Positions 1 through 64,000 of a stretch of 64,000 nt of DNA are shown here, piece by piece. The translations under genes were made by a program, and so were the position numbers. The notes beneath the pieces were generated by a model, which ran no database searches, had not been told where the DNA came from, and saw only the letters and a program-made list of their open reading frames with translations. Numbering within the stretch: the first letter of the stretch is position 1; every line of letters starts with the position of its first letter. Origin of the DNA: Candidatus Xianfuyuplasma coldseepsis (GTDB taxonomy: Bacteria; Bacillota_I; Bacilli_A; Izemoplasmatales; Izemoplasmataceae); NCBI RefSeq assembly GCF_014023125.1, contig NZ_CP048914.1, positions 958,698 through 1,022,697 on the forward strand, written 5' to 3'.

Positions 1-50
1 ATAGTTGTAATGCCAACATATGATGAAAACATTTTCACTGCAAAAAGGTC

Positions 51-79
51 TTGATTTCACAATTAAAAAGTGGGACAAT
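51..79 (+). promoter_or_regulatory. Probable promoter of the T-box leader
   Basis: A TTGATT -35 (51-56) and a GACAAT -10 (74-79) are separated by 17 bases. Each hexamer matches 4 of 6 consensus positions. Transcription would begin near 86, which is where the T-box stem I starts, and that agreement is the main support. Confidence 0.4.
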
Positions 80-85
80 GTGGAA

Positions 86-312
86 AACGAAGAACATGAG
101 TAGTACAGTTTCATCAAAACGCAAAGAGAGCTGTTGGTTGGTGTAAAACAGTGGGTTGATAGATTGGAACGTGCATGGGAGTTGGATTATCGAAGTTTGA
201 GGTAATCACGTTGCCGGCGTTAACGGTTTGAGCGCATAAAACAAGTAGTTTTATGAACTAAGGTGGTACCGCGATTATACTAGTCGTCCTTATTTTAAGG
301 ATGACTTTTTTT
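86..312 (+). promoter_or_regulatory. T-box riboswitch leader with terminator
   Basis: The leader carries the near-invariant T-box AAGGTGGTACCGCG at 260-273, the AGAGAG element of stem I at 125-130, and a terminal hairpin at 283-305 (GTCGTCCTTA pairing with TAAGGATGAC) followed by seven T at 306-312. Uncharged tRNA should stabilise the antiterminator and switch on the amino acid importer downstream. The specifier is ambiguous by eye. The usual GAA-NNN placement gives CGT (Arg) at 170-172, while the overlapping TGC (Cys) at 172-174 is an alternative. The family call is secure and the amino acid is not. Confidence 0.92.
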
Positions 313-333
313 ATTGGTTTAGGAGGTGTACTG

Positions 334-1032
334 ATGGATACATTATTTCGATATGATGCAATCAAAGATTGGATTCCCTATCTATTTGGGGGATTAGGCA
401 TAACATTACTCATTGCAGTCGTGGCAGCTGTCTTTGGTTTTATCATTGGTATTTTAATTGTGATTTCGTATAAACATCCAACGACATCATGGGCCGCAAA
501 AGCGTATATCGATATATTTCGGGGAACCCCGTTACTGCTGCAGCTATCGATTATCTATTTTGCTGTTCCACAGATTACCGAGAGAGTTCTAAACAATATG
601 ATGGGGCTTGACGTTGATATTACCATTGCATCATTAACCGCCGCATTTATCACCTTTAGCTTAAATTCCGGAGCGTACATCAGTGAAATCATTCGTTCGG
701 GTATCAATAGTGTTGATCCAGGAGAATTAGAAGCAGCCAGAGCTCTAGGAATTAGTAAGTTTCATACATTCAAAGACATTATACTACCAATTGCCTTTAA
801 GAATTCTTTTCCAGCACTCATGAATGAGTTCATTACACTTGTGAAAGAGAGCTCTGTCGTTTCGGTGATTGGGATCAAAGATTTGATGCGTCGCCAACAG
901 ATCGTTACATCACAAACCTATATGTATTTTGAACCATTGATCGTCATTGGAATTATCTACTATGTAGTGATCAAAATATTGACGATGGTTGGCCGAAAAG
1001 TGGAGGTGACTCTTGCGTATGATCAACATTAA
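334..1032 (+). CDS. Polar amino acid ABC transporter permease
   Basis: This 232-residue inner-membrane permease belongs to the HisM/GlnP (polar amino acid) type. The conserved loop [18 protein letters not shown], which docks on the ATPase, is visible, and the protein is mostly hydrophobic helices. An open frame also begins at 301, but 301-312 is the arm and T-tract of the T-box terminator. The ATG at 334 has an AGGAGGTG site directly upstream and is taken as the start. It is the first gene of a three-gene importer operon under T-box control. Its 3' end overlaps the ATPase gene by about 20 bases, which suggests coupled translation. The substrate is probably the amino acid read by the T-box (Arg or Cys/cystine). 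Confidence 0.93.
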
Positions 1033-1738
1033 AAATGTCAATAAATACTTTGGCGATTTACACGTATTAAAAGACGTATCTCATACGTTTCAAACTGGTA
1101 AAACCACTGCAATAATTGGTGCCAGTGGTAGTGGTAAAAGCACCCTATTACGATGCATTAATCAACTCGAGATAATGGATTCAGGTGACATTTATGTCGA
1201 TGATAAATCCATCTATGAATACAAACACACAGATCTTGTGACGAAAGTCGGAATGGTCTTCCAACAGTTTAACTTATTTAGTAATATGACGGTGCTTGAA
1301 AACGTAGCTTACGCCTTAAAAAGAGTGAAAAAGTTATCAAAAGAAGAAGCGCAAAAACAAGCACTTACTGCTCTCACTACTGTCAATGTACAGGACAAAA
1401 TAAAACAGTATCCCGCCACCCTCTCTGGTGGTCAGAAACAACGTGTTGCGCTCGCACGAGCGATGGTTCATAAACCTGATGTCATGTTGTTTGATGAACC
1501 GACGAGTGCGCTCGATCCTGAGATGGTGAACGAAGTACTGGATGAAATTAAAAAGTTAGCACATACCGGATTAACCAATATTATTGTGACTCATGAAATG
1601 GGATTTGCCAAAGAGGTAGCCGATGAAGTCATCTATATGGACGATGGCAAAATTATTGAATATGGACCGGCCAAAGAGTTCTTTGAACACCCAACACAAG
1701 AACGTACCAAACAATTTCTAACCAAAATATTATCATAA
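1013..1738 (+). CDS. Polar amino acid ABC transporter ATPase
   Basis: This 241-residue nucleotide-binding subunit of the GlnQ/HisP type energises the permease encoded just before it. Visible motifs in order are Walker [10 protein letters not shown], the Q-loop VFQQFN, the signature LSGGQKQR, Walker [13 protein letters not shown] and the switch histidine in THEMGF. The length is normal for the family. The TTG at 1013 sits 5 bases after GGAGGT, and the ATG at 1019 is the alternative start, 11 bases from it. The substrate-binding gene follows 13 bases downstream. Confidence 0.95.
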
Positions 1739-1751
1739 GGAGAAACCAAAA

Positions 1752-2510
1752 ATGAAGGAATTTATCATTATAGTATTAATCGGAATGATGACGTTATTAG
1801 GAGCTTGTGAACAAGCAGAAGACGTCGAAAAAGTAACTGTTTTAACATCCAGTGGGTATGCCCCATACGAGATTGTTGACACCAAAGGAAATTTAACCGG
1901 ATTTGATATTGAATTAATGGAAGCCATCGCCGATGAAATGGGAATCGTTATTGAATGGAGTGATGTATCCTTTGATGGTATCATCGCTAGTATTGAAACG
2001 GGACAAGCAGAAATTGCGATTGCCGGATTATCCCCAACAGAAGATCGGAAACAACAAGTAGACTTTTGTACGGTTTACTACAATGCAGAGAGTGGATTAA
2101 CCAATGTATTAATCTTTGATCCTGCAGAAGTCACTGTAGAAACATTGGATGATTTAGATGGTTTAATTGTCGCTGCTCAAACAGGAACCGTACAAGCTGG
2201 ATTCTTAGACAATGTAAAAGACGAATATAATTTCACGGTAGAACTACGTACCGACAACACCGCAATTGTCCAAGAAATTCTAACCGGAAACATTGATGTA
2301 TTAGTTGTTGAACATGCAATTTCGGAAGAGATATTAAATGTGAATACCAATCTTGCAACTGTCGGTTTTGAATCGTATTTAGATGATACATCTGGTAACG
2401 CGATTGCCATTACCAAAGGCTCTGCCTATTTGGATCAAATCAATACTGCAATTGCTATACTACAAGAAGATGGAACAATTGACGCATTAATTGCGGAATG
2501 GTTCGAATAA
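1752..2510 (+). CDS. Amino acid ABC transporter substrate-binding lipoprotein
   Basis: This 252-residue family 3 (SBP_bac_3) binding protein has a lipoprotein signal ending in the lipobox LLGAC (lipidated Cys19), so it is anchored on the outer face of the membrane. The first lobe shows the typical GYAPYE...GFDIELMEAIADEMG pattern, and GQAEIAIAGLSPTEDR is the family signature. It has a good SD (AAGGAG, 1737-1742). It is the last gene of the T-box-controlled importer and is followed at once by a terminator. The ligand cannot be read from the sequence, though polar amino acids are typical. Confidence 0.93.
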   Translation: MKEFIIIVLIGMMTLLGACEQAEDVEKVTVLTSSGYAPYEIVDTKGNLTGFDIELMEAIADEMGIVIEWSDVSFDGIIASIETGQAEIAIAGLSPTEDRKQQVDFCTVYYNAESGLTNVLIFDPAEVTVETLDDLDGLIVAAQTGTVQAGFLDNVKDEYNFTVELRTDNTAIVQEILTGNIDVLVVEHAISEEILNVNTNLATVGFESYLDDTSGNAIAITKGSAYLDQINTAIAILQEDGTIDALIAEWFE

Positions 2511-2533
2511 AAAAACGGCTTCAGCCGTTTTTT
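2511..2533. terminator. Bidirectional terminator between converging operons
   Basis: The perfect hairpin AAAAACGGCT-TC-AGCCGTTTTT has T runs on both strands. It ends the amino acid importer operon (plus) and the long carbohydrate operon (minus), whose last stop codon starts at 2532. Confidence 0.9.
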
Positions 2534-3263
2534 ATTTTTCAAAAGGTTGTAAGACACGTTCTAACCATTCTACCGACAAGTCAAACCATTTTTGGTAATG
2601 GGGATCAATCGCATGGGGATGATTGCTTAGAACTAGTTTGTTGCCAAGCGAAAGTCCGTGTTTTCCATCGCGAAATACATGGACCTCAAACGGAATATGA
2701 TGTTTGTTATACTGATCGGCTAAATAGAGTGTATTTTTTACTGGAACCAAATCATCATCAAACGTATGAAAGATGAATACTTCGGGTGTTTTATCATCGA
2801 CTTCAGGAAGCGGATATTCAACGCCAAATCGTGGTTTCCGCATTAATGTCGGATACCCAACCAATAAGGCATTGGGTCGTACCGAGCCAGATGTCGCTAA
2901 CATGGTCGCTAAATGTGCCCCAGCACTGAATCCGATGACAGCTACTTTATCTGGATCTAAGAACCATTCTTCATGATGTTCTCGGATTAACGTTAAGGCC
3001 ATTTCCGCATCATGTAGTGGCTGTGGAAACTGTGATTTTTCCATTAAACTATACCGTAAAACAAAAGCTTGATAGCCTTCTTTTAGATAGCTTAAGGCAA
3101 TCACTTCAGCTTCCCGATCACTGCAAATATGATATCCACCACCAGGGCAAATTAATATTGCTGGTTTGATTTGAACCCCTGGCATTTCTTTTGAAGGGGA
3201 TTGAATATATGCGGTTAATGTAACATCAGGATCGTCGTGTAATTGGATTGTTTGGATATTCAT
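2532..3263 (-). CDS. Alpha/beta-hydrolase esterase, acetyl-esterase-like
   Basis: This 243-residue cytoplasmic serine hydrolase resembles the small carbohydrate (acetylxylan-type) esterases. Seen are the oxyanion-hole stretch CPGGGYH, the nucleophile elbow GFSAGAH, a late Asp in FDDDLVP and the catalytic His in GKHGLS. There is no signal peptide. The start at 3263 is chosen because AAGGAG lies eight bases before it; the longer reading to 3317 would run into the preceding gene. It is the last gene of the 15-gene operon. Beside a sulfatase, its likely task is to remove acyl groups from imported oligosaccharides. That substrate is inferred, since the fold also serves unrelated esters. Confidence 0.8.
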   Translation of the reverse strand: MNIQTIQLHDDPDVTLTAYIQSPSKEMPGVQIKPAILICPGGGYHICSDREAEVIALSYLKEGYQAFVLRYSLMEKSQFPQPLHDAEMALTLIREHHEEWFLDPDKVAVIGFSAGAHLATMLATSGSVRPNALLVGYPTLMRKPRFGVEYPLPEVDDKTPEVFIFHTFDDDLVPVKNTLYLADQYNKHHIPFEVHVFRDGKHGLSLGNKLVLSNHPHAIDPHYQKWFDLSVEWLERVLQPFEK

Positions 3264-3273
3264 AAAAGTCTCC

Positions 3274-4404
3274 TTAGTATTTGTTTTCTTGTAGTTCTTT
3301 TTGAACCACTTCGGCAATCTTAATCATGCGTGGTAAGGTTTCTTTAAAGAATCCTTTGTACGCTTCACAGTATTTAGTTTTCGATTGTTCGACGGTATCA
3401 AACGGTTCTTTGTTACGGCGACAACCACCTTTGCACAGTTGATAGTAGGGACAACTCATACAGTCTTCATGTGTGCCAAAACTGGATTCGATAAAGAATC
3501 GTGCTTGTTGATTGGATACCAACTCTTCAAACGACTGATCTACAATTGAACCAGTTTTATACTCATCTAAGACATAAAAATCACATGGATATACACTTCC
3601 ATCCGATTCAACAACCACATGGGTTGTACAATGACCCATCAATGTACAGGAAGCCGCAGGATATCCTAATATGATTTTCAAGATATCATCGAAGTAACGA
3701 ATACTAATTCGTTTCCCTTTATAAAAATCACGCTCCCAGACATTAAATAAACGAATCAAAAACTCTTGATATTTGTCGTTGTGAAGTGTGTAGTTCTCCA
3801 CACGATGATCAAAGGAATCAATACACGGAATAAATTGAAGATAGGTCGTACCCAGCGATGTAAGATACCGATATACACTTTCTGTATGTTTCACGGTTTC
3901 ATCGGTAATAACGGTTAAAATATTATAATCGACCTTGTGTTGTTGTATTAACCGTAACCCTCTCATCACTTGTTTAAAGGATCCTTCATGTTTGCCATCT
4001 AAACGAAATTTATTATGCAATGCTTCACTGCCATCAATACTGATCCCGATTAGAAAATCATACTGTTTCAGAAACTTAGCAAATGCTGTTGTGATCAATG
4101 TACCATTGGTTTGCATCGTAAAAGATGTAGGAACATCTTTCGTATTATAGATGTCTACCAAGGCTACTAGTTTTTGATAGTACTCAAGACCAGCAACGGT
4201 CGGTTCTCCCCCTTGAAACATGAAGGTAACATGTTCATATGGTTTTTCATAGGCTCGTTGCACCATTGTTTCAAGCGTTGATTCATTCATAATACCGTAC
4301 TGCTTGGTTTCACGATGATCCATAACATCATAGTAAAAACAATATGTACATCGCATGTTACATCGTCCTGATGCCGGTTTTATGAGTAAAGATAAAGTAT
4401 TCAT
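3274..4404 (-). CDS. Anaerobic sulfatase-maturing enzyme (radical SAM/SPASM)
   Basis: This 376-residue radical SAM enzyme oxidises the active-site Cys or Ser of sulfatases to formylglycine in the cytoplasm without oxygen. The [4Fe-4S]/SAM motif is C15-x3-C19-x2-C22 in GRCNMRCTYCFY. A C-terminal SPASM region with Cys clusters (CTLMGHC, VYPCDF, CMSCPYYQLC, KGGCRR, KYC) would hold the two auxiliary clusters. Length and layout match known anSMEs. AAGGAGGT precedes the ATG. It sits immediately downstream of a sulfatase with a Cys-type CTPSR site, its expected client, and a second client lies at 29741-31210. Confidence 0.93.
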   Translation of the reverse strand: MNTLSLLIKPASGRCNMRCTYCFYYDVMDHRETKQYGIMNESTLETMVQRAYEKPYEHVTFMFQGGEPTVAGLEYYQKLVALVDIYNTKDVPTSFTMQTNGTLITTAFAKFLKQYDFLIGISIDGSEALHNKFRLDGKHEGSFKQVMRGLRLIQQHKVDYNILTVITDETVKHTESVYRYLTSLGTTYLQFIPCIDSFDHRVENYTLHNDKYQEFLIRLFNVWERDFYKGKRISIRYFDDILKIILGYPAASCTLMGHCTTHVVVESDGSVYPCDFYVLDEYKTGSIVDQSFEELVSNQQARFFIESSFGTHEDCMSCPYYQLCKGGCRRNKEPFDTVEQSKTKYCEAYKGFFKETLPRMIKIAEVVQKELQENKY

Positions 4405-4416
4405 GCAGTTACCTCC

Positions 4417-5820
4417 TTAAAAATGACGGGGGTCTTTCTTAATTGGCGATACATCGGACGTTCGCAAATACCATGTCAGTAGAGCCTCTTTGAGGGTGGT
4501 TAAGATAGGTTTATAGTTCTCATCTTCGATGACATTCATTAATTCATCCGGATCCTTCTGTAAATCATAAAGTTCATCCAAGTCTTGCGATCGTTTCACA
4601 TACTTGTAATTCTTGCTTCGTATCGATACAAAACGACTCACACTATCGGGGTTGGTTTGTTGTAGTAGACCCTTTGGATAGTAAATCGAACGAGGATTTG
4701 CGTTTGGTGAACCCTCAAAGATATACGGTTCATTAGTATCATATCCTCCCTCGGTAAACACATACTCTTTATGGAAAACACGTGGGTTGTGTAATAACGG
4801 TCGCAACGTTTTTGAAAAATGAGGGTGGTTTGCCTCACAATCACTATAATCCAGGATTGTGGCCATTACATCCAATAGTTCTACAGGCGATGTTACAACC
4901 TGATTCAAAGGAATGCCGCCTCCGGACATTACAAGCGGTACTTTGATGATATCATCCTCTGCTGAACTGGGCCATTTTTCAACAAGTCCATAATGACCTT
5001 GATAATCTCCATGATCACTCGTGAAGATGAAGATGGTATCATCATCAAGAACCTCACGTAATTGGCCGAGATAATCATCGACCTGAAGACACATCTTATA
5101 GTAGGTTGCTTGAATGTATTTGAGCTCATTCATATCCAATAATTCTAGGTTTCTTGTATCGCGAATTCCTTGATGAAATAGTGGCTTATTGTCACGAATA
5201 ATCGGTTTTAAATGTGCAATTTGATGGGGTGATACCATACTTTCTGTCCGTTCGTTCGAAAAGTATCCCGGGTGAGGTAGATTGATCGGAACAAATAAGA
5301 AATATGGTGATTCTTGGTGGTTATGAATCCACGTTTTTGCACGATCTACAAAATATTGATCTCTCTCATATACACCATGATTTGACGTGTTGTACTGGAA
5401 TGAGTAGTATTTTTCATGATCCTCGGGGTATTTTGGTGTAGGAAATGCGGATGGTTTAAATCGGTTTTCCTCTGGATCTTGAACATACTTTTGAATCAGT
5501 TCTTGGGATAATAGGTCGTTCTTTCCAATGATATTTACCCGATATCCACCGGAAACTAAATACTCCAATAACTGTGGTTCATTCGGTTGTAATAGATGCG
5601 CTAACGACCGATGACTATTTGTATGAGGATAGGTTCCTGTAAATAATGAACAACGTGACGGAGTACAAACGGGATGCTGAACAATACAATTCGTAAATCG
5701 TGTACCATCACGGTAAAGACGTTCAATATTGGGAAATTGAACGTTGTTTGTTACTGCATTGTCCAGTGCTGTTTGACTGAAACTATCCGGCATAAATAAT
5801 ACAATGTTTGGGCGTTTCAT
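4417..5820 (-). CDS. Sulfatase, Cys-type, cytoplasmic
   Basis: This 467-residue type I sulfatase belongs to the alkaline phosphatase superfamily. The formylglycine signature C52-T-P-S-R56 is followed by SLFTGTYPH. Metal-site residues are Asp12 in MPDS (many family members have two Asp here) and the DHG in FTSDHGDYQGHYG. There is no signal peptide, so it should act on a sulfated glycan after import. Together with the adjacent maturase and esterase it forms a decoration-removal module at the 3' end of the operon. The exact sulfate ester cannot be assigned from sequence alone. SD: AGGTGAT. Confidence 0.92.
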   Translation of the reverse strand: MKRPNIVLFMPDSFSQTALDNAVTNNVQFPNIERLYRDGTRFTNCIVQHPVCTPSRCSLFTGTYPHTNSHRSLAHLLQPNEPQLLEYLVSGGYRVNIIGKNDLLSQELIQKYVQDPEENRFKPSAFPTPKYPEDHEKYYSFQYNTSNHGVYERDQYFVDRAKTWIHNHQESPYFLFVPINLPHPGYFSNERTESMVSPHQIAHLKPIIRDNKPLFHQGIRDTRNLELLDMNELKYIQATYYKMCLQVDDYLGQLREVLDDDTIFIFTSDHGDYQGHYGLVEKWPSSAEDDIIKVPLVMSGGGIPLNQVVTSPVELLDVMATILDYSDCEANHPHFSKTLRPLLHNPRVFHKEYVFTEGGYDTNEPYIFEGSPNANPRSIYYPKGLLQQTNPDSVSRFVSIRSKNYKYVKRSQDLDELYDLQKDPDELMNVIEDENYKPILTTLKEALLTWYLRTSDVSPIKKDPRHF

Positions 5821-5829
5821 TCAAATCAC

Positions 5830-8226
5830 CTATTGAATCTGTATTTTGACAACTGTTTCATCATATAGTCGTTGTTGTTTATGAACAACATAATGAGTAC
5901 CTTGTTTTGTTATTTCTACATAGGGATCATCACAAATAATATTTCTTGTCGATTCGATTTCCATTGTGAATGAGGGACCCATCAATTGAATAGTAATTTC
6001 ATTTGAGTCAAAAGAGACCAATTCATTGGTTGAATAAAGCACGGTTGTATCAGTTGATATCGGTAAATTTTTCGCCATTAATAACGCTCGTCCGCTCTCT
6101 AATACAATCGGATATTCCTTGTCATCATGTAATGTAAAGGATTTGTCAAAATCATCCAAATTTAGAAGGTGGTTGTATTCAACTCCATCGTCATTGACTG
6201 TTTTCGCCATAAAGATACCATGATACAGCTCGTAATCATGGTGCATATGTCGCGATACACCCAGGGTGTCCATAAACCGTTTATAAAGTTCCAAATCCGC
6301 ACGATAACGCGTCGTAATAACAATGGATTCAGACATGTCTTTTTTGATATGGAATCCACAGGCTTGGTGGTTGTGATAGACTTCAAAAAAGACGCTTGAT
6401 GGATTCTCTACTGAGAATGTTTGATAGTAGTTACGATGAAGTTCCGCGCGTCCTTCAGCTAGGTTTTTCGCAATAATCGAAGGTCGGAAGCGATAGCCTT
6501 TTGGTTCAAAATAATGGGGATTCTTGAGTTCCAAATAATCTTGAATCAACGTACATGGATTGTATTCCAAATCATACTGAGGAACTTCCCCAAACAAGAT
6601 CATTTTCCCACCTTGTTGCAAGTGATTCACAATCTTTTGTTGGGATTCTTGCGACATAAATCGTGCAGATGGTACTAATAAGACAGATTGTGGTGTTAAC
6701 GGATCATCTTTTATATTGGTTGCTTTGAAATGATAGTTTAAAAGAAGTAACGGTTTTAAGACGTTATCCCACATGTCCCATGAACGATGCATTTCCAAGT
6801 TGTGAAAAATCTCGTTGTCGAGGTTCGGCGTATGGTATTCCGTCATGAAATAATCAGGATCAAAGACATACTCTAGTCCATCATCCACGAGTGATTGAGT
6901 CGCAAGATGGTTTTCATGAGCACGGACTAAATGCATCACGTCTTGCATCCGCAGCCAAGTATAACTCTTCTCTCCATTTGGAGATATCGGAGCAGCAAAT
7001 CCATGTTCTTCACCAGTTGTGGCAATCCGATTATTCCCATCATCTAAATTGTCTTCTAGACGATAGTTTCTCCCACCGACAAATGAATAGTAATTCAATA
7101 TCCGATTGTTTAATGCAACGAACATCCGTGTCATAAAATCAATCCGACTTGTTTTATAACGGGAGGAATAACTATTCCCATAGTCGCCATCCCCGGCACT
7201 AAATTCCAAGGATGTTAGAGGTTGGTCTTCACCATTACTAGCTTCCGTTAGGCGATTTAAAATATAGGCATCGGTAAAATGAGGAACATCCACATCTCTT
7301 AAATAGTGATCACTACCGCTGATGAAACGAGGTTTGTTTCGATAGGATTGATAGAGTTGTGAAATACCAATGGGGTAGGGGACTGCACGTCCTGCACTAC
7401 AACCGTGGATATTAATCACAAACAATCCTTTATCAAACCCGTACTCGGTCGCATAGTCTGCTAGGTATTCAACATAACGACTATATCGAATCCGGTTATA
7501 TTGGCCTAGATCTTGATGCAGCTTATGGACGTATTCTTGCTGTGGAAAACGAACATGTTCTATAAAATCATCCATCGGTGTATGGATGAAAGAGTACCGT
7601 TTTCCTAGGTGATGATCATAGGTATCTACCAGATATTGATAAAAATCAGTGAGTACGTTGTCGGTTAAATCAGGATTATTACTTACCCAAGGTAACATAC
7701 CAATTTCGTTATCGAGTTGAATCGCAAGAGTATTTCCCTCGGGGTATTGATGTTTCGAAATAATCGGGATTACTTTGGAATAGTACCGTTTAGAAAGACG
7801 TAAGAAGTCCGGTGCTAAATAATCAAGCGTTACCGTAGTAGAAGGTTTGTTAAACCAGGATACTGGAACGACATCAGGATATTTCTCATACACCCAAAAT
7901 GGGATGCCATCGTTTTTCATTTCAGCCATGATAAAAGGCCCAGGACGAGCGATAAAGTATAAATCATTTTGAGCGATCAAATCGAGAAAACCAATCAGGT
8001 TATTCTCTGGATGATAACGACCCTCAAAATCAAAATCATTCTCGTGATATTCATGAATTAACCAAGGGATATACGACGCGATACCATGAACGCCACTTGC
8101 TTTGATTAAATCAATTTTTTCTTGCCATTTATCCGGAGATGTCCGGTAATAATGAAACTCGGCAAACAAGAGTAGTCTTGGTTTGCCGTCGATTAGAAAC
8201 TGTTTCTTGTGATATGTAATACTCAT
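5830..8226 (-). CDS. GH35-type beta-galactosidase-like enzyme
   Basis: This 798-residue cytoplasmic glycoside hydrolase has an N-terminal TIM barrel like GH35 and related GH42-type enzymes. Landmarks are AEFHYYRTSPDKW (about 22-34), YIPWLIHE, RPGPFIMAEM, the probable acid/base Glu174 in QLDNEIG, and a probable nucleophile Glu341 in TSLEFSAG. Beta-sandwich-type sequence follows. There is no signal peptide. The ATG at 8226 is chosen because it overlaps the lacI stop as ATGA. A paralogue (32454-34778) sits in the second operon. It probably removes beta-galactosyl or related residues from imported oligosaccharides. The exact family and specificity are uncertain. Confidence 0.82.
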   Translation of the reverse strand: MSITYHKKQFLIDGKPRLLLFAEFHYYRTSPDKWQEKIDLIKASGVHGIASYIPWLIHEYHENDFDFEGRYHPENNLIGFLDLIAQNDLYFIARPGPFIMAEMKNDGIPFWVYEKYPDVVPVSWFNKPSTTVTLDYLAPDFLRLSKRYYSKVIPIISKHQYPEGNTLAIQLDNEIGMLPWVSNNPDLTDNVLTDFYQYLVDTYDHHLGKRYSFIHTPMDDFIEHVRFPQQEYVHKLHQDLGQYNRIRYSRYVEYLADYATEYGFDKGLFVINIHGCSAGRAVPYPIGISQLYQSYRNKPRFISGSDHYLRDVDVPHFTDAYILNRLTEASNGEDQPLTSLEFSAGDGDYGNSYSSRYKTSRIDFMTRMFVALNNRILNYYSFVGGRNYRLEDNLDDGNNRIATTGEEHGFAAPISPNGEKSYTWLRMQDVMHLVRAHENHLATQSLVDDGLEYVFDPDYFMTEYHTPNLDNEIFHNLEMHRSWDMWDNVLKPLLLLNYHFKATNIKDDPLTPQSVLLVPSARFMSQESQQKIVNHLQQGGKMILFGEVPQYDLEYNPCTLIQDYLELKNPHYFEPKGYRFRPSIIAKNLAEGRAELHRNYYQTFSVENPSSVFFEVYHNHQACGFHIKKDMSESIVITTRYRADLELYKRFMDTLGVSRHMHHDYELYHGIFMAKTVNDDGVEYNHLLNLDDFDKSFTLHDDKEYPIVLESGRALLMAKNLPISTDTTVLYSTNELVSFDSNEITIQLMGPSFTMEIESTRNIICDDPYVEITKQGTHYVVHKQQRLYDETVVKIQIQ

Positions 8227-9197
8227 GATGCCCTCTTTTTCGTTGTATTTCGAAGGTGTAATTGTACCGGACATACTTTTTGTTTATCCACGTGCTTTCC
8301 ATCCAATACATCCAGTAAATCTTGGGCTACTTCGCTTCCCCATTTACCTTGATCTACATCGATAGTCGTTAATCCACCATTGATGTATTGGCTAATATCA
8401 ACATTATCAAACCCAATAACACTGATATCTTCAGGAACCGAAATACCGTATTCCATACATCCTTTGATAAATCCAATCGCCATTTCATCATTGGCACAGA
8501 ATATTGCTTCAAATGGTAGTGTGCCTTGGAGTTGTTGGACAAGTTCATAGCCGCTACTTTCGGTAAAGTTACCAAAGTAGACTTTCTCTTGAATCGAACC
8601 ATTCGATGAGATGACATCATGGAATGCACGATAGCGTTCATCATCGACAAAACTACCAACAATACCGGATAAATAGGCAATCGTTTGATGGCCTTCGTCG
8701 ACCAATTGTTGTGTTGCTAATTTTGCTCCTGTATAGGAATCCAACATATGGGAATATGTGTGTTCATCGCCATTATCTAACCGGTCTAACACAAACACGG
8801 GCATACCCAAACGATTGGCGTGTTCAATCACTGAGTCCTCCACTTGCGGACACATAATGATTGCCGCATCAATTTGACGTTCCCGAATCATCCGTTTCGC
8901 ATTTTGGCTAAATGATAGGATTAAGTGATATTTACTGTTGTTGATGACGCTCGCAACACCATCATAGATTTTATGATATACCGGTCCGGTAAATCCAGAA
9001 ATGAAGAATCCAATATTGTTTGTCGATTTGTTTTTTAAGTTCCGCGCTGCAGCGTTAGGATAGTATTTCAATTTTTTCGCTACCGCCCAAATTTTGTCCT
9101 TTGTCACTTGGGGGATGTTGTCGGAATCATTTAGTGCATAGGATACCGTAGATACACTGTATCCACTTGCTTTCGCGACATCTTTTATCGTTACCAT
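8223..9197 (-). CDS. LacI-family transcriptional regulator
   Basis: This 324-residue repressor has an N-terminal helix-turn-helix and hinge (VTIKDVAKASGYSVSTVSYAL, then YYPNAAARNLKNKST) and a periplasmic-binding-protein-like effector domain, which is the full family length. SD AAGGAGGGA precedes the ATG. The gene is embedded in the operon between the phosphorylase and the GH35 gene, so it is probably autoregulated. Palindromes with the CG-centred LacI-type pattern lie upstream of both carbohydrate operons (28904-28915 and 36911-36930) and are its likely targets. An imported or processed oligosaccharide would be the expected inducer. Operator assignment is inferred. Confidence 0.93.
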   Translation of the reverse strand: MVTIKDVAKASGYSVSTVSYALNDSDNIPQVTKDKIWAVAKKLKYYPNAAARNLKNKSTNNIGFFISGFTGPVYHKIYDGVASVINNSKYHLILSFSQNAKRMIRERQIDAAIIMCPQVEDSVIEHANRLGMPVFVLDRLDNGDEHTYSHMLDSYTGAKLATQQLVDEGHQTIAYLSGIVGSFVDDERYRAFHDVISSNGSIQEKVYFGNFTESSGYELVQQLQGTLPFEAIFCANDEMAIGFIKGCMEYGISVPEDISVIGFDNVDISQYINGGLTTIDVDQGKWGSEVAQDLLDVLDGKHVDKQKVCPVQLHLRNTTKKRAS

Positions 9198-9209
9198 ACA
9201 TGTCCCTCC

Positions 9210-12200
9210 TTACATGGTATATAGGTCTATTATATAATCTTTTTTACCATCGTTAAATAACTCTTTATCAATGGCAATACCGCCCATGCGGTACGGATTT
9301 TGTAATCGTGTAAATGGCACTTCTTGTCCATTTAGGTAAACAGAAGTGATGGAATAATCTTCAGCTTGTAAATGATACTTGAGCGTGAATGTAGCTTGTT
9401 GGGATTGATACGTTACTTCCAAACCATCAAGATCCGATGGAATTTGTGGATCAAATTGCAAACTATTTTGTGTTTCTCGTATACCTAATGTGGAGCCAAT
9501 CAGTTGATTAAGATAGATTCCAGGCCCACTGGAGTAGACACGCCAACCACCTTTTACACCGATGTCTCCGGTATATAGTTTATCAAACTCGTCCATCGCT
9601 TGATAACGGGTTAGGAAGTGTCCGTCACTACTACTGAAATACGCGTTTGCCTGACGTGGCATTGCATTGCTAACCGTATCCGTTATATTGATTGGATTGA
9701 TTTTGAAGAGTCCGTTATACGCCGCTTCTTTGTTACCAAACTTCGCCATTGCTTCAATGTAGCGAATGTGGGCATGGACATACTGTAATCCAATTTCTCT
9801 TCCGAAACAAGCACTGGTTTCCGCACGTTTAAAGTAGGTGTTTAATCCGCCTTTATACGGGATGGTACGATTCATTAATCGGACACCATCGGGATGGGTT
9901 AAGTGATTCAGAATCAATTGATTCATGTGTTGGGCTTGTTCTTGATCAAACATCTCACCAATGATTCCACGGTTCATCGGAAGTAGACGATACTTCATAT
10001 TCGTCACATCATCATCGGGGTGAATCATATAGGTTATTTGACCTTCATCAATGTATAAGAACCCCGCAGGAACCTGGTCCTTAATCACGTAGCGATTGTA
10101 ATCCATCTTAATGTTTTTGGCAAATTCTTGAAGATAGTTAGTATAATCAGAATCCACTGTTTTGATTGTTTCGGCGAACAATGTGAATGCTTCATAGGTT
10201 AACGCGGTCGTCCAACCGCTCACCATTTTTTTCCGTAATTCGGGATTGGCCGGTTGCAAGGTATCATCCCAGTCCCCATCGCCATAACAACTTAATGCCG
10301 TTCCTTCAATAAGGTTATCTTCGATGTATTGAACTTCGGTTTTGACATGCTCAAATAGGGATGAGGTTTCGGTTGTAAAGGTGAATCCATTTTTTGTTGT
10401 ATACGGTACGTGTTCCTCTAGAATCGACACATCACCGGTCGCTTGTAAGTAAAGAGCTAAACTGCGTAACGGCCATACAATGATATCTCCGTGGGCATCA
10501 CCCGCTTGAATGGATGAGTAACGATCAAACATGAACCACTGTGGCCAACTTCCAGTTTCCAGATGTTGATGGGAAAAGATTTTCAGTAACATATGACGTA
10601 AGACATCATAATGTCCAGCAGCGAAGAACAGCTCAAATGGTCCTTGACAAACATCCCTTGTTCCCCATGCGGCTCCACCGTATTGTTCCAAACCGTGTGG
10701 TGAAGCGTAGTGAATTAAGGCATCATGCCAGTACCATCGGATAAGAAGATTCATTTTCTCCACATTATGATATTCATGATGGTCGGTTGGTAGTGATAAT
10801 CGCATATTGCGACTCAGGTCGTTGTAATGTTCTATAAACCGTTGTTTTTCCGCAGAGAACGATCCAACCTTCGTTACTAAAGACGAATGATTAAGTCGTG
10901 CTTGAATCGTAATTCGCATCGAATGTCCGCTTGCCAACACAATGGTTTGGGCTTCGTACGATGCGGGTTCGATAAAGAAGGACTCATCGGTAAATACAAC
11001 CGTCTCTGCATCGACAATCAAATCATACGTTAGTTCTGGATATTTTTGATACGTAAAACTGTGTTCATCCAAGGTGAACGTACATACATTATCATGGATT
11101 TCTTTATGGAATGGTTGTCCGAATTCTTCGGAACCCATAACGACTTGATGTAATACCGCAATCTCATATTGACGCATTTTTTCCGATACGATAGTAAGAT
11201 TCAACCATGCACCATCCAAACCGATGTAGGAGGTGATTGTAAGCATATCATCATCGATTTTATACAACCATTTCGCATAGTTGTATCCCATCTCATAGAC
11301 CGCAGGCATCGTTAGTAATTGATATTCTCCATGTCGTTTAATGAGAATTCGTTGGCCACTGGTTTTGGCAATGTTTAGGCCATTACGTGCATTGCTGATA
11401 AACCGATTAAACGAGGTATTCCCAATCACAACTTGAGAACTAAACAATCCATAGATGTAGTTGGTTGATGCGTATACATCCTCCCGAACATACTGATTGT
11501 TTCCATTTAATAAGATATGACCATGGGATCGTTCGACATGGTGTTCTTTTTCCCCAAGGACAATATGAGCTCCATCACGATCAAAGAAGGATACCAATTG
11601 TCCCTCGATCCATTCTTCTTGGATCTGGTTGGGATAGAGTTGTTCAATGTCGTCGATTGATATCGCTGGCGATGCATATACATGATCGAGGCTTTCATAG
11701 TACGTAATACCAAGTTCTTTTGGTTCCTGTAACTGATGTGATACCGAGTTATAGCGCTCAGCAATCTCATCAACGTATTCCAAGTTCGTTACGCGATCGT
11801 GATAGCGATTAACGAAATGACCATAAAATACATCTTGTATGGTATCCTTTGGAACCAGTAGATGTTTAGCCGTTTGTAACGAACCACACGCATGTTCAAA
11901 CTGATATACTTCATTCGGTAAATGATCGTGTAATAATGCTTCGGGAATATTGGTCGTTTTATAGGATAATCCATAGAACTGATACCCATCCGTTGCATAC
12001 CCAATAACCGGTGTTAAACTACCCAGTTGAAGATATTCCTTTGCCCCTTGATTTTGCAATGAACAAATGGCGTAACCGTTGGGTGATGGATACACAGAAT
12101 GATCAATGTATTGGGAGTTGTACGCTTCATTATTGCGAATGGCACCTTCGTGCTTAATCCCAATATCCTGAACATAAAAGACATCATAGATAATATCCTC

Positions 12201-12533
12201 ATCTAAAGGATTTGTCACATTCACGGTATAAAACCATGTCTGTTCGGTAATGGTTAATACGACCGTTACGTCCAGACCAAATACAATACCTTCGTATTTG
12301 ACGTGGTTTTTGTCGTGTGTGATTCGCATCGAATGATGTAACAATCGTTTGCTTTGATAGCCACCATTTGTATGGATTCGCAGGTACAGATTCGATGCCT
12401 GTCCATCCAAATTGGTACCTCGAAGTTGATTGATCATTTTTTGTTCATAATTGATTTTATGGATGTATCCTGACGGTAGCATGTGAAACTGCAGTCGTCC
12501 GATACCTACCGGGGTTGTATTAATAGTACTCAT
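9210..12533 (-). CDS. GH94 1,2-beta-oligoglucan phosphorylase
   Basis: This 1107-residue cytoplasmic enzyme has the length and layout of 1,2-beta-oligoglucan phosphorylases, which reversibly split sophoro-oligosaccharides with phosphate to alpha-glucose 1-phosphate. A long N-terminal beta-sandwich precedes the (alpha/alpha)6 barrel. GH94 marks are GAAWGTRDVCQGPFE, HLETGSWPQWFMFD, AGDAHGDIIVWP, and the general-acid region GDGDWDD at 751-757. The GTG at 12542 overlaps the SD AGAGGTG, so the ATG at 12533 is taken as the start. It lies directly after the GH3 gene and two genes after a GH144 gene. GH94 includes cellobiose and other phosphorylases; the GH144 neighbours and length favour the beta-1,2 assignment. 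Confidence 0.86.
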   Translation of the reverse strand: MSTINTTPVGIGRLQFHMLPSGYIHKINYEQKMINQLRGTNLDGQASNLYLRIHTNGGYQSKRLLHHSMRITHDKNHVKYEGIVFGLDVTVVLTITEQTWFYTVNVTNPLDEDIIYDVFYVQDIGIKHEGAIRNNEAYNSQYIDHSVYPSPNGYAICSLQNQGAKEYLQLGSLTPVIGYATDGYQFYGLSYKTTNIPEALLHDHLPNEVYQFEHACGSLQTAKHLLVPKDTIQDVFYGHFVNRYHDRVTNLEYVDEIAERYNSVSHQLQEPKELGITYYESLDHVYASPAISIDDIEQLYPNQIQEEWIEGQLVSFFDRDGAHIVLGEKEHHVERSHGHILLNGNNQYVREDVYASTNYIYGLFSSQVVIGNTSFNRFISNARNGLNIAKTSGQRILIKRHGEYQLLTMPAVYEMGYNYAKWLYKIDDDMLTITSYIGLDGAWLNLTIVSEKMRQYEIAVLHQVVMGSEEFGQPFHKEIHDNVCTFTLDEHSFTYQKYPELTYDLIVDAETVVFTDESFFIEPASYEAQTIVLASGHSMRITIQARLNHSSLVTKVGSFSAEKQRFIEHYNDLSRNMRLSLPTDHHEYHNVEKMNLLIRWYWHDALIHYASPHGLEQYGGAAWGTRDVCQGPFELFFAAGHYDVLRHMLLKIFSHQHLETGSWPQWFMFDRYSSIQAGDAHGDIIVWPLRSLALYLQATGDVSILEEHVPYTTKNGFTFTTETSSLFEHVKTEVQYIEDNLIEGTALSCYGDGDWDDTLQPANPELRKKMVSGWTTALTYEAFTLFAETIKTVDSDYTNYLQEFAKNIKMDYNRYVIKDQVPAGFLYIDEGQITYMIHPDDDVTNMKYRLLPMNRGIIGEMFDQEQAQHMNQLILNHLTHPDGVRLMNRTIPYKGGLNTYFKRAETSACFGREIGLQYVHAHIRYIEAMAKFGNKEAAYNGLFKINPINITDTVSNAMPRQANAYFSSSDGHFLTRYQAMDEFDKLYTGDIGVKGGWRVYSSGPGIYLNQLIGSTLGIRETQNSLQFDPQIPSDLDGLEVTYQSQQATFTLKYHLQAEDYSITSVYLNGQEVPFTRLQNPYRMGGIAIDKELFNDGKKDYIIDLYTM

Positions 12534-12544
12534 AACGTTCACCT

Positions 12545-14752
12545 CTATTTTGTGGCAATTGTCGCTTGGAAATGAATGGCATTGGATGCACGACCAAGCA
12601 GTATATGATAACGACGTTGTTCGACAACATCGTTCATGTCGATATTATAATAAGATAATGATTCATAGGGTAGTTGGAGGGTAACTTCTAACGATGTATG
12701 GGCTTTGATAAACACTTTTTTAAACTGTTTCAACTCCAATACTGGACGACTGACACTAAATGATTCCGCCTCAATATAGAGTTGTAGGACATCATACCCA
12801 TCATAGTTCGACGTGTTTGACACTGTGCAAGAAACGGTTAATTGTTCGCCTTCACGAAGGGTGTCTTGTGATACACGATAATTGGAATATTCAAATGTGG
12901 AGTAGGATAATCCATATCCAAACGAATACAGTGGAGTATTGGGAGAATCCAAGTACTTTGATGTATAGTAATTGTTTGGATCTTTTGCTGGTCTACCGGT
13001 AGGGAAATGATTGTAGTAGACAGGAATTTGTCCGACACTTCGTGGAAACGACATTGCCAAACGACCACTTGGATTATTGTCACCAAACAGTGTATTTGTC
13101 AGAGCAGGACCACTCATTGTACCTAAGAACCAGCTATTGATTAACGCATCGCAGTTCATTGCATACCAATTAATTAGTAAGGGTCGTCCACTAAATAGAA
13201 TCGCAATAATTGGTTTCTCAAGTGTTTTTAGCTCTTTGGCTAATGTGAGCTGTGCATCGTAAACATCCAAAATGGTTTTTGAAGAGGCTTCGCCACTTTC
13301 CCACTGATGTTCCCCAAACGCTAGAACAATCACATCTGACGTAGATGCAACATCCAATGCTTCTTCAAGTTGTTCATTGGCTATCTCTTTGATGGAACAA
13401 CCTTCGGCATAATTCACATTTGCACCAGATTCTTGTAAGGCATCCAGTAACGTAACGGTATCTTCATTTCGTGCTTTTCCACCCCAACCACCAACAACAT
13501 GATGACTCGCTGCAAATGGACCAATCAGAGCAATTTTTTTGTCTTTCTTAAGTGGTAAAACCCCATTGTTCTCTAGCAACACAAGGCTCTCTTCAGCTAC
13601 CTTTAGCGCATGTTCTAGTGCACGAGGTTGAAGGTAATACTCTTCAAAATTCGGGTATAAATTCTTATAGGGATTATCAAATAATCCTAACCGATATTTT
13701 AGCGTTAGAATGTATCGCACGGCTTCATCTATATATGTTTCAAACTCTGGATCCTCCTCAACAATGGAGTCCAAATGATCAATATAGGAAGACGAGATAA
13801 TCTCCATATTAAGACCGGCTTTGACGCATAATTTTGCCGCGTCTTTTTTTGTGGTTGCGAGTTTATGTTCAACAACTTCAGTCGTCGATGCATAGTCGGA
13901 TATCGTCACACCATCGAATTTGTATTCATCACGGAGAATCGTCCGCAGAAGAAAGGCGTTGGCACTTACAGGAACCCCGTCGTACAGATTAAAGCCACTC
14001 ATAATCATGGACGCACCTGCTTCTAAACCCGCTTTAAATGGTTGCAGATATACTTGACGTAACATACGTTCGGACATATCTACAGTATTATAATCCCGTC
14101 CGGCTTCACTCTTACCATAACCGACAAAGTGTTTGAGACAAGATGCCATTGTATCGTAGGATAACAAGTTATCTTGTTGGAACCCTTTGACATAGGCCTT
14201 CGCCATTTCACTTGCTAAAAAAGGATCTTCCCCAGGAGATTCCATCACGCGTCCCCAACGAGGGTCTTGGACGATATCAAGCATTGGACTGAACGTTAAA
14301 CTCGTACCACTATGACTGGATTCATATGCAATGATTTCACTTGCTTGTTGTATCAACTGTGGATTAAAGGTCCCACTTAAGGCTAGATTAATTGGGAAGC
14401 CTGTCCGGCATCCATGAATGATGTCATTCATGAAAATCAAGGGAATACCTAGTCGCGTTTCGTGTACTGCGGTTCGTTGTAATTCATAGGCAATTTCATT
14501 GTCATATGTACCAACAAAGTTACCCGCTAGTCCATCACGAATTAACTGAAAGGAATTGTTTTTCTCAAAATCTGGACCAAATGCAAATTCATGACTAAAA
14601 GCCGACAAGTACATTTGTCCGATTTTTTCTTGTAGATTCATCCGTTTTAATAACGACTCCACATCCTTCTTAATTGACGCGTCTGAACGCTTTGGTAAGG
14701 GGTCGCGGGATATGTGTTTCATCTCTTCTAATATTGTTTCTTTACTGCGCAT
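12545..14752 (-). CDS. GH3 beta-glucosidase, probably sophorose-active
   Basis: This 735-residue cytoplasmic GH3 enzyme has no signal peptide. The first domain has LTFSPMLDI, DPRWGRVMESPGEDP, KHFVGYGKSEAGRDY and the nucleophile Asp286 in GVTISDYAS. The second domain has GEHQWESGEASS, and the C-terminal fibronectin-III-like domain starts near LREGEQLTVSC. The length is typical of three-domain GH3 enzymes. It sits between GH144 and GH94 genes, as in described beta-1,2-glucan loci such as that of Listeria, where a GH3 enzyme hydrolyses sophorose and short oligomers. It would release glucose from chains too short for the phosphorylase. SD AAGGAG precedes the ATG. Confidence 0.9.
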   Translation of the reverse strand: MRSKETILEEMKHISRDPLPKRSDASIKKDVESLLKRMNLQEKIGQMYLSAFSHEFAFGPDFEKNNSFQLIRDGLAGNFVGTYDNEIAYELQRTAVHETRLGIPLIFMNDIIHGCRTGFPINLALSGTFNPQLIQQASEIIAYESSHSGTSLTFSPMLDIVQDPRWGRVMESPGEDPFLASEMAKAYVKGFQQDNLLSYDTMASCLKHFVGYGKSEAGRDYNTVDMSERMLRQVYLQPFKAGLEAGASMIMSGFNLYDGVPVSANAFLLRTILRDEYKFDGVTISDYASTTEVVEHKLATTKKDAAKLCVKAGLNMEIISSSYIDHLDSIVEEDPEFETYIDEAVRYILTLKYRLGLFDNPYKNLYPNFEEYYLQPRALEHALKVAEESLVLLENNGVLPLKKDKKIALIGPFAASHHVVGGWGGKARNEDTVTLLDALQESGANVNYAEGCSIKEIANEQLEEALDVASTSDVIVLAFGEHQWESGEASSKTILDVYDAQLTLAKELKTLEKPIIAILFSGRPLLINWYAMNCDALINSWFLGTMSGPALTNTLFGDNNPSGRLAMSFPRSVGQIPVYYNHFPTGRPAKDPNNYYTSKYLDSPNTPLYSFGYGLSYSTFEYSNYRVSQDTLREGEQLTVSCTVSNTSNYDGYDVLQLYIEAESFSVSRPVLELKQFKKVFIKAHTSLEVTLQLPYESLSYYNIDMNDVVEQRRYHILLGRASNAIHFQATIATK

Positions 14753-14770
14753 GATAAAGCTCCTTATGTA

Positions 14771-16123
14771 TTATTCCTCAGCTGTAATCGGGGTGATTTC
14801 AATTCGTTCCATTCCGTTTTGAACATATTCACTTTGCATGAAGTAGGTCCATGTTGTTTCGTCGAGATAGTTGGATAACATCAATACGGTAACACCTTTA
14901 TCGATACCGAGACTATCCTCAGCAATCCACACTTCCGTGCCAATATCAAAATTATAGGCATCTTTGAATCCATAATCACCAATTAATCCCTCGATGGTAT
15001 AGAAGTAATTCATTGCTGCAATGGTTTCTTCTGGAGTAAAGACGATACTGCCTAAGGCACCTGCGGGTGGAATTGTTCCATCATTTAAGTGAGAGGCATT
15101 ATTGTATCCAGATGGTGCAGCCCCATATTTTCCACTGTAACCACTTGGTCCATCGGAAGCTGTCATCCCCCAGGAATTTTCGCCAAAGGTACTGAACTCA
15201 TCGTTATGATCAATGGCATAGTTACGATTGGCAAGTGTTGCATGAATACTGTTTTCAAACCAGTTCACACCATCGGCATCTTCGGTATTACGAAAGTCCA
15301 CAAATGCATGACTGAACTGATAGGTAAACAAGCTTCCAAACCAGCTGTGGATAAACACCTCTCCGTCGCCATAATTTTCATTGTGACGAATAAACGCATC
15401 GTATACGGTTTTGTCGATACGATACTCTTCGGTCGGTGTTCCTGCACCTAAGACATAGAGAATCAATTGTTCCGCGTAGAAATCCCAATGTCCCGCAAAA
15501 CCACTCTCAGGACGATAGCCCATATAGAACTGATCATTTGAAGGATCGATGTACCAGGTCCAATCAATCTCAGCGTATAAACCATCGGCTTTGGTTTTCG
15601 CTGTTCCACCAAAATACTCACCAGCGGTAATCGCACCAGCGATAAACAACGCTGTATCAATTACGGATACTTCGGATGTTCCGGCACGTTCTCCGGTTGC
15701 TTTATTTAAGAAGTGGTAGAAGAAGCCCGAATAGTTATCTAAGTTCTCGAAGGTTTCCAACGTTTTTATAACACGTTCTTCCCCTTCTTCATGGGTGATC
15801 CATCCGTATTCCACACCAATAGGAATCGCTGCGAGGCCAAAACCAACACTAGCGATACTGGATAAATTGGGATTGTTGGGATAACGGTCGTTAATTAAAC
15901 CATATCCACCACTGTCTTCATTGGTGTTCGCAAGTTCCCAAAAGAAATTAAAACTCGCTTCCATTTCTTGTAATATTCGTTGCTCGTCTTCGGTATATAC
16001 CCGAACACATTGTTCTCCTTGTAAGACCTCATTGGCCGCACATTCTGGCAGTGGTTCAGCCTTGGTGCAGGCACTGAGGAAAAGGACAATGAAGAGGGTT
16101 GCTATTATTGTAATTTTTTTCAT
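14771..16123 (-). CDS. GH144 endo-beta-1,2-glucanase-like lipoprotein
   Basis: This 450-residue surface lipoprotein (lipobox ending at Cys19 in LFLSAC) belongs to the glycoamylase-like/GH144 family, whose characterised members cleave linear beta-1,2-glucan. A short Cys-pair linker (CAANEV...EQCV) precedes the (alpha/alpha)6-barrel. Conserved blocks are SIASVGFGLAAIPIGVE, SVIDTALF, QFSHAFVDFRN and NSWGMTASDGPSGYSG. It starts two bases after the permease stop and is followed by GH3. It would produce sophoro-oligosaccharides outside the cell for the importer. Paralogues are at 37912-39312 (also a lipoprotein) and 31213-32469 (cytoplasmic). Endo or exo mode cannot be read from sequence. Confidence 0.87.
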   Translation of the reverse strand: MKKITIIATLFIVLFLSACTKAEPLPECAANEVLQGEQCVRVYTEDEQRILQEMEASFNFFWELANTNEDSGGYGLINDRYPNNPNLSSIASVGFGLAAIPIGVEYGWITHEEGEERVIKTLETFENLDNYSGFFYHFLNKATGERAGTSEVSVIDTALFIAGAITAGEYFGGTAKTKADGLYAEIDWTWYIDPSNDQFYMGYRPESGFAGHWDFYAEQLILYVLGAGTPTEEYRIDKTVYDAFIRHNENYGDGEVFIHSWFGSLFTYQFSHAFVDFRNTEDADGVNWFENSIHATLANRNYAIDHNDEFSTFGENSWGMTASDGPSGYSGKYGAAPSGYNNASHLNDGTIPPAGALGSIVFTPEETIAAMNYFYTIEGLIGDYGFKDAYNFDIGTEVWIAEDSLGIDKGVTVLMLSNYLDETTWTYFMQSEYVQNGMERIEITPITAEE

Positions 16124-16125
16124 AG

Positions 16126-18006
16126 TTATTCTCCTGTAATTCCGGAACGGTCGACGCCTTCAACAAACCAACGTTGTAATCCGAAATATAGTAGTAGTAA
16201 TGGGAGGACACTAACCAGTGTACCCGCCATGTATATCGCTTCATTTAGTTCATCTTCAAATTCGGCACCATTGGTATCCACATTACCGAACTGCTCTCGG
16301 AAACTCGCCGCAAATCGACTTAATTGAATCGGCAAGGTTCGTGCATCTTCCATGTATAAACTTGTTAGGTACGTTTCATTCCAGTACCACACAAAACTAA
16401 ACAAGAAGACGACAATCAACGATGGAACAGCTAGTGGAATCGCAATCCGGAAGAACACTTGTAACGGTCCAGCTCCATCCACCAACGCAGCCTCATCAAG
16501 AACTTTTGGAATCATGTTGAAGAATTGATAGAAAATCATAATAAAGATCGTCGATCGAATTCCTTGTCCAAATAACGCAGGGTAGACAAATACACCTATG
16601 TCGCCTAAGATTCCGAGATCACGATACATCAAGTACGTTGGAATCATTAGGACAGGTGCCGGAATGATAAAAGTAAACAGAATTAAGACAATGACAATAT
16701 TTTTAAATTTAAAGTTGAATCGACTTAGTCCATACCCAATCAATGCGGTTGAAAATACTTGAGCTAGAGATGGTAACAAGGCAATTGTGACCGACTCCTG
16801 CAATGCATTCCAGAACCCAATCGTTTTAAATGCTTTCGTGTAGTTTTCTAAATAGATTTCGGAAGGAATTAATCCAACACTGCTATTGAGGACATCTTGT
16901 GGGGACTGGAGACTGATTAATCCGAGATAGATAAACGGATAGAGGAATGTGAATCCTACGGAGATAATCAAGAGATAGACAAACACCCGAAAGACAATGC
17001 CATCCGTTCCTTTCCGTCCAACCAGTCGTTTTCTCACCGACTGTACTTTCGGATTGGTATGGAACCAGTCTTTTTTTACGTCATAACGCATCATATCAAA
17101 CGCATAGTATGTCCGGTCCAACGTGATTTTGACTTTTCCTGGTTTACGAATAAAGAACAACAGGAAGAAGAAGATAACAATCAGTGCGAGTGCTCCGAAA
17201 TAGATCCACACAAGAGCAGCACTAAATCCAAATCCAGCAAACTCATCGGTGAAATTAAACATGTAATTCTTGATAATGATAATCACGTTATTATCGGCAA
17301 AACCGGCAAGTAGTACAAGCGTATAAATCATATTGATTAAGATAATCGGTTTTAAGAACGGAAGCGTTACTTTCCAGAATTGTTCCCATGGACTCGCTCC
17401 GTCAATCTCACTGGCTTCGTAGATCTCTTTATTCATTTTCTGCAAGATTACTAAGTAAACAATAATCTGAACTCCGGAGAACCAGAACATGTAAATTAAA
17501 TTATTAAACACTTGGACGATAATCGAACCAAATTGACGACCGAAAATCTCACTAAAGATTTGAATAACTTGATACTGTTCAATTCCTGGTAAGATGATCG
17601 CTCCTTTACCAACAAGTTCCGCCATAACCGGCCCACTAACAATAACAACCGGTAGGAAGAAGATGGTTCGGAAGAATCCTTTTCCTTTTAAATTGGTATT
17701 TAAAACCAGGGCAAAGATCAGAGCAAACACGTTGATAATAACAATCATCAACATCGCATCTTTGATAAATTCCCACAGGGCTAAAATCATCACCCGGTCG
17801 ACAACAAATGCTTGCTTATAATTCGCAAACCCAACATACTCCAGTTCAATTCCAGAGGTTGGAATACTGACAAAGTTTAAACTTAAGAAGAACGAATAGA
17901 TTATTGGGTAGAACGTGAACACAGCAAACCCAATAATCCATAGGGATATAAATCCATACCCAAGTAAGTTCTCCCGTGTCTTCATTGAAATTCGTGATTT
18001 TTTCAT
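16126..18006 (-). CDS. Fused double sugar ABC permease (MalF-like + MalG-like)
   Basis: This single 626-residue polypeptide contains two complete carbohydrate ABC permease halves. The first (about 1-300) has the ATPase-docking loop EASEIDGASPWEQFWKVTLP; the second (about 340-626) has LDEAALVDGAGPLQVFF. A charged linker with two hydrophobic flanks (around FIRKPGKVK...VRKRLVGRKG) joins them. These subunits are usually separate proteins. The open frame extends to a GTG at 18018, but that codon lies inside the SD AAAGGTG, so the ATG at 18006 is preferred. It is the third permease gene of the operon; the others are at 22222-23085 and 23097-24047. Sugar uptake is likely. Confidence 0.88.
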   Translation of the reverse strand: MKKSRISMKTRENLLGYGFISLWIIGFAVFTFYPIIYSFFLSLNFVSIPTSGIELEYVGFANYKQAFVVDRVMILALWEFIKDAMLMIVIINVFALIFALVLNTNLKGKGFFRTIFFLPVVIVSGPVMAELVGKGAIILPGIEQYQVIQIFSEIFGRQFGSIIVQVFNNLIYMFWFSGVQIIVYLVILQKMNKEIYEASEIDGASPWEQFWKVTLPFLKPIILINMIYTLVLLAGFADNNVIIIIKNYMFNFTDEFAGFGFSAALVWIYFGALALIVIFFFLLFFIRKPGKVKITLDRTYYAFDMMRYDVKKDWFHTNPKVQSVRKRLVGRKGTDGIVFRVFVYLLIISVGFTFLYPFIYLGLISLQSPQDVLNSSVGLIPSEIYLENYTKAFKTIGFWNALQESVTIALLPSLAQVFSTALIGYGLSRFNFKFKNIVIVLILFTFIIPAPVLMIPTYLMYRDLGILGDIGVFVYPALFGQGIRSTIFIMIFYQFFNMIPKVLDEAALVDGAGPLQVFFRIAIPLAVPSLIVVFLFSFVWYWNETYLTSLYMEDARTLPIQLSRFAASFREQFGNVDTNGAEFEDELNEAIYMAGTLVSVLPLLLLYFGLQRWFVEGVDRSGITGE

Positions 18007-18014
18007 ACGATCAC

Positions 18015-20183
18015 TCACCTTTCAACCTTGTAATCAAGTGCTTCAATCGTCACCTGATTACCGGTGGTATAGTCATCGTTTGAATAGTTCACGTAAATGA
18101 CGACATCATTGCTATAGGTTACTTTCACAACCCCTTGAGCCAGTACTTCACGACCGACAATCTCTTCACCAGCGGTATACATGAACGCATCACTAATCTT
18201 GTCGTAGGTTGCATAGATGTAGTTGTTCAAGTTCCCATAGTAGGTCGCATATAACTCACTACTCATCGTTTTCGATAGTAAGTGACTCGGTTGATCGGTA
18301 ATTAAGAACGCAGGATAAACACCAAAATCAATCAATCGTAATAAATCGATATTAATGTTTGGACTGAAATTAAGATATTGGGAATACATCGGCATATACC
18401 CACTCAAGATGATTTGTTCAAACGGAACACTATCGGTAAAGAAACGACTCCGGTTGTGATACAGTGCACTTTGGAAATACAGCGACGTATTGTCCCACAT
18501 GTAGTAATTGGGTCGTATTTGTGGCATCGGTTTAAAGACCAACTCATCGTATAAGGCAATAACCTCTTTCCGAGACATCCCTTCTTTGGTATTGATGTTA
18601 TTGGAAATACCATCAAGTAATACTCCACCATACTCATTCAAGCGATCCATTGCTTTTGGGAATTCCTCACGAAACGCATCAATATCGACATAGTATTGGA
18701 AGTACTCTCCCCGTTGAATACCGACTTGTGCAGGTGTCATATTGATTAGTTGTAGGGTATGTCTAGGAACTACCGAACTATCGGTATAATGTACCGTTGG
18801 ATCGTAGTAGAAGAGGACATCAAGATTTTTCAAATCTGATGCTCGTCCAACTTGACGATCAAAGGCATAATTATCAAATGAACGATCGCTGTATCCACCC
18901 TTGTTGTAGCCACGCATGGAGTACACAATATTGTCAACACCATTACTAACAAGGTCTTTGTTTATATCTAATAAAGCATTCGTCGAGGTCATAATATAGT
19001 TGTTTTTAAACAATAAACCTTGTTCATATTCTTTGGCTAACACATCGATATGAATCGATGGTTCACCACTGGTTCTTGTTGTTAAAATACTTTCTTCGAT
19101 AAGATAATCTTTAAAGACATTGGCCATACCCACATAATTCGCTTGATCTTCTTTCAAGAAATGGAATGATACATGTGGATTGTAATCTTTGATATCCTTC
19201 TCATATATGGTGACACTATTCCCACCACTAACGTTTTGTATATAGTTTTCACGCAGTAAGAAGATCGCCGAAGCCAAATGGAATTCCGCTTGGAACGTTG
19301 GTGGTTTGTAGTTATACTGAGTATATTCACTACCCTCTTCAATGATTGCTAAAAAGCCATTCTCATTAACGCCATAGACACTACCAAATAGTGGATAGTT
19401 CAACATGGTATCATGAGATGAAATCTCACGGTATTTATCTTGTGAATAATACCGCGCCACATACGTACTGTTTACTGGGGACGATTCGGTAAAACGAATC
19501 AATGCTCCATTCCCCGATGGGACAAACATATATCCCGGAATATCATCTTCATAAGAACTACCTAAGAATTCAAAGAAGGTAATTTTAGTGATTTTATTAA
19601 CGCCATATTCATCCACCTTTTCTGTATCCATAAAGACGTCAAATCCATCCTCAAACAACTCGATGGAATACTCGAGATAGAATTCTTCTTCTTCAAAATC
19701 CACTTCAAAGTGAATCGTGTTTCCCGAAATGGTATAATCCACTTCCGGGTTTTCACTACTACGACGATGAAGTAACGAAGTCCCTTGAGGACGGTTTTCC
19801 TCATCGATGTAATCAATATAAATACTACTTAATATACGCCGACGCCAGGAACCAGATAGTTCATAATCATCAATATTGATAACGTCGGACGCCCAGACAA
19901 ACCCGGTATCTTTATCAACGAATCGTACCGCAAGTCCATCAGGATTTAAGTACATTTCATAATTGTTGTTGTCCAATACCATGTCAAAATCATCCATGTT
20001 GACAACACCTTGTTCATACGGGGTATAATCTTCCAATTGGGTAAATAAGTTCGAATCAATCAGGGTTGTTCCCTGCTCTAAGAATGTGTACGGATCATCC
20101 GCAGCCGCTTCAACAGAGTTCGCGAAGAACAATAATACAACCATACCAAACGCGATCAATGTAACCATACGTTGTCGAATCAT
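18015..20183 (-). CDS. DUF5696-like exported protein of the sugar-import operon
   Basis: This 722-residue protein has an N-terminal signal peptide or anchor (hydrophobic to about residue 24, then EAAADDPY). I recognise it as DUF5696-like: a beta-rich N-terminal half (about 40-330), then a region that looks like a TIM barrel (MRGYNKGGYSD, LLDGISNNIN, RPNYYMWDN), as in several glycosidase-like folds. No catalytic pair can be named with confidence. Its ATG overlaps the stop of the NHL/Yip1 gene (ATGA), and the fused permease follows. Tight coupling to transporter genes suggests an extracytoplasmic partner or glycan-processing subunit of the importer. The function is not established. Confidence 0.72.
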   Translation of the reverse strand: MIRQRMVTLIAFGMVVLLFFANSVEAAADDPYTFLEQGTTLIDSNLFTQLEDYTPYEQGVVNMDDFDMVLDNNNYEMYLNPDGLAVRFVDKDTGFVWASDVINIDDYELSGSWRRRILSSIYIDYIDEENRPQGTSLLHRRSSENPEVDYTISGNTIHFEVDFEEEEFYLEYSIELFEDGFDVFMDTEKVDEYGVNKITKITFFEFLGSSYEDDIPGYMFVPSGNGALIRFTESSPVNSTYVARYYSQDKYREISSHDTMLNYPLFGSVYGVNENGFLAIIEEGSEYTQYNYKPPTFQAEFHLASAIFLLRENYIQNVSGGNSVTIYEKDIKDYNPHVSFHFLKEDQANYVGMANVFKDYLIEESILTTRTSGEPSIHIDVLAKEYEQGLLFKNNYIMTSTNALLDINKDLVSNGVDNIVYSMRGYNKGGYSDRSFDNYAFDRQVGRASDLKNLDVLFYYDPTVHYTDSSVVPRHTLQLINMTPAQVGIQRGEYFQYYVDIDAFREEFPKAMDRLNEYGGVLLDGISNNINTKEGMSRKEVIALYDELVFKPMPQIRPNYYMWDNTSLYFQSALYHNRSRFFTDSVPFEQIILSGYMPMYSQYLNFSPNINIDLLRLIDFGVYPAFLITDQPSHLLSKTMSSELYATYYGNLNNYIYATYDKISDAFMYTAGEEIVGREVLAQGVVKVTYSNDVVIYVNYSNDDYTTGNQVTIEALDYKVER

Positions 20184-22222
20184 ACGATAAACACCTCCCT
20201 AAAGATATCAAAGATGAACTCAAATAGTTGAGATAGTAAGATACTAACAATCAGATATAGAATAATCGCAATAATCATCACGAAGAATGTTAAGAAGATA
20301 TTGACAAACAACTCACCGTATTTAAAGTTGTTCAATTCTTTGATCATCACGAGGAGCAAGACAATACTATACCCCATCATAATCAAGTTGGAGAACTGGA
20401 AGACAAAGGCTTCGTTATAGGTTAAAACATTACTTAAGATATCGATTGGTATTTTAAACAAGAAAATCGGTGTTAAAGCAAAGACAAATCCAATAAAGAT
20501 ATCACGATAGAATGCTTCTCCATTTTGAAGCGTACTTACCAAGTAGTTGGCAACACCAAACAACAGTACCGGCACACTCCATTTAAGAAGTTCATAACTA
20601 AACACCAAATCCGCAAACGTATTTTTGAATAAATATCCGCGAATATAATAGTTAGAAAGGATATTTAGTAAGATAAATATCACATACATACCAACCGCTG
20701 TACGAAGCCTATATCGCTGTTTATACTTAATGTGATAGACCGCTTCAATTGGATGTTTTAACACACTTAACTGCAACCGGAGTTCGTTGTATAATTCATA
20801 CTGCAGTAGTTTTTCATGAAGTTCCTGTTTCCAGGCGACGTATCGATCTTTATATCTCGTTTTATCAAAGATACGAACGCCAGCATACAGTACAATAAAA
20901 GTTATCACAATCGGCATTATCCATGCTGAAATCCACGCATCACGAATCTCCCAATAAGCATTGGAATAGCCCTCTTTATTATTGGCAATGCGATAACTTT
21001 CTAATGATAATTCAAACTCTTCATTCCGTTCATAAATCTTACCTAAACGTGAATGCGCAATGGCGAACAATGAATTTTGACGTATGATTTCTTTGAATAG
21101 GATTTCCGACTGTTCGTACTGTCCGGTTTTATACATTTCAATTGCTGACAATACCAAATTCGCAAACTCGGTTTTACTAAAGACTTGAACATTATTGGCT
21201 TGGCCATCTAAGACCCACACATCACCACGATTATCCACCGCAACTCCAGTAGCCAGTTCAAATTCTCCATTACGGAGACTATTCACTTCTTGACGACCAA
21301 AGGTAAATAACAAGTTCCCAAAACTATCAAAGACGCTGATAACGGTGCGGACATCCTCACCGCTACTAACGGTATAGATGTTACCGTCGCCATCAATCGT
21401 AATGTCTTGATAGTTGGGATCCATAAATTGATATTCTGTTAATATATTGTTTCCTTCAATATTCAACTTTTTCAATGGTGTTACGTACTCATTCCGAGTA
21501 ATCGTATACAGCAATCCTTTGGTATCAATTGCCATATTTGTTGCAGGTTTGGGTCGTAAAGATGCGAATTTTTCCCGTTGTTCCTCACTCATCAATGCAC
21601 GATTGATTAAGAGTTGCAACGAAATCGTCACATCATTGATTCCAAAGTATCCCAAGAAATCCCCATTCGCATCCATCTGAATAATACCGTTGGATCCACC
21701 CTCAGTAATGACATAGATGTATCCCCGTTCATCAACGGCGACTTTATAGGGTTCGTACGGAGCTTCTAATTCGGTCCCAAACAATGGTTCATCAGGACGA
21801 CCAATCGAGCGAACAAATTGGAGATCCGCATCAAAATGTAAGACGAGATCCGTCGCTGCATCAGCGATAAACAACTCCCCTTCATCGGTCAGGAAAATCC
21901 CCGTTGGTTCCGCGAGAAGTTCATGGGTTAGTTCCGAGTGTTCCCGGGTTTCTTGATTGTACATGTAAATCCGACCATTACCCGTATCGGCAATGTAGAC
22001 AACATCATCTAAGATAAAGATATCTTGAGGGGCTGAAAATCCCTCATTTAAGATAAACGTTCCTTCATACGCTGTGGCCGTTCGAACCAAACTGGACTCG
22101 AGTCCAATTGTATAGGTTCGATACGGTATGTATTGAATCGGCGTATCTGCTTGAATGGCTCTGGGTGCTTGCAACAGAAGCAGAAACAATACAATCAGTA
22201 AACTACGACGTAAGAGGCGCAT
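20180..22222 (-). CDS. NHL-propeller/TPR/Yip1 membrane protein
   Basis: This 680-residue multi-domain protein has a signal peptide (about 1-25) and an extracytoplasmic NHL-type beta-propeller (about 50-345; repeated PQDIFILDDVVYIADTGNGRI-like blades, as in PTGIFLTDEGELFIAD and ATGVAVDNRGDVWVLD). A TPR-like pair (about 350-420, with AIAHSRLGKIYERNEEFELSL) and a membrane helix follow. A C-terminal multi-spanning Yip1-like domain (about 500-680) ends it. The start codon shares one base with the stop of the permease upstream (TAATG). The layout suggests a scaffold or sensor beside the sugar importer, with its propeller outside the membrane. The role is inferred only from operon position. Confidence 0.75.
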   Translation of the reverse strand: MRLLRRSLLIVLFLLLLQAPRAIQADTPIQYIPYRTYTIGLESSLVRTATAYEGTFILNEGFSAPQDIFILDDVVYIADTGNGRIYMYNQETREHSELTHELLAEPTGIFLTDEGELFIADAATDLVLHFDADLQFVRSIGRPDEPLFGTELEAPYEPYKVAVDERGYIYVITEGGSNGIIQMDANGDFLGYFGINDVTISLQLLINRALMSEEQREKFASLRPKPATNMAIDTKGLLYTITRNEYVTPLKKLNIEGNNILTEYQFMDPNYQDITIDGDGNIYTVSSGEDVRTVISVFDSFGNLLFTFGRQEVNSLRNGEFELATGVAVDNRGDVWVLDGQANNVQVFSKTEFANLVLSAIEMYKTGQYEQSEILFKEIIRQNSLFAIAHSRLGKIYERNEEFELSLESYRIANNKEGYSNAYWEIRDAWISAWIMPIVITFIVLYAGVRIFDKTRYKDRYVAWKQELHEKLLQYELYNELRLQLSVLKHPIEAVYHIKYKQRYRLRTAVGMYVIFILLNILSNYYIRGYLFKNTFADLVFSYELLKWSVPVLLFGVANYLVSTLQNGEAFYRDIFIGFVFALTPIFLFKIPIDILSNVLTYNEAFVFQFSNLIMMGYSIVLLLVMIKELNNFKYGELFVNIFLTFFVMIIAIILYLIVSILLSQLFEFIFDIFREVFIV

Positions 22223-23085
22223 TATTTCAGACCTGAATGAGCCATTGTGTTCATGACTTTACTTTGCAAGAACATGAAAATCACAAGGTTCGGGACAAAC
22301 ATAATCAACGTTGCGGCAGCACCTAATCCCGCAGCAGCAACACTATTGCTAATGTTGGTGAGTGTTGACATGTAAAAGGCAAACGTTTGTTTTAATTCAT
22401 CATTAACGTAAATCGTAGATGTAACGGTATTATTCCACGTTGCTTGGAAACTGAGTATCGCAATTGTCGCAACCGCAGGACGAACCAGTGGGAAAACGAT
22501 TTTTGATAGGATGTATACGTCTCCAGCACCATCGACTTTGGCGGCATCAATCAGTTCATCCGGTACTTGATCAATAAACTGTTTTACCAAGAACAACCCA
22601 ACCGGAATCGCAATCATCGGCAACACATGGGCAGCCATTGTATCAATAATTCCAATATTACTTATGACTAAGAAACGTGGAATCGTAACGGCAACAGCAA
22701 CAAACATTAAGGCAATTTTGTTTACTTCAAAAATAAACTTCTGTCCCTTAAATGTTTTCTTGGATAATACGTATCCTGCCATGGTACTCAGTAAAACACT
22801 TAGTCCCACAACGAACAACGTCACGATGACACTGTTCATGAAGTACCGGGCAACTGGTAATCCATATTCGACAAAACTAAAGATATCCCGGAAGTTCTCA
22901 ATGGTCGGACGACGAACAAAGAACCGTGGTGGGAATGCGAATAGTTCATCAATTGGTTTAAATGCAGTCGAGAAGATGTACACAATCGGTAGTGCCATAA
23001 AGACGGCAAATGGACCTAAGAATAAATAGAATTTTAACTGTGATTTATGAAATCTACGAGGATTAAAGTTGGTTCCTACAGACAT
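22222..23085 (-). CDS. Carbohydrate ABC transporter permease, MalG/AraQ type
   Basis: This 287-residue inner-membrane permease has six hydrophobic helices and the docking loop LIDAAKVDGAGDVYILSKI followed by VFPLVRP. N-terminal FKPIDELFAFPPRF is typical of the CUT1 second permease. It pairs with the gene directly upstream (23097-24047). SD GGGGGTG precedes the ATG. It is distinct from the fused double permease of the same operon, so the operon encodes the equivalent of two permease pairs. The expected substrate is a beta-glucan oligosaccharide, from context. Confidence 0.92.
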   Translation of the reverse strand: MSVGTNFNPRRFHKSQLKFYLFLGPFAVFMALPIVYIFSTAFKPIDELFAFPPRFFVRRPTIENFRDIFSFVEYGLPVARYFMNSVIVTLFVVGLSVLLSTMAGYVLSKKTFKGQKFIFEVNKIALMFVAVAVTIPRFLVISNIGIIDTMAAHVLPMIAIPVGLFLVKQFIDQVPDELIDAAKVDGAGDVYILSKIVFPLVRPAVATIAILSFQATWNNTVTSTIYVNDELKQTFAFYMSTLTNISNSVAAAGLGAAATLIMFVPNLVIFMFLQSKVMNTMAHSGLK

Positions 23086-23096
23086 ATCAGCACCCC

Positions 23097-24047
23097 CTAC
23101 TCATCTTCCTTGAGCAGTCGTTTAAAGACGCTCGAGAAGAAGAAAATTATTCCGAGTAAGATGACGGATAAAGCTGCAGAAACACCCATCTCCGAACGCA
23201 TTAAACCATAATCCTCAATATGGTTTAGAATCAATTGTCCAGCGTTCTGTGGTGTCGGGTTCGCCCCGCTAAGGGCCACCCCAATCGCTCCCGCACTAAA
23301 GGTACCAACAATACTCATAACGGCACCAAACATCATTTGTTTTTTTATCGATGGAATCGTAATGTAGAAAATCTCTTGAAGGCGGCTTTTCATTCCATCA
23401 ATATAGGCCGCTTCATACAGTTCTTTATTAACGGATAATAACCCTGCCAAAATCGCCAAGAATCCAACCCCCATACTACTCCATAACGATACAATAATCA
23501 TAATCGTCATCAAGTATTCTGGAGATTGTAAGAACTGGACGGGTTCGTTTATTAGATTTAGTTGGAGTAACATCGAATTGATAAATCCACGTTCATCACC
23601 ACTGAACATGATTTTCCACACAACGCTCATCGCAATACCGGCGGTCATCGACGGTGAGTAAATAATCAATGCGAGAACGGTTCGTGCTCGGTGCGTAATT
23701 TGACTAAGCATCCACGCTAAAACAAACGACAAGATGTATCCACCAGGTCCGACAATCACACTAAATAGTAATGTGTTTGGTAAGACGGTTTTCATGAAGA
23801 TTTCATCTTCGGTTAGGATATAAATATAGTTATTAATCCCATTCCATGTCGGGAACTGAATCCCATTGAAATAGGTAAAACTTAATATAATTGCTAGAAA
23901 TACGGGAATGACGATAAACGTCGTAAACAAGATGACATAAGGAGCAACAAAGATGTAAGTTGAACGGTCGTTTTTCTCGACAAAATTGATAATCTTTGTC
24001 GACATATCAGACATTGATTTCTTGGTCTTCAAAATCCATTCGCTCAT
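23097..24047 (-). CDS. Carbohydrate ABC transporter permease, MalF/UgpA type
   Basis: This 316-residue CUT1-family permease has a docking loop [19 protein letters not shown] followed by ITIPSIKK. The start at 24047 is chosen because GAGGAG lies eight bases upstream. A longer frame to 24089 would overlap the end of the binding-protein gene. It pairs with the MalG-type permease 11 bases downstream and follows the large anchored binding protein, so these three are the natural core of one importer. No ATPase gene lies nearby. Confidence 0.92.
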
Positions 24048-24051
24048 ATTA

Positions 24052-26973
24052 TCACTCCTCTCTTTCTTGCCATGCTTTGACATCGTCAATGGTTGGAATA
24101 ATGTACTCGTTTAGCACATTTCCATCCTCATCCATATAGCCAAATTCAGCATATTTACGTTCGAGTTCACGATTGATTAGGATGATCGCATCATCAATCG
24201 CGCTCCGGATATCGACTCCATCGAAGACGACGGTATTCCAGACATTCGACAACTCCCGTTCCATTTTGTATCCACCAGGAATCTTCGGCACTTCGTGGAT
24301 ATGTGTAAGTTGTTCGAGGATAATATTTAAGTGATCTTCATCCAGTGGTAGTTCTGCCAAGGCATTGATATTAGCACTATTCCACAAGAAGCCATCGCCA
24401 AAGGTGATTAAGAGATCGTTGGTGAACTTGGTTTGAATCTCCGTCGACATCCACCATTTGAGAAGTTCCCACGCTTCCTCTTGTTTCTCACTCTTTTCAA
24501 AGATGATACTCGATTGTGCTGTACCTGTCGTATCACGACGGATGGTAATCCCATCCTCTTGTAATACTCCAGGTGCCAAAGCAATATCCCACTTATTCGC
24601 AATTTCAGGAGCGGCAAACAATAACTGTACATACGTATTGAAATTGGCGACACCAATTGGAAGCAATCCTTCACGGAAGTGATTGTAGAAGTTCGGTGTT
24701 TGCAACGGTAAACTGTATACCGTATATAAATCAATCATCATTTCAATTCCTTGTAACGCTTCAGGGGTATCAATATTTGCGGCAAATCCATCCGGTGTAT
24801 AATACGTTGCACCATATTGATAAATGAATGGAGATGTTGCGGCAAATCCTTTTAGGGCACTTTCCGCAGAAAGCGGTAAGTAGTAGTTCATACCGTAGCG
24901 TTGTAAGGTTGGTAGGATTTCTATGATTTCATCATACGTCTCAGGCACTTCAAGACCAAGGGTGTTAAAAATGTCTTCACGATAGAACGTCACCATAAAG
25001 TCTTGGGTTTCAGGAAGACCATACACCTTGTTATCATGAATCATATGAAGCATACTACCGGGCATGAAGTTATCGATGACTTCATAGAATTCATCAAACT
25101 GTCGCATATCGGCGGCTGCGCCACGTAGTCCAAGTTCATACGGTAACCATCCACTTACCCCAAGGGCTAAGTCGGGTTGGGTATTGGCCGCGTTAGCCAA
25201 TATTAGTTTCCCTTCATTTGGCATAACACTATATCGTACTTTAATTCCGGTTTCCGGTGTAAAGTACGTATCCGTCATTTGTTGCATCATATTGATGTAG
25301 TACCGTGAACGGTTTACCCATACATCAATATCGTATTCGTCATCGACTTCAATATTCGCACTTTCCCGATACACTTGCATACTCGCAATCCATTCAACAA
25401 GGAAATTTGCCTGTTCTTTCGGTAATTTCGTATCCTCAGAATGAATGTAGAGGGCATCGAGTTGGAGCGGTTGAGTAATCATGTCCGTTGCCATTAATGA
25501 AAGGACTTGTGAAATCGAGTTCGACCCTTCATTTAATAATGTTAAATTATGGGGAATTTCATCCACATCTTTCAACAACTCATCTAATTTCTGTAAGACA
25601 ATTTCATGTTGTTTGTGGAGTTGTGTTGATTTGCGGTTCACTGTTTTAAGCGTATCTAATGCATCTTCCATCGCCACAATATCACTGCGCCAAGATTGCA
25701 GTAGTTCGGTTGTTTGCGGAAGAAACTCCTCGATATTCCATTCACGATTCGTGTCGGTATCGCCACCAGTTAATCGTTTTATTTGCAATGCATAATCACT
25801 GATTTCATCAATGATTCGAAGCATATCGTTATAGGCATCGGCGTAGAGTCCGGCGGATGCCTCTAAGGTCATATAGTGGATCCCTTCTTCGAGATAGATA
25901 TGGAAGGGATCGCCATTACCAAGGGTTTCTTGTTGCCAAGAAGTAGTGTAATCGAATTTATAATCTTGTAATTCTTGAAATGGAATGACACCGTCGATAT
26001 AGACTGTTCGGAAGCTTGCTCGATTGGTAAAGGTGTCATTGGTATATTTTAAGGTTATGTTGTAATAACCAGTATTTTCAACCGTAAAGCCATAGGTAAT
26101 TTGTTGTCCAGGATCCATAAAGGAAGCTCCTATGGTGTTTAAATAGTTTTGTTCCACATAAAAAGGTGTAACGGACGGTGATTTCTCAATGCTGGGTAAA
26201 ATCGATACGTCGTTTTTATACGTATAGTTTTCAGCCTCAACAAAGAGCAACTCCTCACTCGTCATAACACCTGTGTGGTTTGCACTATATTCGTCATATG
26301 TTTGAAGATCAAACATCGGCACGATGTGGACATCTCCTAAAAGGATGTCGCCACTGCCTTTTTCAATGGTAATATCTTGGAGACCAGCGTCCAGTTCAAA
26401 GACTAATGGTTCGGCATCTAAGAACAACTGATCACGTAAATAAACGGTCTGCCAAATGTCTTCATTGATCTGGGGACTCAATACTTCATTATGGTAGCGA
26501 TCGAATACATCATCAGTCGATTCACTCGCCCAAGTTGAAAAAAGGCGAATATTCTCCGCATCTTCATTGATGTACTCTCCGTTTACTGAAATGGATAAAT
26601 CAATTGATTTTACACTATCGGTTAAGCTTAAATAATCCAGAGCAATGTAGTACAATCCATCACTTGGAATGTCTGCTTCATAGGTAAAATCTTCGTTATC
26701 GGTATCCCAACGATACACTGCTCCTTCATAACCTTTATTGTCCCCAGCTTCAGTCACACCATTATTATCAAAGTAATCTTCAACGTTCAGTGTAATGGTG
26801 TTTTCAGGTTGTGAAACTTCGTTAAATAAAGGATATGAGGGGTAAAATTCATTACCCCTCATACTATCATTATTCACATTTATAAATGTTGATATTATGA
26901 ATACCAGAGCAAATATCGTGAGAAAAGATGAGATCGTTATAATCATTACTTTCCGTGTAATATTTGCATTCAT
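24052..26973 (-). CDS. Membrane-anchored CBM-solute-binding fusion protein
   Basis: This 973-residue protein is more than twice the usual length for a sugar-binding protein. An uncleaved-looking N-terminal helix (about 8-32, with no lipobox Cys) anchors it. Two carbohydrate-binding-module-like beta-sandwich regions follow: about 85-220 and about 243-375, the latter opening with [13 protein letters not shown], typical of CBM6/35-like domains. A helical, possibly coiled spacer spans about 410-510. A full family 1 solute-binding domain spans about 545-960 ([36 protein letters not shown]). SD GGAGGAT precedes the ATG. It probably captures polymer or long oligosaccharide and hands it to the permeases downstream. 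Confidence 0.85.
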
Positions 26974-26997
26974 ATTCAGTATCCTCCGTACTGCGTA

Positions 26998-28719
26998 TTA
27001 GTCTTCAAGCATTGATAATAATAATGCGTTGTATGCTTTGGCAAACTCGTAGTTGATTGCGGCTTCTAATTCAGGAGTCATGTAATCAGAATAAACGATT
27101 CGTCCTAATTGAGAATCCCAAATTAAGTCACCAATTGATAAGGTTGATCCTGGATCGTTATCTGGTCTTGAGATGGTTGCATCAATACCAGTATCATACC
27201 AGAAGCGTGCCCATAAGAATCCAGGGACAAATTTGTTTCCTTCGTTCAGAACGGTAACTTCACCTGTAGCAGCAGCTTCGAACCATTCTTGAACACCAGC
27301 AACTGGGTAATTTTCAAACCATTTGTCAACGATTGCTTGTGTCGAGTTTACTGGTAATCCAGCGATTGATAATGCACTTTCACCATTTTCGGTATCTGGT
27401 ACAGTATTTTCAACGATGTCAAAGCGAGCGTTAATTCCATCAGCTCCAAAGCTTAACCATTTTGCAACTTCAAATGCACCTTCTAAGTTGTCGGTTGTTT
27501 TTGAAATCGTCATGAAGTCTTGAACACCAACAACGTTTCCACCTGGTAATCCAACAAACTGAAGATCGAATCCAGCATCATCGGCATTGTCTTGTAATGA
27601 AGTAGCCCATGTTCCATCCCAGTTGAATGCAGCAAGTCCGTTACGGAATGCGAATCCATCCCAGTTTGAACCGAATAATTGTTCACGTTCAGATGGTTGG
27701 TCTTCGAGTGGTCCCGTAGGAGCTGTGCTATATGCGCTAACAGACCATTGGTTGCTAACGATACTAGCAGCTTCGGCTAATGCATCTTTCATTACTTGGC
27801 TGTTTAGTAAGAATTCTTCACCATTGTAGACAAAGTGTCCAATTCCTAGTGGTGTTTCAGCTTCTTGGTCTAAAACAGCAGGTAACCAGTTAACGATGCT
27901 TGTTGGAATGGTGATACCTGCAGTAGATGTACCATCGGTACGTGTGGTATCAGTAGCAGCTTCAATTGCAGCAATCCATTCGTCATAGGTGTAATCTAAG
28001 GTTGTAAAGTCGGTTGTAATATTTGCATCATCAATTAAGTCTAAGTTCGCGAACATACCTAGGTAGTTTGTTGAACTTGGAATTGCAAATACTTTACCAT
28101 TGTACGTAACGGCATCTCGTAAGTTTTGAGGAATGTCTGTCCATTCATCATCTGCTTCCGCAACGGATGTGATGTCACCAGCATAACCAGCAACGATAAA
28201 GTCTGGTACGTTACCAGATAATACTACGTCTGGGAAGTCTCCTGCAGCAGCACGTGTCGCTAAGAATTCATTGTAGTTTCCTTCGTACTCAACGATTTCG
28301 ATTTCGTACATAGGATTTGTAGCATTGAACTCAGCAATTAAACGACGTGTTAAGTTGTTTGCTTCTGCTGTACCAACGTTCCAACCAGCGTAAGTAATTA
28401 CAGTACGAGGCCCATACTCAACAGTTATGGTAACTTCAACTTCAACTTCGTTACCATCACTATCTGTTACTGTATAAGTTACTGTATACTCACCAACTGT
28501 GCTTGTATCAACGTCTCCTGTAACAACGATATCAGCTGTTAAATCGCCATCTTCAGCGTCTTCAGCTGTTACACCATCAAGTGCGTCGAATGTTGTGTCA
28601 ATTTCAACTGTTTGATCAACAGCACCAGCAAATACTGGAACCCCTGATTCTTCCTCTTTACAAGCTGTTAGGCTAAACGCAAAAAGTCCAACCAAAGCAA
28701 CAAGTAATAATTTTTTCAT
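26998..28719 (-). CDS. Sugar-binding lipoprotein with N-terminal Ig-like domain
   Basis: This 573-residue lipoprotein (lipobox LTAC, Cys20) has an Ig-like domain of the DUF5011/HYR type at about 33-105, with the usual AEDAEDGDLT and VGEYTVTYTVTDSDGNEVEV stretches. A family 1 sugar-binding protein follows (TYAGWNVGTAEANNLTRRL onward). AAGGAGAG sits just before the ATG at 28719; a longer frame to 28809 would begin in the -35 box and is rejected. It is the first gene of the 15-gene operon, so probably the most abundant product. The Ig-like domain may act as a stalk through the envelope. Ligands are likely sophoro-oligosaccharides. Confidence 0.93.
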   Translation of the reverse strand: MKKLLLVALVGLFAFSLTACKEEESGVPVFAGAVDQTVEIDTTFDALDGVTAEDAEDGDLTADIVVTGDVDTSTVGEYTVTYTVTDSDGNEVEVEVTITVEYGPRTVITYAGWNVGTAEANNLTRRLIAEFNATNPMYEIEIVEYEGNYNEFLATRAAAGDFPDVVLSGNVPDFIVAGYAGDITSVAEADDEWTDIPQNLRDAVTYNGKVFAIPSSTNYLGMFANLDLIDDANITTDFTTLDYTYDEWIAAIEAATDTTRTDGTSTAGITIPTSIVNWLPAVLDQEAETPLGIGHFVYNGEEFLLNSQVMKDALAEAASIVSNQWSVSAYSTAPTGPLEDQPSEREQLFGSNWDGFAFRNGLAAFNWDGTWATSLQDNADDAGFDLQFVGLPGGNVVGVQDFMTISKTTDNLEGAFEVAKWLSFGADGINARFDIVENTVPDTENGESALSIAGLPVNSTQAIVDKWFENYPVAGVQEWFEAAATGEVTVLNEGNKFVPGFLWARFWYDTGIDATISRPDNDPGSTLSIGDLIWDSQLGRIVYSDYMTPELEAAINYEFAKAYNALLLSMLED

Positions 28720-28780
28720 AATTCTCTCCTTATTTTTATTTTTTTTAAACGATTCATGAAATCGCTTACTTGATAAATTA

Positions 28781-28809
28781 ATTGTATCACTATCTGTTTC
28801 TAATGTCAA
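28781..28809 (-). promoter_or_regulatory. Main promoter of the beta-1,2-glucan operon
   Basis: On the minus strand a perfect TTGACA (28804-28809) lies 17 bases from TACAAT (28781-28786). It is the strongest vegetative-type promoter seen in the window. It lies about 60 bases upstream of the first start codon, with CG-centred operators further upstream. Confidence 0.82.
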
Positions 28810-28827
28810 TAAAATATACGGATTAAT

Positions 28828-28858
28828 ATAAACGGTTCAATAATAATCAAACGGCTAA
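28828..28858. promoter_or_regulatory. Two degenerate operator-like sites
   Basis: ATAAACGGTTCA (28828-28839) and TCAAACGGCTAA (28847-28858) match the palindrome TGAAACGTTTCA at 9 and 8 of 12 positions. They lie between the strong promoter and the two better sites, so several regulator dimers may bind here. Weak on its own. Confidence 0.3.
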
Positions 28859-28866
28859 ACTAAGCA

Positions 28867-28883
28867 GTCAAAACGTTTTCGAC
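28867..28883. promoter_or_regulatory. CG-centred operator, LacI or CcpA (cre) type
   Basis: GTCAAAACGTTTTCGAC is a near-perfect palindrome about 60 bases upstream of the main -35 box. With six bases each side of CG it matches the cre pattern at 12 of 14 positions. It could therefore serve CcpA or the LacI protein of the operon. Confidence 0.6.
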
Positions 28884-28903
28884 TATCAGCTGAGTAGATT
28901 AGG

Positions 28904-28915
28904 TGAAACGTTTCA
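28904..28915. promoter_or_regulatory. Perfect LacI-type operator
   Basis: TGAAACGTTTCA is a perfect 12-base palindrome. The same core recurs at 36911-36930 ahead of the second carbohydrate operon, which suggests one regulator (probably the LacI at 8223-9197) for both. Five bases each side of CG distinguishes it from a classical cre. Confidence 0.65.
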
Positions 28916-28946
28916 ACTGATTCAATATTCCACCCATATTTCGAAC

Positions 28947-29744
28947 TTAATCAGAACATGTTTGTAGCGTATTAATAGTGAAATCGATACTTCGTTTTAT
29001 TTCATTGAACGGGTTATTTGTAAGGAACTGATCCTGTTCAATAATGTAGTATTTTGTATTCTTTGAATACAGTGTTTCAATAATTGATTTGTAGTCCATA
29101 TTTCCGTCACCGATTGAACAATACACGGGTTTCGTTATCCAATCATTAACTAATTGTACTCGCATATCTTTTAAATGAACGATATCAAAATTGGCGTGGT
29201 ACTTCTGAATAAACTGTAGTGGATTGACACCAGCGGCTTGAAGCCAGTAGAAGTCGGGTAGAAACTGTACAACGCGTTGATCCATGTTTTGATACAAAAT
29301 ATCAAAAGGAATAAATGGTCCAAGTTGGACAAACTCAAATGAGTGATTATGGTAGGTTAGTTGAAGGCCTTGCTTCTGGAGTTTTGTTCCGAGAATGTTC
29401 ATCTCGAAAATAAAATGTTGATAGTCTTTGACTTTATCACGAGCAAACTTCGATGGCAAAGCGCCAACACCTACATACGGAATGTTCATATCGTGATGAA
29501 ACTGAACAATGTAATCAAATTCTTCTTGGAGTTGATTGTAATCAATGTGCGTTGCAATAATCTGAATACTATACTTGGGAAATAGTTCTTTGTACCAGGT
29601 AATCTTCTCATCGGTTAGTCGTCCAAAACCGGATAACTGGACATACTCACAGCCCATCGATTTTAGTTTTTGAAGGGTATCTTCCAGTGTTTCTTTGGTT
29701 TGAATGTAGTCGCGAAGGGAATATAATTGAACAGCTACATTCAT
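28947..29744 (-). CDS. Xylose-isomerase-like TIM-barrel protein
   Basis: This 265-residue protein belongs to the sugar phosphate isomerase/epimerase (AP-endonuclease 2) superfamily. Seen are MNVAVQLYSLRDYI at the start, TYHNHSFEF with metal-type His/Glu residues, DFYWLQAAGVNP, HLKDM and IGDGNMDY. It is cytoplasmic. It is the last gene of the second carbohydrate operon, and its ATG overlaps the sulfatase stop as ATGA. With the two Gfo/Idh/MocA dehydrogenases of the operon it may isomerise, or eliminate from, a 3-keto sugar. The family covers many reactions, so this is inference. No clear terminator follows, so readthrough into the next operon is possible. Confidence 0.85.
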   Translation of the reverse strand: MNVAVQLYSLRDYIQTKETLEDTLQKLKSMGCEYVQLSGFGRLTDEKITWYKELFPKYSIQIIATHIDYNQLQEEFDYIVQFHHDMNIPYVGVGALPSKFARDKVKDYQHFIFEMNILGTKLQKQGLQLTYHNHSFEFVQLGPFIPFDILYQNMDQRVVQFLPDFYWLQAAGVNPLQFIQKYHANFDIVHLKDMRVQLVNDWITKPVYCSIGDGNMDYKSIIETLYSKNTKYYIIEQDQFLTNNPFNEIKRSIDFTINTLQTCSD

Positions 29745-31210
29745 TTTTTAAACTCGTTAGGATGTTTGTCTTTATATTTCGGAATATAGGCTTCACGACC
29801 GGTTTTAGTTAAATGGTTTTCACAATAATGTTTTAAATTTCCATTGGCATGGAAAGGTCCACCTTCTCCAAGGACTATCCATAATGGATCTTGTTTGATT
29901 TCCATTTTCAGCATTTGTTCGTCCACCCATTCAAATAAGGCACTTTCACATTCGAGTTTTACTTCGGGCTTCTCTTCGACAATGTTATGAACTAAATGTG
30001 GATCGTCTTTGATATTAAACAGCATATGTTTCGGGAAGAAGTGATAACCATCGTGATAGGTGCGTACATAGAGATAATCATCTTTACGGACACTGCGTTG
30101 ACAAACGTGGGACATTTGCGACAAGAACAATTCCTTATGTCCGGATACTTTCCCTTCTAGTATCGTCTTAGCATAACTATTTCCATCCCAATATGTCGAT
30201 GGTTTTGTATAATTAATCAGTTCGGAAATGGTTGGAACCAAGTCCAAGTTGTAATGGAATCCTGTATCCACGTGGTTTTTCATTCCACCTGGCCATTTGA
30301 CAACCATTGGAATGCGACATGTAATATTGTCCGCGGTACCATGTTCGGCGTAGATTCCAAGTTCTCCCATATTTTCACCATGATCCGTGGAAATGATTAT
30401 CGCAGTATCTTCGTAGAGACCTTTTTCTTTCAGAAGATCAATGATGCGCCCAACCGCTTGATCCGCGTAATGGATACCTAAATCGTAGCCGTCAAAGAGA
30501 CGTTTCACATCATCCATAGTATCCAGTCTACCAGGTTGACGATAACGGAATCTCTCCGGTACTCGGTCGGAATACATCCCGATTTCTTGGGCACAATGTG
30601 GTCCTGCAAGTTTGAGGTGTTCTTCAAGAACATCGGCGGTTATCCATGAGGGGATGGGATCGTCTTCAAATGGATTTTTAACATCTTTGGGGACGCGATA
30701 GGGTGTGTGTGGATCCCAGAAATTAACATGTAAATACCAGTTATCTTCTTCGGCGTGATCTTCTAACCAACTCGTTGCGATAGGTAAGATTTCTTCAGCG
30801 GATTCATCACCGAATTTACCAGTATCGTAAATTTCATTGAAACCACAATAGTAATACCATGCGGAATGGCGAGAAGCAAATGGGGTGATTCCAACCGTAT
30901 GGAATCCATGGGTTCGAAGCATTCCGAAAAGACTGTCGGTTTCAAATCGATGTTTGAAGCTACGTTTCGGGTCTAACTTTAATTGGGAAGCGATTCGACC
31001 GTGATTGGTGACCCCGGTATTAATCCCAAACTGGCCACTGAATAATGCGGTACGTGATGGTAAGCAGGGCGCATCTGAGGTGTAATAGTGTTCAAATCGA
31101 ACCCCATCTTTTGCGATGGAATCAATGTTGGGTGTTGTGTTTCGGTGATACCCATAACATCCCAGATGATCGGCACGCATGGTATCAATATCAATATAGA
31201 TAATCCTCAT
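29741..31210 (-). CDS. Sulfatase, Cys-type, second copy
   Basis: This 489-residue type I sulfatase has metal-site Asp7 and Asp9 in YIDIDTMRADHLG, formylglycine signature C49-L-P-S-R53 followed by TALFSG, and STDHGENMGEL. It lacks a signal peptide, so it is cytoplasmic. It depends on formylglycine formation, and the only maturase visible is at 3274-4404 in the other operon, which ties the two operons functionally. It resembles the first sulfatase only in motifs, so it probably removes a different sulfate ester. SD AAAGGAGAG precedes the ATG. Confidence 0.92.
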   Translation of the reverse strand: MRIIYIDIDTMRADHLGCYGYHRNTTPNIDSIAKDGVRFEHYYTSDAPCLPSRTALFSGQFGINTGVTNHGRIASQLKLDPKRSFKHRFETDSLFGMLRTHGFHTVGITPFASRHSAWYYYCGFNEIYDTGKFGDESAEEILPIATSWLEDHAEEDNWYLHVNFWDPHTPYRVPKDVKNPFEDDPIPSWITADVLEEHLKLAGPHCAQEIGMYSDRVPERFRYRQPGRLDTMDDVKRLFDGYDLGIHYADQAVGRIIDLLKEKGLYEDTAIIISTDHGENMGELGIYAEHGTADNITCRIPMVVKWPGGMKNHVDTGFHYNLDLVPTISELINYTKPSTYWDGNSYAKTILEGKVSGHKELFLSQMSHVCQRSVRKDDYLYVRTYHDGYHFFPKHMLFNIKDDPHLVHNIVEEKPEVKLECESALFEWVDEQMLKMEIKQDPLWIVLGEGGPFHANGNLKHYCENHLTKTGREAYIPKYKDKHPNEFKK

Positions 31211-31212
31211 TG

Positions 31213-32469
31213 TTACTCTCCTTTCCGATGAAACTTAAGACGTTGTAATGCTCGTTGTACATAGTCGCTATTGGTTACAAGGGTGAGTACTGTTTGGTGT
31301 AGATAGTTATCTAGAGCAAGTAATGTTGGTCCCTTGTCAATTCCAATATAGCTATTGGAGTACCAAGGTTCCTCTTCAAAGTTAAACGAATCATATAATC
31401 CATATGGTCCCCACATCTTATTATCTAGCGCGAACTTTTGAAGTTGTTCAAGACTCTCTTTTGGGGTAAACATGATCGACGACAAACTAGCGTATGGCGC
31501 AACCGTACCATCGATCTTTGGCATATGATCCTTGACATGTTCGTTGCCCCATGGTGGTCCACCTACTACGCAGTACCCCCGTTTACAATGGGATGCGGTT
31601 AATCCCCAATACCCTTGTTTGAAGGTATTATATTGAGGGTTGTCGTTGCACCACTGTTTGTTTGCTAGGGTTGCGGCGATGCTATTGTTAAACCAGCTGA
31701 ATCCTGATTCATCAACATACGTATCAAAATCAATAAACAAGTGACTGAACTGATGAACAAAGAGGGCATTATTGAAGCAATGAACATATGGTTTTCCTCT
31801 ATAGGATCCAGTCGGACGATGAAAACTATCATAGAGTTTTTTAGCTAGTTTTGGGTCACAATCTTTTTGTCCGGCATATAGGATATACATCATTAATTGT
31901 TCGGCATAATGATCCCATGATGCTTTATTGAAGCCATCTTCGGTTTTATAACGTTCTTTTCCAAAGGCCATGCGGAATACTGGTTTGGTGTCGTGATCTT
32001 TTACCAAGTATTCCCAATCGGCTTCTTGGAGTAACTTATCGGAAATGCTTTCAACATCTTGCTTGAAATACTCTTTGACAGCAAGGACACCCATTAAGAA
32101 GATCGCTGTATCAATGGTGGAATATTCACTTGGTCGTCCTTTGTCTTTGCCCATCGTTTCGGCGGTGGACATGCGAATGAAATGCACATAAAATCCATGA
32201 CTCTTGTCAATGTTGTGGAAGATTGATTCCAAGGAGGTGAGTACGCGGTGATATCCTTCTTCAAATGTGATATATCCTCGTTCTACACCAATAACGATAG
32301 CAGCTAAGCCGTATCCAACCGAAGCAATGCTGGATCGATCGGGATGTTTGTCGGTTCCGAGAATCAGTCCATACCCTTTACTCGAAGGATCGGTGTTGGT
32401 GTTGTCCCAGAAGAAATGGAAGGATCCCTTCATTTCCTGTTCGATTAATTGTTTTAGTTTTTCGTCCAT
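31213..32469 (-). CDS. GH144-like enzyme, cytoplasmic paralogue
   Basis: This 418-residue member of the glycoamylase-like/GH144 family shares with the two lipoprotein copies SIASVGYGLAAIVIGVE, STIDTAIF, QFSHLFIDFD and WGLTASHCKRGY. It has no signal peptide or lipobox: the protein starts directly with MDEKLKQLIEQEMKGSFHFFW, the barrel itself. It therefore should act on imported oligosaccharides. Its 5' end overlaps the GH35-type gene by 16 bases. AAAGGAG lies 13 bases before the ATG. An exo-acting sophorose-releasing or substituent-specific role is possible. The DGPSGYSG stretch of the paralogues is replaced by HCKRGYCV, so specificity may have shifted. Confidence 0.82.
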   Translation of the reverse strand: MDEKLKQLIEQEMKGSFHFFWDNTNTDPSSKGYGLILGTDKHPDRSSIASVGYGLAAIVIGVERGYITFEEGYHRVLTSLESIFHNIDKSHGFYVHFIRMSTAETMGKDKGRPSEYSTIDTAIFLMGVLAVKEYFKQDVESISDKLLQEADWEYLVKDHDTKPVFRMAFGKERYKTEDGFNKASWDHYAEQLMMYILYAGQKDCDPKLAKKLYDSFHRPTGSYRGKPYVHCFNNALFVHQFSHLFIDFDTYVDESGFSWFNNSIAATLANKQWCNDNPQYNTFKQGYWGLTASHCKRGYCVVGGPPWGNEHVKDHMPKIDGTVAPYASLSSIMFTPKESLEQLQKFALDNKMWGPYGLYDSFNFEEEPWYSNSYIGIDKGPTLLALDNYLHQTVLTLVTNSDYVQRALQRLKFHRKGE

Positions 32470-34778
32470 GTGATGGTATGTACTCCTTTGGTGAGATGAA
32501 TGATGTTGTTATTGATTGTGATAGTAGAAGAACTTGAAGGCGTATAATCTCCTTCAAAGGCTATTTTTTCATGATCATTTAAGGCGGTTAGTGTTACTGT
32601 TATTGAATCATCTGAAAGCTCTTTATGATGAATTTCACAAGTGGAATAGGTAATGGTGAAATCTTTGGCTATCGTCCAGTTTTCAGGAAGGATGAGACCT
32701 TTACGAAACGGTATTGTAAAGACATGATTATCAAAGATTCCGACCCCGTTTTGACGAATCGTTGTTGTTTTTTCAAACTCTTCAAAATTATGAATGAAGT
32801 AGAAGCGTCCTTGGGCAGATTCACGAATGACAATATTGATCCATTCATCAGTTTCAAAGGGAGCGTTAATATTGGACAACTCCAAAACGTCCTTGGTGAT
32901 GTCGTCAATGTAATCCCAATCGGATTTGATCGCCATTCCAAAGAGGTTGATTTGACCTTTACCCACTGATTGAACAAATCCTGTGACTTGACTATGATCT
33001 TGATCGAGAGTCGCATATCCTTCTTGCACATCATACACTTCAGCCACATGACAGTTGACGGAATCTTCTTCTAAAATATGAACGCGCTGATAAGCACTAT
33101 TCAATTTCGTAACGCCAATCGCATCCGCAAGAATGGTGCAAGGACGTTCCCGTAAATCTCTCTCGGGGAGTTTTGGATATAAGAAGAGGTGACCTCCTTC
33201 TTTCATGTATGTAACGAGCTTTTTCTGAACAGGCTTATCCATCCACAAAGTACTAAAAACAATCAATGTCGGATGGGAGGACACATCAATCGGAGTAGGA
33301 TCTAATAAATCAATACTATCAAAGGAGATGTTGTTCATGGCGAGTGATTTACCAACGCCATTAAACAGATAGGTTTGTCGTTCTCGTGTCATCGTATTGG
33401 ATTGGTGACGGGTATACGAATTGTTGTATTCGGTCATGAAGTAATCGGGATAGAAACCAAAGGTTGTTGATGTTTGATACGATGCATCAAGCAATGCTTC
33501 ACCATATGTTTTTACAACATCAACTAAACGCTGAATTACGAAATAGTGTCGTCGTAATTCCCCATTCATTCCGATAGCTGCTTGCCAATCGTGACGCCGG
33601 GAAATCATCCCCATTTCATCAAAGTTTTCGCCACCGACAAACATATAGTAATTGATCGCATTCATCCCGTTTGATATCGCTAAGCGAGATTTTAAATCAT
33701 GGGTTGTCGGTTGTAAACGGGGAACCCCGTTTTGAAAACCACCTTGAAATTCTGCACTGAATAGTGGTTGATTCTGCGGTTGAATCGCTGCCGTGAAACT
33801 ATTGGCAATAATCACATCAAAAAAGTTCTCACTAACAATATTTCCAACATAATAATCTCCAGCCAAGATAACCTCAGGTATTGTTCTTGTTTCATAGAGT
33901 TGAGAGAGCCCGACAGGGTAGCGAAATCCCCTTTTTGCATAATCAATTTGGGAGAATCCATGAATATTAACTACTGGGGGAACGACGCTACCCCGCTCTC
34001 TAGAGAAGGAGATTAGTAGATTTAGATAATCTTTAATATAACCGCGGAAGAAGGTTTTATAGCATTGATTCAGTTGAATTGATTCTTCCTTTGTTGTTTG
34101 CTCTTGTTTATATGCACTTAGTAGTTGATCCCATGTTTCACAAGTTGATTTTTTAAGTAAAGACGGATTGTATGTTTCCAGATGACGAATAAAGTACGAT
34201 AACGTCACATCACTGTAGTCTCCTTGTTGGGTAACCCAGTGAAACATCCCCACTTCATTATCGTATTGTGTCATAATGATTGGTCCACCGTTTTGGATTT
34301 CAAACGGAACCAAAACATCAAAGACATGGTTGTACCATTTCTGAACTTTTTCTAGATATGTCGGATGAAGATAACTGACAACGCTATTATTGTTGTGGTA
34401 CTCACCATTTTCTTTTTGAGCGCGAATTTCTGGATAATTATTAAGTAACCATGCTGGTAAACCGGAGTTTACAGTTTCGGCCATGACGTACGGGCCAGGA
34501 CGTACTAGTAAATACAATCCGGCATCTTGGACATATTGAATGAAACTAATCAAATCTTTCTCGGGACATGTCGATCCATCGAGATCCATCTGGCCTTCTT
34601 CAACTTCATGCCACATCCACGGGATGTAGGTACTAACCAAGTTAAAACCGGCATCCTTTATCTTTTTAATCCGATCCTTCCAGTCGTTTTTATGAACCCG
34701 GAAATAATGCAGTTCTCCACCCCATAGGAAGGGTTTATCTTGATTGATAATAAATCGCTTATTGTCATAGGTAATCAT
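32454..34778 (-). CDS. GH35-type beta-galactosidase-like enzyme, second copy
   Basis: This 774-residue cytoplasmic TIM-barrel hydrolase is a distant paralogue of 5830-8226. Parallel landmarks are GGELHYFRVHKNDWKDRI, STYIPWMWHE, VRPGPYVMAET, probable acid/base Glu175 in QYDNEVG, and probable nucleophile Glu343 in LFSAEFQGG. A C-terminal beta-domain follows. AGGAGG precedes the ATG. It sits between the oxidoreductases and the cytoplasmic GH144. Beta-galactosidase activity is the usual family role; the context of glucan and sulfate removal leaves room for a different sugar. Confidence 0.82.
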   Translation of the reverse strand: MITYDNKRFIINQDKPFLWGGELHYFRVHKNDWKDRIKKIKDAGFNLVSTYIPWMWHEVEEGQMDLDGSTCPEKDLISFIQYVQDAGLYLLVRPGPYVMAETVNSGLPAWLLNNYPEIRAQKENGEYHNNNSVVSYLHPTYLEKVQKWYNHVFDVLVPFEIQNGGPIIMTQYDNEVGMFHWVTQQGDYSDVTLSYFIRHLETYNPSLLKKSTCETWDQLLSAYKQEQTTKEESIQLNQCYKTFFRGYIKDYLNLLISFSRERGSVVPPVVNIHGFSQIDYAKRGFRYPVGLSQLYETRTIPEVILAGDYYVGNIVSENFFDVIIANSFTAAIQPQNQPLFSAEFQGGFQNGVPRLQPTTHDLKSRLAISNGMNAINYYMFVGGENFDEMGMISRRHDWQAAIGMNGELRRHYFVIQRLVDVVKTYGEALLDASYQTSTTFGFYPDYFMTEYNNSYTRHQSNTMTRERQTYLFNGVGKSLAMNNISFDSIDLLDPTPIDVSSHPTLIVFSTLWMDKPVQKKLVTYMKEGGHLFLYPKLPERDLRERPCTILADAIGVTKLNSAYQRVHILEEDSVNCHVAEVYDVQEGYATLDQDHSQVTGFVQSVGKGQINLFGMAIKSDWDYIDDITKDVLELSNINAPFETDEWINIVIRESAQGRFYFIHNFEEFEKTTTIRQNGVGIFDNHVFTIPFRKGLILPENWTIAKDFTITYSTCEIHHKELSDDSITVTLTALNDHEKIAFEGDYTPSSSSTITINNNIIHLTKGVHTITWTKN

Positions 34779-34812
34779 ACGAATACCTCCTTATAGTAGT
34801 ACATCTATCGAG

Positions 34813-35790
34813 TTAAGACTGATAGACGATATCGATTATTCGGGATGTTTCTAATGTATCAACACCGCGAACATAGTTTTTATTGTCATGAATAATGGCG
34901 TCATAGAACTGTCGAATAATATCAATGTGGCCACTACCGAAATACGATTTTACACCCTCGCGCGTCGTATTCTCAGCAACTTTCTCTAGTTCGTTATCGT
35001 TCATCTGATAGAGTGTTTCGCCAATTTGATAGAAATGCGCATGTTCAAAATGATATTCCAGTTGGACATCGGTACTCATCGCAAAACTATTGGTTGAGTT
35101 GAATAGACCTTTTGCCCCTGATGTAAAATCAAGGGTTAAGTAGGCATTGTCATCCACTTCAATGTAGGGATGATCAATGTTCATCCATGTTCCGTGGACG
35201 TGCTCTACCGTCCCGGCAATATGAATCATTAAATCCAAGGTATGAATCCCTTGATTAATTAACGACCCACCACCTTCTTCTTTCCACGTTCCCCGCCACA
35301 AAGCTTGGTTGTAGTATGTGGCATCGCGTAACCAGTGCACCATTCCTTTAATCCCAAGTAAGTTCCCATACGTCTTGTTCGTGACATAATCTTTGATCAA
35401 TGCAGTGGTTTTATCGGTTCGATGTTGAAAACAAACACTGAGGTATTTGTTTTTACGATCAGCTAGTTCGACCAATTCTTTTGCATGTTTATGATAGATT
35501 GTAAATGGTTTTTCCACGAAGACATGTTTGTTTGCTTGTAGGGCTTTCTTGGTGATAGGGTAATGTTCATGATGTGGTGTTAGTACATGAATGACGTCAA
35601 TCTTATCATCGCTAAGCATCGCTTCAAGGGTTTCATATACGTTGAAGTTATGTCCCTCTTGGTGCGATAATGCTTTCTCGTGATCAAGGTCATAAATCCC
35701 AACAATATGGGCATTTGTATATTGATTTATCGCTTCTACATGAAATGGATAAATCACGCCACAACCAACGATTCCGATTCCTAAACTCAT
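34813..35790 (-). CDS. Gfo/Idh/MocA oxidoreductase A
   Basis: This 325-residue NAD(P)-dependent sugar dehydrogenase family member has an N-terminal Rossmann fold (GIGIVGCGVIYPFH), the family motif EKPFTI with the catalytic Lys, and a C-terminal substrate domain with WRGTWKEEGGGSLINQGIHTLD. It is cytoplasmic. Its ATG overlaps the stop of the upstream paralogue (ATGA), so the two are translationally coupled. Substrates are typically sugars or cyclitols oxidised at C3 or C2. Possible use in redox-assisted glycoside cleavage is inferred from the adjacent TIM-barrel isomerases. Confidence 0.9.
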   Translation of the reverse strand: MSLGIGIVGCGVIYPFHVEAINQYTNAHIVGIYDLDHEKALSHQEGHNFNVYETLEAMLSDDKIDVIHVLTPHHEHYPITKKALQANKHVFVEKPFTIYHKHAKELVELADRKNKYLSVCFQHRTDKTTALIKDYVTNKTYGNLLGIKGMVHWLRDATYYNQALWRGTWKEEGGGSLINQGIHTLDLMIHIAGTVEHVHGTWMNIDHPYIEVDDNAYLTLDFTSGAKGLFNSTNSFAMSTDVQLEYHFEHAHFYQIGETLYQMNDNELEKVAENTTREGVKSYFGSGHIDIIRQFYDAIIHDNKNYVRGVDTLETSRIIDIVYQS

Positions 35791-36896
35791 GATTCATCCT
35801 CGATTCGCTGAATTAATTCTTTTAAGAATAAATCTTCATCCATTGATTCAATATGAACAACTTCATTGGTAAAGGCACTTAAATGGAACGCGTTACTAAT
35901 CGTTAATCCGTTGATTCCTTCAACACCAGGAGCTAGTAAATCATTTCCATAGAGAATTGCCTCAATAAAGTTATTCAGGATTTCAATGTGTTGAACACCC
36001 CAGGGGTTCTCTTTGATGTCATAGGTAACTGTTTCAACGTTTGGTGCTTCAAATTTATTCTCATGATCGATACTGTCAAATTCAGACTCAAACGGTGTCA
36101 ATTTATGAAATACAAGTTTCCCGTTTTCAATAATGATTTGGCCCCCATCGCCCACAATCTCGAAACGATTGGTACCGGGGTAATCATAGGTACTGGTTAC
36201 AAATACACCACTAGCACCGTTTTCGTATTCAACATAAGCCGTAACATCATTTTCAACAGCTATCTGACGATGTGCACCAAACTTCATATAAGCTCGTACG
36301 GTTTTTGGCATACCACAAATCCACTGCCACAAATCCAATTGATGGGGATCTTGATTTAATAACACACCTCCACCCTCACCATTCCACGTTGCCCGCCAGC
36401 CACCACTTTTGTAGTACGATGAACTGCGATACCAATTGGTGATAATCCAGTTCGTCCGACGGATTTCACCAAGGGCACCACTTTGAACAAGTTCTCGCGC
36501 TTTCTGATAGATTGGATTTGTCCGTTGATTGTACATAATACCAAACACCAAACTTGATTGTTCGGCATACTCATTTAAATCTCGGACGTTTTTCGTAAAC
36601 ACACCAATTGGTTTTTCACTTAGTAGGTGTTTCCCTTTTTGCATTGCTTTTAAACCATATATTGGATGATCATAATGTGGTGTGGCAATGATGACTGCAT
36701 CCAACGCTTCATCTTCAATGAACGCATCAAAATTGTCGTAAACCTTAACATTATGAAGTTCTCGTGCCCATGCTAATCGCTCGGGATTAATATCACAAAC
36801 TGAATATAAATAGGCATCATCAACTTTCCCTTCATAAAGGGATTTTGCATGAAATGTTCCCATACTTCCAATTCCTACTACTCCGACTTTTACCAT
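35787..36896 (-). CDS. Gfo/Idh/MocA oxidoreductase B
   Basis: This 369-residue Gfo/Idh/MocA dehydrogenase is the first gene of the second carbohydrate operon. The Rossmann motif is VGVVGIGSMGTFHA. The EKPIGVF motif and WRATWNGEGGGVLLNQDPHQLDLW are conserved. It is longer than its neighbour because of the C-terminal segment. AGGAGG precedes the ATG, and a 20-base perfect palindrome (36911-36930) lies in the leader. It probably uses NAD(P)+ on a monosaccharide or an intact disaccharide. The exact substrate is unknown. Confidence 0.9.
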   Translation of the reverse strand: MVKVGVVGIGSMGTFHAKSLYEGKVDDAYLYSVCDINPERLAWARELHNVKVYDNFDAFIEDEALDAVIIATPHYDHPIYGLKAMQKGKHLLSEKPIGVFTKNVRDLNEYAEQSSLVFGIMYNQRTNPIYQKARELVQSGALGEIRRTNWIITNWYRSSSYYKSGGWRATWNGEGGGVLLNQDPHQLDLWQWICGMPKTVRAYMKFGAHRQIAVENDVTAYVEYENGASGVFVTSTYDYPGTNRFEIVGDGGQIIIENGKLVFHKLTPFESEFDSIDHENKFEAPNVETVTYDIKENPWGVQHIEILNNFIEAILYGNDLLAPGVEGINGLTISNAFHLSAFTNEVVHIESMDEDLFLKELIQRIEDES

Positions 36897-36910
36897 TGGT
36901 TTCCTCCTAT

Positions 36911-36930
36911 TTAGTGAAACGTTTCACTAA
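36911..36930. promoter_or_regulatory. Perfect 20-base LacI-type operator
   Basis: TTAGTGAAACGTTTCACTAA is a perfect palindrome 15 bases upstream of the first start codon of the second operon, in its predicted transcribed leader. Its core equals the site at 28904-28915. A repressor bound here would block elongation or initiation. Confidence 0.8.
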
Positions 36931-36945
36931 GGGTTTAAAAAAATA

Positions 36946-36959
36946 TACAAGCGTTTACA
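36946..36959. promoter_or_regulatory. cre-like site (CcpA)
   Basis: TACAAGCGTTTACA (plus strand) matches the catabolite-responsive element pattern at 12 of 14 positions. It lies just downstream of the predicted start of transcription of the second operon, the usual place for carbon catabolite repression. Confidence 0.5.
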
Positions 36960-36971
36960 TAGCTCAACTCT

Positions 36972-37000
36972 ATAATACATAAGACCCCAGTAAAAGGCAA
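36972..37000 (-). promoter_or_regulatory. Predicted promoter of the second carbohydrate operon
   Basis: On the minus strand TTGCCT (36995-37000) and TATTAT (36972-36977) are 17 bases apart. The placement puts both the cre-like site and the palindrome downstream of the start of transcription, consistent with repression. Confidence 0.5.
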
Positions 37001-37039
37001 CTATTATTACAAAAAAGAGTAAAAAAAGAACAATAATAA

Positions 37040-37882
37040 TTACTTCATCATTGTTCGTAATGCTTCAAGAGATTCTTCGAAAGCTTTAAATGGAGTATAC
37101 ACGCTATTTAGTTTTTTTCTAGGTTCGTTTTCTAATAATTCAAGACCAGTAAATTCAACAAGATGTGGTTCGAGTGTCATAAATGAGACATCACCTTTGT
37201 ATATACACTCTCTAACAATTTGTTGAACCTTTGCATCTCCGCTTCCAATGAGGACGTTAGAAGAGTCGACCGACAAAGCATCCTTCAAGTGAAGATATTT
37301 CACATACCGTTTAAGCATATCAAATGCGATGATTGGATCTTGTCCGACCTGAACGAAGTTCGCAGGATCAAAGATTAGTTGAAAATGAGGATTATCAATA
37401 TTTTCCGCTAAATATAAACATTTCTCAGCAGTATCTCCAAAGATTGGTTTCTCGTTTTCATGCAATAAATAGATATCGGTGTTGTCGGTATAGGTTATGA
37501 GTTTATGAAGATACTCAAGCACCAGTTCTTTATCGGTATCAGAAGCATTATAATAACTAAATATACGAATATATTTTACCTTAAGAACCTGACATATTTG
37601 AATGAGGTTATCCATCTTATCAAACTGTTTTTGAACTGCTTCTTTATCATAAATGTCAACCTTTCCAATTGGAGAACCAATGGATGAAACACGAATATTG
37701 TATTGATCTAGAAGTGGTTTTATATAGGATTTCACTTCATCAATGGTGTAGTCGATAATATTCTTATCATTGACTAAACGCAGTGAAATATAGTCTATGC
37801 CAAGTTGCTGTAAAGCAATTAGTTGATCTTCAAAATTGGGGGTTATTTCATCTGCGAACGCAGAGATAGGTATTGGGGTCAT
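37040..37882 (-). CDS. Sugar phosphate isomerase/epimerase-like TIM barrel
   Basis: This 280-residue AP-endonuclase 2/xylose-isomerase-like TIM barrel is cytoplasmic. It starts with PISAFADEITPNFEDQ, a frequent opening of this family, and has LLHENEKPIFGD (metal Glu), FDPANFVQVGQDP, YLHLKDA and IGSGDAKVQ. It follows the GH144 lipoprotein gene by 29 bases and is probably co-transcribed from 39340-39368. It is a diverged paralogue of 28947-29744. It could act on the sugar produced by the oxidoreductases 150 bases downstream. The reaction is unassigned. Confidence 0.83.
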   Translation of the reverse strand: MTPIPISAFADEITPNFEDQLIALQQLGIDYISLRLVNDKNIIDYTIDEVKSYIKPLLDQYNIRVSSIGSPIGKVDIYDKEAVQKQFDKMDNLIQICQVLKVKYIRIFSYYNASDTDKELVLEYLHKLITYTDNTDIYLLHENEKPIFGDTAEKCLYLAENIDNPHFQLIFDPANFVQVGQDPIIAFDMLKRYVKYLHLKDALSVDSSNVLIGSGDAKVQQIVRECIYKGDVSFMTLEPHLVEFTGLELLENEPRKKLNSVYTPFKAFEESLEALRTMMK

Positions 37883-37911
37883 ACAATCACTCCAGTTAAT
37901 CGATTCAGTTG

Positions 37912-39312
37912 TTATTCACTTGTCGCATTAGGATTCACATCAGTGAACCCCAATTCATCTAGTCCAGCTTGGACATATTCACTTTGCATAAAGGAATCCC
38001 ACACAACTTCGGTATAATAGTTTCCAATCATGACAACGGTAATCCCTTTATCGATACCAAGAGAATCGGTCGCAAACCACGGATCATCTGGATTTTCAAG
38101 ATTATAACCATCTTTGAAACCAAAAGTTCCCTTTAAGTCATCTAGTGTATCAAAGTAGAGTACGGCATCACTAACCAGCTCTGGAGCAAATGGTAAACTG
38201 CCGATTGCTCCAGCGACGGTGATTGTCCCGTCATTTACATGAGTCCAGTTTGGATTTCCAGATGGTGCAGCACCATAGAATCCACTGTATCCAGTTGGAC
38301 CATCACCCGCTGTCATTCCCCAGGAGTTTTCACCAAAGGTTTTGAACGTTGAAGAATAATCAATTGCATACTCACGGTTCGCAAGGGTTGCAGCAACACT
38401 ATTATCCCACCAGTTCACACCATCTTCATCCCATAAATTACGGAAATCAACAAACGCATGACTAAACTGATACGTAAATAAACTTCCAAACCAGCTGTGA
38501 ATAAATTCATCGCCACCATAGCTTCCATATAGTCGATCTAACCGATCGTAAGCTTCTTTACCTACACGATAATCGGGATTTGGTGTACCTGCGGAGAGGA
38601 CATATAGTATCAACTGTTCAGCGACATGGTTCCAGGATCCAAAGTGTTGTTCTTCGTCACGATCATAGCCCATATAGAATTTATTCGTGGTGTCATTATA
38701 GTACCAGGTCCAATCAACACCGGTATAGATATCATCTGCAACGGTTTTGACATCACCACCAAAGTATTCTCCTGCTGTTAAGGCACCACCTAAGAATAAT
38801 CCGGTATCAATGATGCTTACTTCACTAGATCCATACCGAGTTCCACTCGCTTTGTCCCAAAAGTGATAGTAAAATCCATGAAATCGAACAAGTTCACTCA
38901 TTGATTGTAATGTTTTTAATGCACGTTCCTGACCTTCTTCATAGGTAATGAAGCCCATTTCTACACCAATCGGAATTGCTGCTAAACCAAAACCGACACC
39001 TGCAATACTGGCGATTGATCCATTGGTTGGATACCGACTTGTTATCAACCCATAGCCATCACTTTCTTCATTGGTGTTTGCTAGTAACCAAAACATATTG
39101 AAACTTTTCTCGAGTTCCCATAATAGAATCTCCTCGGCAGCAAGTGGTGCATCTACACACTGGCCATCTTCTTCGATAAGGCCATCTTCGCAAGGTGCCA
39201 AATCGACAACACAAACGCCATTATCTTCAATGTATCCTTCATCACATTGTAATCCTTGCGGTCTACATGCGGCTAATCCAACAAGCATCAATACAATCAG
39301 TAATTTTTTCAT
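37912..39312 (-). CDS. GH144 endo-beta-1,2-glucanase-like lipoprotein, second copy
   Basis: This 466-residue surface lipoprotein (lipobox GLAAC, Cys16) has the GH144 blocks SIAGVGFGLAAIPIGVE, SIIDTGLF, QFSHAFVDFRN and NSWGMTAGDGPTGYSG. Two consecutive Cys-pair units (CDEGYIEDNGVC, CEDGLIEEDGQC) separate the lipid anchor from the barrel; the copy at 14771-16123 has one. The start at 39312 is chosen because AGGAG precedes it by nine bases. It has its own promoter. It probably works with the first GH144 on beta-1,2-glucan at the cell surface, possibly with a different chain-length preference. Confidence 0.87.
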   Translation of the reverse strand: MKKLLIVLMLVGLAACRPQGLQCDEGYIEDNGVCVVDLAPCEDGLIEEDGQCVDAPLAAEEILLWELEKSFNMFWLLANTNEESDGYGLITSRYPTNGSIASIAGVGFGLAAIPIGVEMGFITYEEGQERALKTLQSMSELVRFHGFYYHFWDKASGTRYGSSEVSIIDTGLFLGGALTAGEYFGGDVKTVADDIYTGVDWTWYYNDTTNKFYMGYDRDEEQHFGSWNHVAEQLILYVLSAGTPNPDYRVGKEAYDRLDRLYGSYGGDEFIHSWFGSLFTYQFSHAFVDFRNLWDEDGVNWWDNSVAATLANREYAIDYSSTFKTFGENSWGMTAGDGPTGYSGFYGAAPSGNPNWTHVNDGTITVAGAIGSLPFAPELVSDAVLYFDTLDDLKGTFGFKDGYNLENPDDPWFATDSLGIDKGITVVMIGNYYTEVVWDSFMQSEYVQAGLDELGFTDVNPNATSE

Positions 39313-39339
39313 GGATATCACTCCTATCTAGATATGTTT

Positions 39340-39368
39340 ATTATAGGGGACATACTTATAAATGAAAA
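39340..39368 (-). promoter_or_regulatory. Promoter of the GH144 lipoprotein gene
   Basis: A perfect TATAAT (39340-39345, minus strand) with TTTTCA 17 bases upstream (39363-39368). The -10 lies only about 28 bases from the start codon, so the leader is short. Confidence 0.6.
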
Positions 39369-39394
39369 GTACAAAGTACAATATTTGATAGTTG

Positions 39395-39408
39395 TGTGTG
39401 TACACACA
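39395..39408. repeat. 14-base palindrome upstream of GH144 promoter
   Basis: TGTGTGTACACACA is a perfect palindrome about 27 bases upstream of the -35 box. It could be an activator or repressor site, or simply alternating GT sequence. No regulator can be assigned. Confidence 0.3.
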
Positions 39409-39434
39409 AAAAAAGGATGAGGCATCATCCTTTT
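39404..39434 (-). terminator. Terminator after the GPH symporter gene
   Basis: On the minus strand AAAAGGATGA and TCATCCTTTT (39411-39420 and 39425-39434) pair around four bases and are followed by a T run. The hairpin includes the last codons of the symporter gene. Confidence 0.85.
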
Positions 39435-40872
39435 ATTCTAACTCAATATTTTGTAAGGTATCGCCGATGTCTGCGGTTGGGTTCAACCGAGCATCTAATT
39501 CCTTGTGCATTTTTTCCATCATTTCATTGTCAAGTGGGTAGTATTTCATCGCAATAACAGAAGCAAGATGTCCGAGTGCTGGGAAGGCGAAGTAGGTTAT
39601 TAAGATTCCCCAGAATAGAAGTGGTGTCGGTTCGGTTTCGGTTAAACTGACAAATCCAAACGCAGCGAGTAATACCCCAGAGATCACACTACCTAAGGAA
39701 CTAACCAACTTATCAATGAAGCTGAATGCCGTACCAATCATTCCTGGAATAAATTTCCCGGTATTGTAATTTTCATAATCGGCGGCATCGCCAATCATCG
39801 GAATAACATTTAGATCAGTACCACCCATGAAGTAACTATTAATACCAAGTACAAATACCAACATTAAGAAATTACTTGGAGCAAGTGCGACCAATCCAAT
39901 TGCAATGAATCCCCAGATGAACGCACCCCATGATAGATGGGTAAAGGATGTTTTTCGTCCCCTTTTATGGGTATATGCAAGTACGCTAAATGTAGCAAGT
40001 AACATGAAGATAATCGTTGTTGGTGTAACCGTTGATTGCATTTCTGGATTTAAGACAACGTATGCATAGAAGAAGACAACCAATCCTTGGCCAATGGTTA
40101 AGGTTACTTTGTTTGTTGAAGCAGCGACCACAAGCATTTGCAATGCCTTGTTGTTTTTAAACATTTCAACATAGTCTTTTACTTTTGGTTTTTCAGTTGA
40201 TGTTGCGACACTTAAATAGTTTTCAGGAACATCTTTTTTCCAAATTCCTACAAGTGCAAAGATCGTAAACAATAGTTGCAATCCAACCATAACAAGCGCA
40301 AGACTTTGCCAGTTCTCAGCAACATTCGTAAATCCTTCTGGTACTAAGATTGGGTAAAGAATCATACCGGTCATAAATACAATCATCGTAAACAGTCCAC
40401 TGATTGCATTTAACGTCGTCCGTTGTTTTGGATCACTTGTTAATACGTTTTGTCCAGCTTTGGAAATGGATGTTTGGAACGTATACCCAATAACCCAAAT
40501 TACGTATACACCAAGTAGTAAGAAGAAGTTCCCACCATCGGTTCCGGTTTTTAAGCCCCAAAACAATAGTAAGAACATGATATTCGATAGAATACTACCG
40601 GCAATCATCCACGGGCGGAAGCGCCCGAGTTTGGTATTGGTTTTATCCACCATAACCCCAATAATTGGATCGGTAATCGCATCAAAGATTCGGGTTCCCC
40701 CGGCTAAGAATCCTAAGGTAACAGTGGAGAATCCATATATATCCGCTCCGTATGCTAAAAACATACTACCACTGATCAAAACAAATAATGCATTGGTTGC
40801 TGCATTGTTTCCCGCAAATCCAAACAATTGCCAAAAACTAGCACGATTTTTCACTTTTATTGTTGTATCCAT
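39433..40872 (-). CDS. GPH-family sugar:cation symporter
   Basis: This 479-residue, 12-helix transporter belongs to the glycoside-pentoside-hexuronide family. The N-terminal signature TDPIIGVMVDKTNTKLGRFRPWM is clear, with the Asp residues that bind the coupling cation in MelB-type proteins. AAGGAG precedes the ATG. It is 11 bases downstream of the GH2 gene and forms a two-gene operon with it, divergent from the AraC-type gene. Members carry melibiose, lactose, glucuronides or xylosides. With the GH2 partner and the uronate operon at 54-60 kb, a beta-glucuronide or beta-galactoside is likely. The substrate is inferred. Confidence 0.9.
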   Translation of the reverse strand: MDTTIKVKNRASFWQLFGFAGNNAATNALFVLISGSMFLAYGADIYGFSTVTLGFLAGGTRIFDAITDPIIGVMVDKTNTKLGRFRPWMIAGSILSNIMFLLLFWGLKTGTDGGNFFLLLGVYVIWVIGYTFQTSISKAGQNVLTSDPKQRTTLNAISGLFTMIVFMTGMILYPILVPEGFTNVAENWQSLALVMVGLQLLFTIFALVGIWKKDVPENYLSVATSTEKPKVKDYVEMFKNNKALQMLVVAASTNKVTLTIGQGLVVFFYAYVVLNPEMQSTVTPTTIIFMLLATFSVLAYTHKRGRKTSFTHLSWGAFIWGFIAIGLVALAPSNFLMLVFVLGINSYFMGGTDLNVIPMIGDAADYENYNTGKFIPGMIGTAFSFIDKLVSSLGSVISGVLLAAFGFVSLTETEPTPLLFWGILITYFAFPALGHLASVIAMKYYPLDNEMMEKMHKELDARLNPTADIGDTLQNIELE

Positions 40873-40883
40873 ACTGTATCTCC

Positions 40884-43136
40884 TTATTTTTTATATTGTT
40901 GTAATGCTTTGTTTACTTGGATTAATAATGCGAGTGGCATCGAGTTCTTATCAAACTCATGAATCATCATCAGACTCATTCCTGCAGCCATTTCGAACAT
41001 CGGATGTTTACGGAATTCACTAAAGTAGGTATCGAATATTTGTTCCGTGTCAGGATTATCCAGTAGTTCTTGAATCGTCATATTGACATTGTAGTACATT
41101 GGATCAATTTGTAGGATCTCGTCGTTATCAAGTTGATCGTCAAACCAGTTGTCGACATTTAAATTGAGAACCCCTTTGCCTTGATCGGCTTCCGGTACAG
41201 AGTACGATGGGTTAGGTTCATCCACAGTAATGAATACCGTTTCATCACATAACTCACCGGCACATACTGTAACGGTATTTTCACCCTCTTGTAAGGTTAC
41301 ATTTGCGGTGTAAATGACATCGTAATGATCCGTTGTTGGAACCTTTTGTCCATTGAGAAAGAATGTGATTTCATCAAGATTACTATAGGCTTTTAACGTT
41401 ATATCTTTGTTGTGTCGTTCGACAAACCGTTTGGAATTAAGATGCACCATCGGTTCTTTGCTCCATTTGGCTTTGTAGTAGAAGAAGGCATCTTTGCGAA
41501 TTGTACGATCGAAGTTGACAAGACCTTTGTTGTTTAATCCTTGAACGCCACCTTCATCACGGAAGTCTGCCGCAAAGGTAAACATGTTCCACACATAGGT
41601 TCCCCAGATATAGGGAGTATTGCTTAAAATATCATAAGCTTTTTCGTGCCATAAGGCATGGTATTCTTCTGTGTAATCTTTTACTTGAGGAGTATCGGAA
41701 TGATACTTGATAATTCCTTCGACACCGTATTCACTAAGTCCAAGAGGACGCGTAGGATTTTTCTCACGATAGTCCGCTAGCCAGCCTTTAAAATCTTCGA
41801 CCACACCACTATACCATCCGAAGTAGTGATTAAAGGCAACCACATCAGTGATTGTATTCATCGAATCGAGGGCTGGATGCATTGATACTTGGGCTTGGGT
41901 CGTTAAACGATAGGGATCGAGTGATTTTGTTAGATTGTGTAAGTTTGTCACAATTTCCTCAACATTATCCCGTTTTCCAACTGCGGTAATCTCGTTTTGA
42001 ACGCCCCACATAACAATACTACTGTGGTTGTAGTTTTGTTTGACAAGTTCTTCCATTTGACTCATGGGATTGGATCCAGTATGATCTTCTTTTGAAGGAC
42101 GGGTAATATATGGAATCTCCGCCCAGATAATCATTCCTTCTGTATCGCATAAATCGTAGAAATACTGTGCTTGTTGGTAATGAGCTAATCGGATTGAATT
42201 CGCTCCAATTTCTTTAATAAATGCCATATCTTCTTCATGCATTGCTTTAGTTAATGCATTTCCAACATCTTTGCGATCTTGGTGACGTGAGACCCCATTT
42301 AAACGAAGTAATTCTCCGTTTAAATAAAATGCATTTTCATCCATATGGAAGAAGCGGAATCCAGTTGGGATACGACGTTCATCAACGATGGTATTGTTCG
42401 CTATCAATGTAACAACGATTGTATATAAGTATGGGTCTTTCACACCGTTCCATAAATGGGGATTGTTTAACTGTAAGCGACTAGAAGTATGAACATGGTT
42501 TGATAGGTGGATTACCTCTTCTTGAGAGAGGACAACCGAATCATTGGCATCCAATACTTGAATCGACAACGACACATCTGTATCTTCTAGATCATTGTTC
42601 ATATAGGTATCAATGGTGAAGTTTGCTTGTTTGTACGAGATATCTGTTTGTGATACATACACTCCAGGAGCTCCCTTATGGGTTAAATCAAATGCAATAG
42701 GTGCTGTATATACAAGATAACTATCTCGGTAAATTCCACCGTAGAAGGTAAAGTCTGCCATTAACGGCATCACATCTTCATGATGCGAGTTATCCACTGC
42801 AACTAACAGTTCATTGGTTCCTTCTATGGCACTATCGGTAATATCAAAACGGAAAGTAGAATATCCACCTTTATGAGTTCCCAGTTCAGTCCCGTTTAGA
42901 TAGACTGTACCAATACTATTTACCCCTTCAAATTCAAGAAATACACGACCTTCATGAGAAGCCACTTCAATGTCTCGTTTATAAAAACAGGTTCCGCGGT
43001 AATAATCATTACCACCATCTTGGCCATCGAGGTTATTCCATGTATGGGGTACTTGTACGATCTCCCACTTTGCATTGGCATCGAAGCCATTATCTTTGGT
43101 GAAACTCCATTCACCGTTTAAACGTATTTTTTTCAT
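40884..43136 (-). CDS. GH2 beta-galactosidase/beta-glucuronidase
   Basis: This 750-residue cytoplasmic GH2 enzyme has a sugar-binding domain (LNGEWSF, VPHTWNN, GVNSIGTVYLNG), an immunoglobulin domain and a TIM barrel with RLNGVSRHQDR, acid/base Glu in WGVQNEIT, and nucleophile Glu in GLSEYGVEG. The loop LNNKGLVNFDR has the N-x-K-G pattern used to recognise beta-glucuronidases, but many GH2 beta-galactosidases carry a similar NDKG, so specificity is open. An unusual C-terminal helical tail (about 660-750, with MTIQELLDNPDTEQIF and HPMFEMAAGMSL) follows the barrel. The start at 43136 is chosen for AAAGGA eight bases upstream. It pairs with the GPH symporter. Confidence 0.9.
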   Translation of the reverse strand: MKKIRLNGEWSFTKDNGFDANAKWEIVQVPHTWNNLDGQDGGNDYYRGTCFYKRDIEVASHEGRVFLEFEGVNSIGTVYLNGTELGTHKGGYSTFRFDITDSAIEGTNELLVAVDNSHHEDVMPLMADFTFYGGIYRDSYLVYTAPIAFDLTHKGAPGVYVSQTDISYKQANFTIDTYMNNDLEDTDVSLSIQVLDANDSVVLSQEEVIHLSNHVHTSSRLQLNNPHLWNGVKDPYLYTIVVTLIANNTIVDERRIPTGFRFFHMDENAFYLNGELLRLNGVSRHQDRKDVGNALTKAMHEEDMAFIKEIGANSIRLAHYQQAQYFYDLCDTEGMIIWAEIPYITRPSKEDHTGSNPMSQMEELVKQNYNHSSIVMWGVQNEITAVGKRDNVEEIVTNLHNLTKSLDPYRLTTQAQVSMHPALDSMNTITDVVAFNHYFGWYSGVVEDFKGWLADYREKNPTRPLGLSEYGVEGIIKYHSDTPQVKDYTEEYHALWHEKAYDILSNTPYIWGTYVWNMFTFAADFRDEGGVQGLNNKGLVNFDRTIRKDAFFYYKAKWSKEPMVHLNSKRFVERHNKDITLKAYSNLDEITFFLNGQKVPTTDHYDVIYTANVTLQEGENTVTVCAGELCDETVFITVDEPNPSYSVPEADQGKGVLNLNVDNWFDDQLDNDEILQIDPMYYNVNMTIQELLDNPDTEQIFDTYFSEFRKHPMFEMAAGMSLMMIHEFDKNSMPLALLIQVNKALQQYKK

Positions 43137-43162
43137 TGTTATTGTCCTTTCACACACTTCTG

Positions 43163-43180
43163 ATACTACCATAATAGTAT
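43163..43180. promoter_or_regulatory. Inverted repeat in the divergent GH2/AraC control region
   Basis: ATACTA and TAGTAT flank six bases, close to the minus-strand -10-like TATACT/TATTAT of the GH2 gene, which has no good -35. A weak -35 next to a repeat fits an activator-dependent promoter. The AraC-type protein encoded divergently is the natural candidate. Confidence 0.35.
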
Positions 43181-43229
43181 AAATTTGTAAGCGAATTCAT
43201 ATCTCAGATTAATATAAAATAACAAATTC

Positions 43230-43258
43230 TTGATGTTATTTGCGAAAATATCTATAAT
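43230..43258 (+). promoter_or_regulatory. Promoter of the AraC-type regulator gene
   Basis: TTGATG (43230-43235), 17 bases, TATAAT (43253-43258), ending 16 bases before the ATG. Confidence 0.7.
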
Positions 43259-43273
43259 AGAGATGGTGATGAT

Positions 43274-44452
43274 ATGGATCGAGATAGTTTTTACAATGTA
43301 TTGTATAAGTTAATTAATATTCCGTTTTACGTGTTGGATGAAAACAAGGAATCCAGCTTATTCAGTGGGCTCAGTATTCCCGATAAACTCAATGAAGTTA
43401 TCAAGAAGAATCGGATTCAAGTGATTCGTAGTATTGAAGCGGATACCGTATCCCGTTTAAAAGATGTGTCGAATCTTAGTTACATTGGATTCATGATTCA
43501 AGAAGATACTGTTGTTATTGGACCGTTCTTAGAACAGGAAACCGATCTGAACAATTTGACGGCATTAAAAAAGCGACTCCGGTTAATTCGCGAAGACGCT
43601 GTTATGTTAGATAGCATGTTTAATCAATTACGGGTGTTGGAATCTGTTGAGATTCACTTTATATTTCACCTAATTAAACGAATGTTTGGGACAGGTTTAG
43701 ATCCCCTTCAGTTTAAGTTGCTTACTCCGGAACGAGTCAAAAACGCCCAACGTATTGATGTGGACAGCTTATTTCAAGAGTTCGAGTTCGTCAAACGGAA
43801 CTATGAAATTGAGGATATGTTCATGTCGATTATTGAAACGGGTGACGTCACTAAAGCAAGAAACTTTCAAACCCATGAAATCATGTCCAACCTACCAGAA
43901 CGGGCAATCAATGATACTTTGCGCAATACCAAAACCCGTCTGACAATCATGAATACCTTGTGTAACCGGGCGGCCATCCGCGGTGGTGTCGATGTCCAAC
44001 TTGGTCATCAAATCTCGACAAACTTTGGGATTCAGATCGAATCGATGAAATCGAACTTCGACGCCAATAAGTTTATGCGCGACATCTTACTTACATACAC
44101 CGAAGCCGTTGATCAATATGCGATACGCGATTACTCAAAATTAATCCGTAATGCCATCTTTTATATTAGACGTCACATTACCGGTAGCGTATCCTTGCAC
44201 GACATTGCCGACTACTTGTATATTTCAAAAGAACATTTATCACGACAATTCAAACATGAAACGGGTTATACCGTTACCCGTTATATCAATCGAACCAAAG
44301 TCATTGAAGCAAAAAAGCTACTGAAACAACAAACCCATAGTGTCCTAGATATTGCCACCATCTTAGGATTTGCCAACTCGTCCCATTTCTCCAAAGTATT
44401 TAAAGATTATGAGGGCATTACCCCAAAACAATATCAAAATAGCGCACAATAA
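43274..44452 (+). CDS. AraC-family transcriptional regulator
   Basis: This 392-residue regulator has two C-terminal helix-turn-helix motifs (SLHDIADYLYISKEHLSRQF and VLDIATILGFANSSHFSKVF, about 295-385), ending with the family signature GITPKQYQ. The long N-terminal region (1-280) resembles the sensory parts of YesN-type or metabolite-responsive AraC proteins rather than a cupin. It is transcribed divergently from the GH2/GPH pair, so it most likely activates those genes in response to their substrate. The SD is weak (GATGGTGAT). It is the only plus-strand gene between 2.5 and 50.9 kb. Confidence 0.9.
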   Translation: MDRDSFYNVLYKLINIPFYVLDENKESSLFSGLSIPDKLNEVIKKNRIQVIRSIEADTVSRLKDVSNLSYIGFMIQEDTVVIGPFLEQETDLNNLTALKKRLRLIREDAVMLDSMFNQLRVLESVEIHFIFHLIKRMFGTGLDPLQFKLLTPERVKNAQRIDVDSLFQEFEFVKRNYEIEDMFMSIIETGDVTKARNFQTHEIMSNLPERAINDTLRNTKTRLTIMNTLCNRAAIRGGVDVQLGHQISTNFGIQIESMKSNFDANKFMRDILLTYTEAVDQYAIRDYSKLIRNAIFYIRRHITGSVSLHDIADYLYISKEHLSRQFKHETGYTVTRYINRTKVIEAKKLLKQQTHSVLDIATILGFANSSHFSKVFKDYEGITPKQYQNSAQ

Positions 44453-44453
44453 A

Positions 44454-44498
44454 AACTGCACCTACCAATTTATATCATTGATAGGTGCAGTTATTTTT
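44454..44498. terminator. Bidirectional terminator
   Basis: AACTGCACCTA (44454-44464) pairs with TAGGTGCAGTT (44482-44492), flanked by TTATTTTT on the plus strand and TTTTTATT on the minus strand. It ends the AraC gene and the converging small gene at 44517-44672. Confidence 0.85.
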
Positions 44499-44516
44499 CA
44501 GTTAAGTAAATTTGCA

Positions 44517-44672
44517 TTACTTGAATACTTTAGTAATGCTTGATAGTAAAGAACTTAAAATGGAGTAGGTGGATTTTAAGGATTCTGTATACGCACTATA
44601 TGCTGTATTCGCATAAGACGTACTAGAGACGTAATCCACATTATTGGAATAAAGATTATCAAAGTTGTTCAT
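44517..44672 (-). CDS. Small Ser/Tyr/Asn-rich protein, 51 residues
   Basis: Unrecognised. The reading frame encodes 51 residues beginning MNNFDNLYSNNVDYVSS and ending SILSSLLSSITKVFK. The first half is rich in Asn, Ser, Thr and Tyr; the last 15 residues would form an amphipathic helix with a basic end. Support for a real gene is local: SD GAGGA seven bases before the ATG, a strong promoter at 44720-44747, a repeat in the leader (GTTTCGATTGAAAC, 44700-44713), a cre-like site upstream, and a terminator after the stop. Membrane-active peptide or small regulatory protein are possibilities. No function is claimed. Confidence 0.7.
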   Translation of the reverse strand: MNNFDNLYSNNVDYVSSTSYANTAYSAYTESLKSTYSILSSLLSSITKVFK

Positions 44673-44719
44673 GCTAAAGTCCTCGCTTTCATGAGATTTG
44701 TTTCGATTGAAACACCCTC

Positions 44720-44747
44720 ATTATACGCTTATGAAAACAAATGTAAA
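44720..44747 (-). promoter_or_regulatory. Promoter of the 51-residue gene
   Basis: TTTACA (44742-44747, minus strand), 16 bases, perfect TATAAT (44720-44725). It drives the small gene only; the next start codon is 48 bases downstream. Confidence 0.75.
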
Positions 44748-44759
44748 CAGTAATGTACA

Positions 44760-44773
44760 TGAACACGTTTTCA
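44760..44773. promoter_or_regulatory. cre-like site upstream of the small gene
   Basis: TGAACACGTTTTCA differs from the CcpA consensus at one informative position. Centred about 20 bases upstream of the -35 box, it is placed as activating cre sites are. It also lies just past the 3' end of the AhpD-like gene. Confidence 0.5.
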
Positions 44774-44792
44774 ATTGATAATCAAAGCTTCC

Positions 44793-45401
44793 TTACATTG
44801 TTAAATCATACTTATTAGGTAATAAACTAGCCTTTTTGTACAATGTTTTCATAAAATGAAAGAGACTGAAAACAGGGAATAGAAACATCGTTAATAGGGG
44901 GTTAAACAGTTCATACAAGAATCGCGATTGAGCGACCGATTTGAACCGAATACGACGCCATAAATGATCCATTGAAATGCCCATACCGTTGGTCATTGTA
45001 ATCATATTACATACTGCAACAATCAACTCTGCCTTTTCAAATCCATACTCGTCAACCAACCGATAAATTGCGTCATCTGTTGGATCTTCTTTCTGATCCG
45101 CAAAGTGTTGACCAAATAGAACAGCTACCGCATCTTCAACAGGGATATTACTGGTATCACCATTGAGGATTTCTTGTATTTGCTCTTTTGTCATGCCGCT
45201 TTGCAAGGCTATTTTGGTATGAACAAACGAACACATTTGACAGCCGTTTACTTCAGTAACGGCAAGCATGATTCGTTCTTTTAGTTTCTTGTTCATTAAT
45301 CCTGTGCGTCGTTTTGAGCGCAGAAGGACAAATGATTTTGATGCACATACGATATTTTGTAGTTGTTCTTTGATTGAGAACACTCGTGATTGATGTGTCA
45401 T
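44793..45401 (-). CDS. AhpD/carboxymuconolactone-decarboxylase-like protein
   Basis: This 202-residue alkylhydroperoxidase-like protein has the redox motif C54-Q-M-C57 with His61 (EVNGCQMCSFVHTKIA), as in AhpD and CMD-family proteins that reduce peroxides or transfer electrons with a thiol partner. The C-terminal tail (LYELFNPLLTMFLFPVFSLF) is hydrophobic and could touch the membrane. The start at 45401 is chosen because GAGGTGAT precedes it; a frame to 45428 begins in the -10 region. It has its own promoter with an overlapping inverted repeat, which fits stress-inducible control. Confidence 0.86.
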   Translation of the reverse strand: MTHQSRVFSIKEQLQNIVCASKSFVLLRSKRRTGLMNKKLKERIMLAVTEVNGCQMCSFVHTKIALQSGMTKEQIQEILNGDTSNIPVEDAVAVLFGQHFADQKEDPTDDAIYRLVDEYGFEKAELIVAVCNMITMTNGMGISMDHLWRRIRFKSVAQSRFLYELFNPLLTMFLFPVFSLFHFMKTLYKKASLLPNKYDLTM

Positions 45402-45423
45402 GATATCACCTCGGTAATACCAT

Positions 45424-45461
45424 ATCATATTTTATGAAAAACTAGTTCCAATATGAAACTA
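45424..45461 (-). promoter_or_regulatory. Promoter and MarR-like operator of the AhpD-like gene
   Basis: On the minus strand TTGGAA (45446-45451), 16 bases, TATGAT (45424-45429). The inverted repeat TAGTTCCA-ATA-TGAAACTA (45443-45461, one mismatch) covers the -35 box and has the size and spacing of MarR-type operators. A redox-sensing repressor is possible. Confidence 0.5.
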
Positions 45462-45495
45462 ATTCTAAATAAATACCCTTACATGAATTAAATTA

Positions 45496-45523
45496 CAAAT
45501 AAAAACACTTCAAGCGAAGTGTT
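45496..45523 (-). terminator. Terminator after the fructokinase gene
   Basis: On the minus strand AACACTTC and GAAGTGTT (45504-45511 and 45516-45523) form a stem with a four-base loop, followed by TTTTTATTTG. Confidence 0.8.
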
Positions 45524-46469
45524 ATTTTCTTAAATCTTGTTTCGTTGGCATCACCGGGATCGCCCCTTTTTCTAAAACCACATGCTGACTCACTTTGTGA
45601 GCAAAGGATAATATAGCCTCATCTTGGACGTCTTCAAGGTTATTCAGGTTAATACCACGTGCTAAAAGTTGATATATGATGGCACCGATAAAGGAGTCTC
45701 CGGCACCTGTTGTATCCACAGGCTTGACTTTTTCACTCGGGACAAAGATGACGTTCTGTTTCGTATAGATACTGGCCCCATTGGACCCTTCTGTTAAAAT
45801 AATAACTCGAACATTTCCTTTAAATAAGGATTGAATGGCATCGCTCTTGTTCTCGATTCCTGTTATAAACAATAATTCGTCATCACTGATTTTGAGGATA
45901 TGAGCTTCTGGTATGAACTGATTAATGGTTTTCTTGTATGCGTCTTTATCCGGCCATAACGGAAAACGCAAATTCGGATCAAACGAGATGATCATATCGT
46001 GTTTCTGTGCATATTCAATTGCGGCTTTATGAGCTTTACGTACAGGATAATCAACAAGATCGACACTACAAAAATGAAGGACATCCCCTTTTTTGAAAAT
46101 CGATTCATCGATGTCCTTGGGTTCCAACAGCATATCCGCTGAAGGATTGCGGTAGAAAGAGAAATCCCGTTCACCATCGTTTGTCAACGACACGAAGGCT
46201 AATGCCGTATTGGCTTTATCCGTTCGTTTGATGTGAGACGTATCAACGCCCACAGCGTTTAAACTTTCAATCAGATGATCACCAAATCCGTCTTTTCCTA
46301 CTTTTGTCAGCATAATGGCACTACCACCCAAACGGGTAACACAAGCTGCGACGTTTGCGGGTGCTCCACCGGCAACACGTTCATAATTAACAACATCTTT
46401 GAGTTTGCGTCCTTTTTCTTTGGGAATAAAATCAATTAATAATTCGCCAATACTGATGAGCTTGTTCAT
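45522..46469 (-). CDS. scrK: PfkB-family fructokinase
   Basis: This 315-residue cytoplasmic ribokinase-family sugar kinase has the N-terminal substrate motif GGAPANVAACVTRLGG and the C-terminal catalytic motif DTTGAGDSFIGA with the catalytic Asp. SIGELLIDFIPKEKG at the start, FYRNPSADMLL and FDPNLRFPLWP are typical of fructokinases, which make fructose 6-phosphate. Length is normal. It stands alone between two terminators with a TACAAT -10-like element upstream (46487-46492, minus strand). SD GAGGTGAT. A related sugar substrate is possible. Confidence 0.88.
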   Translation of the reverse strand: MNKLISIGELLIDFIPKEKGRKLKDVVNYERVAGGAPANVAACVTRLGGSAIMLTKVGKDGFGDHLIESLNAVGVDTSHIKRTDKANTALAFVSLTNDGERDFSFYRNPSADMLLEPKDIDESIFKKGDVLHFCSVDLVDYPVRKAHKAAIEYAQKHDMIISFDPNLRFPLWPDKDAYKKTINQFIPEAHILKISDDELLFITGIENKSDAIQSLFKGNVRVIILTEGSNGASIYTKQNVIFVPSEKVKPVDTTGAGDSFIGAIIYQLLARGINLNNLEDVQDEAILSFAHKVSQHVVLEKGAIPVMPTKQDLRK

Positions 46470-46504
46470 CCAATCACCTCATTCTTATTGTACTATAAAA
46501 ATCA

Positions 46505-46533
46505 AACAAAAACTCCCATTTTTTGGGAGTTTT
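46505..46533 (-). terminator. Terminator after the glutathione peroxidase gene
   Basis: On the minus strand AAAACTCCCA and TGGGAGTTTT (46524-46533 and 46509-46518 on the plus strand) form a strong stem followed by T residues. Confidence 0.85.
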
Positions 46534-46541
46534 ATGGATTG

Positions 46542-47015
46542 TTATAAGATGTTTTCAATATCGGCTTTCATTTTCATTGGATTGACATTGGGCGCATAGC
46601 GTTTGACGACATTTCCCTTGCGATCAATCAAGAATTTGGTGAAGTTCCATTTGATTTTGGAACCCAGTAATCCTTTTCCTTCTTGTTTTAAGTAGGTATA
46701 CAGGGGATTTTCATTTTCCCCGTTGACATCAATTTTCGCCAATACCGGAAAACTAACTCCATAATTCAACTTACAGAACGATTGGATTTCATCATTGGTT
46801 CCCGGTTCTTGATTCATAAATTGATTGCTTGGGAAACCTAGAATTTCAAAGCCTTTGTCATTGTATTCTTCATACAGAGCTTGTAGGTCTTCATATTGTG
46901 GTGTAAACCCACATTTACTAGCAACATTGACAATCACCAATACTTTGTCTTTGAATGTGCTTAAAGAAACTGTATTTCCAGCCGCATCTAATACGTCATA
47001 ATCATAAATACTCAT
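46542..47015 (-). CDS. Glutathione/thioredoxin peroxidase (Cys-GPx)
   Basis: This 157-residue thioredoxin-fold peroxidase has the peroxidatic Cys35 in VASKCGFTPQY, then GFPSNQF, a further Cys in SFCKLNYG, and Trp123-Asn124 in KWNFTKFLID, giving the Cys-Gln-Trp-Asn site of the family. As in other bacterial non-seleno enzymes the likely reductant is thioredoxin. Cytoplasmic. It has its own TATAAT -10 (47045-47050, minus strand) and a terminator, so it is monocistronic. SD AAAGGAGTGAT. Confidence 0.94.
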   Translation of the reverse strand: MSIYDYDVLDAAGNTVSLSTFKDKVLVIVNVASKCGFTPQYEDLQALYEEYNDKGFEILGFPSNQFMNQEPGTNDEIQSFCKLNYGVSFPVLAKIDVNGENENPLYTYLKQEGKGLLGSKIKWNFTKFLIDRKGNVVKRYAPNVNPMKMKADIENIL

Positions 47016-47081
47016 CGTATCACTCCTTTATGTTTAACACTATTATTATACCGAAAATCGGATAAGAAAACGAATCATATA

Positions 47082-49220
47082 CTACTTTTTAGAATAGGAG
47101 AAGATCGTTGGTAGGAACGTTAAGGTCATCAGTACACTAATAATCATACCTACCCACATTAGAATCGAGACATTGGTGTGGATTGTCAGAGGAGATAACA
47201 GCATGACACTGAGCCCTAATGATATCCCTAGGGCATTGGCAATAACCGGTTTGGAGACGCCTTGATAAGCCAACTGTACACTTGTCGTTTTATCGTTATT
47301 TTCCTTACGATGCATCTTGTAGACACTACTAAAATGCACCGCATAATCAATCCCGACACCAATACTGATTGAGAAGATGATGACGGTTGTAATATTCAGA
47401 GGAATACCCGTCATCCCTAGGACGGCGTAGATACTTGCTACCGTAATTGAAATCGGGATAATACTGATAAATGCTACCATTACATCACGCAAACTTATGA
47501 GTAACATCACAAATACAACTGCAAGAGCAAGAACAATACTATTTCTCTGCATCGTCCCAATTGATACATTTAAGTCTTTTAGTAAATACTGTGTTCCCGT
47601 GATTGACACATCCATATCTTGATCATTGACAAGATTTTCGAGTTCAATCAACGTATCATTTGTCATATCGCTTGGGAACACCATCAATCGAAGTACATTA
47701 TTTTCAGCATCGAACATATCATCAATTGGTACATCCGACGAGGATTTCATTAAGTCATAGACAAAGTTCAGCATGAAATCATTGGGAATGTCACCACCGA
47801 CTTGTTGTTCAAACATGATTTGTAATAAACGGTACGGATTGATGACACGATTTACATTGGATGTTTCATCCAAGGCCGTAATCAACGCTTCCACTTCATT
47901 CATCGATTCAATACTTACTATATTATCGGATTTATAGATGATATATAACGGAATACTTCCCCCGTTTACCTCCTCTAATTTCGTCGCATTCTGTGCGACA
48001 ACCGTTTGCTTCTTATATACGCTCAACATATCGAACTCATGATTGATTGAACTGGAGAATACAATACCAAGAGTAAGCAATATTAACACGATAACTACAG
48101 AAGGAATACCCCATAGTTTCTTAATATAATCGGCAAATGGAATATGAATCCGTGCTTGTTTTTTCGGTAGTACATTGAAATTATTGGATAGAATCAACGG
48201 TAACACATACCACGTCGCAACACCGGCGAGTAAGATTCCCAGTGAGGCAAATACCGCCAAATCAACTATACTTGACGTATCCATCGACAACAAACTTAAG
48301 AATCCCGCCATCGATGTTAAGGTGGTCACTATCATCGGGATTCCCGTTACTTTAAGCGCACTAGTCATCGCCTCTTTATGGTTTAATCCTTGTTTTCTAG
48401 ATTCTTGGAAATGCGTCATAAAATGCAATCCGTCAGCCGATCCAATAACAATAATAAAGATCGGTACGACCGCCGTTAAAATCGAAACTTCATTTCCCAT
48501 ATAGCCAATAATACCAAATGTCCAAATCGATCCAATTGCTGCCGGAACAACACTGAGAATCGTTGGTAAGAGTGCACCAATTTGCCAGCGAAAAACCAGT
48601 AAAATCACAAGGATTGCAAGTGGTGGCAATATAAATAATATTTGGAGGATATAATCGACAATCTTCACCTGATTATAATCGTCTCCCGCTATATAGGTCG
48701 GAAGATCAAACGAGGCCAATTCCTCTTCAAGATAACTCACATCACTGCCACCAAAGTCATCACTTACAAAGACCGTAATCAAACCATAGTACGTGTCATC
48801 TTGGATCACGATTGGACTGAATTCTTCCATAAGCGTATACTGCGTCAGCAGTTGCTCAGGTGTAATTAAATCAAAGGGAATTTCCCCAGTAGGTGTTGCC
48901 ACATCCATCGGGGCAGGTCCTTGGACATAATCCACATTGGACATTCCTTCAATCATTCCTTGGATATTACGAAGTTGGGACTTTGATGTGTCTCCAAAAT
49001 CGTCCATTTCTACCAACACCATAATCTGATCAGTACTACCAAAGGTGTCGACCAATTCTTCAAGAGTGGTTTCATACTCGGAATCATTGGTTGTAAACAA
49101 TGAAAAATCCGTATTTAAACGAACTTGAATAATCCCAATGATTGCGGCTATGTTAATCATAATAAATCCAATAATAAGTGCTTTTTTGTATTTAAAAATA
49201 AAGTCTACGTATCGTTTCAT
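47082..49220 (-). CDS. MMPL/RND-superfamily transporter
   Basis: This 712-residue membrane protein has a two-fold repeated design: helix 1 near the N-terminus, a large extracellular domain (about 35-185), five helices, then a second copy (extracellular about 385-540) and five helices. Sterol-sensing/MMPL-like stretches are VVPIFIIVIGSADGLHFMTHF and IIFSISIGVGIDYAVHFSS, with buried charged residues that would relay protons or sodium. Members export lipids, hopanoids or hydrophobic compounds; the cargo here is unknown. It has its own good promoter at 49243-49271. SD AGGTGAC. Confidence 0.9.
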   Translation of the reverse strand: MKRYVDFIFKYKKALIIGFIMINIAAIIGIIQVRLNTDFSLFTTNDSEYETTLEELVDTFGSTDQIMVLVEMDDFGDTSKSQLRNIQGMIEGMSNVDYVQGPAPMDVATPTGEIPFDLITPEQLLTQYTLMEEFSPIVIQDDTYYGLITVFVSDDFGGSDVSYLEEELASFDLPTYIAGDDYNQVKIVDYILQILFILPPLAILVILLVFRWQIGALLPTILSVVPAAIGSIWTFGIIGYMGNEVSILTAVVPIFIIVIGSADGLHFMTHFQESRKQGLNHKEAMTSALKVTGIPMIVTTLTSMAGFLSLLSMDTSSIVDLAVFASLGILLAGVATWYVLPLILSNNFNVLPKKQARIHIPFADYIKKLWGIPSVVIVLILLTLGIVFSSSINHEFDMLSVYKKQTVVAQNATKLEEVNGGSIPLYIIYKSDNIVSIESMNEVEALITALDETSNVNRVINPYRLLQIMFEQQVGGDIPNDFMLNFVYDLMKSSSDVPIDDMFDAENNVLRLMVFPSDMTNDTLIELENLVNDQDMDVSITGTQYLLKDLNVSIGTMQRNSIVLALAVVFVMLLISLRDVMVAFISIIPISITVASIYAVLGMTGIPLNITTVIIFSISIGVGIDYAVHFSSVYKMHRKENNDKTTSVQLAYQGVSKPVIANALGISLGLSVMLLSPLTIHTNVSILMWVGMIISVLMTLTFLPTIFSYSKK

Positions 49221-49242
49221 GATGTCACCTGCCTACTGTTTC

Positions 49243-49271
49243 ATTATAGTCCTCATATAATATAAAGTAAA
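49243..49271 (-). promoter_or_regulatory. Promoter of the MMPL transporter gene
   Basis: TTTACT (49266-49271, minus strand), 17 bases, perfect TATAAT (49243-49248). Confidence 0.7.
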
Positions 49272-49274
49272 TAC

Positions 49275-49304
49275 AAAAAAACGATAGTTCAACTATCGTT
49301 TTTT
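49275..49304 (-). terminator. Terminator after the small membrane protein gene
   Basis: AAACGATAGTT and AACTATCGTTT pair closely, with a T run on the minus strand. It overlaps the last codons of the gene and precedes the MMPL promoter. Confidence 0.82.
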
Positions 49305-49751
49305 ACCTTTATTAGCTTGTTTGTTTTGCTTCTCATGACGATGTCTCAAATCATGGAGTATCTCTTCAGTATTATGTCCTAATCGGGTATAGGAAATCGT
49401 CATGACATAGGAATAGTACAGGAGGTATAGTGCTGATAAAACCAACACAATTATCTCAATAATGAACCCGTTAATAAAGACAATCAGTAAGGCTATCCCG
49501 AGATCTACTCCAATGACAAACCATTCACTTTTTAAGGCTTTGCTTTTCGATGTCATCGTAAAGACCAATTTCAAGATGACTCCGACAACTAGTGCAGCAT
49601 AGACTATTAACAGATTGTCTACATTGACAATCCATAAAATAATCGCTGTCCACAAAGTCGTATACATCGCAGGAAAGTTCATAGCCAATGTCAGTAGTTG
49701 TTGGACTATGGTTTCAAAGAAATACGTCGAATTAAATTTCGTTTCATTCAT
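49293..49751 (-). CDS. Small membrane protein, unknown function
   Basis: Not recognised. This 152-residue protein has about four hydrophobic segments (around 20-45, 48-68, 85-105 and 108-130) and a strongly basic C-terminal tail (HDLRHRHEKQNKQANKGKKR) expected on the cytoplasmic side. The start at 49751 is chosen because the longer frame begins with a GTG inside the AGGTGAT SD. It begins 13 bases after the serine hydrolase stop, so the two share an operon driven from 50779-50807. Confidence 0.75.
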   Translation of the reverse strand: MNETKFNSTYFFETIVQQLLTLAMNFPAMYTTLWTAIILWIVNVDNLLIVYAALVVGVILKLVFTMTSKSKALKSEWFVIGVDLGIALLIVFINGFIIEIIVLVLSALYLLYYSYVMTISYTRLGHNTEEILHDLRHRHEKQNKQANKGKKR

Positions 49752-49764
49752 TGTTATCACCTAC

Positions 49765-50760
49765 TTATAGTATATCACCTTGATATAGGATTTGATAGAG
49801 TTCTGAACGGACTTTATCAAATGTAGTACGATCATTGACGTTTGACAGCATGATCAGTTGGTAACCATAATCGACAAATAAACTCGATATCGAACGAGCT
49901 CCCGGTCCACCACCGGTATGATAGTTATAGTTTACCGGAGGAGTTTCATTGGTATCAGAAGCTAAAAAGAAGCCATACCCATACGACACATATTCATTGA
50001 TTGGTGTGTATTTAACAAACAACTTGTTAATCCACTCTTGTGGTAACAAGGTACAATCAAACAAGGATTGATTCCATTTGTGAAGGTCTAACACGGTAGA
50101 AAAGCATCCACCGCCACCCCCAGCTAGACGCATATCAATCGGCATCGCATCAACAATCTGTCCCTCGTTCACATCGTATGGAACTGCAAGATGATCAGAA
50201 GGATCATTATGATCAAAGTCGGTATCCTTCATATGGAGAGGTTCAAATAATGCATGTTTCAAATGCACATCAAAGGGTTCACCGCTGATGAGTTCAATTA
50301 ATCGTGTTAATACCATATACCCAGAACCAGAATATTCATATGCTGTTCCTGGTTCAAAACTTAACCCTAACGGGAACACGACGTCATCGACAAATACTTC
50401 ATAGAAATAATCCTTGGCAAAGTATGTACTATAGTCGGCAAATAATTCATATGGAGCAATTCCACTGGAATTGCACAACAACTGATGGATAGTAATCTTA
50501 CTGCCATGTTGATAATGAGGGAAATACGTATCTAATGTATCATCCAATGAACATTTTCCCTGGTATGCCAACAGTAACATCGCTACCGCAGTAAACTGTT
50601 TCGATACCGATGCAATTCGAATTCTCGTATCCAGAGTCATCGGTATTTGATTCTCGATATCGCGGTAGCCATGTGCTGCCTTATCAATAATTTGTTCTCC
50701 CTTACTAAGGAGTACTTGTCCATTAAACGAATGGGTTTTTAAAATGTCTTTTAGTTGCAT
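49765..50760 (-). CDS. Beta-lactamase-fold serine hydrolase
   Basis: This 331-residue member of the class C beta-lactamase/DD-peptidase-like family (PF00144) has the catalytic S51-V-S-K54 in IASVSKQFTA. A YEYSGSGY stretch takes the place of the usual Y-x-N motif, with Gly where Asn is common. The third motif is HTGGGPGARS. No signal peptide is seen, so it is probably a cytoplasmic esterase or peptidase rather than an antibiotic resistance enzyme. SD GAGGTGATG. It is the first gene of a two-gene operon, divergent from the GDPD genes. Confidence 0.88.
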   Translation of the reverse strand: MQLKDILKTHSFNGQVLLSKGEQIIDKAAHGYRDIENQIPMTLDTRIRIASVSKQFTAVAMLLLAYQGKCSLDDTLDTYFPHYQHGSKITIHQLLCNSSGIAPYELFADYSTYFAKDYFYEVFVDDVVFPLGLSFEPGTAYEYSGSGYMVLTRLIELISGEPFDVHLKHALFEPLHMKDTDFDHNDPSDHLAVPYDVNEGQIVDAMPIDMRLAGGGGGCFSTVLDLHKWNQSLFDCTLLPQEWINKLFVKYTPINEYVSYGYGFFLASDTNETPPVNYNYHTGGGPGARSISSLFVDYGYQLIMLSNVNDRTTFDKVRSELYQILYQGDIL

Positions 50761-50778
50761 GTCATCACCTCACTATTC

Positions 50779-50807
50779 ATTATAAAACCATCTGATTTGG
50801 TTTGCAA
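50779..50807 (-). promoter_or_regulatory. Promoter of the serine hydrolase operon
   Basis: TTGCAA (50802-50807), 17 bases, perfect TATAAT (50779-50784) on the minus strand. Confidence 0.75.
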
Positions 50808-50865
50808 TTTAAACTGATTTTTTCTTATCTTTGAAGCAACGTTGCTATGTTATCATTGAGATTTC

Positions 50866-50892
50866 TTGTTTTTTTTCGTTTCGCGGTATAAT
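50866..50892 (+). promoter_or_regulatory. Promoter of the glycerophosphodiesterase operon
   Basis: A perfect TATAAT at 50887-50892, 28 bases before the start codon. The -35 is poor (TTGTTT at 50866-50871, spacing 15), so either an activator or a T-rich upstream tract may help. Confidence 0.5.
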
Positions 50893-50920
50893 AGATGTAT
50901 AGAAAAGCGAGGTGAGACGA

Positions 50921-52759
50921 ATGAAACTGTATCTACAAAAAGCATATCAATTACTACGATTTAACATTCGTCCATTACTTGTCTTTGAAATCATCTACCG
51001 GTTACTAGGACTCGCAATTGTGTATCCGCTTGTTACTGGGATCTTATATCTATCCGTACGTTGGACCGGATTTGAGTATGTCGTTAATGCGGACTTCTTT
51101 GAGTATATTACAGACATTCGCACAATCCTTCTTGGCTTGTTTTTATTACTGGTATTTGGCATCTATGTTACCTATGAAGTCGTCGTTCTATCGATTGTCT
51201 TTCATGCCAGTCATCATCGCCAACCAGTGGGAATCCAGTCATTATTGATCGTATCGGGAAAACGATTATATCAGATGATTAAGTCGTATCATATCGTCAT
51301 CATTACCTCCTCGATGATTTTCTTATTCTTAGTCGAGTTGTTTCATATTGTCGGGATTGCGAGTACGGTACAAATACCGGATTATATCGCTTCCGAGTTA
51401 GCCCGGTTTTCGTGGTTCCGCCCGGTTGCATTTTTCCTCATTGTGGGGTTGCTTGTATTGTTTATTGAAACGATCTTCTTTGAGCTTCAATGTACGATTG
51501 AAAAACCAACATTGAAAGAGAATTTTAATCACTCACGACGACTTTTAAAAGGCAATCGTTTGAAAATGGTAATCTCATTCTTTATTGTCAATGGAATCAT
51601 CAATGTCTTAATCTATGCCCTCTACCTAATCATTATCGGGATTGTCGCCTTGTTTGTCCTACTATTCCGCGGAGAGTCTACCGTATATCCCATTATCTTG
51701 TCGATTATTTATAGCGTTTATCTGATTGTAGGGTTACTAGCAACCATCATTTTAATCCCAATTAACTTTGCCTGGATTAATGCATATTACTATAAACACA
51801 AGATCACAAAACACCTAGAACTCGTAGAGGATGTTCGGTATATCCGATCCAATCGTCCATTTCGTAGAACGGTATTTTATCGAATTATTTCCGGAGTAAC
51901 GGTTCTTCTCGCGATTGGAACCATCATCTTTATTTCGTTCATCTCCAACAACCCAGCCAAGCTGGAGTTGTTAAATAATCCGGTTGTCGTATCCCATCGT
52001 GGTGGAGGTAATTTTGGACCAGAAAACACGATTGCAGGGATCCAGCAAGGACTTGATTTCGCAGCGGATGCAATTGAAATTGACGTTCGGTTTACCAAAG
52101 ATGGTGTACCTGTCTTACTTCATGATGCGACCTTAACCAGAACCACAAACGATACCGCAAATACCAAGATCTCCGATCTTACGTATGAAGAACTGGCCCA
52201 ATATGACGCCGGTTCGTGGTTCGATGAAGCGTTCGCTGGCGAACCGATCCCGACATTAGATGAAGCACTCCGTCAAATTAATTTTCAAGCGACCATCTTC
52301 TTGGAACTAAAAGACTCGTATCAAGGGGGAGAAGAAATCATTGTCGAAATGCTCCAGGATCGATTTTTAGTTCGTAATGTTATCATACTCTCTTTTAATC
52401 AAGGACAGTTAGAGCGAATCAAAGCGTTAGATGATCGAATTGAAACACTCCTATTACTAAGTTCTTTTATTGGTGATATCTCCGTGATAGCAGGAAATGA
52501 TCGCATTGATAACATCGGCTTTCGGTATGAACTTGCGCAAGGAAATGCCGATCGTATTCGGATTCTTCAACAAGCCGGTAAGGAAGTCTATATTTGGACC
52601 ATTAATAACCAAGACGCAATATCGGAGATGAATTCTCTTAATGTTGACGGGATTATCACCGACTATCCCCTTCTAACACGGGAAGTTATTTATTCAGATT
52701 CCACAAAATCCGAATATCGTAAACTTCTAGAAACGATTTTTTCACGCGATATCCAATAA
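50921..52759 (+). CDS. Membrane-bound glycerophosphodiester phosphodiesterase
   Basis: This 612-residue two-part protein has an N-terminal membrane domain (about 1-345, with seven or eight hydrophobic segments) and a GlpQ-type phosphodiesterase domain (about 355-595). That domain has the metal/catalytic motif VSHRGGGNFGPENT, IEIDVRFTKDGVPVLLHD and FLELKDSY. It hydrolyses glycerophosphodiesters to glycerol 3-phosphate and an alcohol, possibly from lipid or teichoic-acid turnover. The start at 50921 has GAGGTG just upstream; a reading from 50912 begins within the SD. The cytoplasmic paralogue follows 20 bases later. Confidence 0.9.
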   Translation: MKLYLQKAYQLLRFNIRPLLVFEIIYRLLGLAIVYPLVTGILYLSVRWTGFEYVVNADFFEYITDIRTILLGLFLLLVFGIYVTYEVVVLSIVFHASHHRQPVGIQSLLIVSGKRLYQMIKSYHIVIITSSMIFLFLVELFHIVGIASTVQIPDYIASELARFSWFRPVAFFLIVGLLVLFIETIFFELQCTIEKPTLKENFNHSRRLLKGNRLKMVISFFIVNGIINVLIYALYLIIIGIVALFVLLFRGESTVYPIILSIIYSVYLIVGLLATIILIPINFAWINAYYYKHKITKHLELVEDVRYIRSNRPFRRTVFYRIISGVTVLLAIGTIIFISFISNNPAKLELLNNPVVVSHRGGGNFGPENTIAGIQQGLDFAADAIEIDVRFTKDGVPVLLHDATLTRTTNDTANTKISDLTYEELAQYDAGSWFDEAFAGEPIPTLDEALRQINFQATIFLELKDSYQGGEEIIVEMLQDRFLVRNVIILSFNQGQLERIKALDDRIETLLLLSSFIGDISVIAGNDRIDNIGFRYELAQGNADRIRILQQAGKEVYIWTINNQDAISEMNSLNVDGIITDYPLLTREVIYSDSTKSEYRKLLETIFSRDIQ

Positions 52760-52779
52760 CGAATGAAGAAGGAATCCTT

Positions 52780-53523
52780 ATGGACAACAAACCCTTTATC
52801 ACCATCCACCGTGGTGGTGGAAACGATGCGCCGGAAAACACACTATACGCCATTCGTCAAGGACTCAAATATCCTGTGGATGCGATTGAGTTTGACGTCC
52901 GTTTTACGAAGGATCACATTCCCGTTTTACTGCATGATGCCTCCTTGAAACGGACAACCACAGAACAAGATAAGCGCTACATCAAGGATGTGACACTAGA
53001 AGAAGCACGGACTTTTGATGCAACAAGTTGGTTTGATTCACGTATTCCCAAAGAACCAATCCCAACACTAGAAGAAGCGCTACAATTACTACAAGGCAAG
53101 AAACAAATCTTCATTGAAATCAAAGCGCATGATCCCTATATGGGACTTACGATAAAGCGACTCCTAGAAACCTATAACATGGTTGACGATGTCTTTATCT
53201 TATCCTTTTACAAAGATATATTATTGGACATAAAAGAACATATTCCAACCGTTCACTGTACTTTTATCTTCTCCAGATGGAGACAACCTTTTGCAGCCTT
53301 GCTCGATCCTCGTTTTGATAGTATTGGTCCCAAATATCGATACTTGTATCGTCATCCCAAACTTGTGAAGTTTCTAAAAGAACACAATAAACCGATCTAT
53401 ACATGGTCTGTCAATAAGATGCGACATATCAAGCGATTTATCAAGTGGAAGATTGAAGGGATTACCACCGACAAACCCACGCAACTATTACACTACATAG
53501 AAAAACAATCTACTCGCGAGTAG
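52780..53523 (+). CDS. Glycerophosphodiester phosphodiesterase
   Basis: This 247-residue cytoplasmic GlpQ-family enzyme corresponds to the catalytic domain of its neighbour without the membrane part: TIHRGGGNDAPENT, IEFDVRFTKDHIPVLLHD and FIEIKAHDP are near-identical motifs. The pair probably arose by duplication and divides membrane-side and cytoplasmic turnover of glycerophosphodiesters. SD AAGGA. The terminator hairpin begins inside the last codons. Confidence 0.92.
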   Translation: MDNKPFITIHRGGGNDAPENTLYAIRQGLKYPVDAIEFDVRFTKDHIPVLLHDASLKRTTTEQDKRYIKDVTLEEARTFDATSWFDSRIPKEPIPTLEEALQLLQGKKQIFIEIKAHDPYMGLTIKRLLETYNMVDDVFILSFYKDILLDIKEHIPTVHCTFIFSRWRQPFAALLDPRFDSIGPKYRYLYRHPKLVKFLKEHNKPIYTWSVNKMRHIKRFIKWKIEGITTDKPTQLLHYIEKQSTRE

Positions 53524-53531
53524 ATTGTTTT
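53502..53531 (+). terminator. Terminator after the GDPD genes
   Basis: The perfect palindrome AAAACAATCTACTCG joined to its complement ends in TTTT. It spans the TAG stop codon at 53521-53523. Confidence 0.82.
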
Positions 53532-53603
53532 CGTATTGGGCATACAAAAAGAGAGAAGCCCATATGGTTTTACACAACTTGTATTTTATCCTTCATTAAT
53601 AAA

Positions 53604-53762
53604 TTAATGTATGGTATAAATCCTTTTCTTTACTTTGGATAATCGATTTCCATCTATTGATTTCTCAATGATTTTCATCCGGATTATTGGTTCCATTTCG
53701 ATCCAATTTTCTAATACATATTCAAGATTTTTATCGAGTTGTGCGTTCTTCTCTCCGTACAA
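53604..53762 (-). pseudogene. Possible gene remnant, 52 codons
   Basis: The minus-strand frame reads as protein-like (LYGEKNAQLDKNLEYVLENW at its start, ending KVKKRIYTIH), rich in charged and aliphatic residues. It has no SD and only a TTG start. In the same frame further upstream, more protein-like codons (FYTDLDIVDNFVDKYIVISY) are cut off by TGA, TAG and TAA stops between 53766 and 53792, as in a decaying gene. The family is not recognised, and chance is possible. Confidence 0.35.
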
Positions 53763-53811
53763 ATATTAAAGCACTTTAAAGAGCTATAGTCAATAGGAAA
53801 TGACGATATAC

Positions 53812-53832
53812 TTATCCACAAAGTTATCCACA
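53812..53832 (+). promoter_or_regulatory. Two tandem perfect DnaA boxes
   Basis: TTATCCACA occurs at 53812-53820 and 53824-53832, three bases apart and in the same orientation. An 8-of-9 match (TTATCCAAA, minus strand, 53634-53642) and a 7-of-9 match (minus strand, 53940-53948) lie within 200 bases. They could bind DnaA for titration or regulation. No dnaA gene is present. Confidence 0.5.
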
Positions 53833-54009
53833 ATATCAAGGTCAGTATAAAAAAGGGCTTTATTGGTTGATATTGAACCCTAGCGGTTTTTCAGGTCGTG
53901 GAAAACTTTTTGATGAAGAAAGCGCTTGCGCAAAAGGTGGATGGATAACGAACTAATTTATGTTGAATAACCTACATCATAAATCTATTATTTCACATCA
54001 AAAATATGT

Positions 54010-54038
54010 ATGACAACGCTTGTATTTCATAGTATTAT
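54010..54038 (+). promoter_or_regulatory. Promoter of the uronate operon with internal operator
   Basis: ATGACA (54010-54015), 17 bases, TATTAT (54033-54038). The inverted repeat ACAACGCTTGT (54013-54023) lies across the -35 box and spacer, where a GntR- or LacI-type uronate repressor or CcpA could act. Confidence 0.6.
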
Positions 54039-54077
54039 AGTGATGTAAAATAGAACCTTATTTTTAGGAGGCCAGTT

Positions 54078-55157
54078 ATGAAATTTAATCACGCAGCAAC
54101 ATATGATATTGTTGTTCCAACAAGTATGGGTGTCCGCTTAACACCACTGCATCGTCAAGTGGTTCATACGAGTACTCAATTTCAGCTACAAACAACATCC
54201 GCAGAAAGTAATGTGTTATCCTGTGGTGCATCACTTGGACTGAAGACAAAAGTCTTAACCGCATTTGTCAAAGACAGCCCGATTGCTCAGTTTATCAAAA
54301 ACGATTTAATGCGCCGTCATATTGAATATGACGGGCAAGATAAACCACAAGAAGGACCATGGGGATATCGTCATCAGTTTAATATCGCTGACAGTGGCTA
54401 TGGTCTTCGTGCACCACGCGTTCATAATGATCGTGCTGGAGAAGTGGGACGTACAATTCAATCCAGTGATTTTGATGTGGATCGATTGTTCCAAAAGGAT
54501 GGGGTAAAATTAATCCATATCTCAGGATTAATCGCTGCCTTAAGTACAACGACATCGACTTTCTGTGTGGAACTGGCAAAGAAAGCCAAACAACACAACA
54601 CACTAATCAGTTTTGATATTAACTATCGCGCATCGTTCTGGAAAGATCGGGAACAAGAACTGCGCAGCGTATTTCACGAAATCGCCTCATTGTCTGATAT
54701 CTTAATTGGAAATGAAGAAGACTTCCAACTAGCACTTGGTGTACAAGGACCAGAATCCGGTGGCGAACATCTCGAAAACAAAGTTCAACAGTTTATAGAT
54801 ATGATTGAAACGATGAAAACATCATATCCAAACGCCCAGATGTTTGCAACAACACTACGTGAAGTTGTGAGTGCAAACGAGCATTTATGGGGATCCATTG
54901 TCCATGATGTTACCACATCATCCTGGGAAATCGTCAACCCGCGACCGATACAAGTGTTGGATCGCATCGGTGGTGGTGACGGCTTTGTCGGTGGATTGCT
55001 GTATGGGTTAATTAAGGGAATGTCCCTTGCGGATGCCTGTCACTTTGGTTGGGCAAACGGGGCCTTTACTGCAACCTTATTAGACGATTATTCAATGCCG
55101 TTATCCGAAGAACAAATATGGAGCGTGTACGAAGGTAATGCACGCGTAAGGAGATAG
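54078..55157 (+). CDS. PfkB-family sugar-acid kinase (KDG kinase or gluconokinase)
   Basis: This 359-residue ribokinase-family kinase has the C-terminal catalytic motif DRIGGGDGFVGG (GGGD in place of GAGD) and the family core FDINYRASFW and IGNEEDF. The region GLRAPRVHNDRAGEVG is a lid or substrate segment. Annotation by similarity would be 2-keto-3-deoxygluconate kinase. However, the next gene is 6-phosphogluconate dehydrogenase and no KDG-forming dehydratase is present, so gluconate phosphorylation is equally plausible. It is the first gene of a five-gene operon with AGGAGG just before the ATG, and Gnd follows after 5 bases. Confidence 0.85.
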   Translation: MKFNHAATYDIVVPTSMGVRLTPLHRQVVHTSTQFQLQTTSAESNVLSCGASLGLKTKVLTAFVKDSPIAQFIKNDLMRRHIEYDGQDKPQEGPWGYRHQFNIADSGYGLRAPRVHNDRAGEVGRTIQSSDFDVDRLFQKDGVKLIHISGLIAALSTTTSTFCVELAKKAKQHNTLISFDINYRASFWKDREQELRSVFHEIASLSDILIGNEEDFQLALGVQGPESGGEHLENKVQQFIDMIETMKTSYPNAQMFATTLREVVSANEHLWGSIVHDVTTSSWEIVNPRPIQVLDRIGGGDGFVGGLLYGLIKGMSLADACHFGWANGAFTATLLDDYSMPLSEEQIWSVYEGNARVRR

Positions 55158-55162
55158 ATACA

Positions 55163-56611
55163 ATGACCTACAATATTGGAATGATTGGTCTTGCTGTCAT
55201 GGGTGAAAATCTTGTATTAAACATGGAATCCAAAGGATTTCATGTTTGTGGTTATGACATCGATCAAGACCGTGTCAACGCATTTAAAAATGGCCGAGCA
55301 AAAGGTAAAAATATTGGTTTTGCAGATTCACTAAAAGATCTTATAAACCAACTTGAAACGCCGCGTAAAATCATGATGATGATTCGTGCTGGTAGTCCCG
55401 TCGATCAAGTGATTGATCAACTCCTACCATTACTCGATCAAGGAGATATCATCATTGACGGTGGAAATTCAAACTACCACGATACCTTACGCCGTTATGA
55501 ACTTGTCACGAGCAAAGGCTTCTATTTCATTGGAAGTGGTGTTTCTGGGGGTGAAGAAGGGGCATTAAATGGACCATCACTAATGCCAGGAGGCTCTAAA
55601 GAGGCATGGGCTCATGTGGCTCCGATCTTTAAAGCAATCGCTGCCCGTACATCCGATGGAGACATCTGCACCGAATGGGTCGGACCTGGAGGGGCAGGAC
55701 ACTATGTAAAAATGGTACATAATGGAATTGAGTATGGTGACATCCAATTAATTACCGAAGTCTATCACATCATGCGCGATGGTTTACAAATGAGTCATGA
55801 TGATATGGCCGATGTCTTTGATCGGTGGAATCAAGGGGTACTTGATAGCTATCTGATTGATATTACCAAAGATATTTTACGAAAGAAAGACGAAGATGGT
55901 AGTGTCCTTGTTGAAAAGATACTAGATACCGCAGGACAAAAAGGTACTGGTAAATGGACTGCAATCAGTTCTCTTGAAGAAGGTATCCCATTATCTCTGA
56001 TCGGGGAAAGTGTATATGCACGTTTCTTATCCTCACAAAAATCAGAACGAATTGTAGCATCGAAAACCTATAATCGAACCATCAAACCGTTCAAGGTTAA
56101 CAAAGAAGAGTTCTTACAACAATTACACGACGCCCTCTATGTCGCTAAAATCATTAGTTATGCCCAAGGATTTGCTTTACTAAAAGAAGCATCTAAAATA
56201 AATAAATGGAATCTAAACTACGGAGATATTGCCTTAATGTGGCGTGGCGGATGCATCATTCGTAGTCGTTTCTTAGGCAAAATCAATAAAGCATTTACCA
56301 ATCAACCATCGCTGACAAATGTACTTCTAGATGGGTACTTCAAAGATGCTTTGGACAAACATATCAACAACTACCGCACCGTAGTAGCCAAAGGTATATT
56401 GCATGGTATTCCAATGCCATCACTCAGTGCCGGATTGGCCTACTTTGACGGATATACAACAGAGACCTTACCTGCGAATTTACTCCAAGCGATGCGCGAT
56501 TATTTCGGGGCTCATACCTACGAGAGAATCGACAAACCACGAGGTGAATTCTTCCACACCAATTGGACTGGTACAGGTGGAACCACTTCATCAACCACAT
56601 ACAACGCATAG
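55163..56611 (+). CDS. gnd: 6-phosphogluconate dehydrogenase, decarboxylating
   Basis: This 482-residue cytoplasmic enzyme oxidatively decarboxylates 6-phosphogluconate to ribulose 5-phosphate. The Rossmann motif is IGMIGLAVMGENL. The substrate and catalytic stretch is SGGEEGALNGPSLMPGG and VGPGGAGHYVKMVHNGIEYGD. The C-terminus HTNWTGTGGTTSSTTYNA is typical of the full-length family. SD AAGGAG. Its place inside a uronate operon, not a pentose-phosphate operon, is unusual and suggests that 6-phosphogluconate is an intermediate of that pathway. Confidence 0.95.
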   Translation: MTYNIGMIGLAVMGENLVLNMESKGFHVCGYDIDQDRVNAFKNGRAKGKNIGFADSLKDLINQLETPRKIMMMIRAGSPVDQVIDQLLPLLDQGDIIIDGGNSNYHDTLRRYELVTSKGFYFIGSGVSGGEEGALNGPSLMPGGSKEAWAHVAPIFKAIAARTSDGDICTEWVGPGGAGHYVKMVHNGIEYGDIQLITEVYHIMRDGLQMSHDDMADVFDRWNQGVLDSYLIDITKDILRKKDEDGSVLVEKILDTAGQKGTGKWTAISSLEEGIPLSLIGESVYARFLSSQKSERIVASKTYNRTIKPFKVNKEEFLQQLHDALYVAKIISYAQGFALLKEASKINKWNLNYGDIALMWRGGCIIRSRFLGKINKAFTNQPSLTNVLLDGYFKDALDKHINNYRTVVAKGILHGIPMPSLSAGLAYFDGYTTETLPANLLQAMRDYFGAHTYERIDKPRGEFFHTNWTGTGGTTSSTTYNA

Positions 56612-56622
56612 GAGGAAACCTC

Positions 56623-57885
56623 ATGGATATTCGATATTATGGTAAAGAACAAGGGTTATCCGATACAGAAATCTTGAAAGGTATTCAAAAATCCCTTCAA
56701 GATTTGACTGTAAACCGTGTTCTAATTATTCCTCCCGATATTACCCGATTTCATTCCTATGCCGGTCGAATCACCAATATGTACTACCACGAGTTAAAAG
56801 ACCTTTGTGAGATCGATATTTTACCGGCACTCGGTACCCATGTACCGATGCCAGATGATGAACTTGAAGAAATGTTTGGTGACATTCCTCTAGACAAATT
56901 CATCATCCATGACTGGCGCAATGACGTCGTAAAAATCGGTGAAGTCCCTGCGGACTATGTCAAGGATATTACCGGAGGCTATTGGGCCGAAAAAGTCACT
57001 TGTGAAATCAATAAGATTATTGTAGAAGGAGACTACGATTTAATTCTCTCCATCGGCCAAGTCGTTCCCCATGAAGTCATAGGAATGGCAAATCACTCCA
57101 AGAATCTACTCGTTGGTTGTGGTGGTAGAAACACCATCAACGAATCGCATATGATTGGGGCGGTCTACGGGATGGAACGGATGATGGGAAAAGATCATAC
57201 TCCTGTTCGTAAGATTCTTGATTATGCCTTGGAACACTATCTAAACAACCTACCGATCGTCTTTGTTCTTACGGTTACCACAGCCGTTAAAAACGATGTC
57301 ACCATTCACGGATTGTTCATTGGACCTAATCGTCCTACCTTTGAATCCGCGGTCGAGTTAGCTCAAAAGAAAAACATCGATTTCCTCGATCGTCCAATCA
57401 ACAAATGTGTCGTCTATCTAGACCCCAAAGAATTCAAATCTACCTGGCTTGGAAACAAAGCCGTATACCGCACAAGAATGGCAATCAAAGACGGTGGCGA
57501 ACTACTTATCTTAGCTCCCGGTGTCAAACGCTTTGGCGAAGATGATCGGATTGATGAATTGATTCGGACCTATGGTTATACGGGTCGTGATCAAGTCCTC
57601 AAGGACTTCCATAACAACAAGGATCTCCAAGACAATATGAGTGCTGCAGCCCATCTCATCCACGGCTCCAGTGATGGTCGCTTCACCATCACCTACGCCG
57701 TACAAGATATTACAAAAGAGGAGATTGAACAAGTACAATTCAATTATGCGAATTACCACGATGTCATTCAAACATACAACCCCGACACCTTAAACTATGG
57801 GTGGAATACTCTAGATAATGGAGAAGAGATTTTCTATATCCCCAACCCAGCTCTAGGGTTATGGATCGATAAAAATAAATTTTAA
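56623..57885 (+). CDS. LarA-family nickel-pincer racemase/epimerase homologue
   Basis: This 420-residue homologue of lactate racemase LarA (DUF2088) keeps the residues that bind the nickel-pincer nucleotide and catalyse hydride transfer: His73 in ALGTHVPMPDDEL, His150 in VVPHEV, Lys160 in ANHSKNL and His176 in NESHMIG. The 10 and 16 residue spacings between His150, Lys160 and His176 equal those in the Lactiplantibacillus enzyme (174, 184, 200). Family members racemise 2-hydroxyacids, and a gluconate 2-epimerase has been described. Between gnd and uxuB, mannonate/gluconate epimerisation is the best guess. The start at 56623 has GGAGGAAA upstream. Confidence 0.88.
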   Translation: MDIRYYGKEQGLSDTEILKGIQKSLQDLTVNRVLIIPPDITRFHSYAGRITNMYYHELKDLCEIDILPALGTHVPMPDDELEEMFGDIPLDKFIIHDWRNDVVKIGEVPADYVKDITGGYWAEKVTCEINKIIVEGDYDLILSIGQVVPHEVIGMANHSKNLLVGCGGRNTINESHMIGAVYGMERMMGKDHTPVRKILDYALEHYLNNLPIVFVLTVTTAVKNDVTIHGLFIGPNRPTFESAVELAQKKNIDFLDRPINKCVVYLDPKEFKSTWLGNKAVYRTRMAIKDGGELLILAPGVKRFGEDDRIDELIRTYGYTGRDQVLKDFHNNKDLQDNMSAAAHLIHGSSDGRFTITYAVQDITKEEIEQVQFNYANYHDVIQTYNPDTLNYGWNTLDNGEEIFYIPNPALGLWIDKNKF

Positions 57886-57918
57886 GACAAGAACGCAACT
57901 TATCTATGATACAATAAA

Positions 57919-57939
57919 ACTAACATTTCATTTGTTAGT
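57919..57939 (+). repeat. Inverted repeat between the larA homologue and uxuB
   Basis: ACTAACA and TGTTAGT flank seven bases in the 69-base gap, just after a TACAAT -10-like element (57910-57915) that has no good -35. It may be an mRNA processing stem or an operator of an internal promoter. Confidence 0.35.
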
Positions 57940-57954
57940 AGAAAGAAGGCACAA

Positions 57955-58797
57955 ATGAAATTACCACAAATTCACGATTTACAAGGAAAAACAGTTGTTT
58001 TAACAGGAGGCGCAGGGGTCCTTGGGACAACCTTCGCAAGAGCACTTGCACAGGCCAATGCCAATGTGGCAATACTGGATTTAAATGAAACGGCAGCCAC
58101 TGCTTTAGCAAGCGAAATTCAAGCGTTAGGCCAACACGCCATTGGCGTGAAATGTAACGTCTTAGACAAAACCAGTATTGAAGCAGCACGAGAGACAGTA
58201 TTAAAGGCATACAAGAAAGTGGATATCTTAATCAATGGTGCCGGAGGCAATCATCCTAGTGGTACCACAGGACATGAGTTCTTTGATAAAGAGGATCTCA
58301 AGAACGACATCAAAACATTCTTTGATCTTGATCCCGACGGTATCCAATTTGTCTTTAACTTAAATTTCATTGGTACGTTACTACCAACCCAAGTCTTTGC
58401 CAAAGACTTACTCGATGGTGGTAACATTATCAACATCTCGAGCATGAATGCATTCACACCACTGACAAAGATACCAGCCTACAGTGGTGCCAAAGCAGCT
58501 ATCAGCAACTTTACCCAGTGGCTTGCAGTTTACTTCAGTAAAGCCGGTATTCGTTGCAATGCGATTGCTCCTGGATTCTTCCTGACAAAACAAAACGAAG
58601 CGTTGTTACTGGACGAAAACAAACAATTCACACCACGAGCACAGAAGATCATTACCAATACGCCAATGGGACGTTTTGGTAATAGTGAAGAACTCGTTGG
58701 TGCGGTACTCTTTTTAATCAACAATGACGCAGCCAGTTTTATCAACGGTGTTGTCCTTCCTGTGGATGGTGGATTTAGTTCATATAGCGGGGTGTAA
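57955..58797 (+). CDS. uxuB: SDR-type fructuronate reductase (mannonate dehydrogenase)
   Basis: This 280-residue short-chain dehydrogenase of the YjmF/UxuB type interconverts D-fructuronate and D-mannonate with NAD(P)H. The cofactor motif is TGGAGVLGTTFARAL, then INGAGGNHP, INISSMNAF with the catalytic Ser region, and Y-x3-K in PAYSGAKAAI. AIAPGFFLT and PVDGGFSSYSGV are typical of this subgroup. SD is AAGG, modest. The inserted segment ATGHEFFDKEDL-like (about 104-125) is usual for the group. uxaC follows seven bases downstream. Confidence 0.9.
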   Translation: MKLPQIHDLQGKTVVLTGGAGVLGTTFARALAQANANVAILDLNETAATALASEIQALGQHAIGVKCNVLDKTSIEAARETVLKAYKKVDILINGAGGNHPSGTTGHEFFDKEDLKNDIKTFFDLDPDGIQFVFNLNFIGTLLPTQVFAKDLLDGGNIINISSMNAFTPLTKIPAYSGAKAAISNFTQWLAVYFSKAGIRCNAIAPGFFLTKQNEALLLDENKQFTPRAQKIITNTPMGRFGNSEELVGAVLFLINNDAASFINGVVLPVDGGFSSYSGV

Positions 58798-58804
58798 TAT
58801 ATTT

Positions 58805-60193
58805 ATGTTTGTAAACGACGATTTCCTGTTACAATCAGGGCTCGCCAAAGAGCTCTACAAAGAAATTAAAGACTTACCTATTATTGATTTTCACAACCAC
58901 TTACCACCACGAGACATCTACAAAAACGATCCCTACACCAACATTGCGGATATGTGGTTGGCACATGATCACTACAAATGGCGCTTAATGCGCAACAGTG
59001 GTATCGATGAAGAATTTATTACCGGTGACGGTGATCCCAAAGATAAATTCTTTAGCTATGTTGCTTCGTTAGAGAGAGCCTATATGAATCCTCTACATCA
59101 TTGGAGTCATATGGAGTTAAAAGAATACTTCAACATTACCGATGTCTTAACGACCGATAATGCGGAGGATATTTATCAACAAGCCAATGAGTTTCTAGAA
59201 AGTACAACCGTTGGTCCACGAGAACTCTTAGAACAAAAACAAGTCGAAGTTCTCTGCACCACCGATGATTTAAACGATGATTTGGAATTTCACAAGCTCA
59301 TTCGTGACGATAAAACCTTTGACATTCAAGTCCTACCTACCTTCCGTCCCGATTCCTTGTTTATGTTTAATGATGCGTCTTTCTTTGATGTGATTACATT
59401 ACTCGAAAAAAACACATCGATTACCATCAGTGGGATTACAACTTTAGCAACCGCGTTATCGAAACGCTTAGACTATTTCAATGTCAATGGCTGTAAAGTT
59501 GCCGATCACGGTCTCAGTGAACTCCACTATGTTCAAGTATCCAAATCCGATGCATCCAAAATCTTAAAGAAACGCTTAATGAAATACGAACTATCCCCCC
59601 TCGAAGTAGCCAAATTAACCAACTACTTACTCAAGTTTTTCATTAAGGAATATGCAATTCGCGATATGGTATGTCAAATTCACATTGGTGCACTACGTAA
59701 TACCAATGAACGGATGTTTAAACAAGTCGGTAAAGACAGCGGATACGACAGTTTATCCGGAAGCAACTACATCAATGACTTAAATGAACTCCTAAACGAA
59801 ATTCACAGTCATTACCCATTACCCAAAATGATTTTATTTAACTTGAACCCACGTGATAATGAAGCCCTTGCTTCATTATGTGGAAACTTCAGTTGCCAAA
59901 CACCTGGTAAGGTTCAACTCGGTGCGGCTTGGTGGTTCAATGATCACTTAAGAGGCATCACCAATCAGCTTGCAACCTTTAGTGAGTATCTGAATCTAAG
60001 TACCTTTGTCGGTATGCTTACCGATTCTCGTAGTTTCTTATCGTTTGTCCGTCACGATTACTTCCGTCGAATTCTTTGTAATTTTGTCGTCGACAATGTT
60101 CAAAAAGGACTTATCCCTAACGACATGGAACATTTAAAACAATTGGTTCGTGATATTGCTTATTACAACAGTAAAAGTTATTTTAATTTATAA
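58805..60193 (+). CDS. uxaC: Uronate isomerase
   Basis: This 462-residue amidohydrolase-superfamily enzyme converts D-glucuronate to D-fructuronate (and galacturonate to tagaturonate). Metal ligands are in IIDFHNHLPPRDIY. Family stretches are LCTTDDLNDDLEFHK, PTFRPD, IRDMVCQIHIGALRNTN and MLTDSRSFLSFVRHDYFRRILCN. The start at 58805 is chosen because homologues begin about here. An open frame reaching back to 58724 runs into uxuB. The SD (GGGGTG) is weak, so coupling to uxuB is likely. It catalyses the first step of the pathway although it is the last gene, and a terminator follows. Confidence 0.94.
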   Translation: MFVNDDFLLQSGLAKELYKEIKDLPIIDFHNHLPPRDIYKNDPYTNIADMWLAHDHYKWRLMRNSGIDEEFITGDGDPKDKFFSYVASLERAYMNPLHHWSHMELKEYFNITDVLTTDNAEDIYQQANEFLESTTVGPRELLEQKQVEVLCTTDDLNDDLEFHKLIRDDKTFDIQVLPTFRPDSLFMFNDASFFDVITLLEKNTSITISGITTLATALSKRLDYFNVNGCKVADHGLSELHYVQVSKSDASKILKKRLMKYELSPLEVAKLTNYLLKFFIKEYAIRDMVCQIHIGALRNTNERMFKQVGKDSGYDSLSGSNYINDLNELLNEIHSHYPLPKMILFNLNPRDNEALASLCGNFSCQTPGKVQLGAAWWFNDHLRGITNQLATFSEYLNLSTFVGMLTDSRSFLSFVRHDYFRRILCNFVVDNVQKGLIPNDMEHLKQLVRDIAYYNSKSYFNL

Positions 60194-60198
60194 GATAG

Positions 60199-60230
60199 AA
60201 GTCTCACGTTTAACGTGAGACTTTCTTTTT
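60199..60230 (+). terminator. Terminator of the uronate operon
   Basis: AAGTCTCACG and CGTGAGACTT form a ten-pair stem followed by TCTTTTT. Confidence 0.87.
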
Positions 60231-60280
60231 ATTTATAATCTAGTATAATATGAATATACGTAGATGAAGTAGGTGAATCA

Positions 60281-61381
60281 ATGAATCCATTTCGAACAGA
60301 GGAATTACTCGAAAGCTACAATGGTATTGCATTAATGTTAGAAGATGATAAAATCGTGTATATTAATCATCAATTTTCAGAATTGCTGGGGTATACACAA
60401 AATGATGTCATTGATCTCCATGTAATTGAATTGATTAACCCGGATGATCGAGCGGAGTTTACCAATGGCGTATTTGTCAATCCCGGGGCCTCGGAAATGA
60501 CGACTCAGATCTATCATAAGAATGGATCACATATGTATTTCACACTGAATGCATTTCAGTTCAAAAATACGTATGTCGTACTTGGTAAACGCCTGCGGCG
60601 TCAATACAAAAGCTTTGATTACGACATCACAAAAGAAGATATCATGCAATCGTATATTAATCATCAAATGGACGTGGATGACATATCCGAGATCGTTACA
60701 ACACGCTTTGATGAACTTCGTTTTGCATTGGATAATTTACCGGTAGATTTTTGGATTAAAGACAAAGATCATCGGTATTTATTCATGAATGAAATCATGT
60801 TGAAACGGACAAAAATGGAACCAAACAGCTACTACCTTAAGAATGACTTCGATTTATTTGATCGGGACATTGCCAATGATTTCTTAAAGACCGATATGCA
60901 AGCAATCAAAACAAAAAAGAAAGTTCAATACATCTTTGAGTCCAAAACAAGTCGTTTTGTAAAATGGACGGAAGTATCGAAAGTTCCTATTTTCAATAAA
61001 GACGATAAATACATTGGTCTAATATCCTGTGCCATCGACATCTCCAGTATCAAAGGAAACGAAGCAGAACTAGCACAAGAAAATAAGGCACTTTTGGATA
61101 TTTTACATAGTCAATATGATGTTGTAGTGTACATTAATAGCGATGGGTATATCGAACATCAGTTTAACCGATTGAATTTGGATTTTGAGCAACGACATTA
61201 TCGTGAGTGTTTTAAAGAAAACACCATGTTATTGCGATATCTTGATGCAGGATTAAAAGGGATTGAAAGCAACTTTTTAGGAACCATAAAAGGAATAGCG
61301 GCAAACATTGTTGTAAAACCAGTATCTTTACCCGATGGACATCAACGATTGTTTCTATTCGGACGGGAACAACGTTCATAA
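60281..61381 (+). CDS. PAS-domain sensory protein
   Basis: This 366-residue cytoplasmic protein has two clear PAS domains: about 1-105 (GIALMLEDDKIVYINHQFSELLGYT) and about 145-265 (LDNLPVDFWIKDKDHRYLFMN, ending LISCAIDISSIKGNEAEL). A PAS-like remainder spans about 275-366. No output domain is present. Its stop shares a base with the start of the next gene (TAATG), a GGDEF/HD-GYP protein, so it probably modulates that enzyme. A TATAAT at 60244-60249 serves as promoter, with no clear -35. SD AGGTGA. Confidence 0.85.
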   Translation: MNPFRTEELLESYNGIALMLEDDKIVYINHQFSELLGYTQNDVIDLHVIELINPDDRAEFTNGVFVNPGASEMTTQIYHKNGSHMYFTLNAFQFKNTYVVLGKRLRRQYKSFDYDITKEDIMQSYINHQMDVDDISEIVTTRFDELRFALDNLPVDFWIKDKDHRYLFMNEIMLKRTKMEPNSYYLKNDFDLFDRDIANDFLKTDMQAIKTKKKVQYIFESKTSRFVKWTEVSKVPIFNKDDKYIGLISCAIDISSIKGNEAELAQENKALLDILHSQYDVVVYINSDGYIEHQFNRLNLDFEQRHYRECFKENTMLLRYLDAGLKGIESNFLGTIKGIAANIVVKPVSLPDGHQRLFLFGREQRS

Positions 61382-63363
61382 TGGATATTATTACGTTTCT
61401 ATCATCAAATACGAATCATATTGTTCGAATCTGTGATATAGAGAACAATTCGATTTACTCCAATCCCAGCTATTCCATCGCTGAAATACCCTATGAGGAA
61501 GGGGTGTTTCCCTTCCATGATTGGACCATTACAAATACCATCCTCACCATCGATAACGTTCCGTATTTATTTTCTTCCATCCAAGAATTACAGACAACAA
61601 CTTATTTGGCAACGTTAATGAATACCTTTCGAAACTTAGGTATCCCGATTGCCATCATCCATAACAAACAAGTGCTCTTTCGCAATGAAACATTAACAGC
61701 ATTATTAAAAACTCCTGAAGAAGACTTAACGACTACACCGTGGCAAAAACTACAACAACCTTATAAGAGCCGTATCCAGCGACTACTAACGAAAGAGTCG
61801 TATAACTCAGCTGAAATTTACGTGGATATTAACCCCGACGAAACCCATTGGTTTATCATCAACAAAGCCGTATTGAAAATTGAGGGTGAAACCTACATCA
61901 TTTTTGTCTTTCAACTGGCTGATGTAATGAAACAAAGAGAACTCGCATACAATCAACAGCAAGCATTCTTAACCAATGTATTCGAATCGATTTTTGAAGG
62001 GATCCTCGTTATTGATATTCATAACAATATAACCTTTATTAACCAAGAAGCTATCAAACTACTCGGCGTGACCAAACAAGTCGTTGGAACCAAGGTGACG
62101 GATGTCTTACGAATCTTTGGTGCCAATGGTAACCCATTTAACTATCTAATAATAGAAGAACTCAAATCCAACGAGTATGAACTGGAAACATTATCGGGAA
62201 TGAACTACTATATCAATCTCCGCATTCGTGACATGGTTGATAAAAACAATGACAAGTTGGGTAAAATCATTTCCTTCTTTGAGATAGGTGAAGAGAAAAA
62301 ACGGGAAAAGGAAATTCTCTATCTTACCTACCACGATACCATGACAGGACTACACAATCGAACCTTCTTTGAAGAACAACTGCGATTATTTGATACGCCG
62401 CGGAAACTACCATTATCGATCATCCTAGGTGATGTGAATGGTTTAAAATTAACCAATGATGTGTTCGGTCATGAAGCAGGTGATTTACTATTAAAACGGA
62501 TCGCACGAATCATGAAAAGCACCTGTCGCCAAGAAGATGTGATCGCCCGTTGGGGTGGAGATGAGTTTATCATCCTCCTACCAAATACAAACGAAACGCA
62601 AGTTCATATCATTATGAATCGAATCATCGCTGAAATTGAACGGGTATACAAAGATCATGAAATCCAATCGATTCTTCCAAGCCTTTCCCTAGGATATGGT
62701 GTAAAAACGACTGAAACAGAAGATGTCTACCATATCATTAATATTGCCGAACAAAACATGTATAAACGAAAAATGCTGACAAACTCCAGCATCTATTCAT
62801 CGATTATTACATCGATGACGCAATCCTTATTTGAGCGTTCCAGTGAAACCGAAGAACATGCGAATAGACTTCGTGATTACGCCCATAAAATCGCTCGAAA
62901 ACTACAGGTAACTGAAGCCGATATTCAAGATTTAACACTTCTCGCAAAATTACATGATATCGGTAAAATCGGAATCCCAGATGAAATTTTAAACAAACCC
63001 ACCTCCCTCACAAACGATGAATGGACCATTATGAAAAAACATCCTGAAATCGGATATCGTATTGCCAATTCAACATCCGAACTCAAAGGGGTTGCTACCT
63101 ACATCCTATCCCACCATGAACGCTATGATGGTACGGGGTATCCAAAAGGTTTGCAAGGAGAAAACATCCCCCTATTATCTCGAATTATCAGCGTTGTTGA
63201 TGCCTATGATGCGATGTTATATGATCGACCTTATCGAGCAGCTTTACCGCATCATAAGGTTATTGAAGAAATTCAAAACAACGCAGGAACTCAATTTGAT
63301 CCCCTGATTGCTACAACGTTCTTACAAATAATCCGTGAAGAACAAGAAAAAGCACCCCAATAA
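61381..63363 (+). CDS. PAS-GGDEF-HD-GYP cyclic-di-GMP enzyme
   Basis: This 660-residue hybrid protein has PAS-like regions (about 75-190 and 195-310), then a GGDEF domain with an intact GGDEF site at 392-396 and an inhibitory RxxD I-site five residues before it (R383-Q-E-D386). A C-terminal HD-GYP phosphodiesterase domain follows, with H525-D526 and HHERYDGTGYP from 578. Both synthesis and hydrolysis of cyclic di-GMP are possible from the motifs. It lacks membrane segments, so it is cytoplasmic. It is translationally coupled to the PAS protein upstream, which may provide its signal input. Confidence 0.92.
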   Translation: MDIITFLSSNTNHIVRICDIENNSIYSNPSYSIAEIPYEEGVFPFHDWTITNTILTIDNVPYLFSSIQELQTTTYLATLMNTFRNLGIPIAIIHNKQVLFRNETLTALLKTPEEDLTTTPWQKLQQPYKSRIQRLLTKESYNSAEIYVDINPDETHWFIINKAVLKIEGETYIIFVFQLADVMKQRELAYNQQQAFLTNVFESIFEGILVIDIHNNITFINQEAIKLLGVTKQVVGTKVTDVLRIFGANGNPFNYLIIEELKSNEYELETLSGMNYYINLRIRDMVDKNNDKLGKIISFFEIGEEKKREKEILYLTYHDTMTGLHNRTFFEEQLRLFDTPRKLPLSIILGDVNGLKLTNDVFGHEAGDLLLKRIARIMKSTCRQEDVIARWGGDEFIILLPNTNETQVHIIMNRIIAEIERVYKDHEIQSILPSLSLGYGVKTTETEDVYHIINIAEQNMYKRKMLTNSSIYSSIITSMTQSLFERSSETEEHANRLRDYAHKIARKLQVTEADIQDLTLLAKLHDIGKIGIPDEILNKPTSLTNDEWTIMKKHPEIGYRIANSTSELKGVATYILSHHERYDGTGYPKGLQGENIPLLSRIISVVDAYDAMLYDRPYRAALPHHKVIEEIQNNAGTQFDPLIATTFLQIIREEQEKAPQ

Positions 63364-63378
63364 GGAGTGCTTTATCTT
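63349..63378 (+). terminator. Terminator after the GGDEF/HD-GYP gene
   Basis: AAAGCACCCC pairs with GGAGTGCTTT with one mismatch around AATAA, then a modest T-rich stretch. The stem includes the stop codon. Confidence 0.6.
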
Positions 63379-63493
63379 TATCTATAATCTAAAAAATAAA
63401 AAGGAATCATGAAGGAAGCACCTGCTTCACCTCTACTGTAACATGCAATGTTACAAAATAAATCGATTGGAAATTAAGAAAAGTAAAAAAAGT

Positions 63494-63521
63494 AAAAAAC
63501 GCTACATTTTTGTAGCGTTTT
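63494..63521 (-). terminator. Terminator of the Ig-like lipoprotein gene
   Basis: AAAACGCTACA and TGTAGCGTTTT pair around four T. The minus strand continues with a six-T run, and the stop codon of the gene lies three bases before the stem. Confidence 0.85.
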
Positions 63522-63523
63522 AC

Positions 63524-64000
63524 TTATTCTATTACATGGACAACACGTGGTATTTCCGTAACATTACCCGCTTCATCCGTCAGAGTATAAATAATCGTAT
63601 AACTACCAACAAAATCCGTAGAATAGCCAATAGGATACGTAACACTAATCTCTACATCACTATAATTGTCTACTGCATCAACACCAGGATCAACCCACTC
63701 ATCACCTTTATGAATCGTGTCTACACCATAAAGAAGCATTCCTTCTGGAGCAACGTTATCAACAACAAACACCGCCCGTTGACATGTATAGTCATCGTAT
63801 TCATAATCAATCATATACGTACCTATGGTATCTGTATCTACGGGATTATTGGTGATTACCATATCAAAGGATTCATCATTGATTGTAATGATACACCCTT
63901 CGGGGGTGTAATCCTCAAATACTGTGACCGTATCATGTCCCGGTTCTAGTGAGATACTCACCTCATCGGGGGTACATCCAACTAAGAATAGAAGAGGAAG
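63524..64000 (-). CDS. Ig-like (DUF5011/HYR) lipoprotein, cut by the window end
   Basis: The 158 visible residues lack only the start and part of the signal peptide. The frame continues upstream of the GTG at 63961 and shows LPLLFLVGC-TPDE, a clear lipobox, so the true start lies beyond 64000. Two Ig-like regions follow. The second (about 85-155) has the DUF5011 pattern DTIHKGDEWVDPGVDAVDNY...VGSYTIIYTLTDEAGNVTE, the same type as the stalk of the sugar-binding lipoprotein at 26998-28719. It is a surface protein of unknown role, perhaps a longer protein's spacer or a stand-alone adhesion-type module. Confidence 0.8.
   Translation of the reverse strand, partial: LPLLFLVGCTPDEVSISLEPGHDTVTVFEDYTPEGCIITINDESFDMVITNNPVDTDTIGTYMIDYEYDDYTCQRAVFVVDNVAPEGMLLYGVDTIHKGDEWVDPGVDAVDNYSDVEISVTYPIGYSTDFVGSYTIIYTLTDEAGNVTEIPRVVHVIE

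What the first reader, a model, noticed from the sequence alone, without database searches (positions are those of the whole stretch)
18015..20183. DUF5696 protein may be an unrecognised glycosidase-like subunit
The N-terminal beta-rich half followed by a probable TIM barrel resembles the layout of several retaining glycosidases. Its fixed place in an importer operon suggests an envelope enzyme or a catalytically dead sugar-binding subunit.
Basis: inference. Interest (0 to 1): 0.6.

Follow-up and report, generated by a model that had tools for sequence, protein, structure and literature searches.

The report
Disarmed glycosidase in a sugar importer
A bacterial protein of unknown function has the fold of sugar-cutting GH129 enzymes but has lost most of their catalytic machinery, and it is encoded in a fixed seven-gene module with two pairs of sugar-import channels, so it is more likely a sugar-holding or assembly part of the importer than an ordinary enzyme.

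Summary
The ORF at 18015-20183 (minus strand, 722 aa, DUF5696/PF18952) is real.

The proposed paired barrel acids are not a family feature. The nucleophile position is acidic in only 73 of 121 members (Asp524 here). The acid/base Glu is missing, as are the His/Asp residues of the GH129 active site; all are invariant in 27 true GH129 sequences. Canonical retaining catalysis is therefore unlikely.

The gene sits in a fixed module: tethered solute-binding protein, permease pair 1, NHL/TPR/Yip1 protein, DUF5696, permease pair 2. The exact order was found in 64 of 79 loci and in all three copies in this genome; neighbouring glycosidases vary. DUF5696 is its fastest-diverging member.

Best reading: a membrane-attached pseudo-glycosidase serving as sugar-binding or assembly subunit of a double-permease importer (here probably for beta-1,2-glucan oligomers), resembling in logic the SLC3 heavy chains of animal transporters. 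Function and binding are inferred, not tested.

The parts
18015..20183 (-). DUF5696 protein, 722 aa, GH129-fold pseudo-glycosidase
   Evidence: PF18952 E 2.8e-109; AF2 model and fold search
20121..20180 (-). N-terminal hydrophobic helix (residues 2-21), signal or membrane anchor
   Evidence: model helix 2-21; hydrophobic segment in 116 of 120 members (heuristic)
19149..20054 (-). N-terminal beta-sandwich domain (about residues 44-345), holds the conserved GYxxPDGSGA motif (window GYMFVPSGNGA, residues 217-227)
18183..19058 (-). Distorted TIM barrel (about residues 376-667)
   Evidence: VIA matches to GH129 and GH13
18612..18614 (-). Asp524, position of the GH129 nucleophile; acidic in 73 of 121 members
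18501..18509 (-). Asn559-Tyr560-Tyr561 after barrel strand 5, where GH129 has the acid/base Glu
18018..18182 (-). C-terminal beta domain (about residues 668-722)
26998..28809 (-). Second solute-binding protein with Ig-like domain, 603 aa
24052..26973 (-). Large tethered solute-binding protein, 973 aa
23097..24089 (-). MalF-type permease of pair 1, EAA loop present
22222..23085 (-). MalG-type permease of pair 1, EAA-like loop DAAKVDGAGDVYILSKIVFP
20180..22222 (-). NHL beta-propeller / TPR / Yip1-like membrane protein
16126..18018 (-). Permease pair 2 fused in one 630-aa ORF, two EAA loops
14771..16123 (-). PF10091 protein (Pfam 'Glycoamylase'; taken as GH144-type from general knowledge)
12545..14752 (-). 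GH3 protein
9210..12542 (-). SOGP/GH94-type glycoside phosphorylase
8223..9197 (-). LacI-type regulator

Best explanation
DUF5696 here is a pseudo-glycosidase: an extracytoplasmic, probably membrane-attached protein that descends from the GH129/GH101 line of alpha-glycosidases, has lost the acid/base Glu and the His/Asp active-site set, and now works as a non-catalytic subunit of an ABC importer. The importer module has a membrane-tethered solute-binding protein, two MalF/MalG permease pairs (each with ATPase-coupling loops; the ATPase is encoded elsewhere), an NHL/TPR/Yip1 membrane protein and DUF5696. Proposed mechanism: the barrel and beta-sandwich hold or guide the oligosaccharide, or clamp the complex, between binding proteins and permeases. 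In this locus the cargo is probably beta-1,2-gluco-oligosaccharide. Shown here: the fold, the loss of catalytic residues, the fixed gene order, the EAA loops. Inferred: sugar binding, physical membership of one complex, the cargo.
For: AF2 model pLDDT 87.5, pTM 0.89. Foldseek best hit ZgGH129 5opq, E 3.5e-32, then NagBb E 2.5e-22. VIA Z 26.3 over 562 residues against Z 17.4 for the best GH13 entry. A3 profile against PDB sequences: NagBb E 6e-4. Profile-profile with genuine GH129 proteins 98.5%, E 2.5e-15, 503 columns. Catalytic and active-site residues lost, while 16 acid/His positions of the barrel are conserved in 27 GH129 proteins at mean identity 0.44; a DUF5696 set at mean identity 0.42 keeps two (Glu385, Asp584), and none is kept across all 120. 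Gene order fixed. All four permeases carry EAA loops in nearly every locus. The host genome has three ATPase candidates with the TOBE_2 domain elsewhere. Median identity to the window: MalF1 63, MalG1 61, MalG2 49, MalF2 44, SBP 41, NHL/Yip1 34, DUF5696 27 percent. Neighbouring glycosidases differ between loci.
Against: No binding or interaction data exist. Asp524 at the nucleophile position is retained in this protein, an acid is there in 60 percent of members, and 25 of 120 members have an acid at both the nucleophile and the 559-561 positions, so activity by a rebuilt site is not excluded for some. The active-site face is not preferentially conserved, which argues against one shared sugar-binding pocket. 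Residue-level structural superposition could not be done.
Confidence: 0.62

Rival explanations
1. It is an active envelope glycosidase with a rebuilt catalytic site (Asp524 as nucleophile, another residue such as Asp584, Glu385 or a substrate group as acid/base), trimming oligosaccharides before import.
For: Asp524 retained in the window protein; Asp/Glu at 583 or 584 in 118 of 121 members; Glu385 and Asp584 at least 95 percent conserved in a 60-member subset; GH129 fold.
Against: The nucleophile position is Gly, Ala, Ser, Asn or Thr in many members; acid/base Glu and the whole His/Asp set absent; no acid conserved at 95 percent in the barrel over 120 members; the loci carry separate and varied glycosidase genes.
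Confidence: 0.2
2. It is a purely structural or trafficking subunit that stabilises or assembles the permeases with the NHL/Yip1 protein and never touches sugar, comparable to the SLC3 heavy chains.
For: The best conserved parts are the beta-sandwich motif GYxxPDGSGA and scattered core positions, not the pocket face; strict coupling to NHL/Yip1 and permease pair 2; high divergence.
Against: A few pocket-face positions are invariant or nearly so (Asn605, Tyr/Phe561, Gly425, Gly430); a 300-residue barrel is an expensive spacer (inference).
Confidence: 0.18

Closest known systems
GH129 (NagBb alpha-N-acetylgalactosaminidase, PDB 5wzn; ZgGH129 3,6-anhydro-D-galactosidase, PDB 5opq)
   Same: Whole-chain fold: beta-sandwich, distorted (beta/alpha)8 barrel, C-terminal beta domain; detectable profile similarity.
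   Different: About 13 percent identity; acid/base Glu missing, nucleophile not conserved in the family, His/Asp/Trp active-site set missing; N-terminal hydrophobic segment; encoded inside an importer module; no hit to Pfam GH129.
GH101 endo-alpha-N-acetylgalactosaminidase
   Same: Related catalytic-domain fold (Foldseek E about 1e-17 to 1e-19).
   Different: Much larger proteins; their catalytic Asp and Glu are not preserved as a pair in DUF5696.
SLC3 heavy chains rBAT and 4F2hc (PMC8537225)
   Same: One membrane segment plus a glycosidase-fold ectodomain, working as partner of a transporter (logic only).
   Different: GH13 family, animal proteins, amino-acid transporters. Kinship beyond the wide glycosidase-barrel superfamily is not claimed, and physical association is untested for DUF5696.
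MalFGK2 / MsmX-type carbohydrate ABC importers
   Same: SBP_bac_1 binding proteins, MalF/MalG-type permeases with EAA loops, ATPase supplied from elsewhere.
   Different: Two permease pairs, a 973-aa tethered binding protein, an NHL/Yip1 protein and DUF5696 in one unit.
Listeria innocua and Ignavibacterium album beta-1,2-glucan clusters (PMC8861115)
   Same: SOGP/GH94, GH3 and a sophoro-oligosaccharide-binding protein (Listeria); GH144, GH94, GH35 and transporter genes (Ignavibacterium). The window has SOGP, GH3, PF10091 and GH35 proteins.
   Different: DUF5696 is not mentioned in the passages of that paper that I read; I did not check those clusters for it.

Membership tests
Pfam DUF5696 (PF18952) | score above the gathering cut-off over the full model | tested here: met
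   366.8 bits against 25.6, model positions 2-612
GH129 | three-domain fold of NagBb/ZgGH129 | tested here: met
   Z 26.3, 562 aligned residues, rmsd 3.3
GH129 | sequence match to the Pfam GH129 model (PF11308) | tested here: not met
   no hit at E 0.01. That model is also weak on the true GH129 proteins L130-L136, so this test has little force
GH129 | catalytic nucleophile Asp after barrel strand 4 (NagBb Asp435; residue number from memory, position consistent) | tested here: inconclusive
   Asp524 in the window; acidic in 73 of 121 members, otherwise mostly Gly/Ala/Ser/Asn/Thr. hhalign pairs Asp with Asp; MAFFT places the strand a few columns off
GH129 | catalytic acid/base Glu after barrel strand 5 (NagBb Glu478; residue number from memory) | tested here: not met
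   Asn-Tyr-Tyr in the window; gap or non-acid in the alignments; Glu in 27 of 27 GH129
GH129 | active-site His/Asp/Trp set (L134 numbering His262, His311, Asp313, His357, Asp358, Trp389) | tested here: not met
   Gln, Ser, Arg, Tyr, Tyr, Arg in the window; invariant in 27 of 27 GH129
carbohydrate ABC importer subunit | conserved linkage to permease and binding-protein genes | tested here: met
carbohydrate ABC importer subunit | physical association with the permeases and effect on uptake | not testable with these tools
   needs pull-down, cryo-EM or gene deletion
SLC3-type transporter heavy chains | GH13-family ectodomain paired with an SLC7 light chain | tested here: not met
   closest fold is GH129 and the partner genes are MalF/MalG permeases; functional analogy only

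The most novel reading that the evidence does not exclude
DUF5696 defines a bacterial counterpart of the SLC3 heavy chains: a GH129-derived, catalytically dead ectodomain that is an obligatory subunit of a previously undescribed ABC importer with two permease pairs, a tethered binding protein and an NHL/Yip1 scaffold, re-used for different glycans in many Bacillota.
Probability: 0.4. Interest if true: 0.75.

Novelty: new variant of a known kind. Interest (0 to 1): 0.56.

Why it matters
It gives a family of unknown function an evolutionary origin and a testable role. DUF5696 matches lie over the cut-off in 55 of 392 sampled genomes of the phylum, of which about seven are really GH129. It describes a seven-gene importer module that I did not find in the open literature searched here (most subscription papers are not in that library). 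If the protein is a subunit, it is an independent case, outside animals, of a retired glycosidase taken into a transporter. It also warns that Pfam's DUF5696 model outscores the GH129 model on real GH129 proteins, so annotation pipelines may confuse the two.

Tried and rejected
Single-sequence search of PDB sequences gave only chance hits; the profile was needed. The weak DUF5696 hits in GH13 genes were followed and are ordinary alpha-amylases sharing the barrel. The stronger hits with about 610-aa ORFs were suspected to be an intermediate family and proved to be true GH129 (profile E 1.2e-223 to NagBb). The Pfam GH129 model as a control search found one genome only, so I used the GH129 alignment A4 instead. 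The idea that the barrel's active-site face would be the best conserved part was tested and not supported. The NagBb structure paper is not held. That the N-terminal part of the 973-aa binding protein is a known CBM is only weakly supported (5 of 27 homologues hit CBM_35); the fold search was filled by the MalE-type domain and leaves that part untested. No paper naming DUF5696 was found. One aligned sequence among the 121 is a GH129 protein; counts given as 120 exclude it.

Full report
What is there. The finding's coordinates are exactly one ORF on the minus strand, 18015-20183, 722 aa. It is DUF5696 (PF18952) at E 2.8e-109 with the profile matched to its end. It overlaps the upstream NHL/Yip1 gene and the downstream permease gene by four bases each, so translation is probably coupled (sequence; inference). 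The host genome is 1.96 Mb and holds three DUF5696 genes. A contig of a genome placed in the same family as the window (G010:C12, 37668 bases) has the length of a contig recorded as Candidatus Izimaplasma, so the window is probably from that group (inference).

Fold. I aligned the window protein with 65 relatives from other genomes and predicted its structure: pLDDT 87.5, pTM 0.89. Foldseek against the PDB puts GH129 first, ZgGH129 5opq at E 3.5e-32 and NagBb at E 2.5e-22, then GH101 and GH36. The second aligner gives Z 26.3 over 562 residues for GH129 and 17.4 for the best GH13 entry, which covers the barrel and C-terminal part only. Sequence profiles agree: A3 finds NagBb in the PDB at E 6e-4, and hhalign with seven genuine GH129 proteins gives probability 98.5 and E 2.5e-15 over 503 columns. 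Those seven were first seen as puzzling partial DUF5696 hits; as a profile they match NagBb at E 1.2e-223.

Catalysis. In GH129 the nucleophile Asp and acid/base Glu follow barrel strands 4 and 5 (NagBb 435 and 478; these numbers are from memory, the JBC paper is not held; PDB titles name comparable mutants in GH101 and ZgGH129). In 27 GH129 sequences these two and a set of His, Asp and Trp residues are invariant. In DUF5696 the nucleophile position is Asp or Glu in 73 of 121 members, and mostly Gly, Ala, Ser, Asn or Thr in the others; the window has Asp524. The acid/base Glu has no counterpart: after strand 5 the window reads Pro-Asn-Tyr-Tyr, and position 561 is Tyr or Phe in all 121. The GH129 His/Asp/Trp set reads Gln, Ser, Arg, Tyr, Tyr, Arg. 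At matched divergence (mean identity 0.42 against 0.44) GH129 keeps 16 acid or His positions in the barrel and DUF5696 keeps two, Glu385 and Asp584; over all 120 members none is kept. Loops on the active-site face are no better conserved than those on the opposite face (1.83 against 1.86 bits). The top conserved block is the beta-sandwich motif GYxxPDGSGA. The alignment near strands 4 and 5 is uncertain by a few residues: hhalign pairs Asp524 with the nucleophile, MAFFT does not. The loss of the acid/base in the window protein does not depend on that, since it has no acid at 557-563; 25 other members do have an acid at 559-561 together with one at 524. So canonical GH129 catalysis is very unlikely for this protein and cannot be a family-wide function; a rebuilt site in part of the family is not excluded.

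Setting. Classification of neighbouring ORFs in the 80 loci found shows one order almost everywhere: solute-binding protein of about 980 aa, MalF1, MalG1, NHL/TPR/Yip1, DUF5696, MalF2, MalG2, then mostly glycosidase genes. The exact order holds for 64 of 79 genes, with many exceptions due to contig ends, rival ORF calls or weak labels (reason inferred). All three modules of this genome keep it, and here MalF2 and MalG2 are fused into one 630-aa ORF. Nearly all permeases of both pairs have EAA loops, so both pairs look able to couple to an ATPase; none is encoded in the module, and three candidates with the TOBE_2 domain lie elsewhere in the genome. The 973-aa binding protein is predicted to be tethered by an N-terminal helix, with beta-strand-rich regions and a MalE-type domain; among its best structural matches is the beta-1,2-gluco-oligosaccharide-binding protein (5ysb, Z 35.5, tied with others). 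Genes next to the module in other genomes encode different glycosidases: PF10091, GH31, GH35, GH3, GH30, GH2 and others. The module is thus re-used for different glycans. Here PF10091, GH3, SOGP/GH94 and GH35 match the set reported for beta-1,2-glucan clusters (PMC8861115).

Mechanism. DUF5696 has a hydrophobic N-terminal segment in 116 of 120 members, seldom with an obvious cleavage motif (heuristic), so it is outside the cytoplasm and may be anchored. It diverges faster than every other module gene (27 percent median identity against 61-63 for permease pair 1). I take it to be a non-catalytic subunit that holds or guides sugar, or clamps the importer; which of these is open. The nearest logic in known biology is that of the SLC3 heavy chains, glycosidase-fold ectodomains that partner transporters (PMC8537225). 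This is a resemblance of working principle, not a claim of kinship.

Verdict. Fold: settled. Loss of canonical catalysis: strongly supported. Importer subunit: well supported by gene order, unproven physically. Sugar binding: inferred. Novelty: new variant of a known kind; I found no paper on DUF5696 in the open library, which does not cover most subscription journals.

Noticed in passing
window:16126-18018 (-): The second permease pair is fused head to tail into one 630-aa ORF with two EAA loops; in nearly all other loci and in the two other modules of this genome the two are separate genes.
   Followed up: partly
L130-L136: Genuine GH129 proteins (profile E 1.2e-223 to NagBb) score higher against Pfam DUF5696 than against Pfam GH129 and pass the DUF5696 gathering cut-off, so annotation pipelines may label real GH129 proteins as DUF5696.
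   Followed up: yes
window:3277-5820 and 29744-31210 (-): Two sulfatases and a radical-SAM protein with a SPASM domain (sulfatase-maturase-like) lie around the glucan genes, so the substrate may be a sulfated or substituted glycan.
   Followed up: partly
window:5833-8274, 31216-34778, 37915-39321, 40887-43172 (-): Two GH35 proteins, two further PF10091 proteins and a GH2 protein make the window a large glycan-use island.
   Followed up: partly
window:24052-26973 (-), residues 60-500 of the protein: The N-terminal 500 residues of the tethered solute-binding protein (beta-strand-rich regions, helical linker) have no clear family; 5 of 27 homologues hit CBM35 weakly.
   Followed up: partly
window:20180-22222 (-); L139:6202-8329: The NHL and Yip1 parts are one protein here but two separate ORFs in L139.
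   Followed up: no

Follow-up and report, generated by a model that had tools for sequence, protein, structure and literature searches.

In the classical isomerase pathway, hexuronates are degraded through UxaC, UxuB, UxuA, KdgK and KdgA. A different route, in which mannonate is converted to gluconate, was proposed for Thermotoga maritima (Rodionova 2012), and the activity of its epimerase GntE has since been proven (see PMC3750489, PMC7583248 and PMC6978723). This organism also carries a kdgAK-uxuBA set. In the case of Lactobacillus suebicus, galacturonate is likewise described as passing from mannonate to 6-phosphogluconate with a redox-neutral entry into the pentose phosphate pathway, and UxuA was not detected in the proteome presented in that report; the kinase there acts before the epimerase, the genes are unidentified and the route ends in phosphoketolase (PMC6978723). 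Here, we describe an operon that would encode a variant of the Thermotoga route. Because that route was proposed earlier and its epimerase has been assayed, the outline is already known and ours is not the first example; the novelty lies in the group-18 LarA homologue, in a PfkB kinase that we predict to be a gluconokinase and in the loss of UxuA.

The window that we analysed is a stretch of 64,000 nucleotides from Candidatus Xianfuyuplasma coldseepsis, whose genome is a single contig of 1.96 Mb. Five genes lie on the same strand between 54078 and 60193, with gaps of 5, 11, 69 and 7 bases in gene order, and profile matches bore out the operon and the enzyme families proposed in the initial annotation. 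The first gene (54078..55157, + strand as are all features of the operon) encodes a PfkB-family kinase (PF00294), predicted to be a gluconokinase or, less probably, a mannonate kinase, and the second (55163..56611) Gnd, the decarboxylating 6-phosphogluconate dehydrogenase (TIGR00873, 726 bits against a cut-off of 427). The third (56623..57885; PF09861) encodes the LarA homologue, for which the best start is the ATG at 56623 behind an AGGAGG, rather than the mechanically called TTG at 56563. It is followed by an SDR-type D-fructuronate reductase (57955..58797; NF006132 'D-mannonate oxidoreductase', 420 bits, cut-off 281) and by the glucuronate isomerase UxaC (58805..60193; PF02614, 593 bits; NF002794, 547 bits, cut-off 387). 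The reductase had been called UxuB; the protein is an SDR and not of the long mannitol-dehydrogenase type to which E. coli UxuB belongs. A weakly supported promoter-like site precedes the kinase gene (54010..54038, 10 of 12 consensus matches) and a terminator-like hairpin with a 12-pair stem and a T tail follows uxaC (60198..60224), sites of either kind being no more numerous in the region than in shuffled sequences. Rfam gave no match at the gathering threshold over 45000-64000.

We consider it likely, judging from gene content, that the operon specifies a UxuA-free and largely redox-balanced hexuronate route from glucuronate to ribulose 5-phosphate by way of mannonate/gluconate epimerisation. 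UxaC would convert D-glucuronate to D-fructuronate, which the SDR would reduce to D-mannonate. The LarA homologue would then invert C2 to give D-gluconate, with a nickel-pincer nucleotide (NPN) as the transient hydride acceptor, the PfkB kinase would form 6-phosphogluconate and Gnd would decarboxylate it oxidatively to ribulose 5-phosphate and CO2. All these substrates, the order of epimerisation before phosphorylation and the use of NPN are what we infer from the enzyme families, their conserved linkage and the missing classical enzymes. The first two reactions are common to the classical isomerase pathway, whereas Gnd and the LarA homologue take the place of UxuA and KDPG aldolase. With T. 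maritima the operon shares UxaC, a fructuronate reductase, a LarA-type epimerase, a gluconate kinase step and Gnd as the entry into the pentose phosphate pathway; the set of UxaC, reductase, epimerase and Gnd is here all together in one operon. The differences are that GntE2 of the T. maritima network belongs to LarAH group 20 and the protein studied here to group 18, and that the Thermotoga kinase is called GntK. If the proposal is right, the GntE route would be a principal means of hexuronate degradation for many bacteria of gut, rumen and sediment and not a side branch of Thermotoga, LarAH group 18 would gain a substrate and a candidate family of PfkB gluconokinases would gain a name.

The LarA homologue scored 655.8 bits with NF052594 (cut-off 500), which places it in LarAH group 18 (LarA18 hereafter); the model is labelled as a nickel-dependent 'putative hexonate epimerase'. 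Groups 18-20 are characterised by an E followed by V or S after the catalytic histidine and by a W in helix 11 (PMC7583248), and we found E151, V152 and W275 in 91 of 91 LarA18 sequences. The residues of the NPN-dependent superfamily (D72, R75, H108, H174, K184, H200 and K298 in LarA numbering) correspond to D39, R42, H73, H150, K160, H176 and K279, all of them invariant in the same 91 proteins, as is N278. At the lysine matched by K160, NPN adds about 450 Da (PMC11796402). The structure model lies nearest to 4nar, that is GntE2 (TM 0.84), which has been assayed as a D-mannonate/D-gluconate epimerase (PMC7583248). The literature we located reports no activity for a group-18 homologue. From these features, LarA18 is predicted to be an NPN-dependent D-mannonate/D-gluconate 2-epimerase.

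Is the cassette a peculiarity of this genome? Gene neighbourhoods were compared at 90 LarA18 loci. As these are the top matches from a larger collection, close relatives are favoured in the linkage counts. On the same strand as LarA18 and within 5 kb of it we found Gnd at 74 loci, the kinase at 46, the SDR at 40 and UxaC at 20; at the 46 loci where the available sequence extends beyond 5 kb on both sides, the corresponding numbers were 39, 31, 26 and 12. The cassette is conserved across phyla. Gene clusters represented by UxaE (14 of 90 loci) and by mannitol dehydrogenase (6 of 90) also occur near LarA18 and fit the same pathway. At 14 of the 90 loci none of the other four genes lies within 5 kb, and a scan of 8 neighbouring ORFs at six of these partnerless loci (L059, L060, L069, L075, L087 and L103) revealed no uronate gene. 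L075 does contain a gene of the UxaE cluster, at a greater distance from LarA18.

The initial annotation had also stated that the usual mannonate dehydratase and KDPG aldolase are absent, and indeed neither UxuA (PF03786) nor KDPG aldolase (PF01081) was found anywhere in the 1.96 Mb genome, a difference from T. maritima. UxuA exceeded the cut-off in only 8 of 61 genomes carrying LarA18. Among the other 10 carriers from the class to which the window belongs, KDPG aldolase did so in 6, so KDG metabolism coexists with LarA18 in some of them. Regarding Gnd, the claim that it has no role in the classical route held, though the enzyme is probably not specific to the operon: it is the sole PF00393 match in the genome and zwf is present elsewhere, so it probably works in the ordinary oxidative pentose phosphate pathway as well. 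In all 11 carriers of the class an intact Gnd sits in the cassette, and G6PD_C was found in only 3 of them; 6-phosphogluconate must thus have another source in the 8 carriers with Gnd and no detected Zwf. Taken together with the failure to find UxuA and KDPG aldolase, the spread of the cassette across phyla and the GntK-LarA18 fusion described below, this lends support to the conversion of mannonate through gluconate and 6-phosphogluconate to ribulose 5-phosphate that had been suggested initially.

The operon contains no GntK gluconokinase, only the PfkB protein, for which the literature we found reports no activity. In the closest carrier, the 18 kb surrounding its operon contain no copy of the kinase. 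Phosphorylation might come first, with PfkB as a mannonate kinase and LarA18 as a 6-phosphomannonate 2-epimerase yielding 6-phosphogluconate. Both activities have been measured in L. suebicus extracts (PMC6978723), and the Cof-type HAD phosphatases that form a cluster at 18 of the 90 loci could clear a dead-end phosphate. A further point for this order is that no PfkB gluconokinase has, to our knowledge, been described. Against it, GntE1 and GntE2 both acted on unphosphorylated mannonate when assayed (PMC7583248), and LarA18 is found with a GntK/IdnK-type gluconokinase on two plasmids, as a GntK(3-157)-LarA18(171-581) fusion in Saccharobesus litoralis and adjoining GntK in Catenovulum adriaticum. 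Of the 71 columns that are invariant across the 91 LarA18 proteins, 68 are unchanged in both plasmid proteins. These loci share LarA18, UxaC and a sugar-acid kinase with our operon, and differ from it in the type of kinase and in the Lar cofactor genes alongside: LarE and LarB are present at both and LarC at that of C. adriaticum, while Gnd, together with an annotated tagaturonate epimerase, is found at that of S. litoralis only. A plasmid search with the PfkB kinase itself gave a single match (30% identity). We therefore regard the kinase-first order as unlikely and favour epimerisation followed by phosphorylation.

Where would the NPN cofactor come from? LarB, LarC and LarE had been taken for granted as assay partners of the epimerase, but in this genome we found no LarB at E 0.001, no LarC, which the same search did recover from T. 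maritima, and for LarE a best match of only 36 bits (cut-off 150). All three are below cut-off in 40 of 61 carrier genomes, and the frequency of LarC among carriers (20 of 50) does not exceed that in a sample drawn from the class Clostridia (132 of 291). Peloplasma aerotolerans is a cultured example of a carrier in which LarBCE were not detected. The counts could mean that LarA18 of such genomes uses a cofactor other than NPN, or acts on another hexonate. Nevertheless, the residues that align with the covalent lysine and with the nickel histidine never vary, whether or not LarBCE are present, the plasmid loci carry Lar genes, and 13 of 17 genomes with LarB, LarC and LarE have no other Lar_N match above 120 bits (11 have none at all), although other NPN users may escape this search. 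The last two observations are why an NPN-independent LarA18 is not our main reading, an argument weakened by reported genomes in which LarBCE occur but no LarA does (PMC11796402) and by the fact that PF09861 can miss homologues. Overall, we judge NPN independence, or action on another hexonate, to be improbable, somewhat more so than the kinase-first order.

If LarA18 does depend on NPN, the cofactor or a precursor must be taken up, or be made by unrecognised genes. LarA18 is under purifying selection in genomes without LarBCE: dN/dS was 0.045 for one pair of carriers and lay at 0.088-0.138 for three other pairs without LarBCE. In 14 genomes without LarBCE we also found 16 other LarA homologues in which the seven NPN and catalytic residues are all present. 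A clade of LarBCE-less LarA18 with altered residues was not supported, as no catalytic or NPN residue differs; nor did a substitute maturation gene emerge beside the orphan homologues, no neighbour family being common to more than 4 of the 16 loci. When mapped on a quick tree with 61 rows, the presence of all three genes required 14 changes, against a mean of 15.0 after shuffling (161 of the 500 shuffles gave as few), whereas the label for none of them, which every row of the window's class carries, showed mild clustering, with 14 changes against a mean of 17.6 (as few in 17 of the 500 shuffles). It is tentatively suggested, at a little under an even chance, that NPN enzymes are widely used by bacteria unable to make NPN through the known LarB-LarE-LarC path; LarA18 here and in most carriers examined, as well as the 16 homologues, would be such enzymes. 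This would imply uptake and sharing of NPN between microbes, comparable to that of vitamin B12, or a second, undescribed biosynthesis; both become directly testable through LarA proteins whose NPN sites are intact although none of the three known genes was found in the genome.

The kinase resembles KDG kinases: these are its nearest solved relatives (2afb closest by fold and sequence, 25% identity), and its best NCBIfam matches are a KHG/KDPG aldolase/sugar kinase fusion (163.7, cut-off 700) and the haloarchaeal KDG/KDGal kinase NF041332. That it is an ordinary KDG kinase of a classical route, completed by an unrecognised enolase-family mannonate dehydratase and an aldolase of another family, is nonetheless very improbable, given that no NCBIfam model, of KDG kinases or otherwise, reaches its cut-off (99 of 440 for NF041332, 43 of 400 for NF040938, 32 of 400 for NF052444), that neither UxuA nor a PF01081 aldolase was found, and that the kinase gene recurs alongside those of Gnd and LarA18, neither of which has a role in that route.

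Finally, two genes on the opposite strand, in a unit separate from the operon, may supply its substrate. A GH2 enzyme (40884..43172, - strand), nearest to the beta-glucuronidase LacZ4 model NF050095 though below its cut-off (636 against 950 bits), is a possible source of glucuronate, and the adjacent GPH-type cation symporter (39433..40872, - strand; PF13347; TIGR00792, 194 bits, below the cut-off of 231) a possible glucuronide carrier.

The operon at 54078-60193 comprises, as the initial annotation described, genes for a PfkB kinase, Gnd, a LarA homologue, an SDR reductase and UxaC; 5-69 bases separate neighbouring genes, and a terminator-like hairpin follows at 60198-60224. The LarA homologue, whose best start is ATG 56623, scores 655.8 bits (cut-off 500) against the NCBIfam model NF052594, 'nickel-dependent putative hexonate epimerase' (LarAH group 18, hereafter LarA18); the second-best model reaches 51 bits. 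The annotation had proposed a UxuA-less glucuronate route in which a LarA-type epimerase turns mannonate into gluconate, which would then pass through 6-phosphogluconate to ribulose 5-phosphate. The failure to find UxuA and KDPG aldolase, the conservation of the cassette and the evidence for gluconate support this proposal, and we consider it probable that the route holds, in the form of a known and partly proven pathway modified to do without UxuA. In the search for uxuA and kdgA that the annotation had named as a check, neither UxuA (PF03786) nor KDPG aldolase (PF01081) had a match in the window's genome, a single contig of 1,958,905 bases that is 99.2% complete; the same search was positive in 5 and 8, respectively, of 14 well-known control genomes. 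UxuA lies above the cut-off in 8 of the 61 genomes carrying LarA18 (carriers).

For T. maritima, Rodionova 2012 proposed that mannonate reaches the pentose phosphate pathway by way of gluconate (as cited in PMC3750489, PMC7583248 and PMC6978723). A 2020 study assayed GntE1 and GntE2 and, for LarAH group 18, only hypothesised action on a hexonate (PMC7583248, excerpts); the terms 'group 18' and 'LarAH18' are absent from the 2024 follow-up of that study. The same net mannonate conversion has been shown in L. suebicus, genes unknown, but there, unlike in the route considered here, the kinase acts first (PMC6978723, excerpts).

Why gluconate? Gnd without a detected Zwf in 8 of the 11 carriers that belong to the window's class, plasmid loci that join gluconokinase to LarA18, and a structural model closest to GntE2 all point to it as the intermediate. 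The window's class is taken here as the genomes marked as of the same order or class. All 11 of its carriers have an intact Gnd in the cassette (a second match outside it, in genome G147, is broken) and G6PD_C was detected in three. Since Gnd is present without a detected G6P dehydrogenase in the others (G051, G053, G059, G064, G078, G082, G086 and G115), these eight would need another source of 6-phosphogluconate, unless zwf was missed at their completeness of 68-97%. The window's genome encodes Zwf elsewhere, so that its operon Gnd, the sole match in this genome, is probably not dedicated to the glucuronate route. On a plasmid of Saccharobesus litoralis (L152:11491-13260), a 589-residue protein fuses a gluconokinase (residues 3-157, TIGR01313) to LarA18 (171-581, NF052594, 619 bits), and downstream of its gene lie those for LarE, LarB, an annotated tagaturonate epimerase, Gnd and UxaC. 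The fusion is annotated as 'gluconokinase' only; in PeerJ 2021, a paper about the Saccharobesus strain names the tagaturonate epimerase, and the word 'racemase' is absent from it. The gene order on a Catenovulum adriaticum plasmid is UxaC, TRAP transporter, gluconokinase, LarA18, LarC, LarE, LarB. Both plasmid enzymes share the active-site residues of the window's LarA18, and of the 71 alignment columns in which 91 LarA18 sequences do not vary they retain 68. The predicted LarA18 structure (pLDDT 89.7) is closest to 4nar (E 4e-27, TM 0.84), which is GntE2, proven to epimerise D-mannonate to D-gluconate (PMC7583248, excerpts).

The PfkB kinase resembles KDG kinases in its fold and best solved matches (2afb, 25% identity). 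Its sequence does not fix the substrate, because every NCBIfam model stays below its cut-off. The highest score, 163.7 bits where 700 are required, is to a KHG/KDPG aldolase/sugar kinase fusion; next come a KDG/KDGal kinase of haloarchaea (99 of 440) and 5-dehydro-2-deoxygluconokinase (97 of 300), and two KdgK models give 43 and 32 bits (cut-off 400). A kinase-specific motif, W95-G-x-R98-H99-Q-F-N102, is kept across 47 sequences. R119 and R184 match the carboxylate-binding arginines of KDG-kinase structures, so the substrate is likely an aldonate. By analogy with the gluconokinase fused to or adjoining LarA18 in the plasmid loci, gluconate is favoured, mannonate being a possible alternative. 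In the closest carrier, G080, no copy of the kinase lies in the 18 kb around the operon. In three loci without a PfkB kinase (L051:676-2855, L072 and L089), two genes precede Gnd and possibly include a substitute kinase; judged from the L051 copies, one is phosphofructokinase-like (PF00365) and the other encodes ~294 residues with no Pfam match at 1e-8.

We searched 149 relatives together with the window's own genome, 150 in all, and NF052594 exceeded its cut-off in 11: the window's own and 10 others of the same order or class, none of them in its genus or family; two more gave weak matches. Carriers of close homologues include Acholeplasmataceae. We compared 90 loci, 10 from the class and the best 80 of 574 confirmed relatives (biased to close relatives; fragment L025 excluded). 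Gnd lay no further than 5 kb from LarA18, on its strand, in 74 of these 90, the kinase in 46, SDR in 40 and UxaC in 20, and LarA18 stood alone in 14; where more than 5 kb was available on both sides, likewise including loci from the best 80 of 574, the figures were 39, 31, 26, 12 and 6 of 46. Neighbour clusters recurring in this same sample, each named from one representative, were UxaE (14 loci), a mannitol-dehydrogenase reductase (6), a PHP protein (5) and a Cof-type HAD phosphatase (PF08282; 18 of 90), which could perhaps remove a dead-end sugar-acid phosphate. The phosphatase gene lies between Gnd and LarA18 in L027, L029, L030, L033, L034, L044, L046, L053, L073, L074 and L102. Because their LarA18 are identical and their contigs equal in length, L015/G115 and L032/G155 are probably one genome counted twice, which reduces the 61 carriers to 60 and leaves one duplicate among the 90 loci.

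What we expected least was the failure to find the known genes for the nickel-pincer nucleotide (NPN) cofactor. Neither LarB nor LarC had a match in the window's genome at E 0.001, and the LarE matches there were weak (best 36 bits, cut-off 150). Among 21 genomes of the class, including its 11 carriers, LarC was found in none; it was found in 20 of the 50 further carriers that complete the 61. This is no commoner than in a draw of 291 Clostridia at least 80% complete, one carrier included (132), a rough comparison given that completeness of the 50 is not established and some are not Clostridia. LarB lies above the cut-off in 17 of the 61 and LarE in 18; all three genes occur in 17, one in 4 and none in 40, including the window's genome and G156, where a partial LarE at the end of a contig falls just short (148.4 bits, cut-off 150). 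On the LarA18 tree, genomes with all three show no clustering (161 of 500 shuffles gave a value as low) and those with none a mild one (17 of 500), the whole of the window's class lacking LarBCE.

Do LarA18 enzymes use NPN? All 91 sequences have the same NPN and catalytic residues, and in genomes where LarBCE was not found LarA18 is still constrained. In one such pair (L016/L028) its dN/dS is 0.045, beside 0.050 for the kinase, 0.071 for Gnd and 0.031 for SDR; in three pairs of another genus it is 0.088-0.138, with dS near-saturated, and somewhat above the neighbour genes in one; in a pair with all three genes it is 0.055. Of the 17 LarBCE genomes, 13 have no other Lar_N match above 120 bits, and 11 of these have no second match of any score; this speaks for the use of NPN by LarA18, although further NPN users may have escaped detection. 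The gap extends beyond this operon, since 16 other LarA homologues (L154-L169) keep all seven NPN/catalytic residues in 14 genomes with LarB, LarC and LarE below cut-off; several have the lactate racemase HFF loop. Cells may take up NPN or make it by another route, or the genes were missed in draft genomes; the last does not easily account for the window's single-contig genome. About 9% of genomes have LarA with the NPN pathway and about 15% LarBCE without LarA (mBio 2024, PMC11796402, excerpts); in the literature excerpts covered, LarA without LarBCE did not come up.

About 11 kb upstream of the operon lie two genes that are no more than suggestive of a glucuronate supply: one for a GH2 enzyme closest to the beta-glucuronidase LacZ4, at 636 bits where the cut-off is 950, the other for a GPH-type carrier that likewise falls short (194 of 231 bits). 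A long polysaccharide-use region on the minus strand (4417-43172) holds two sulfatases, two GH35, GH3, GH2 and an SOGP-type phosphorylase by Pfam, and several transport genes assigned from translations alone. At 50912-53523 lie two adjoining glycerophosphodiester phosphodiesterase-like genes, the first, assigned from its translation, having an extra membrane part and the second recognised by PF03009. Directly behind the operon's terminator-like hairpin, genes for a PAS protein and then a PAS-GGDEF-HD protein occupy 60281-63363.
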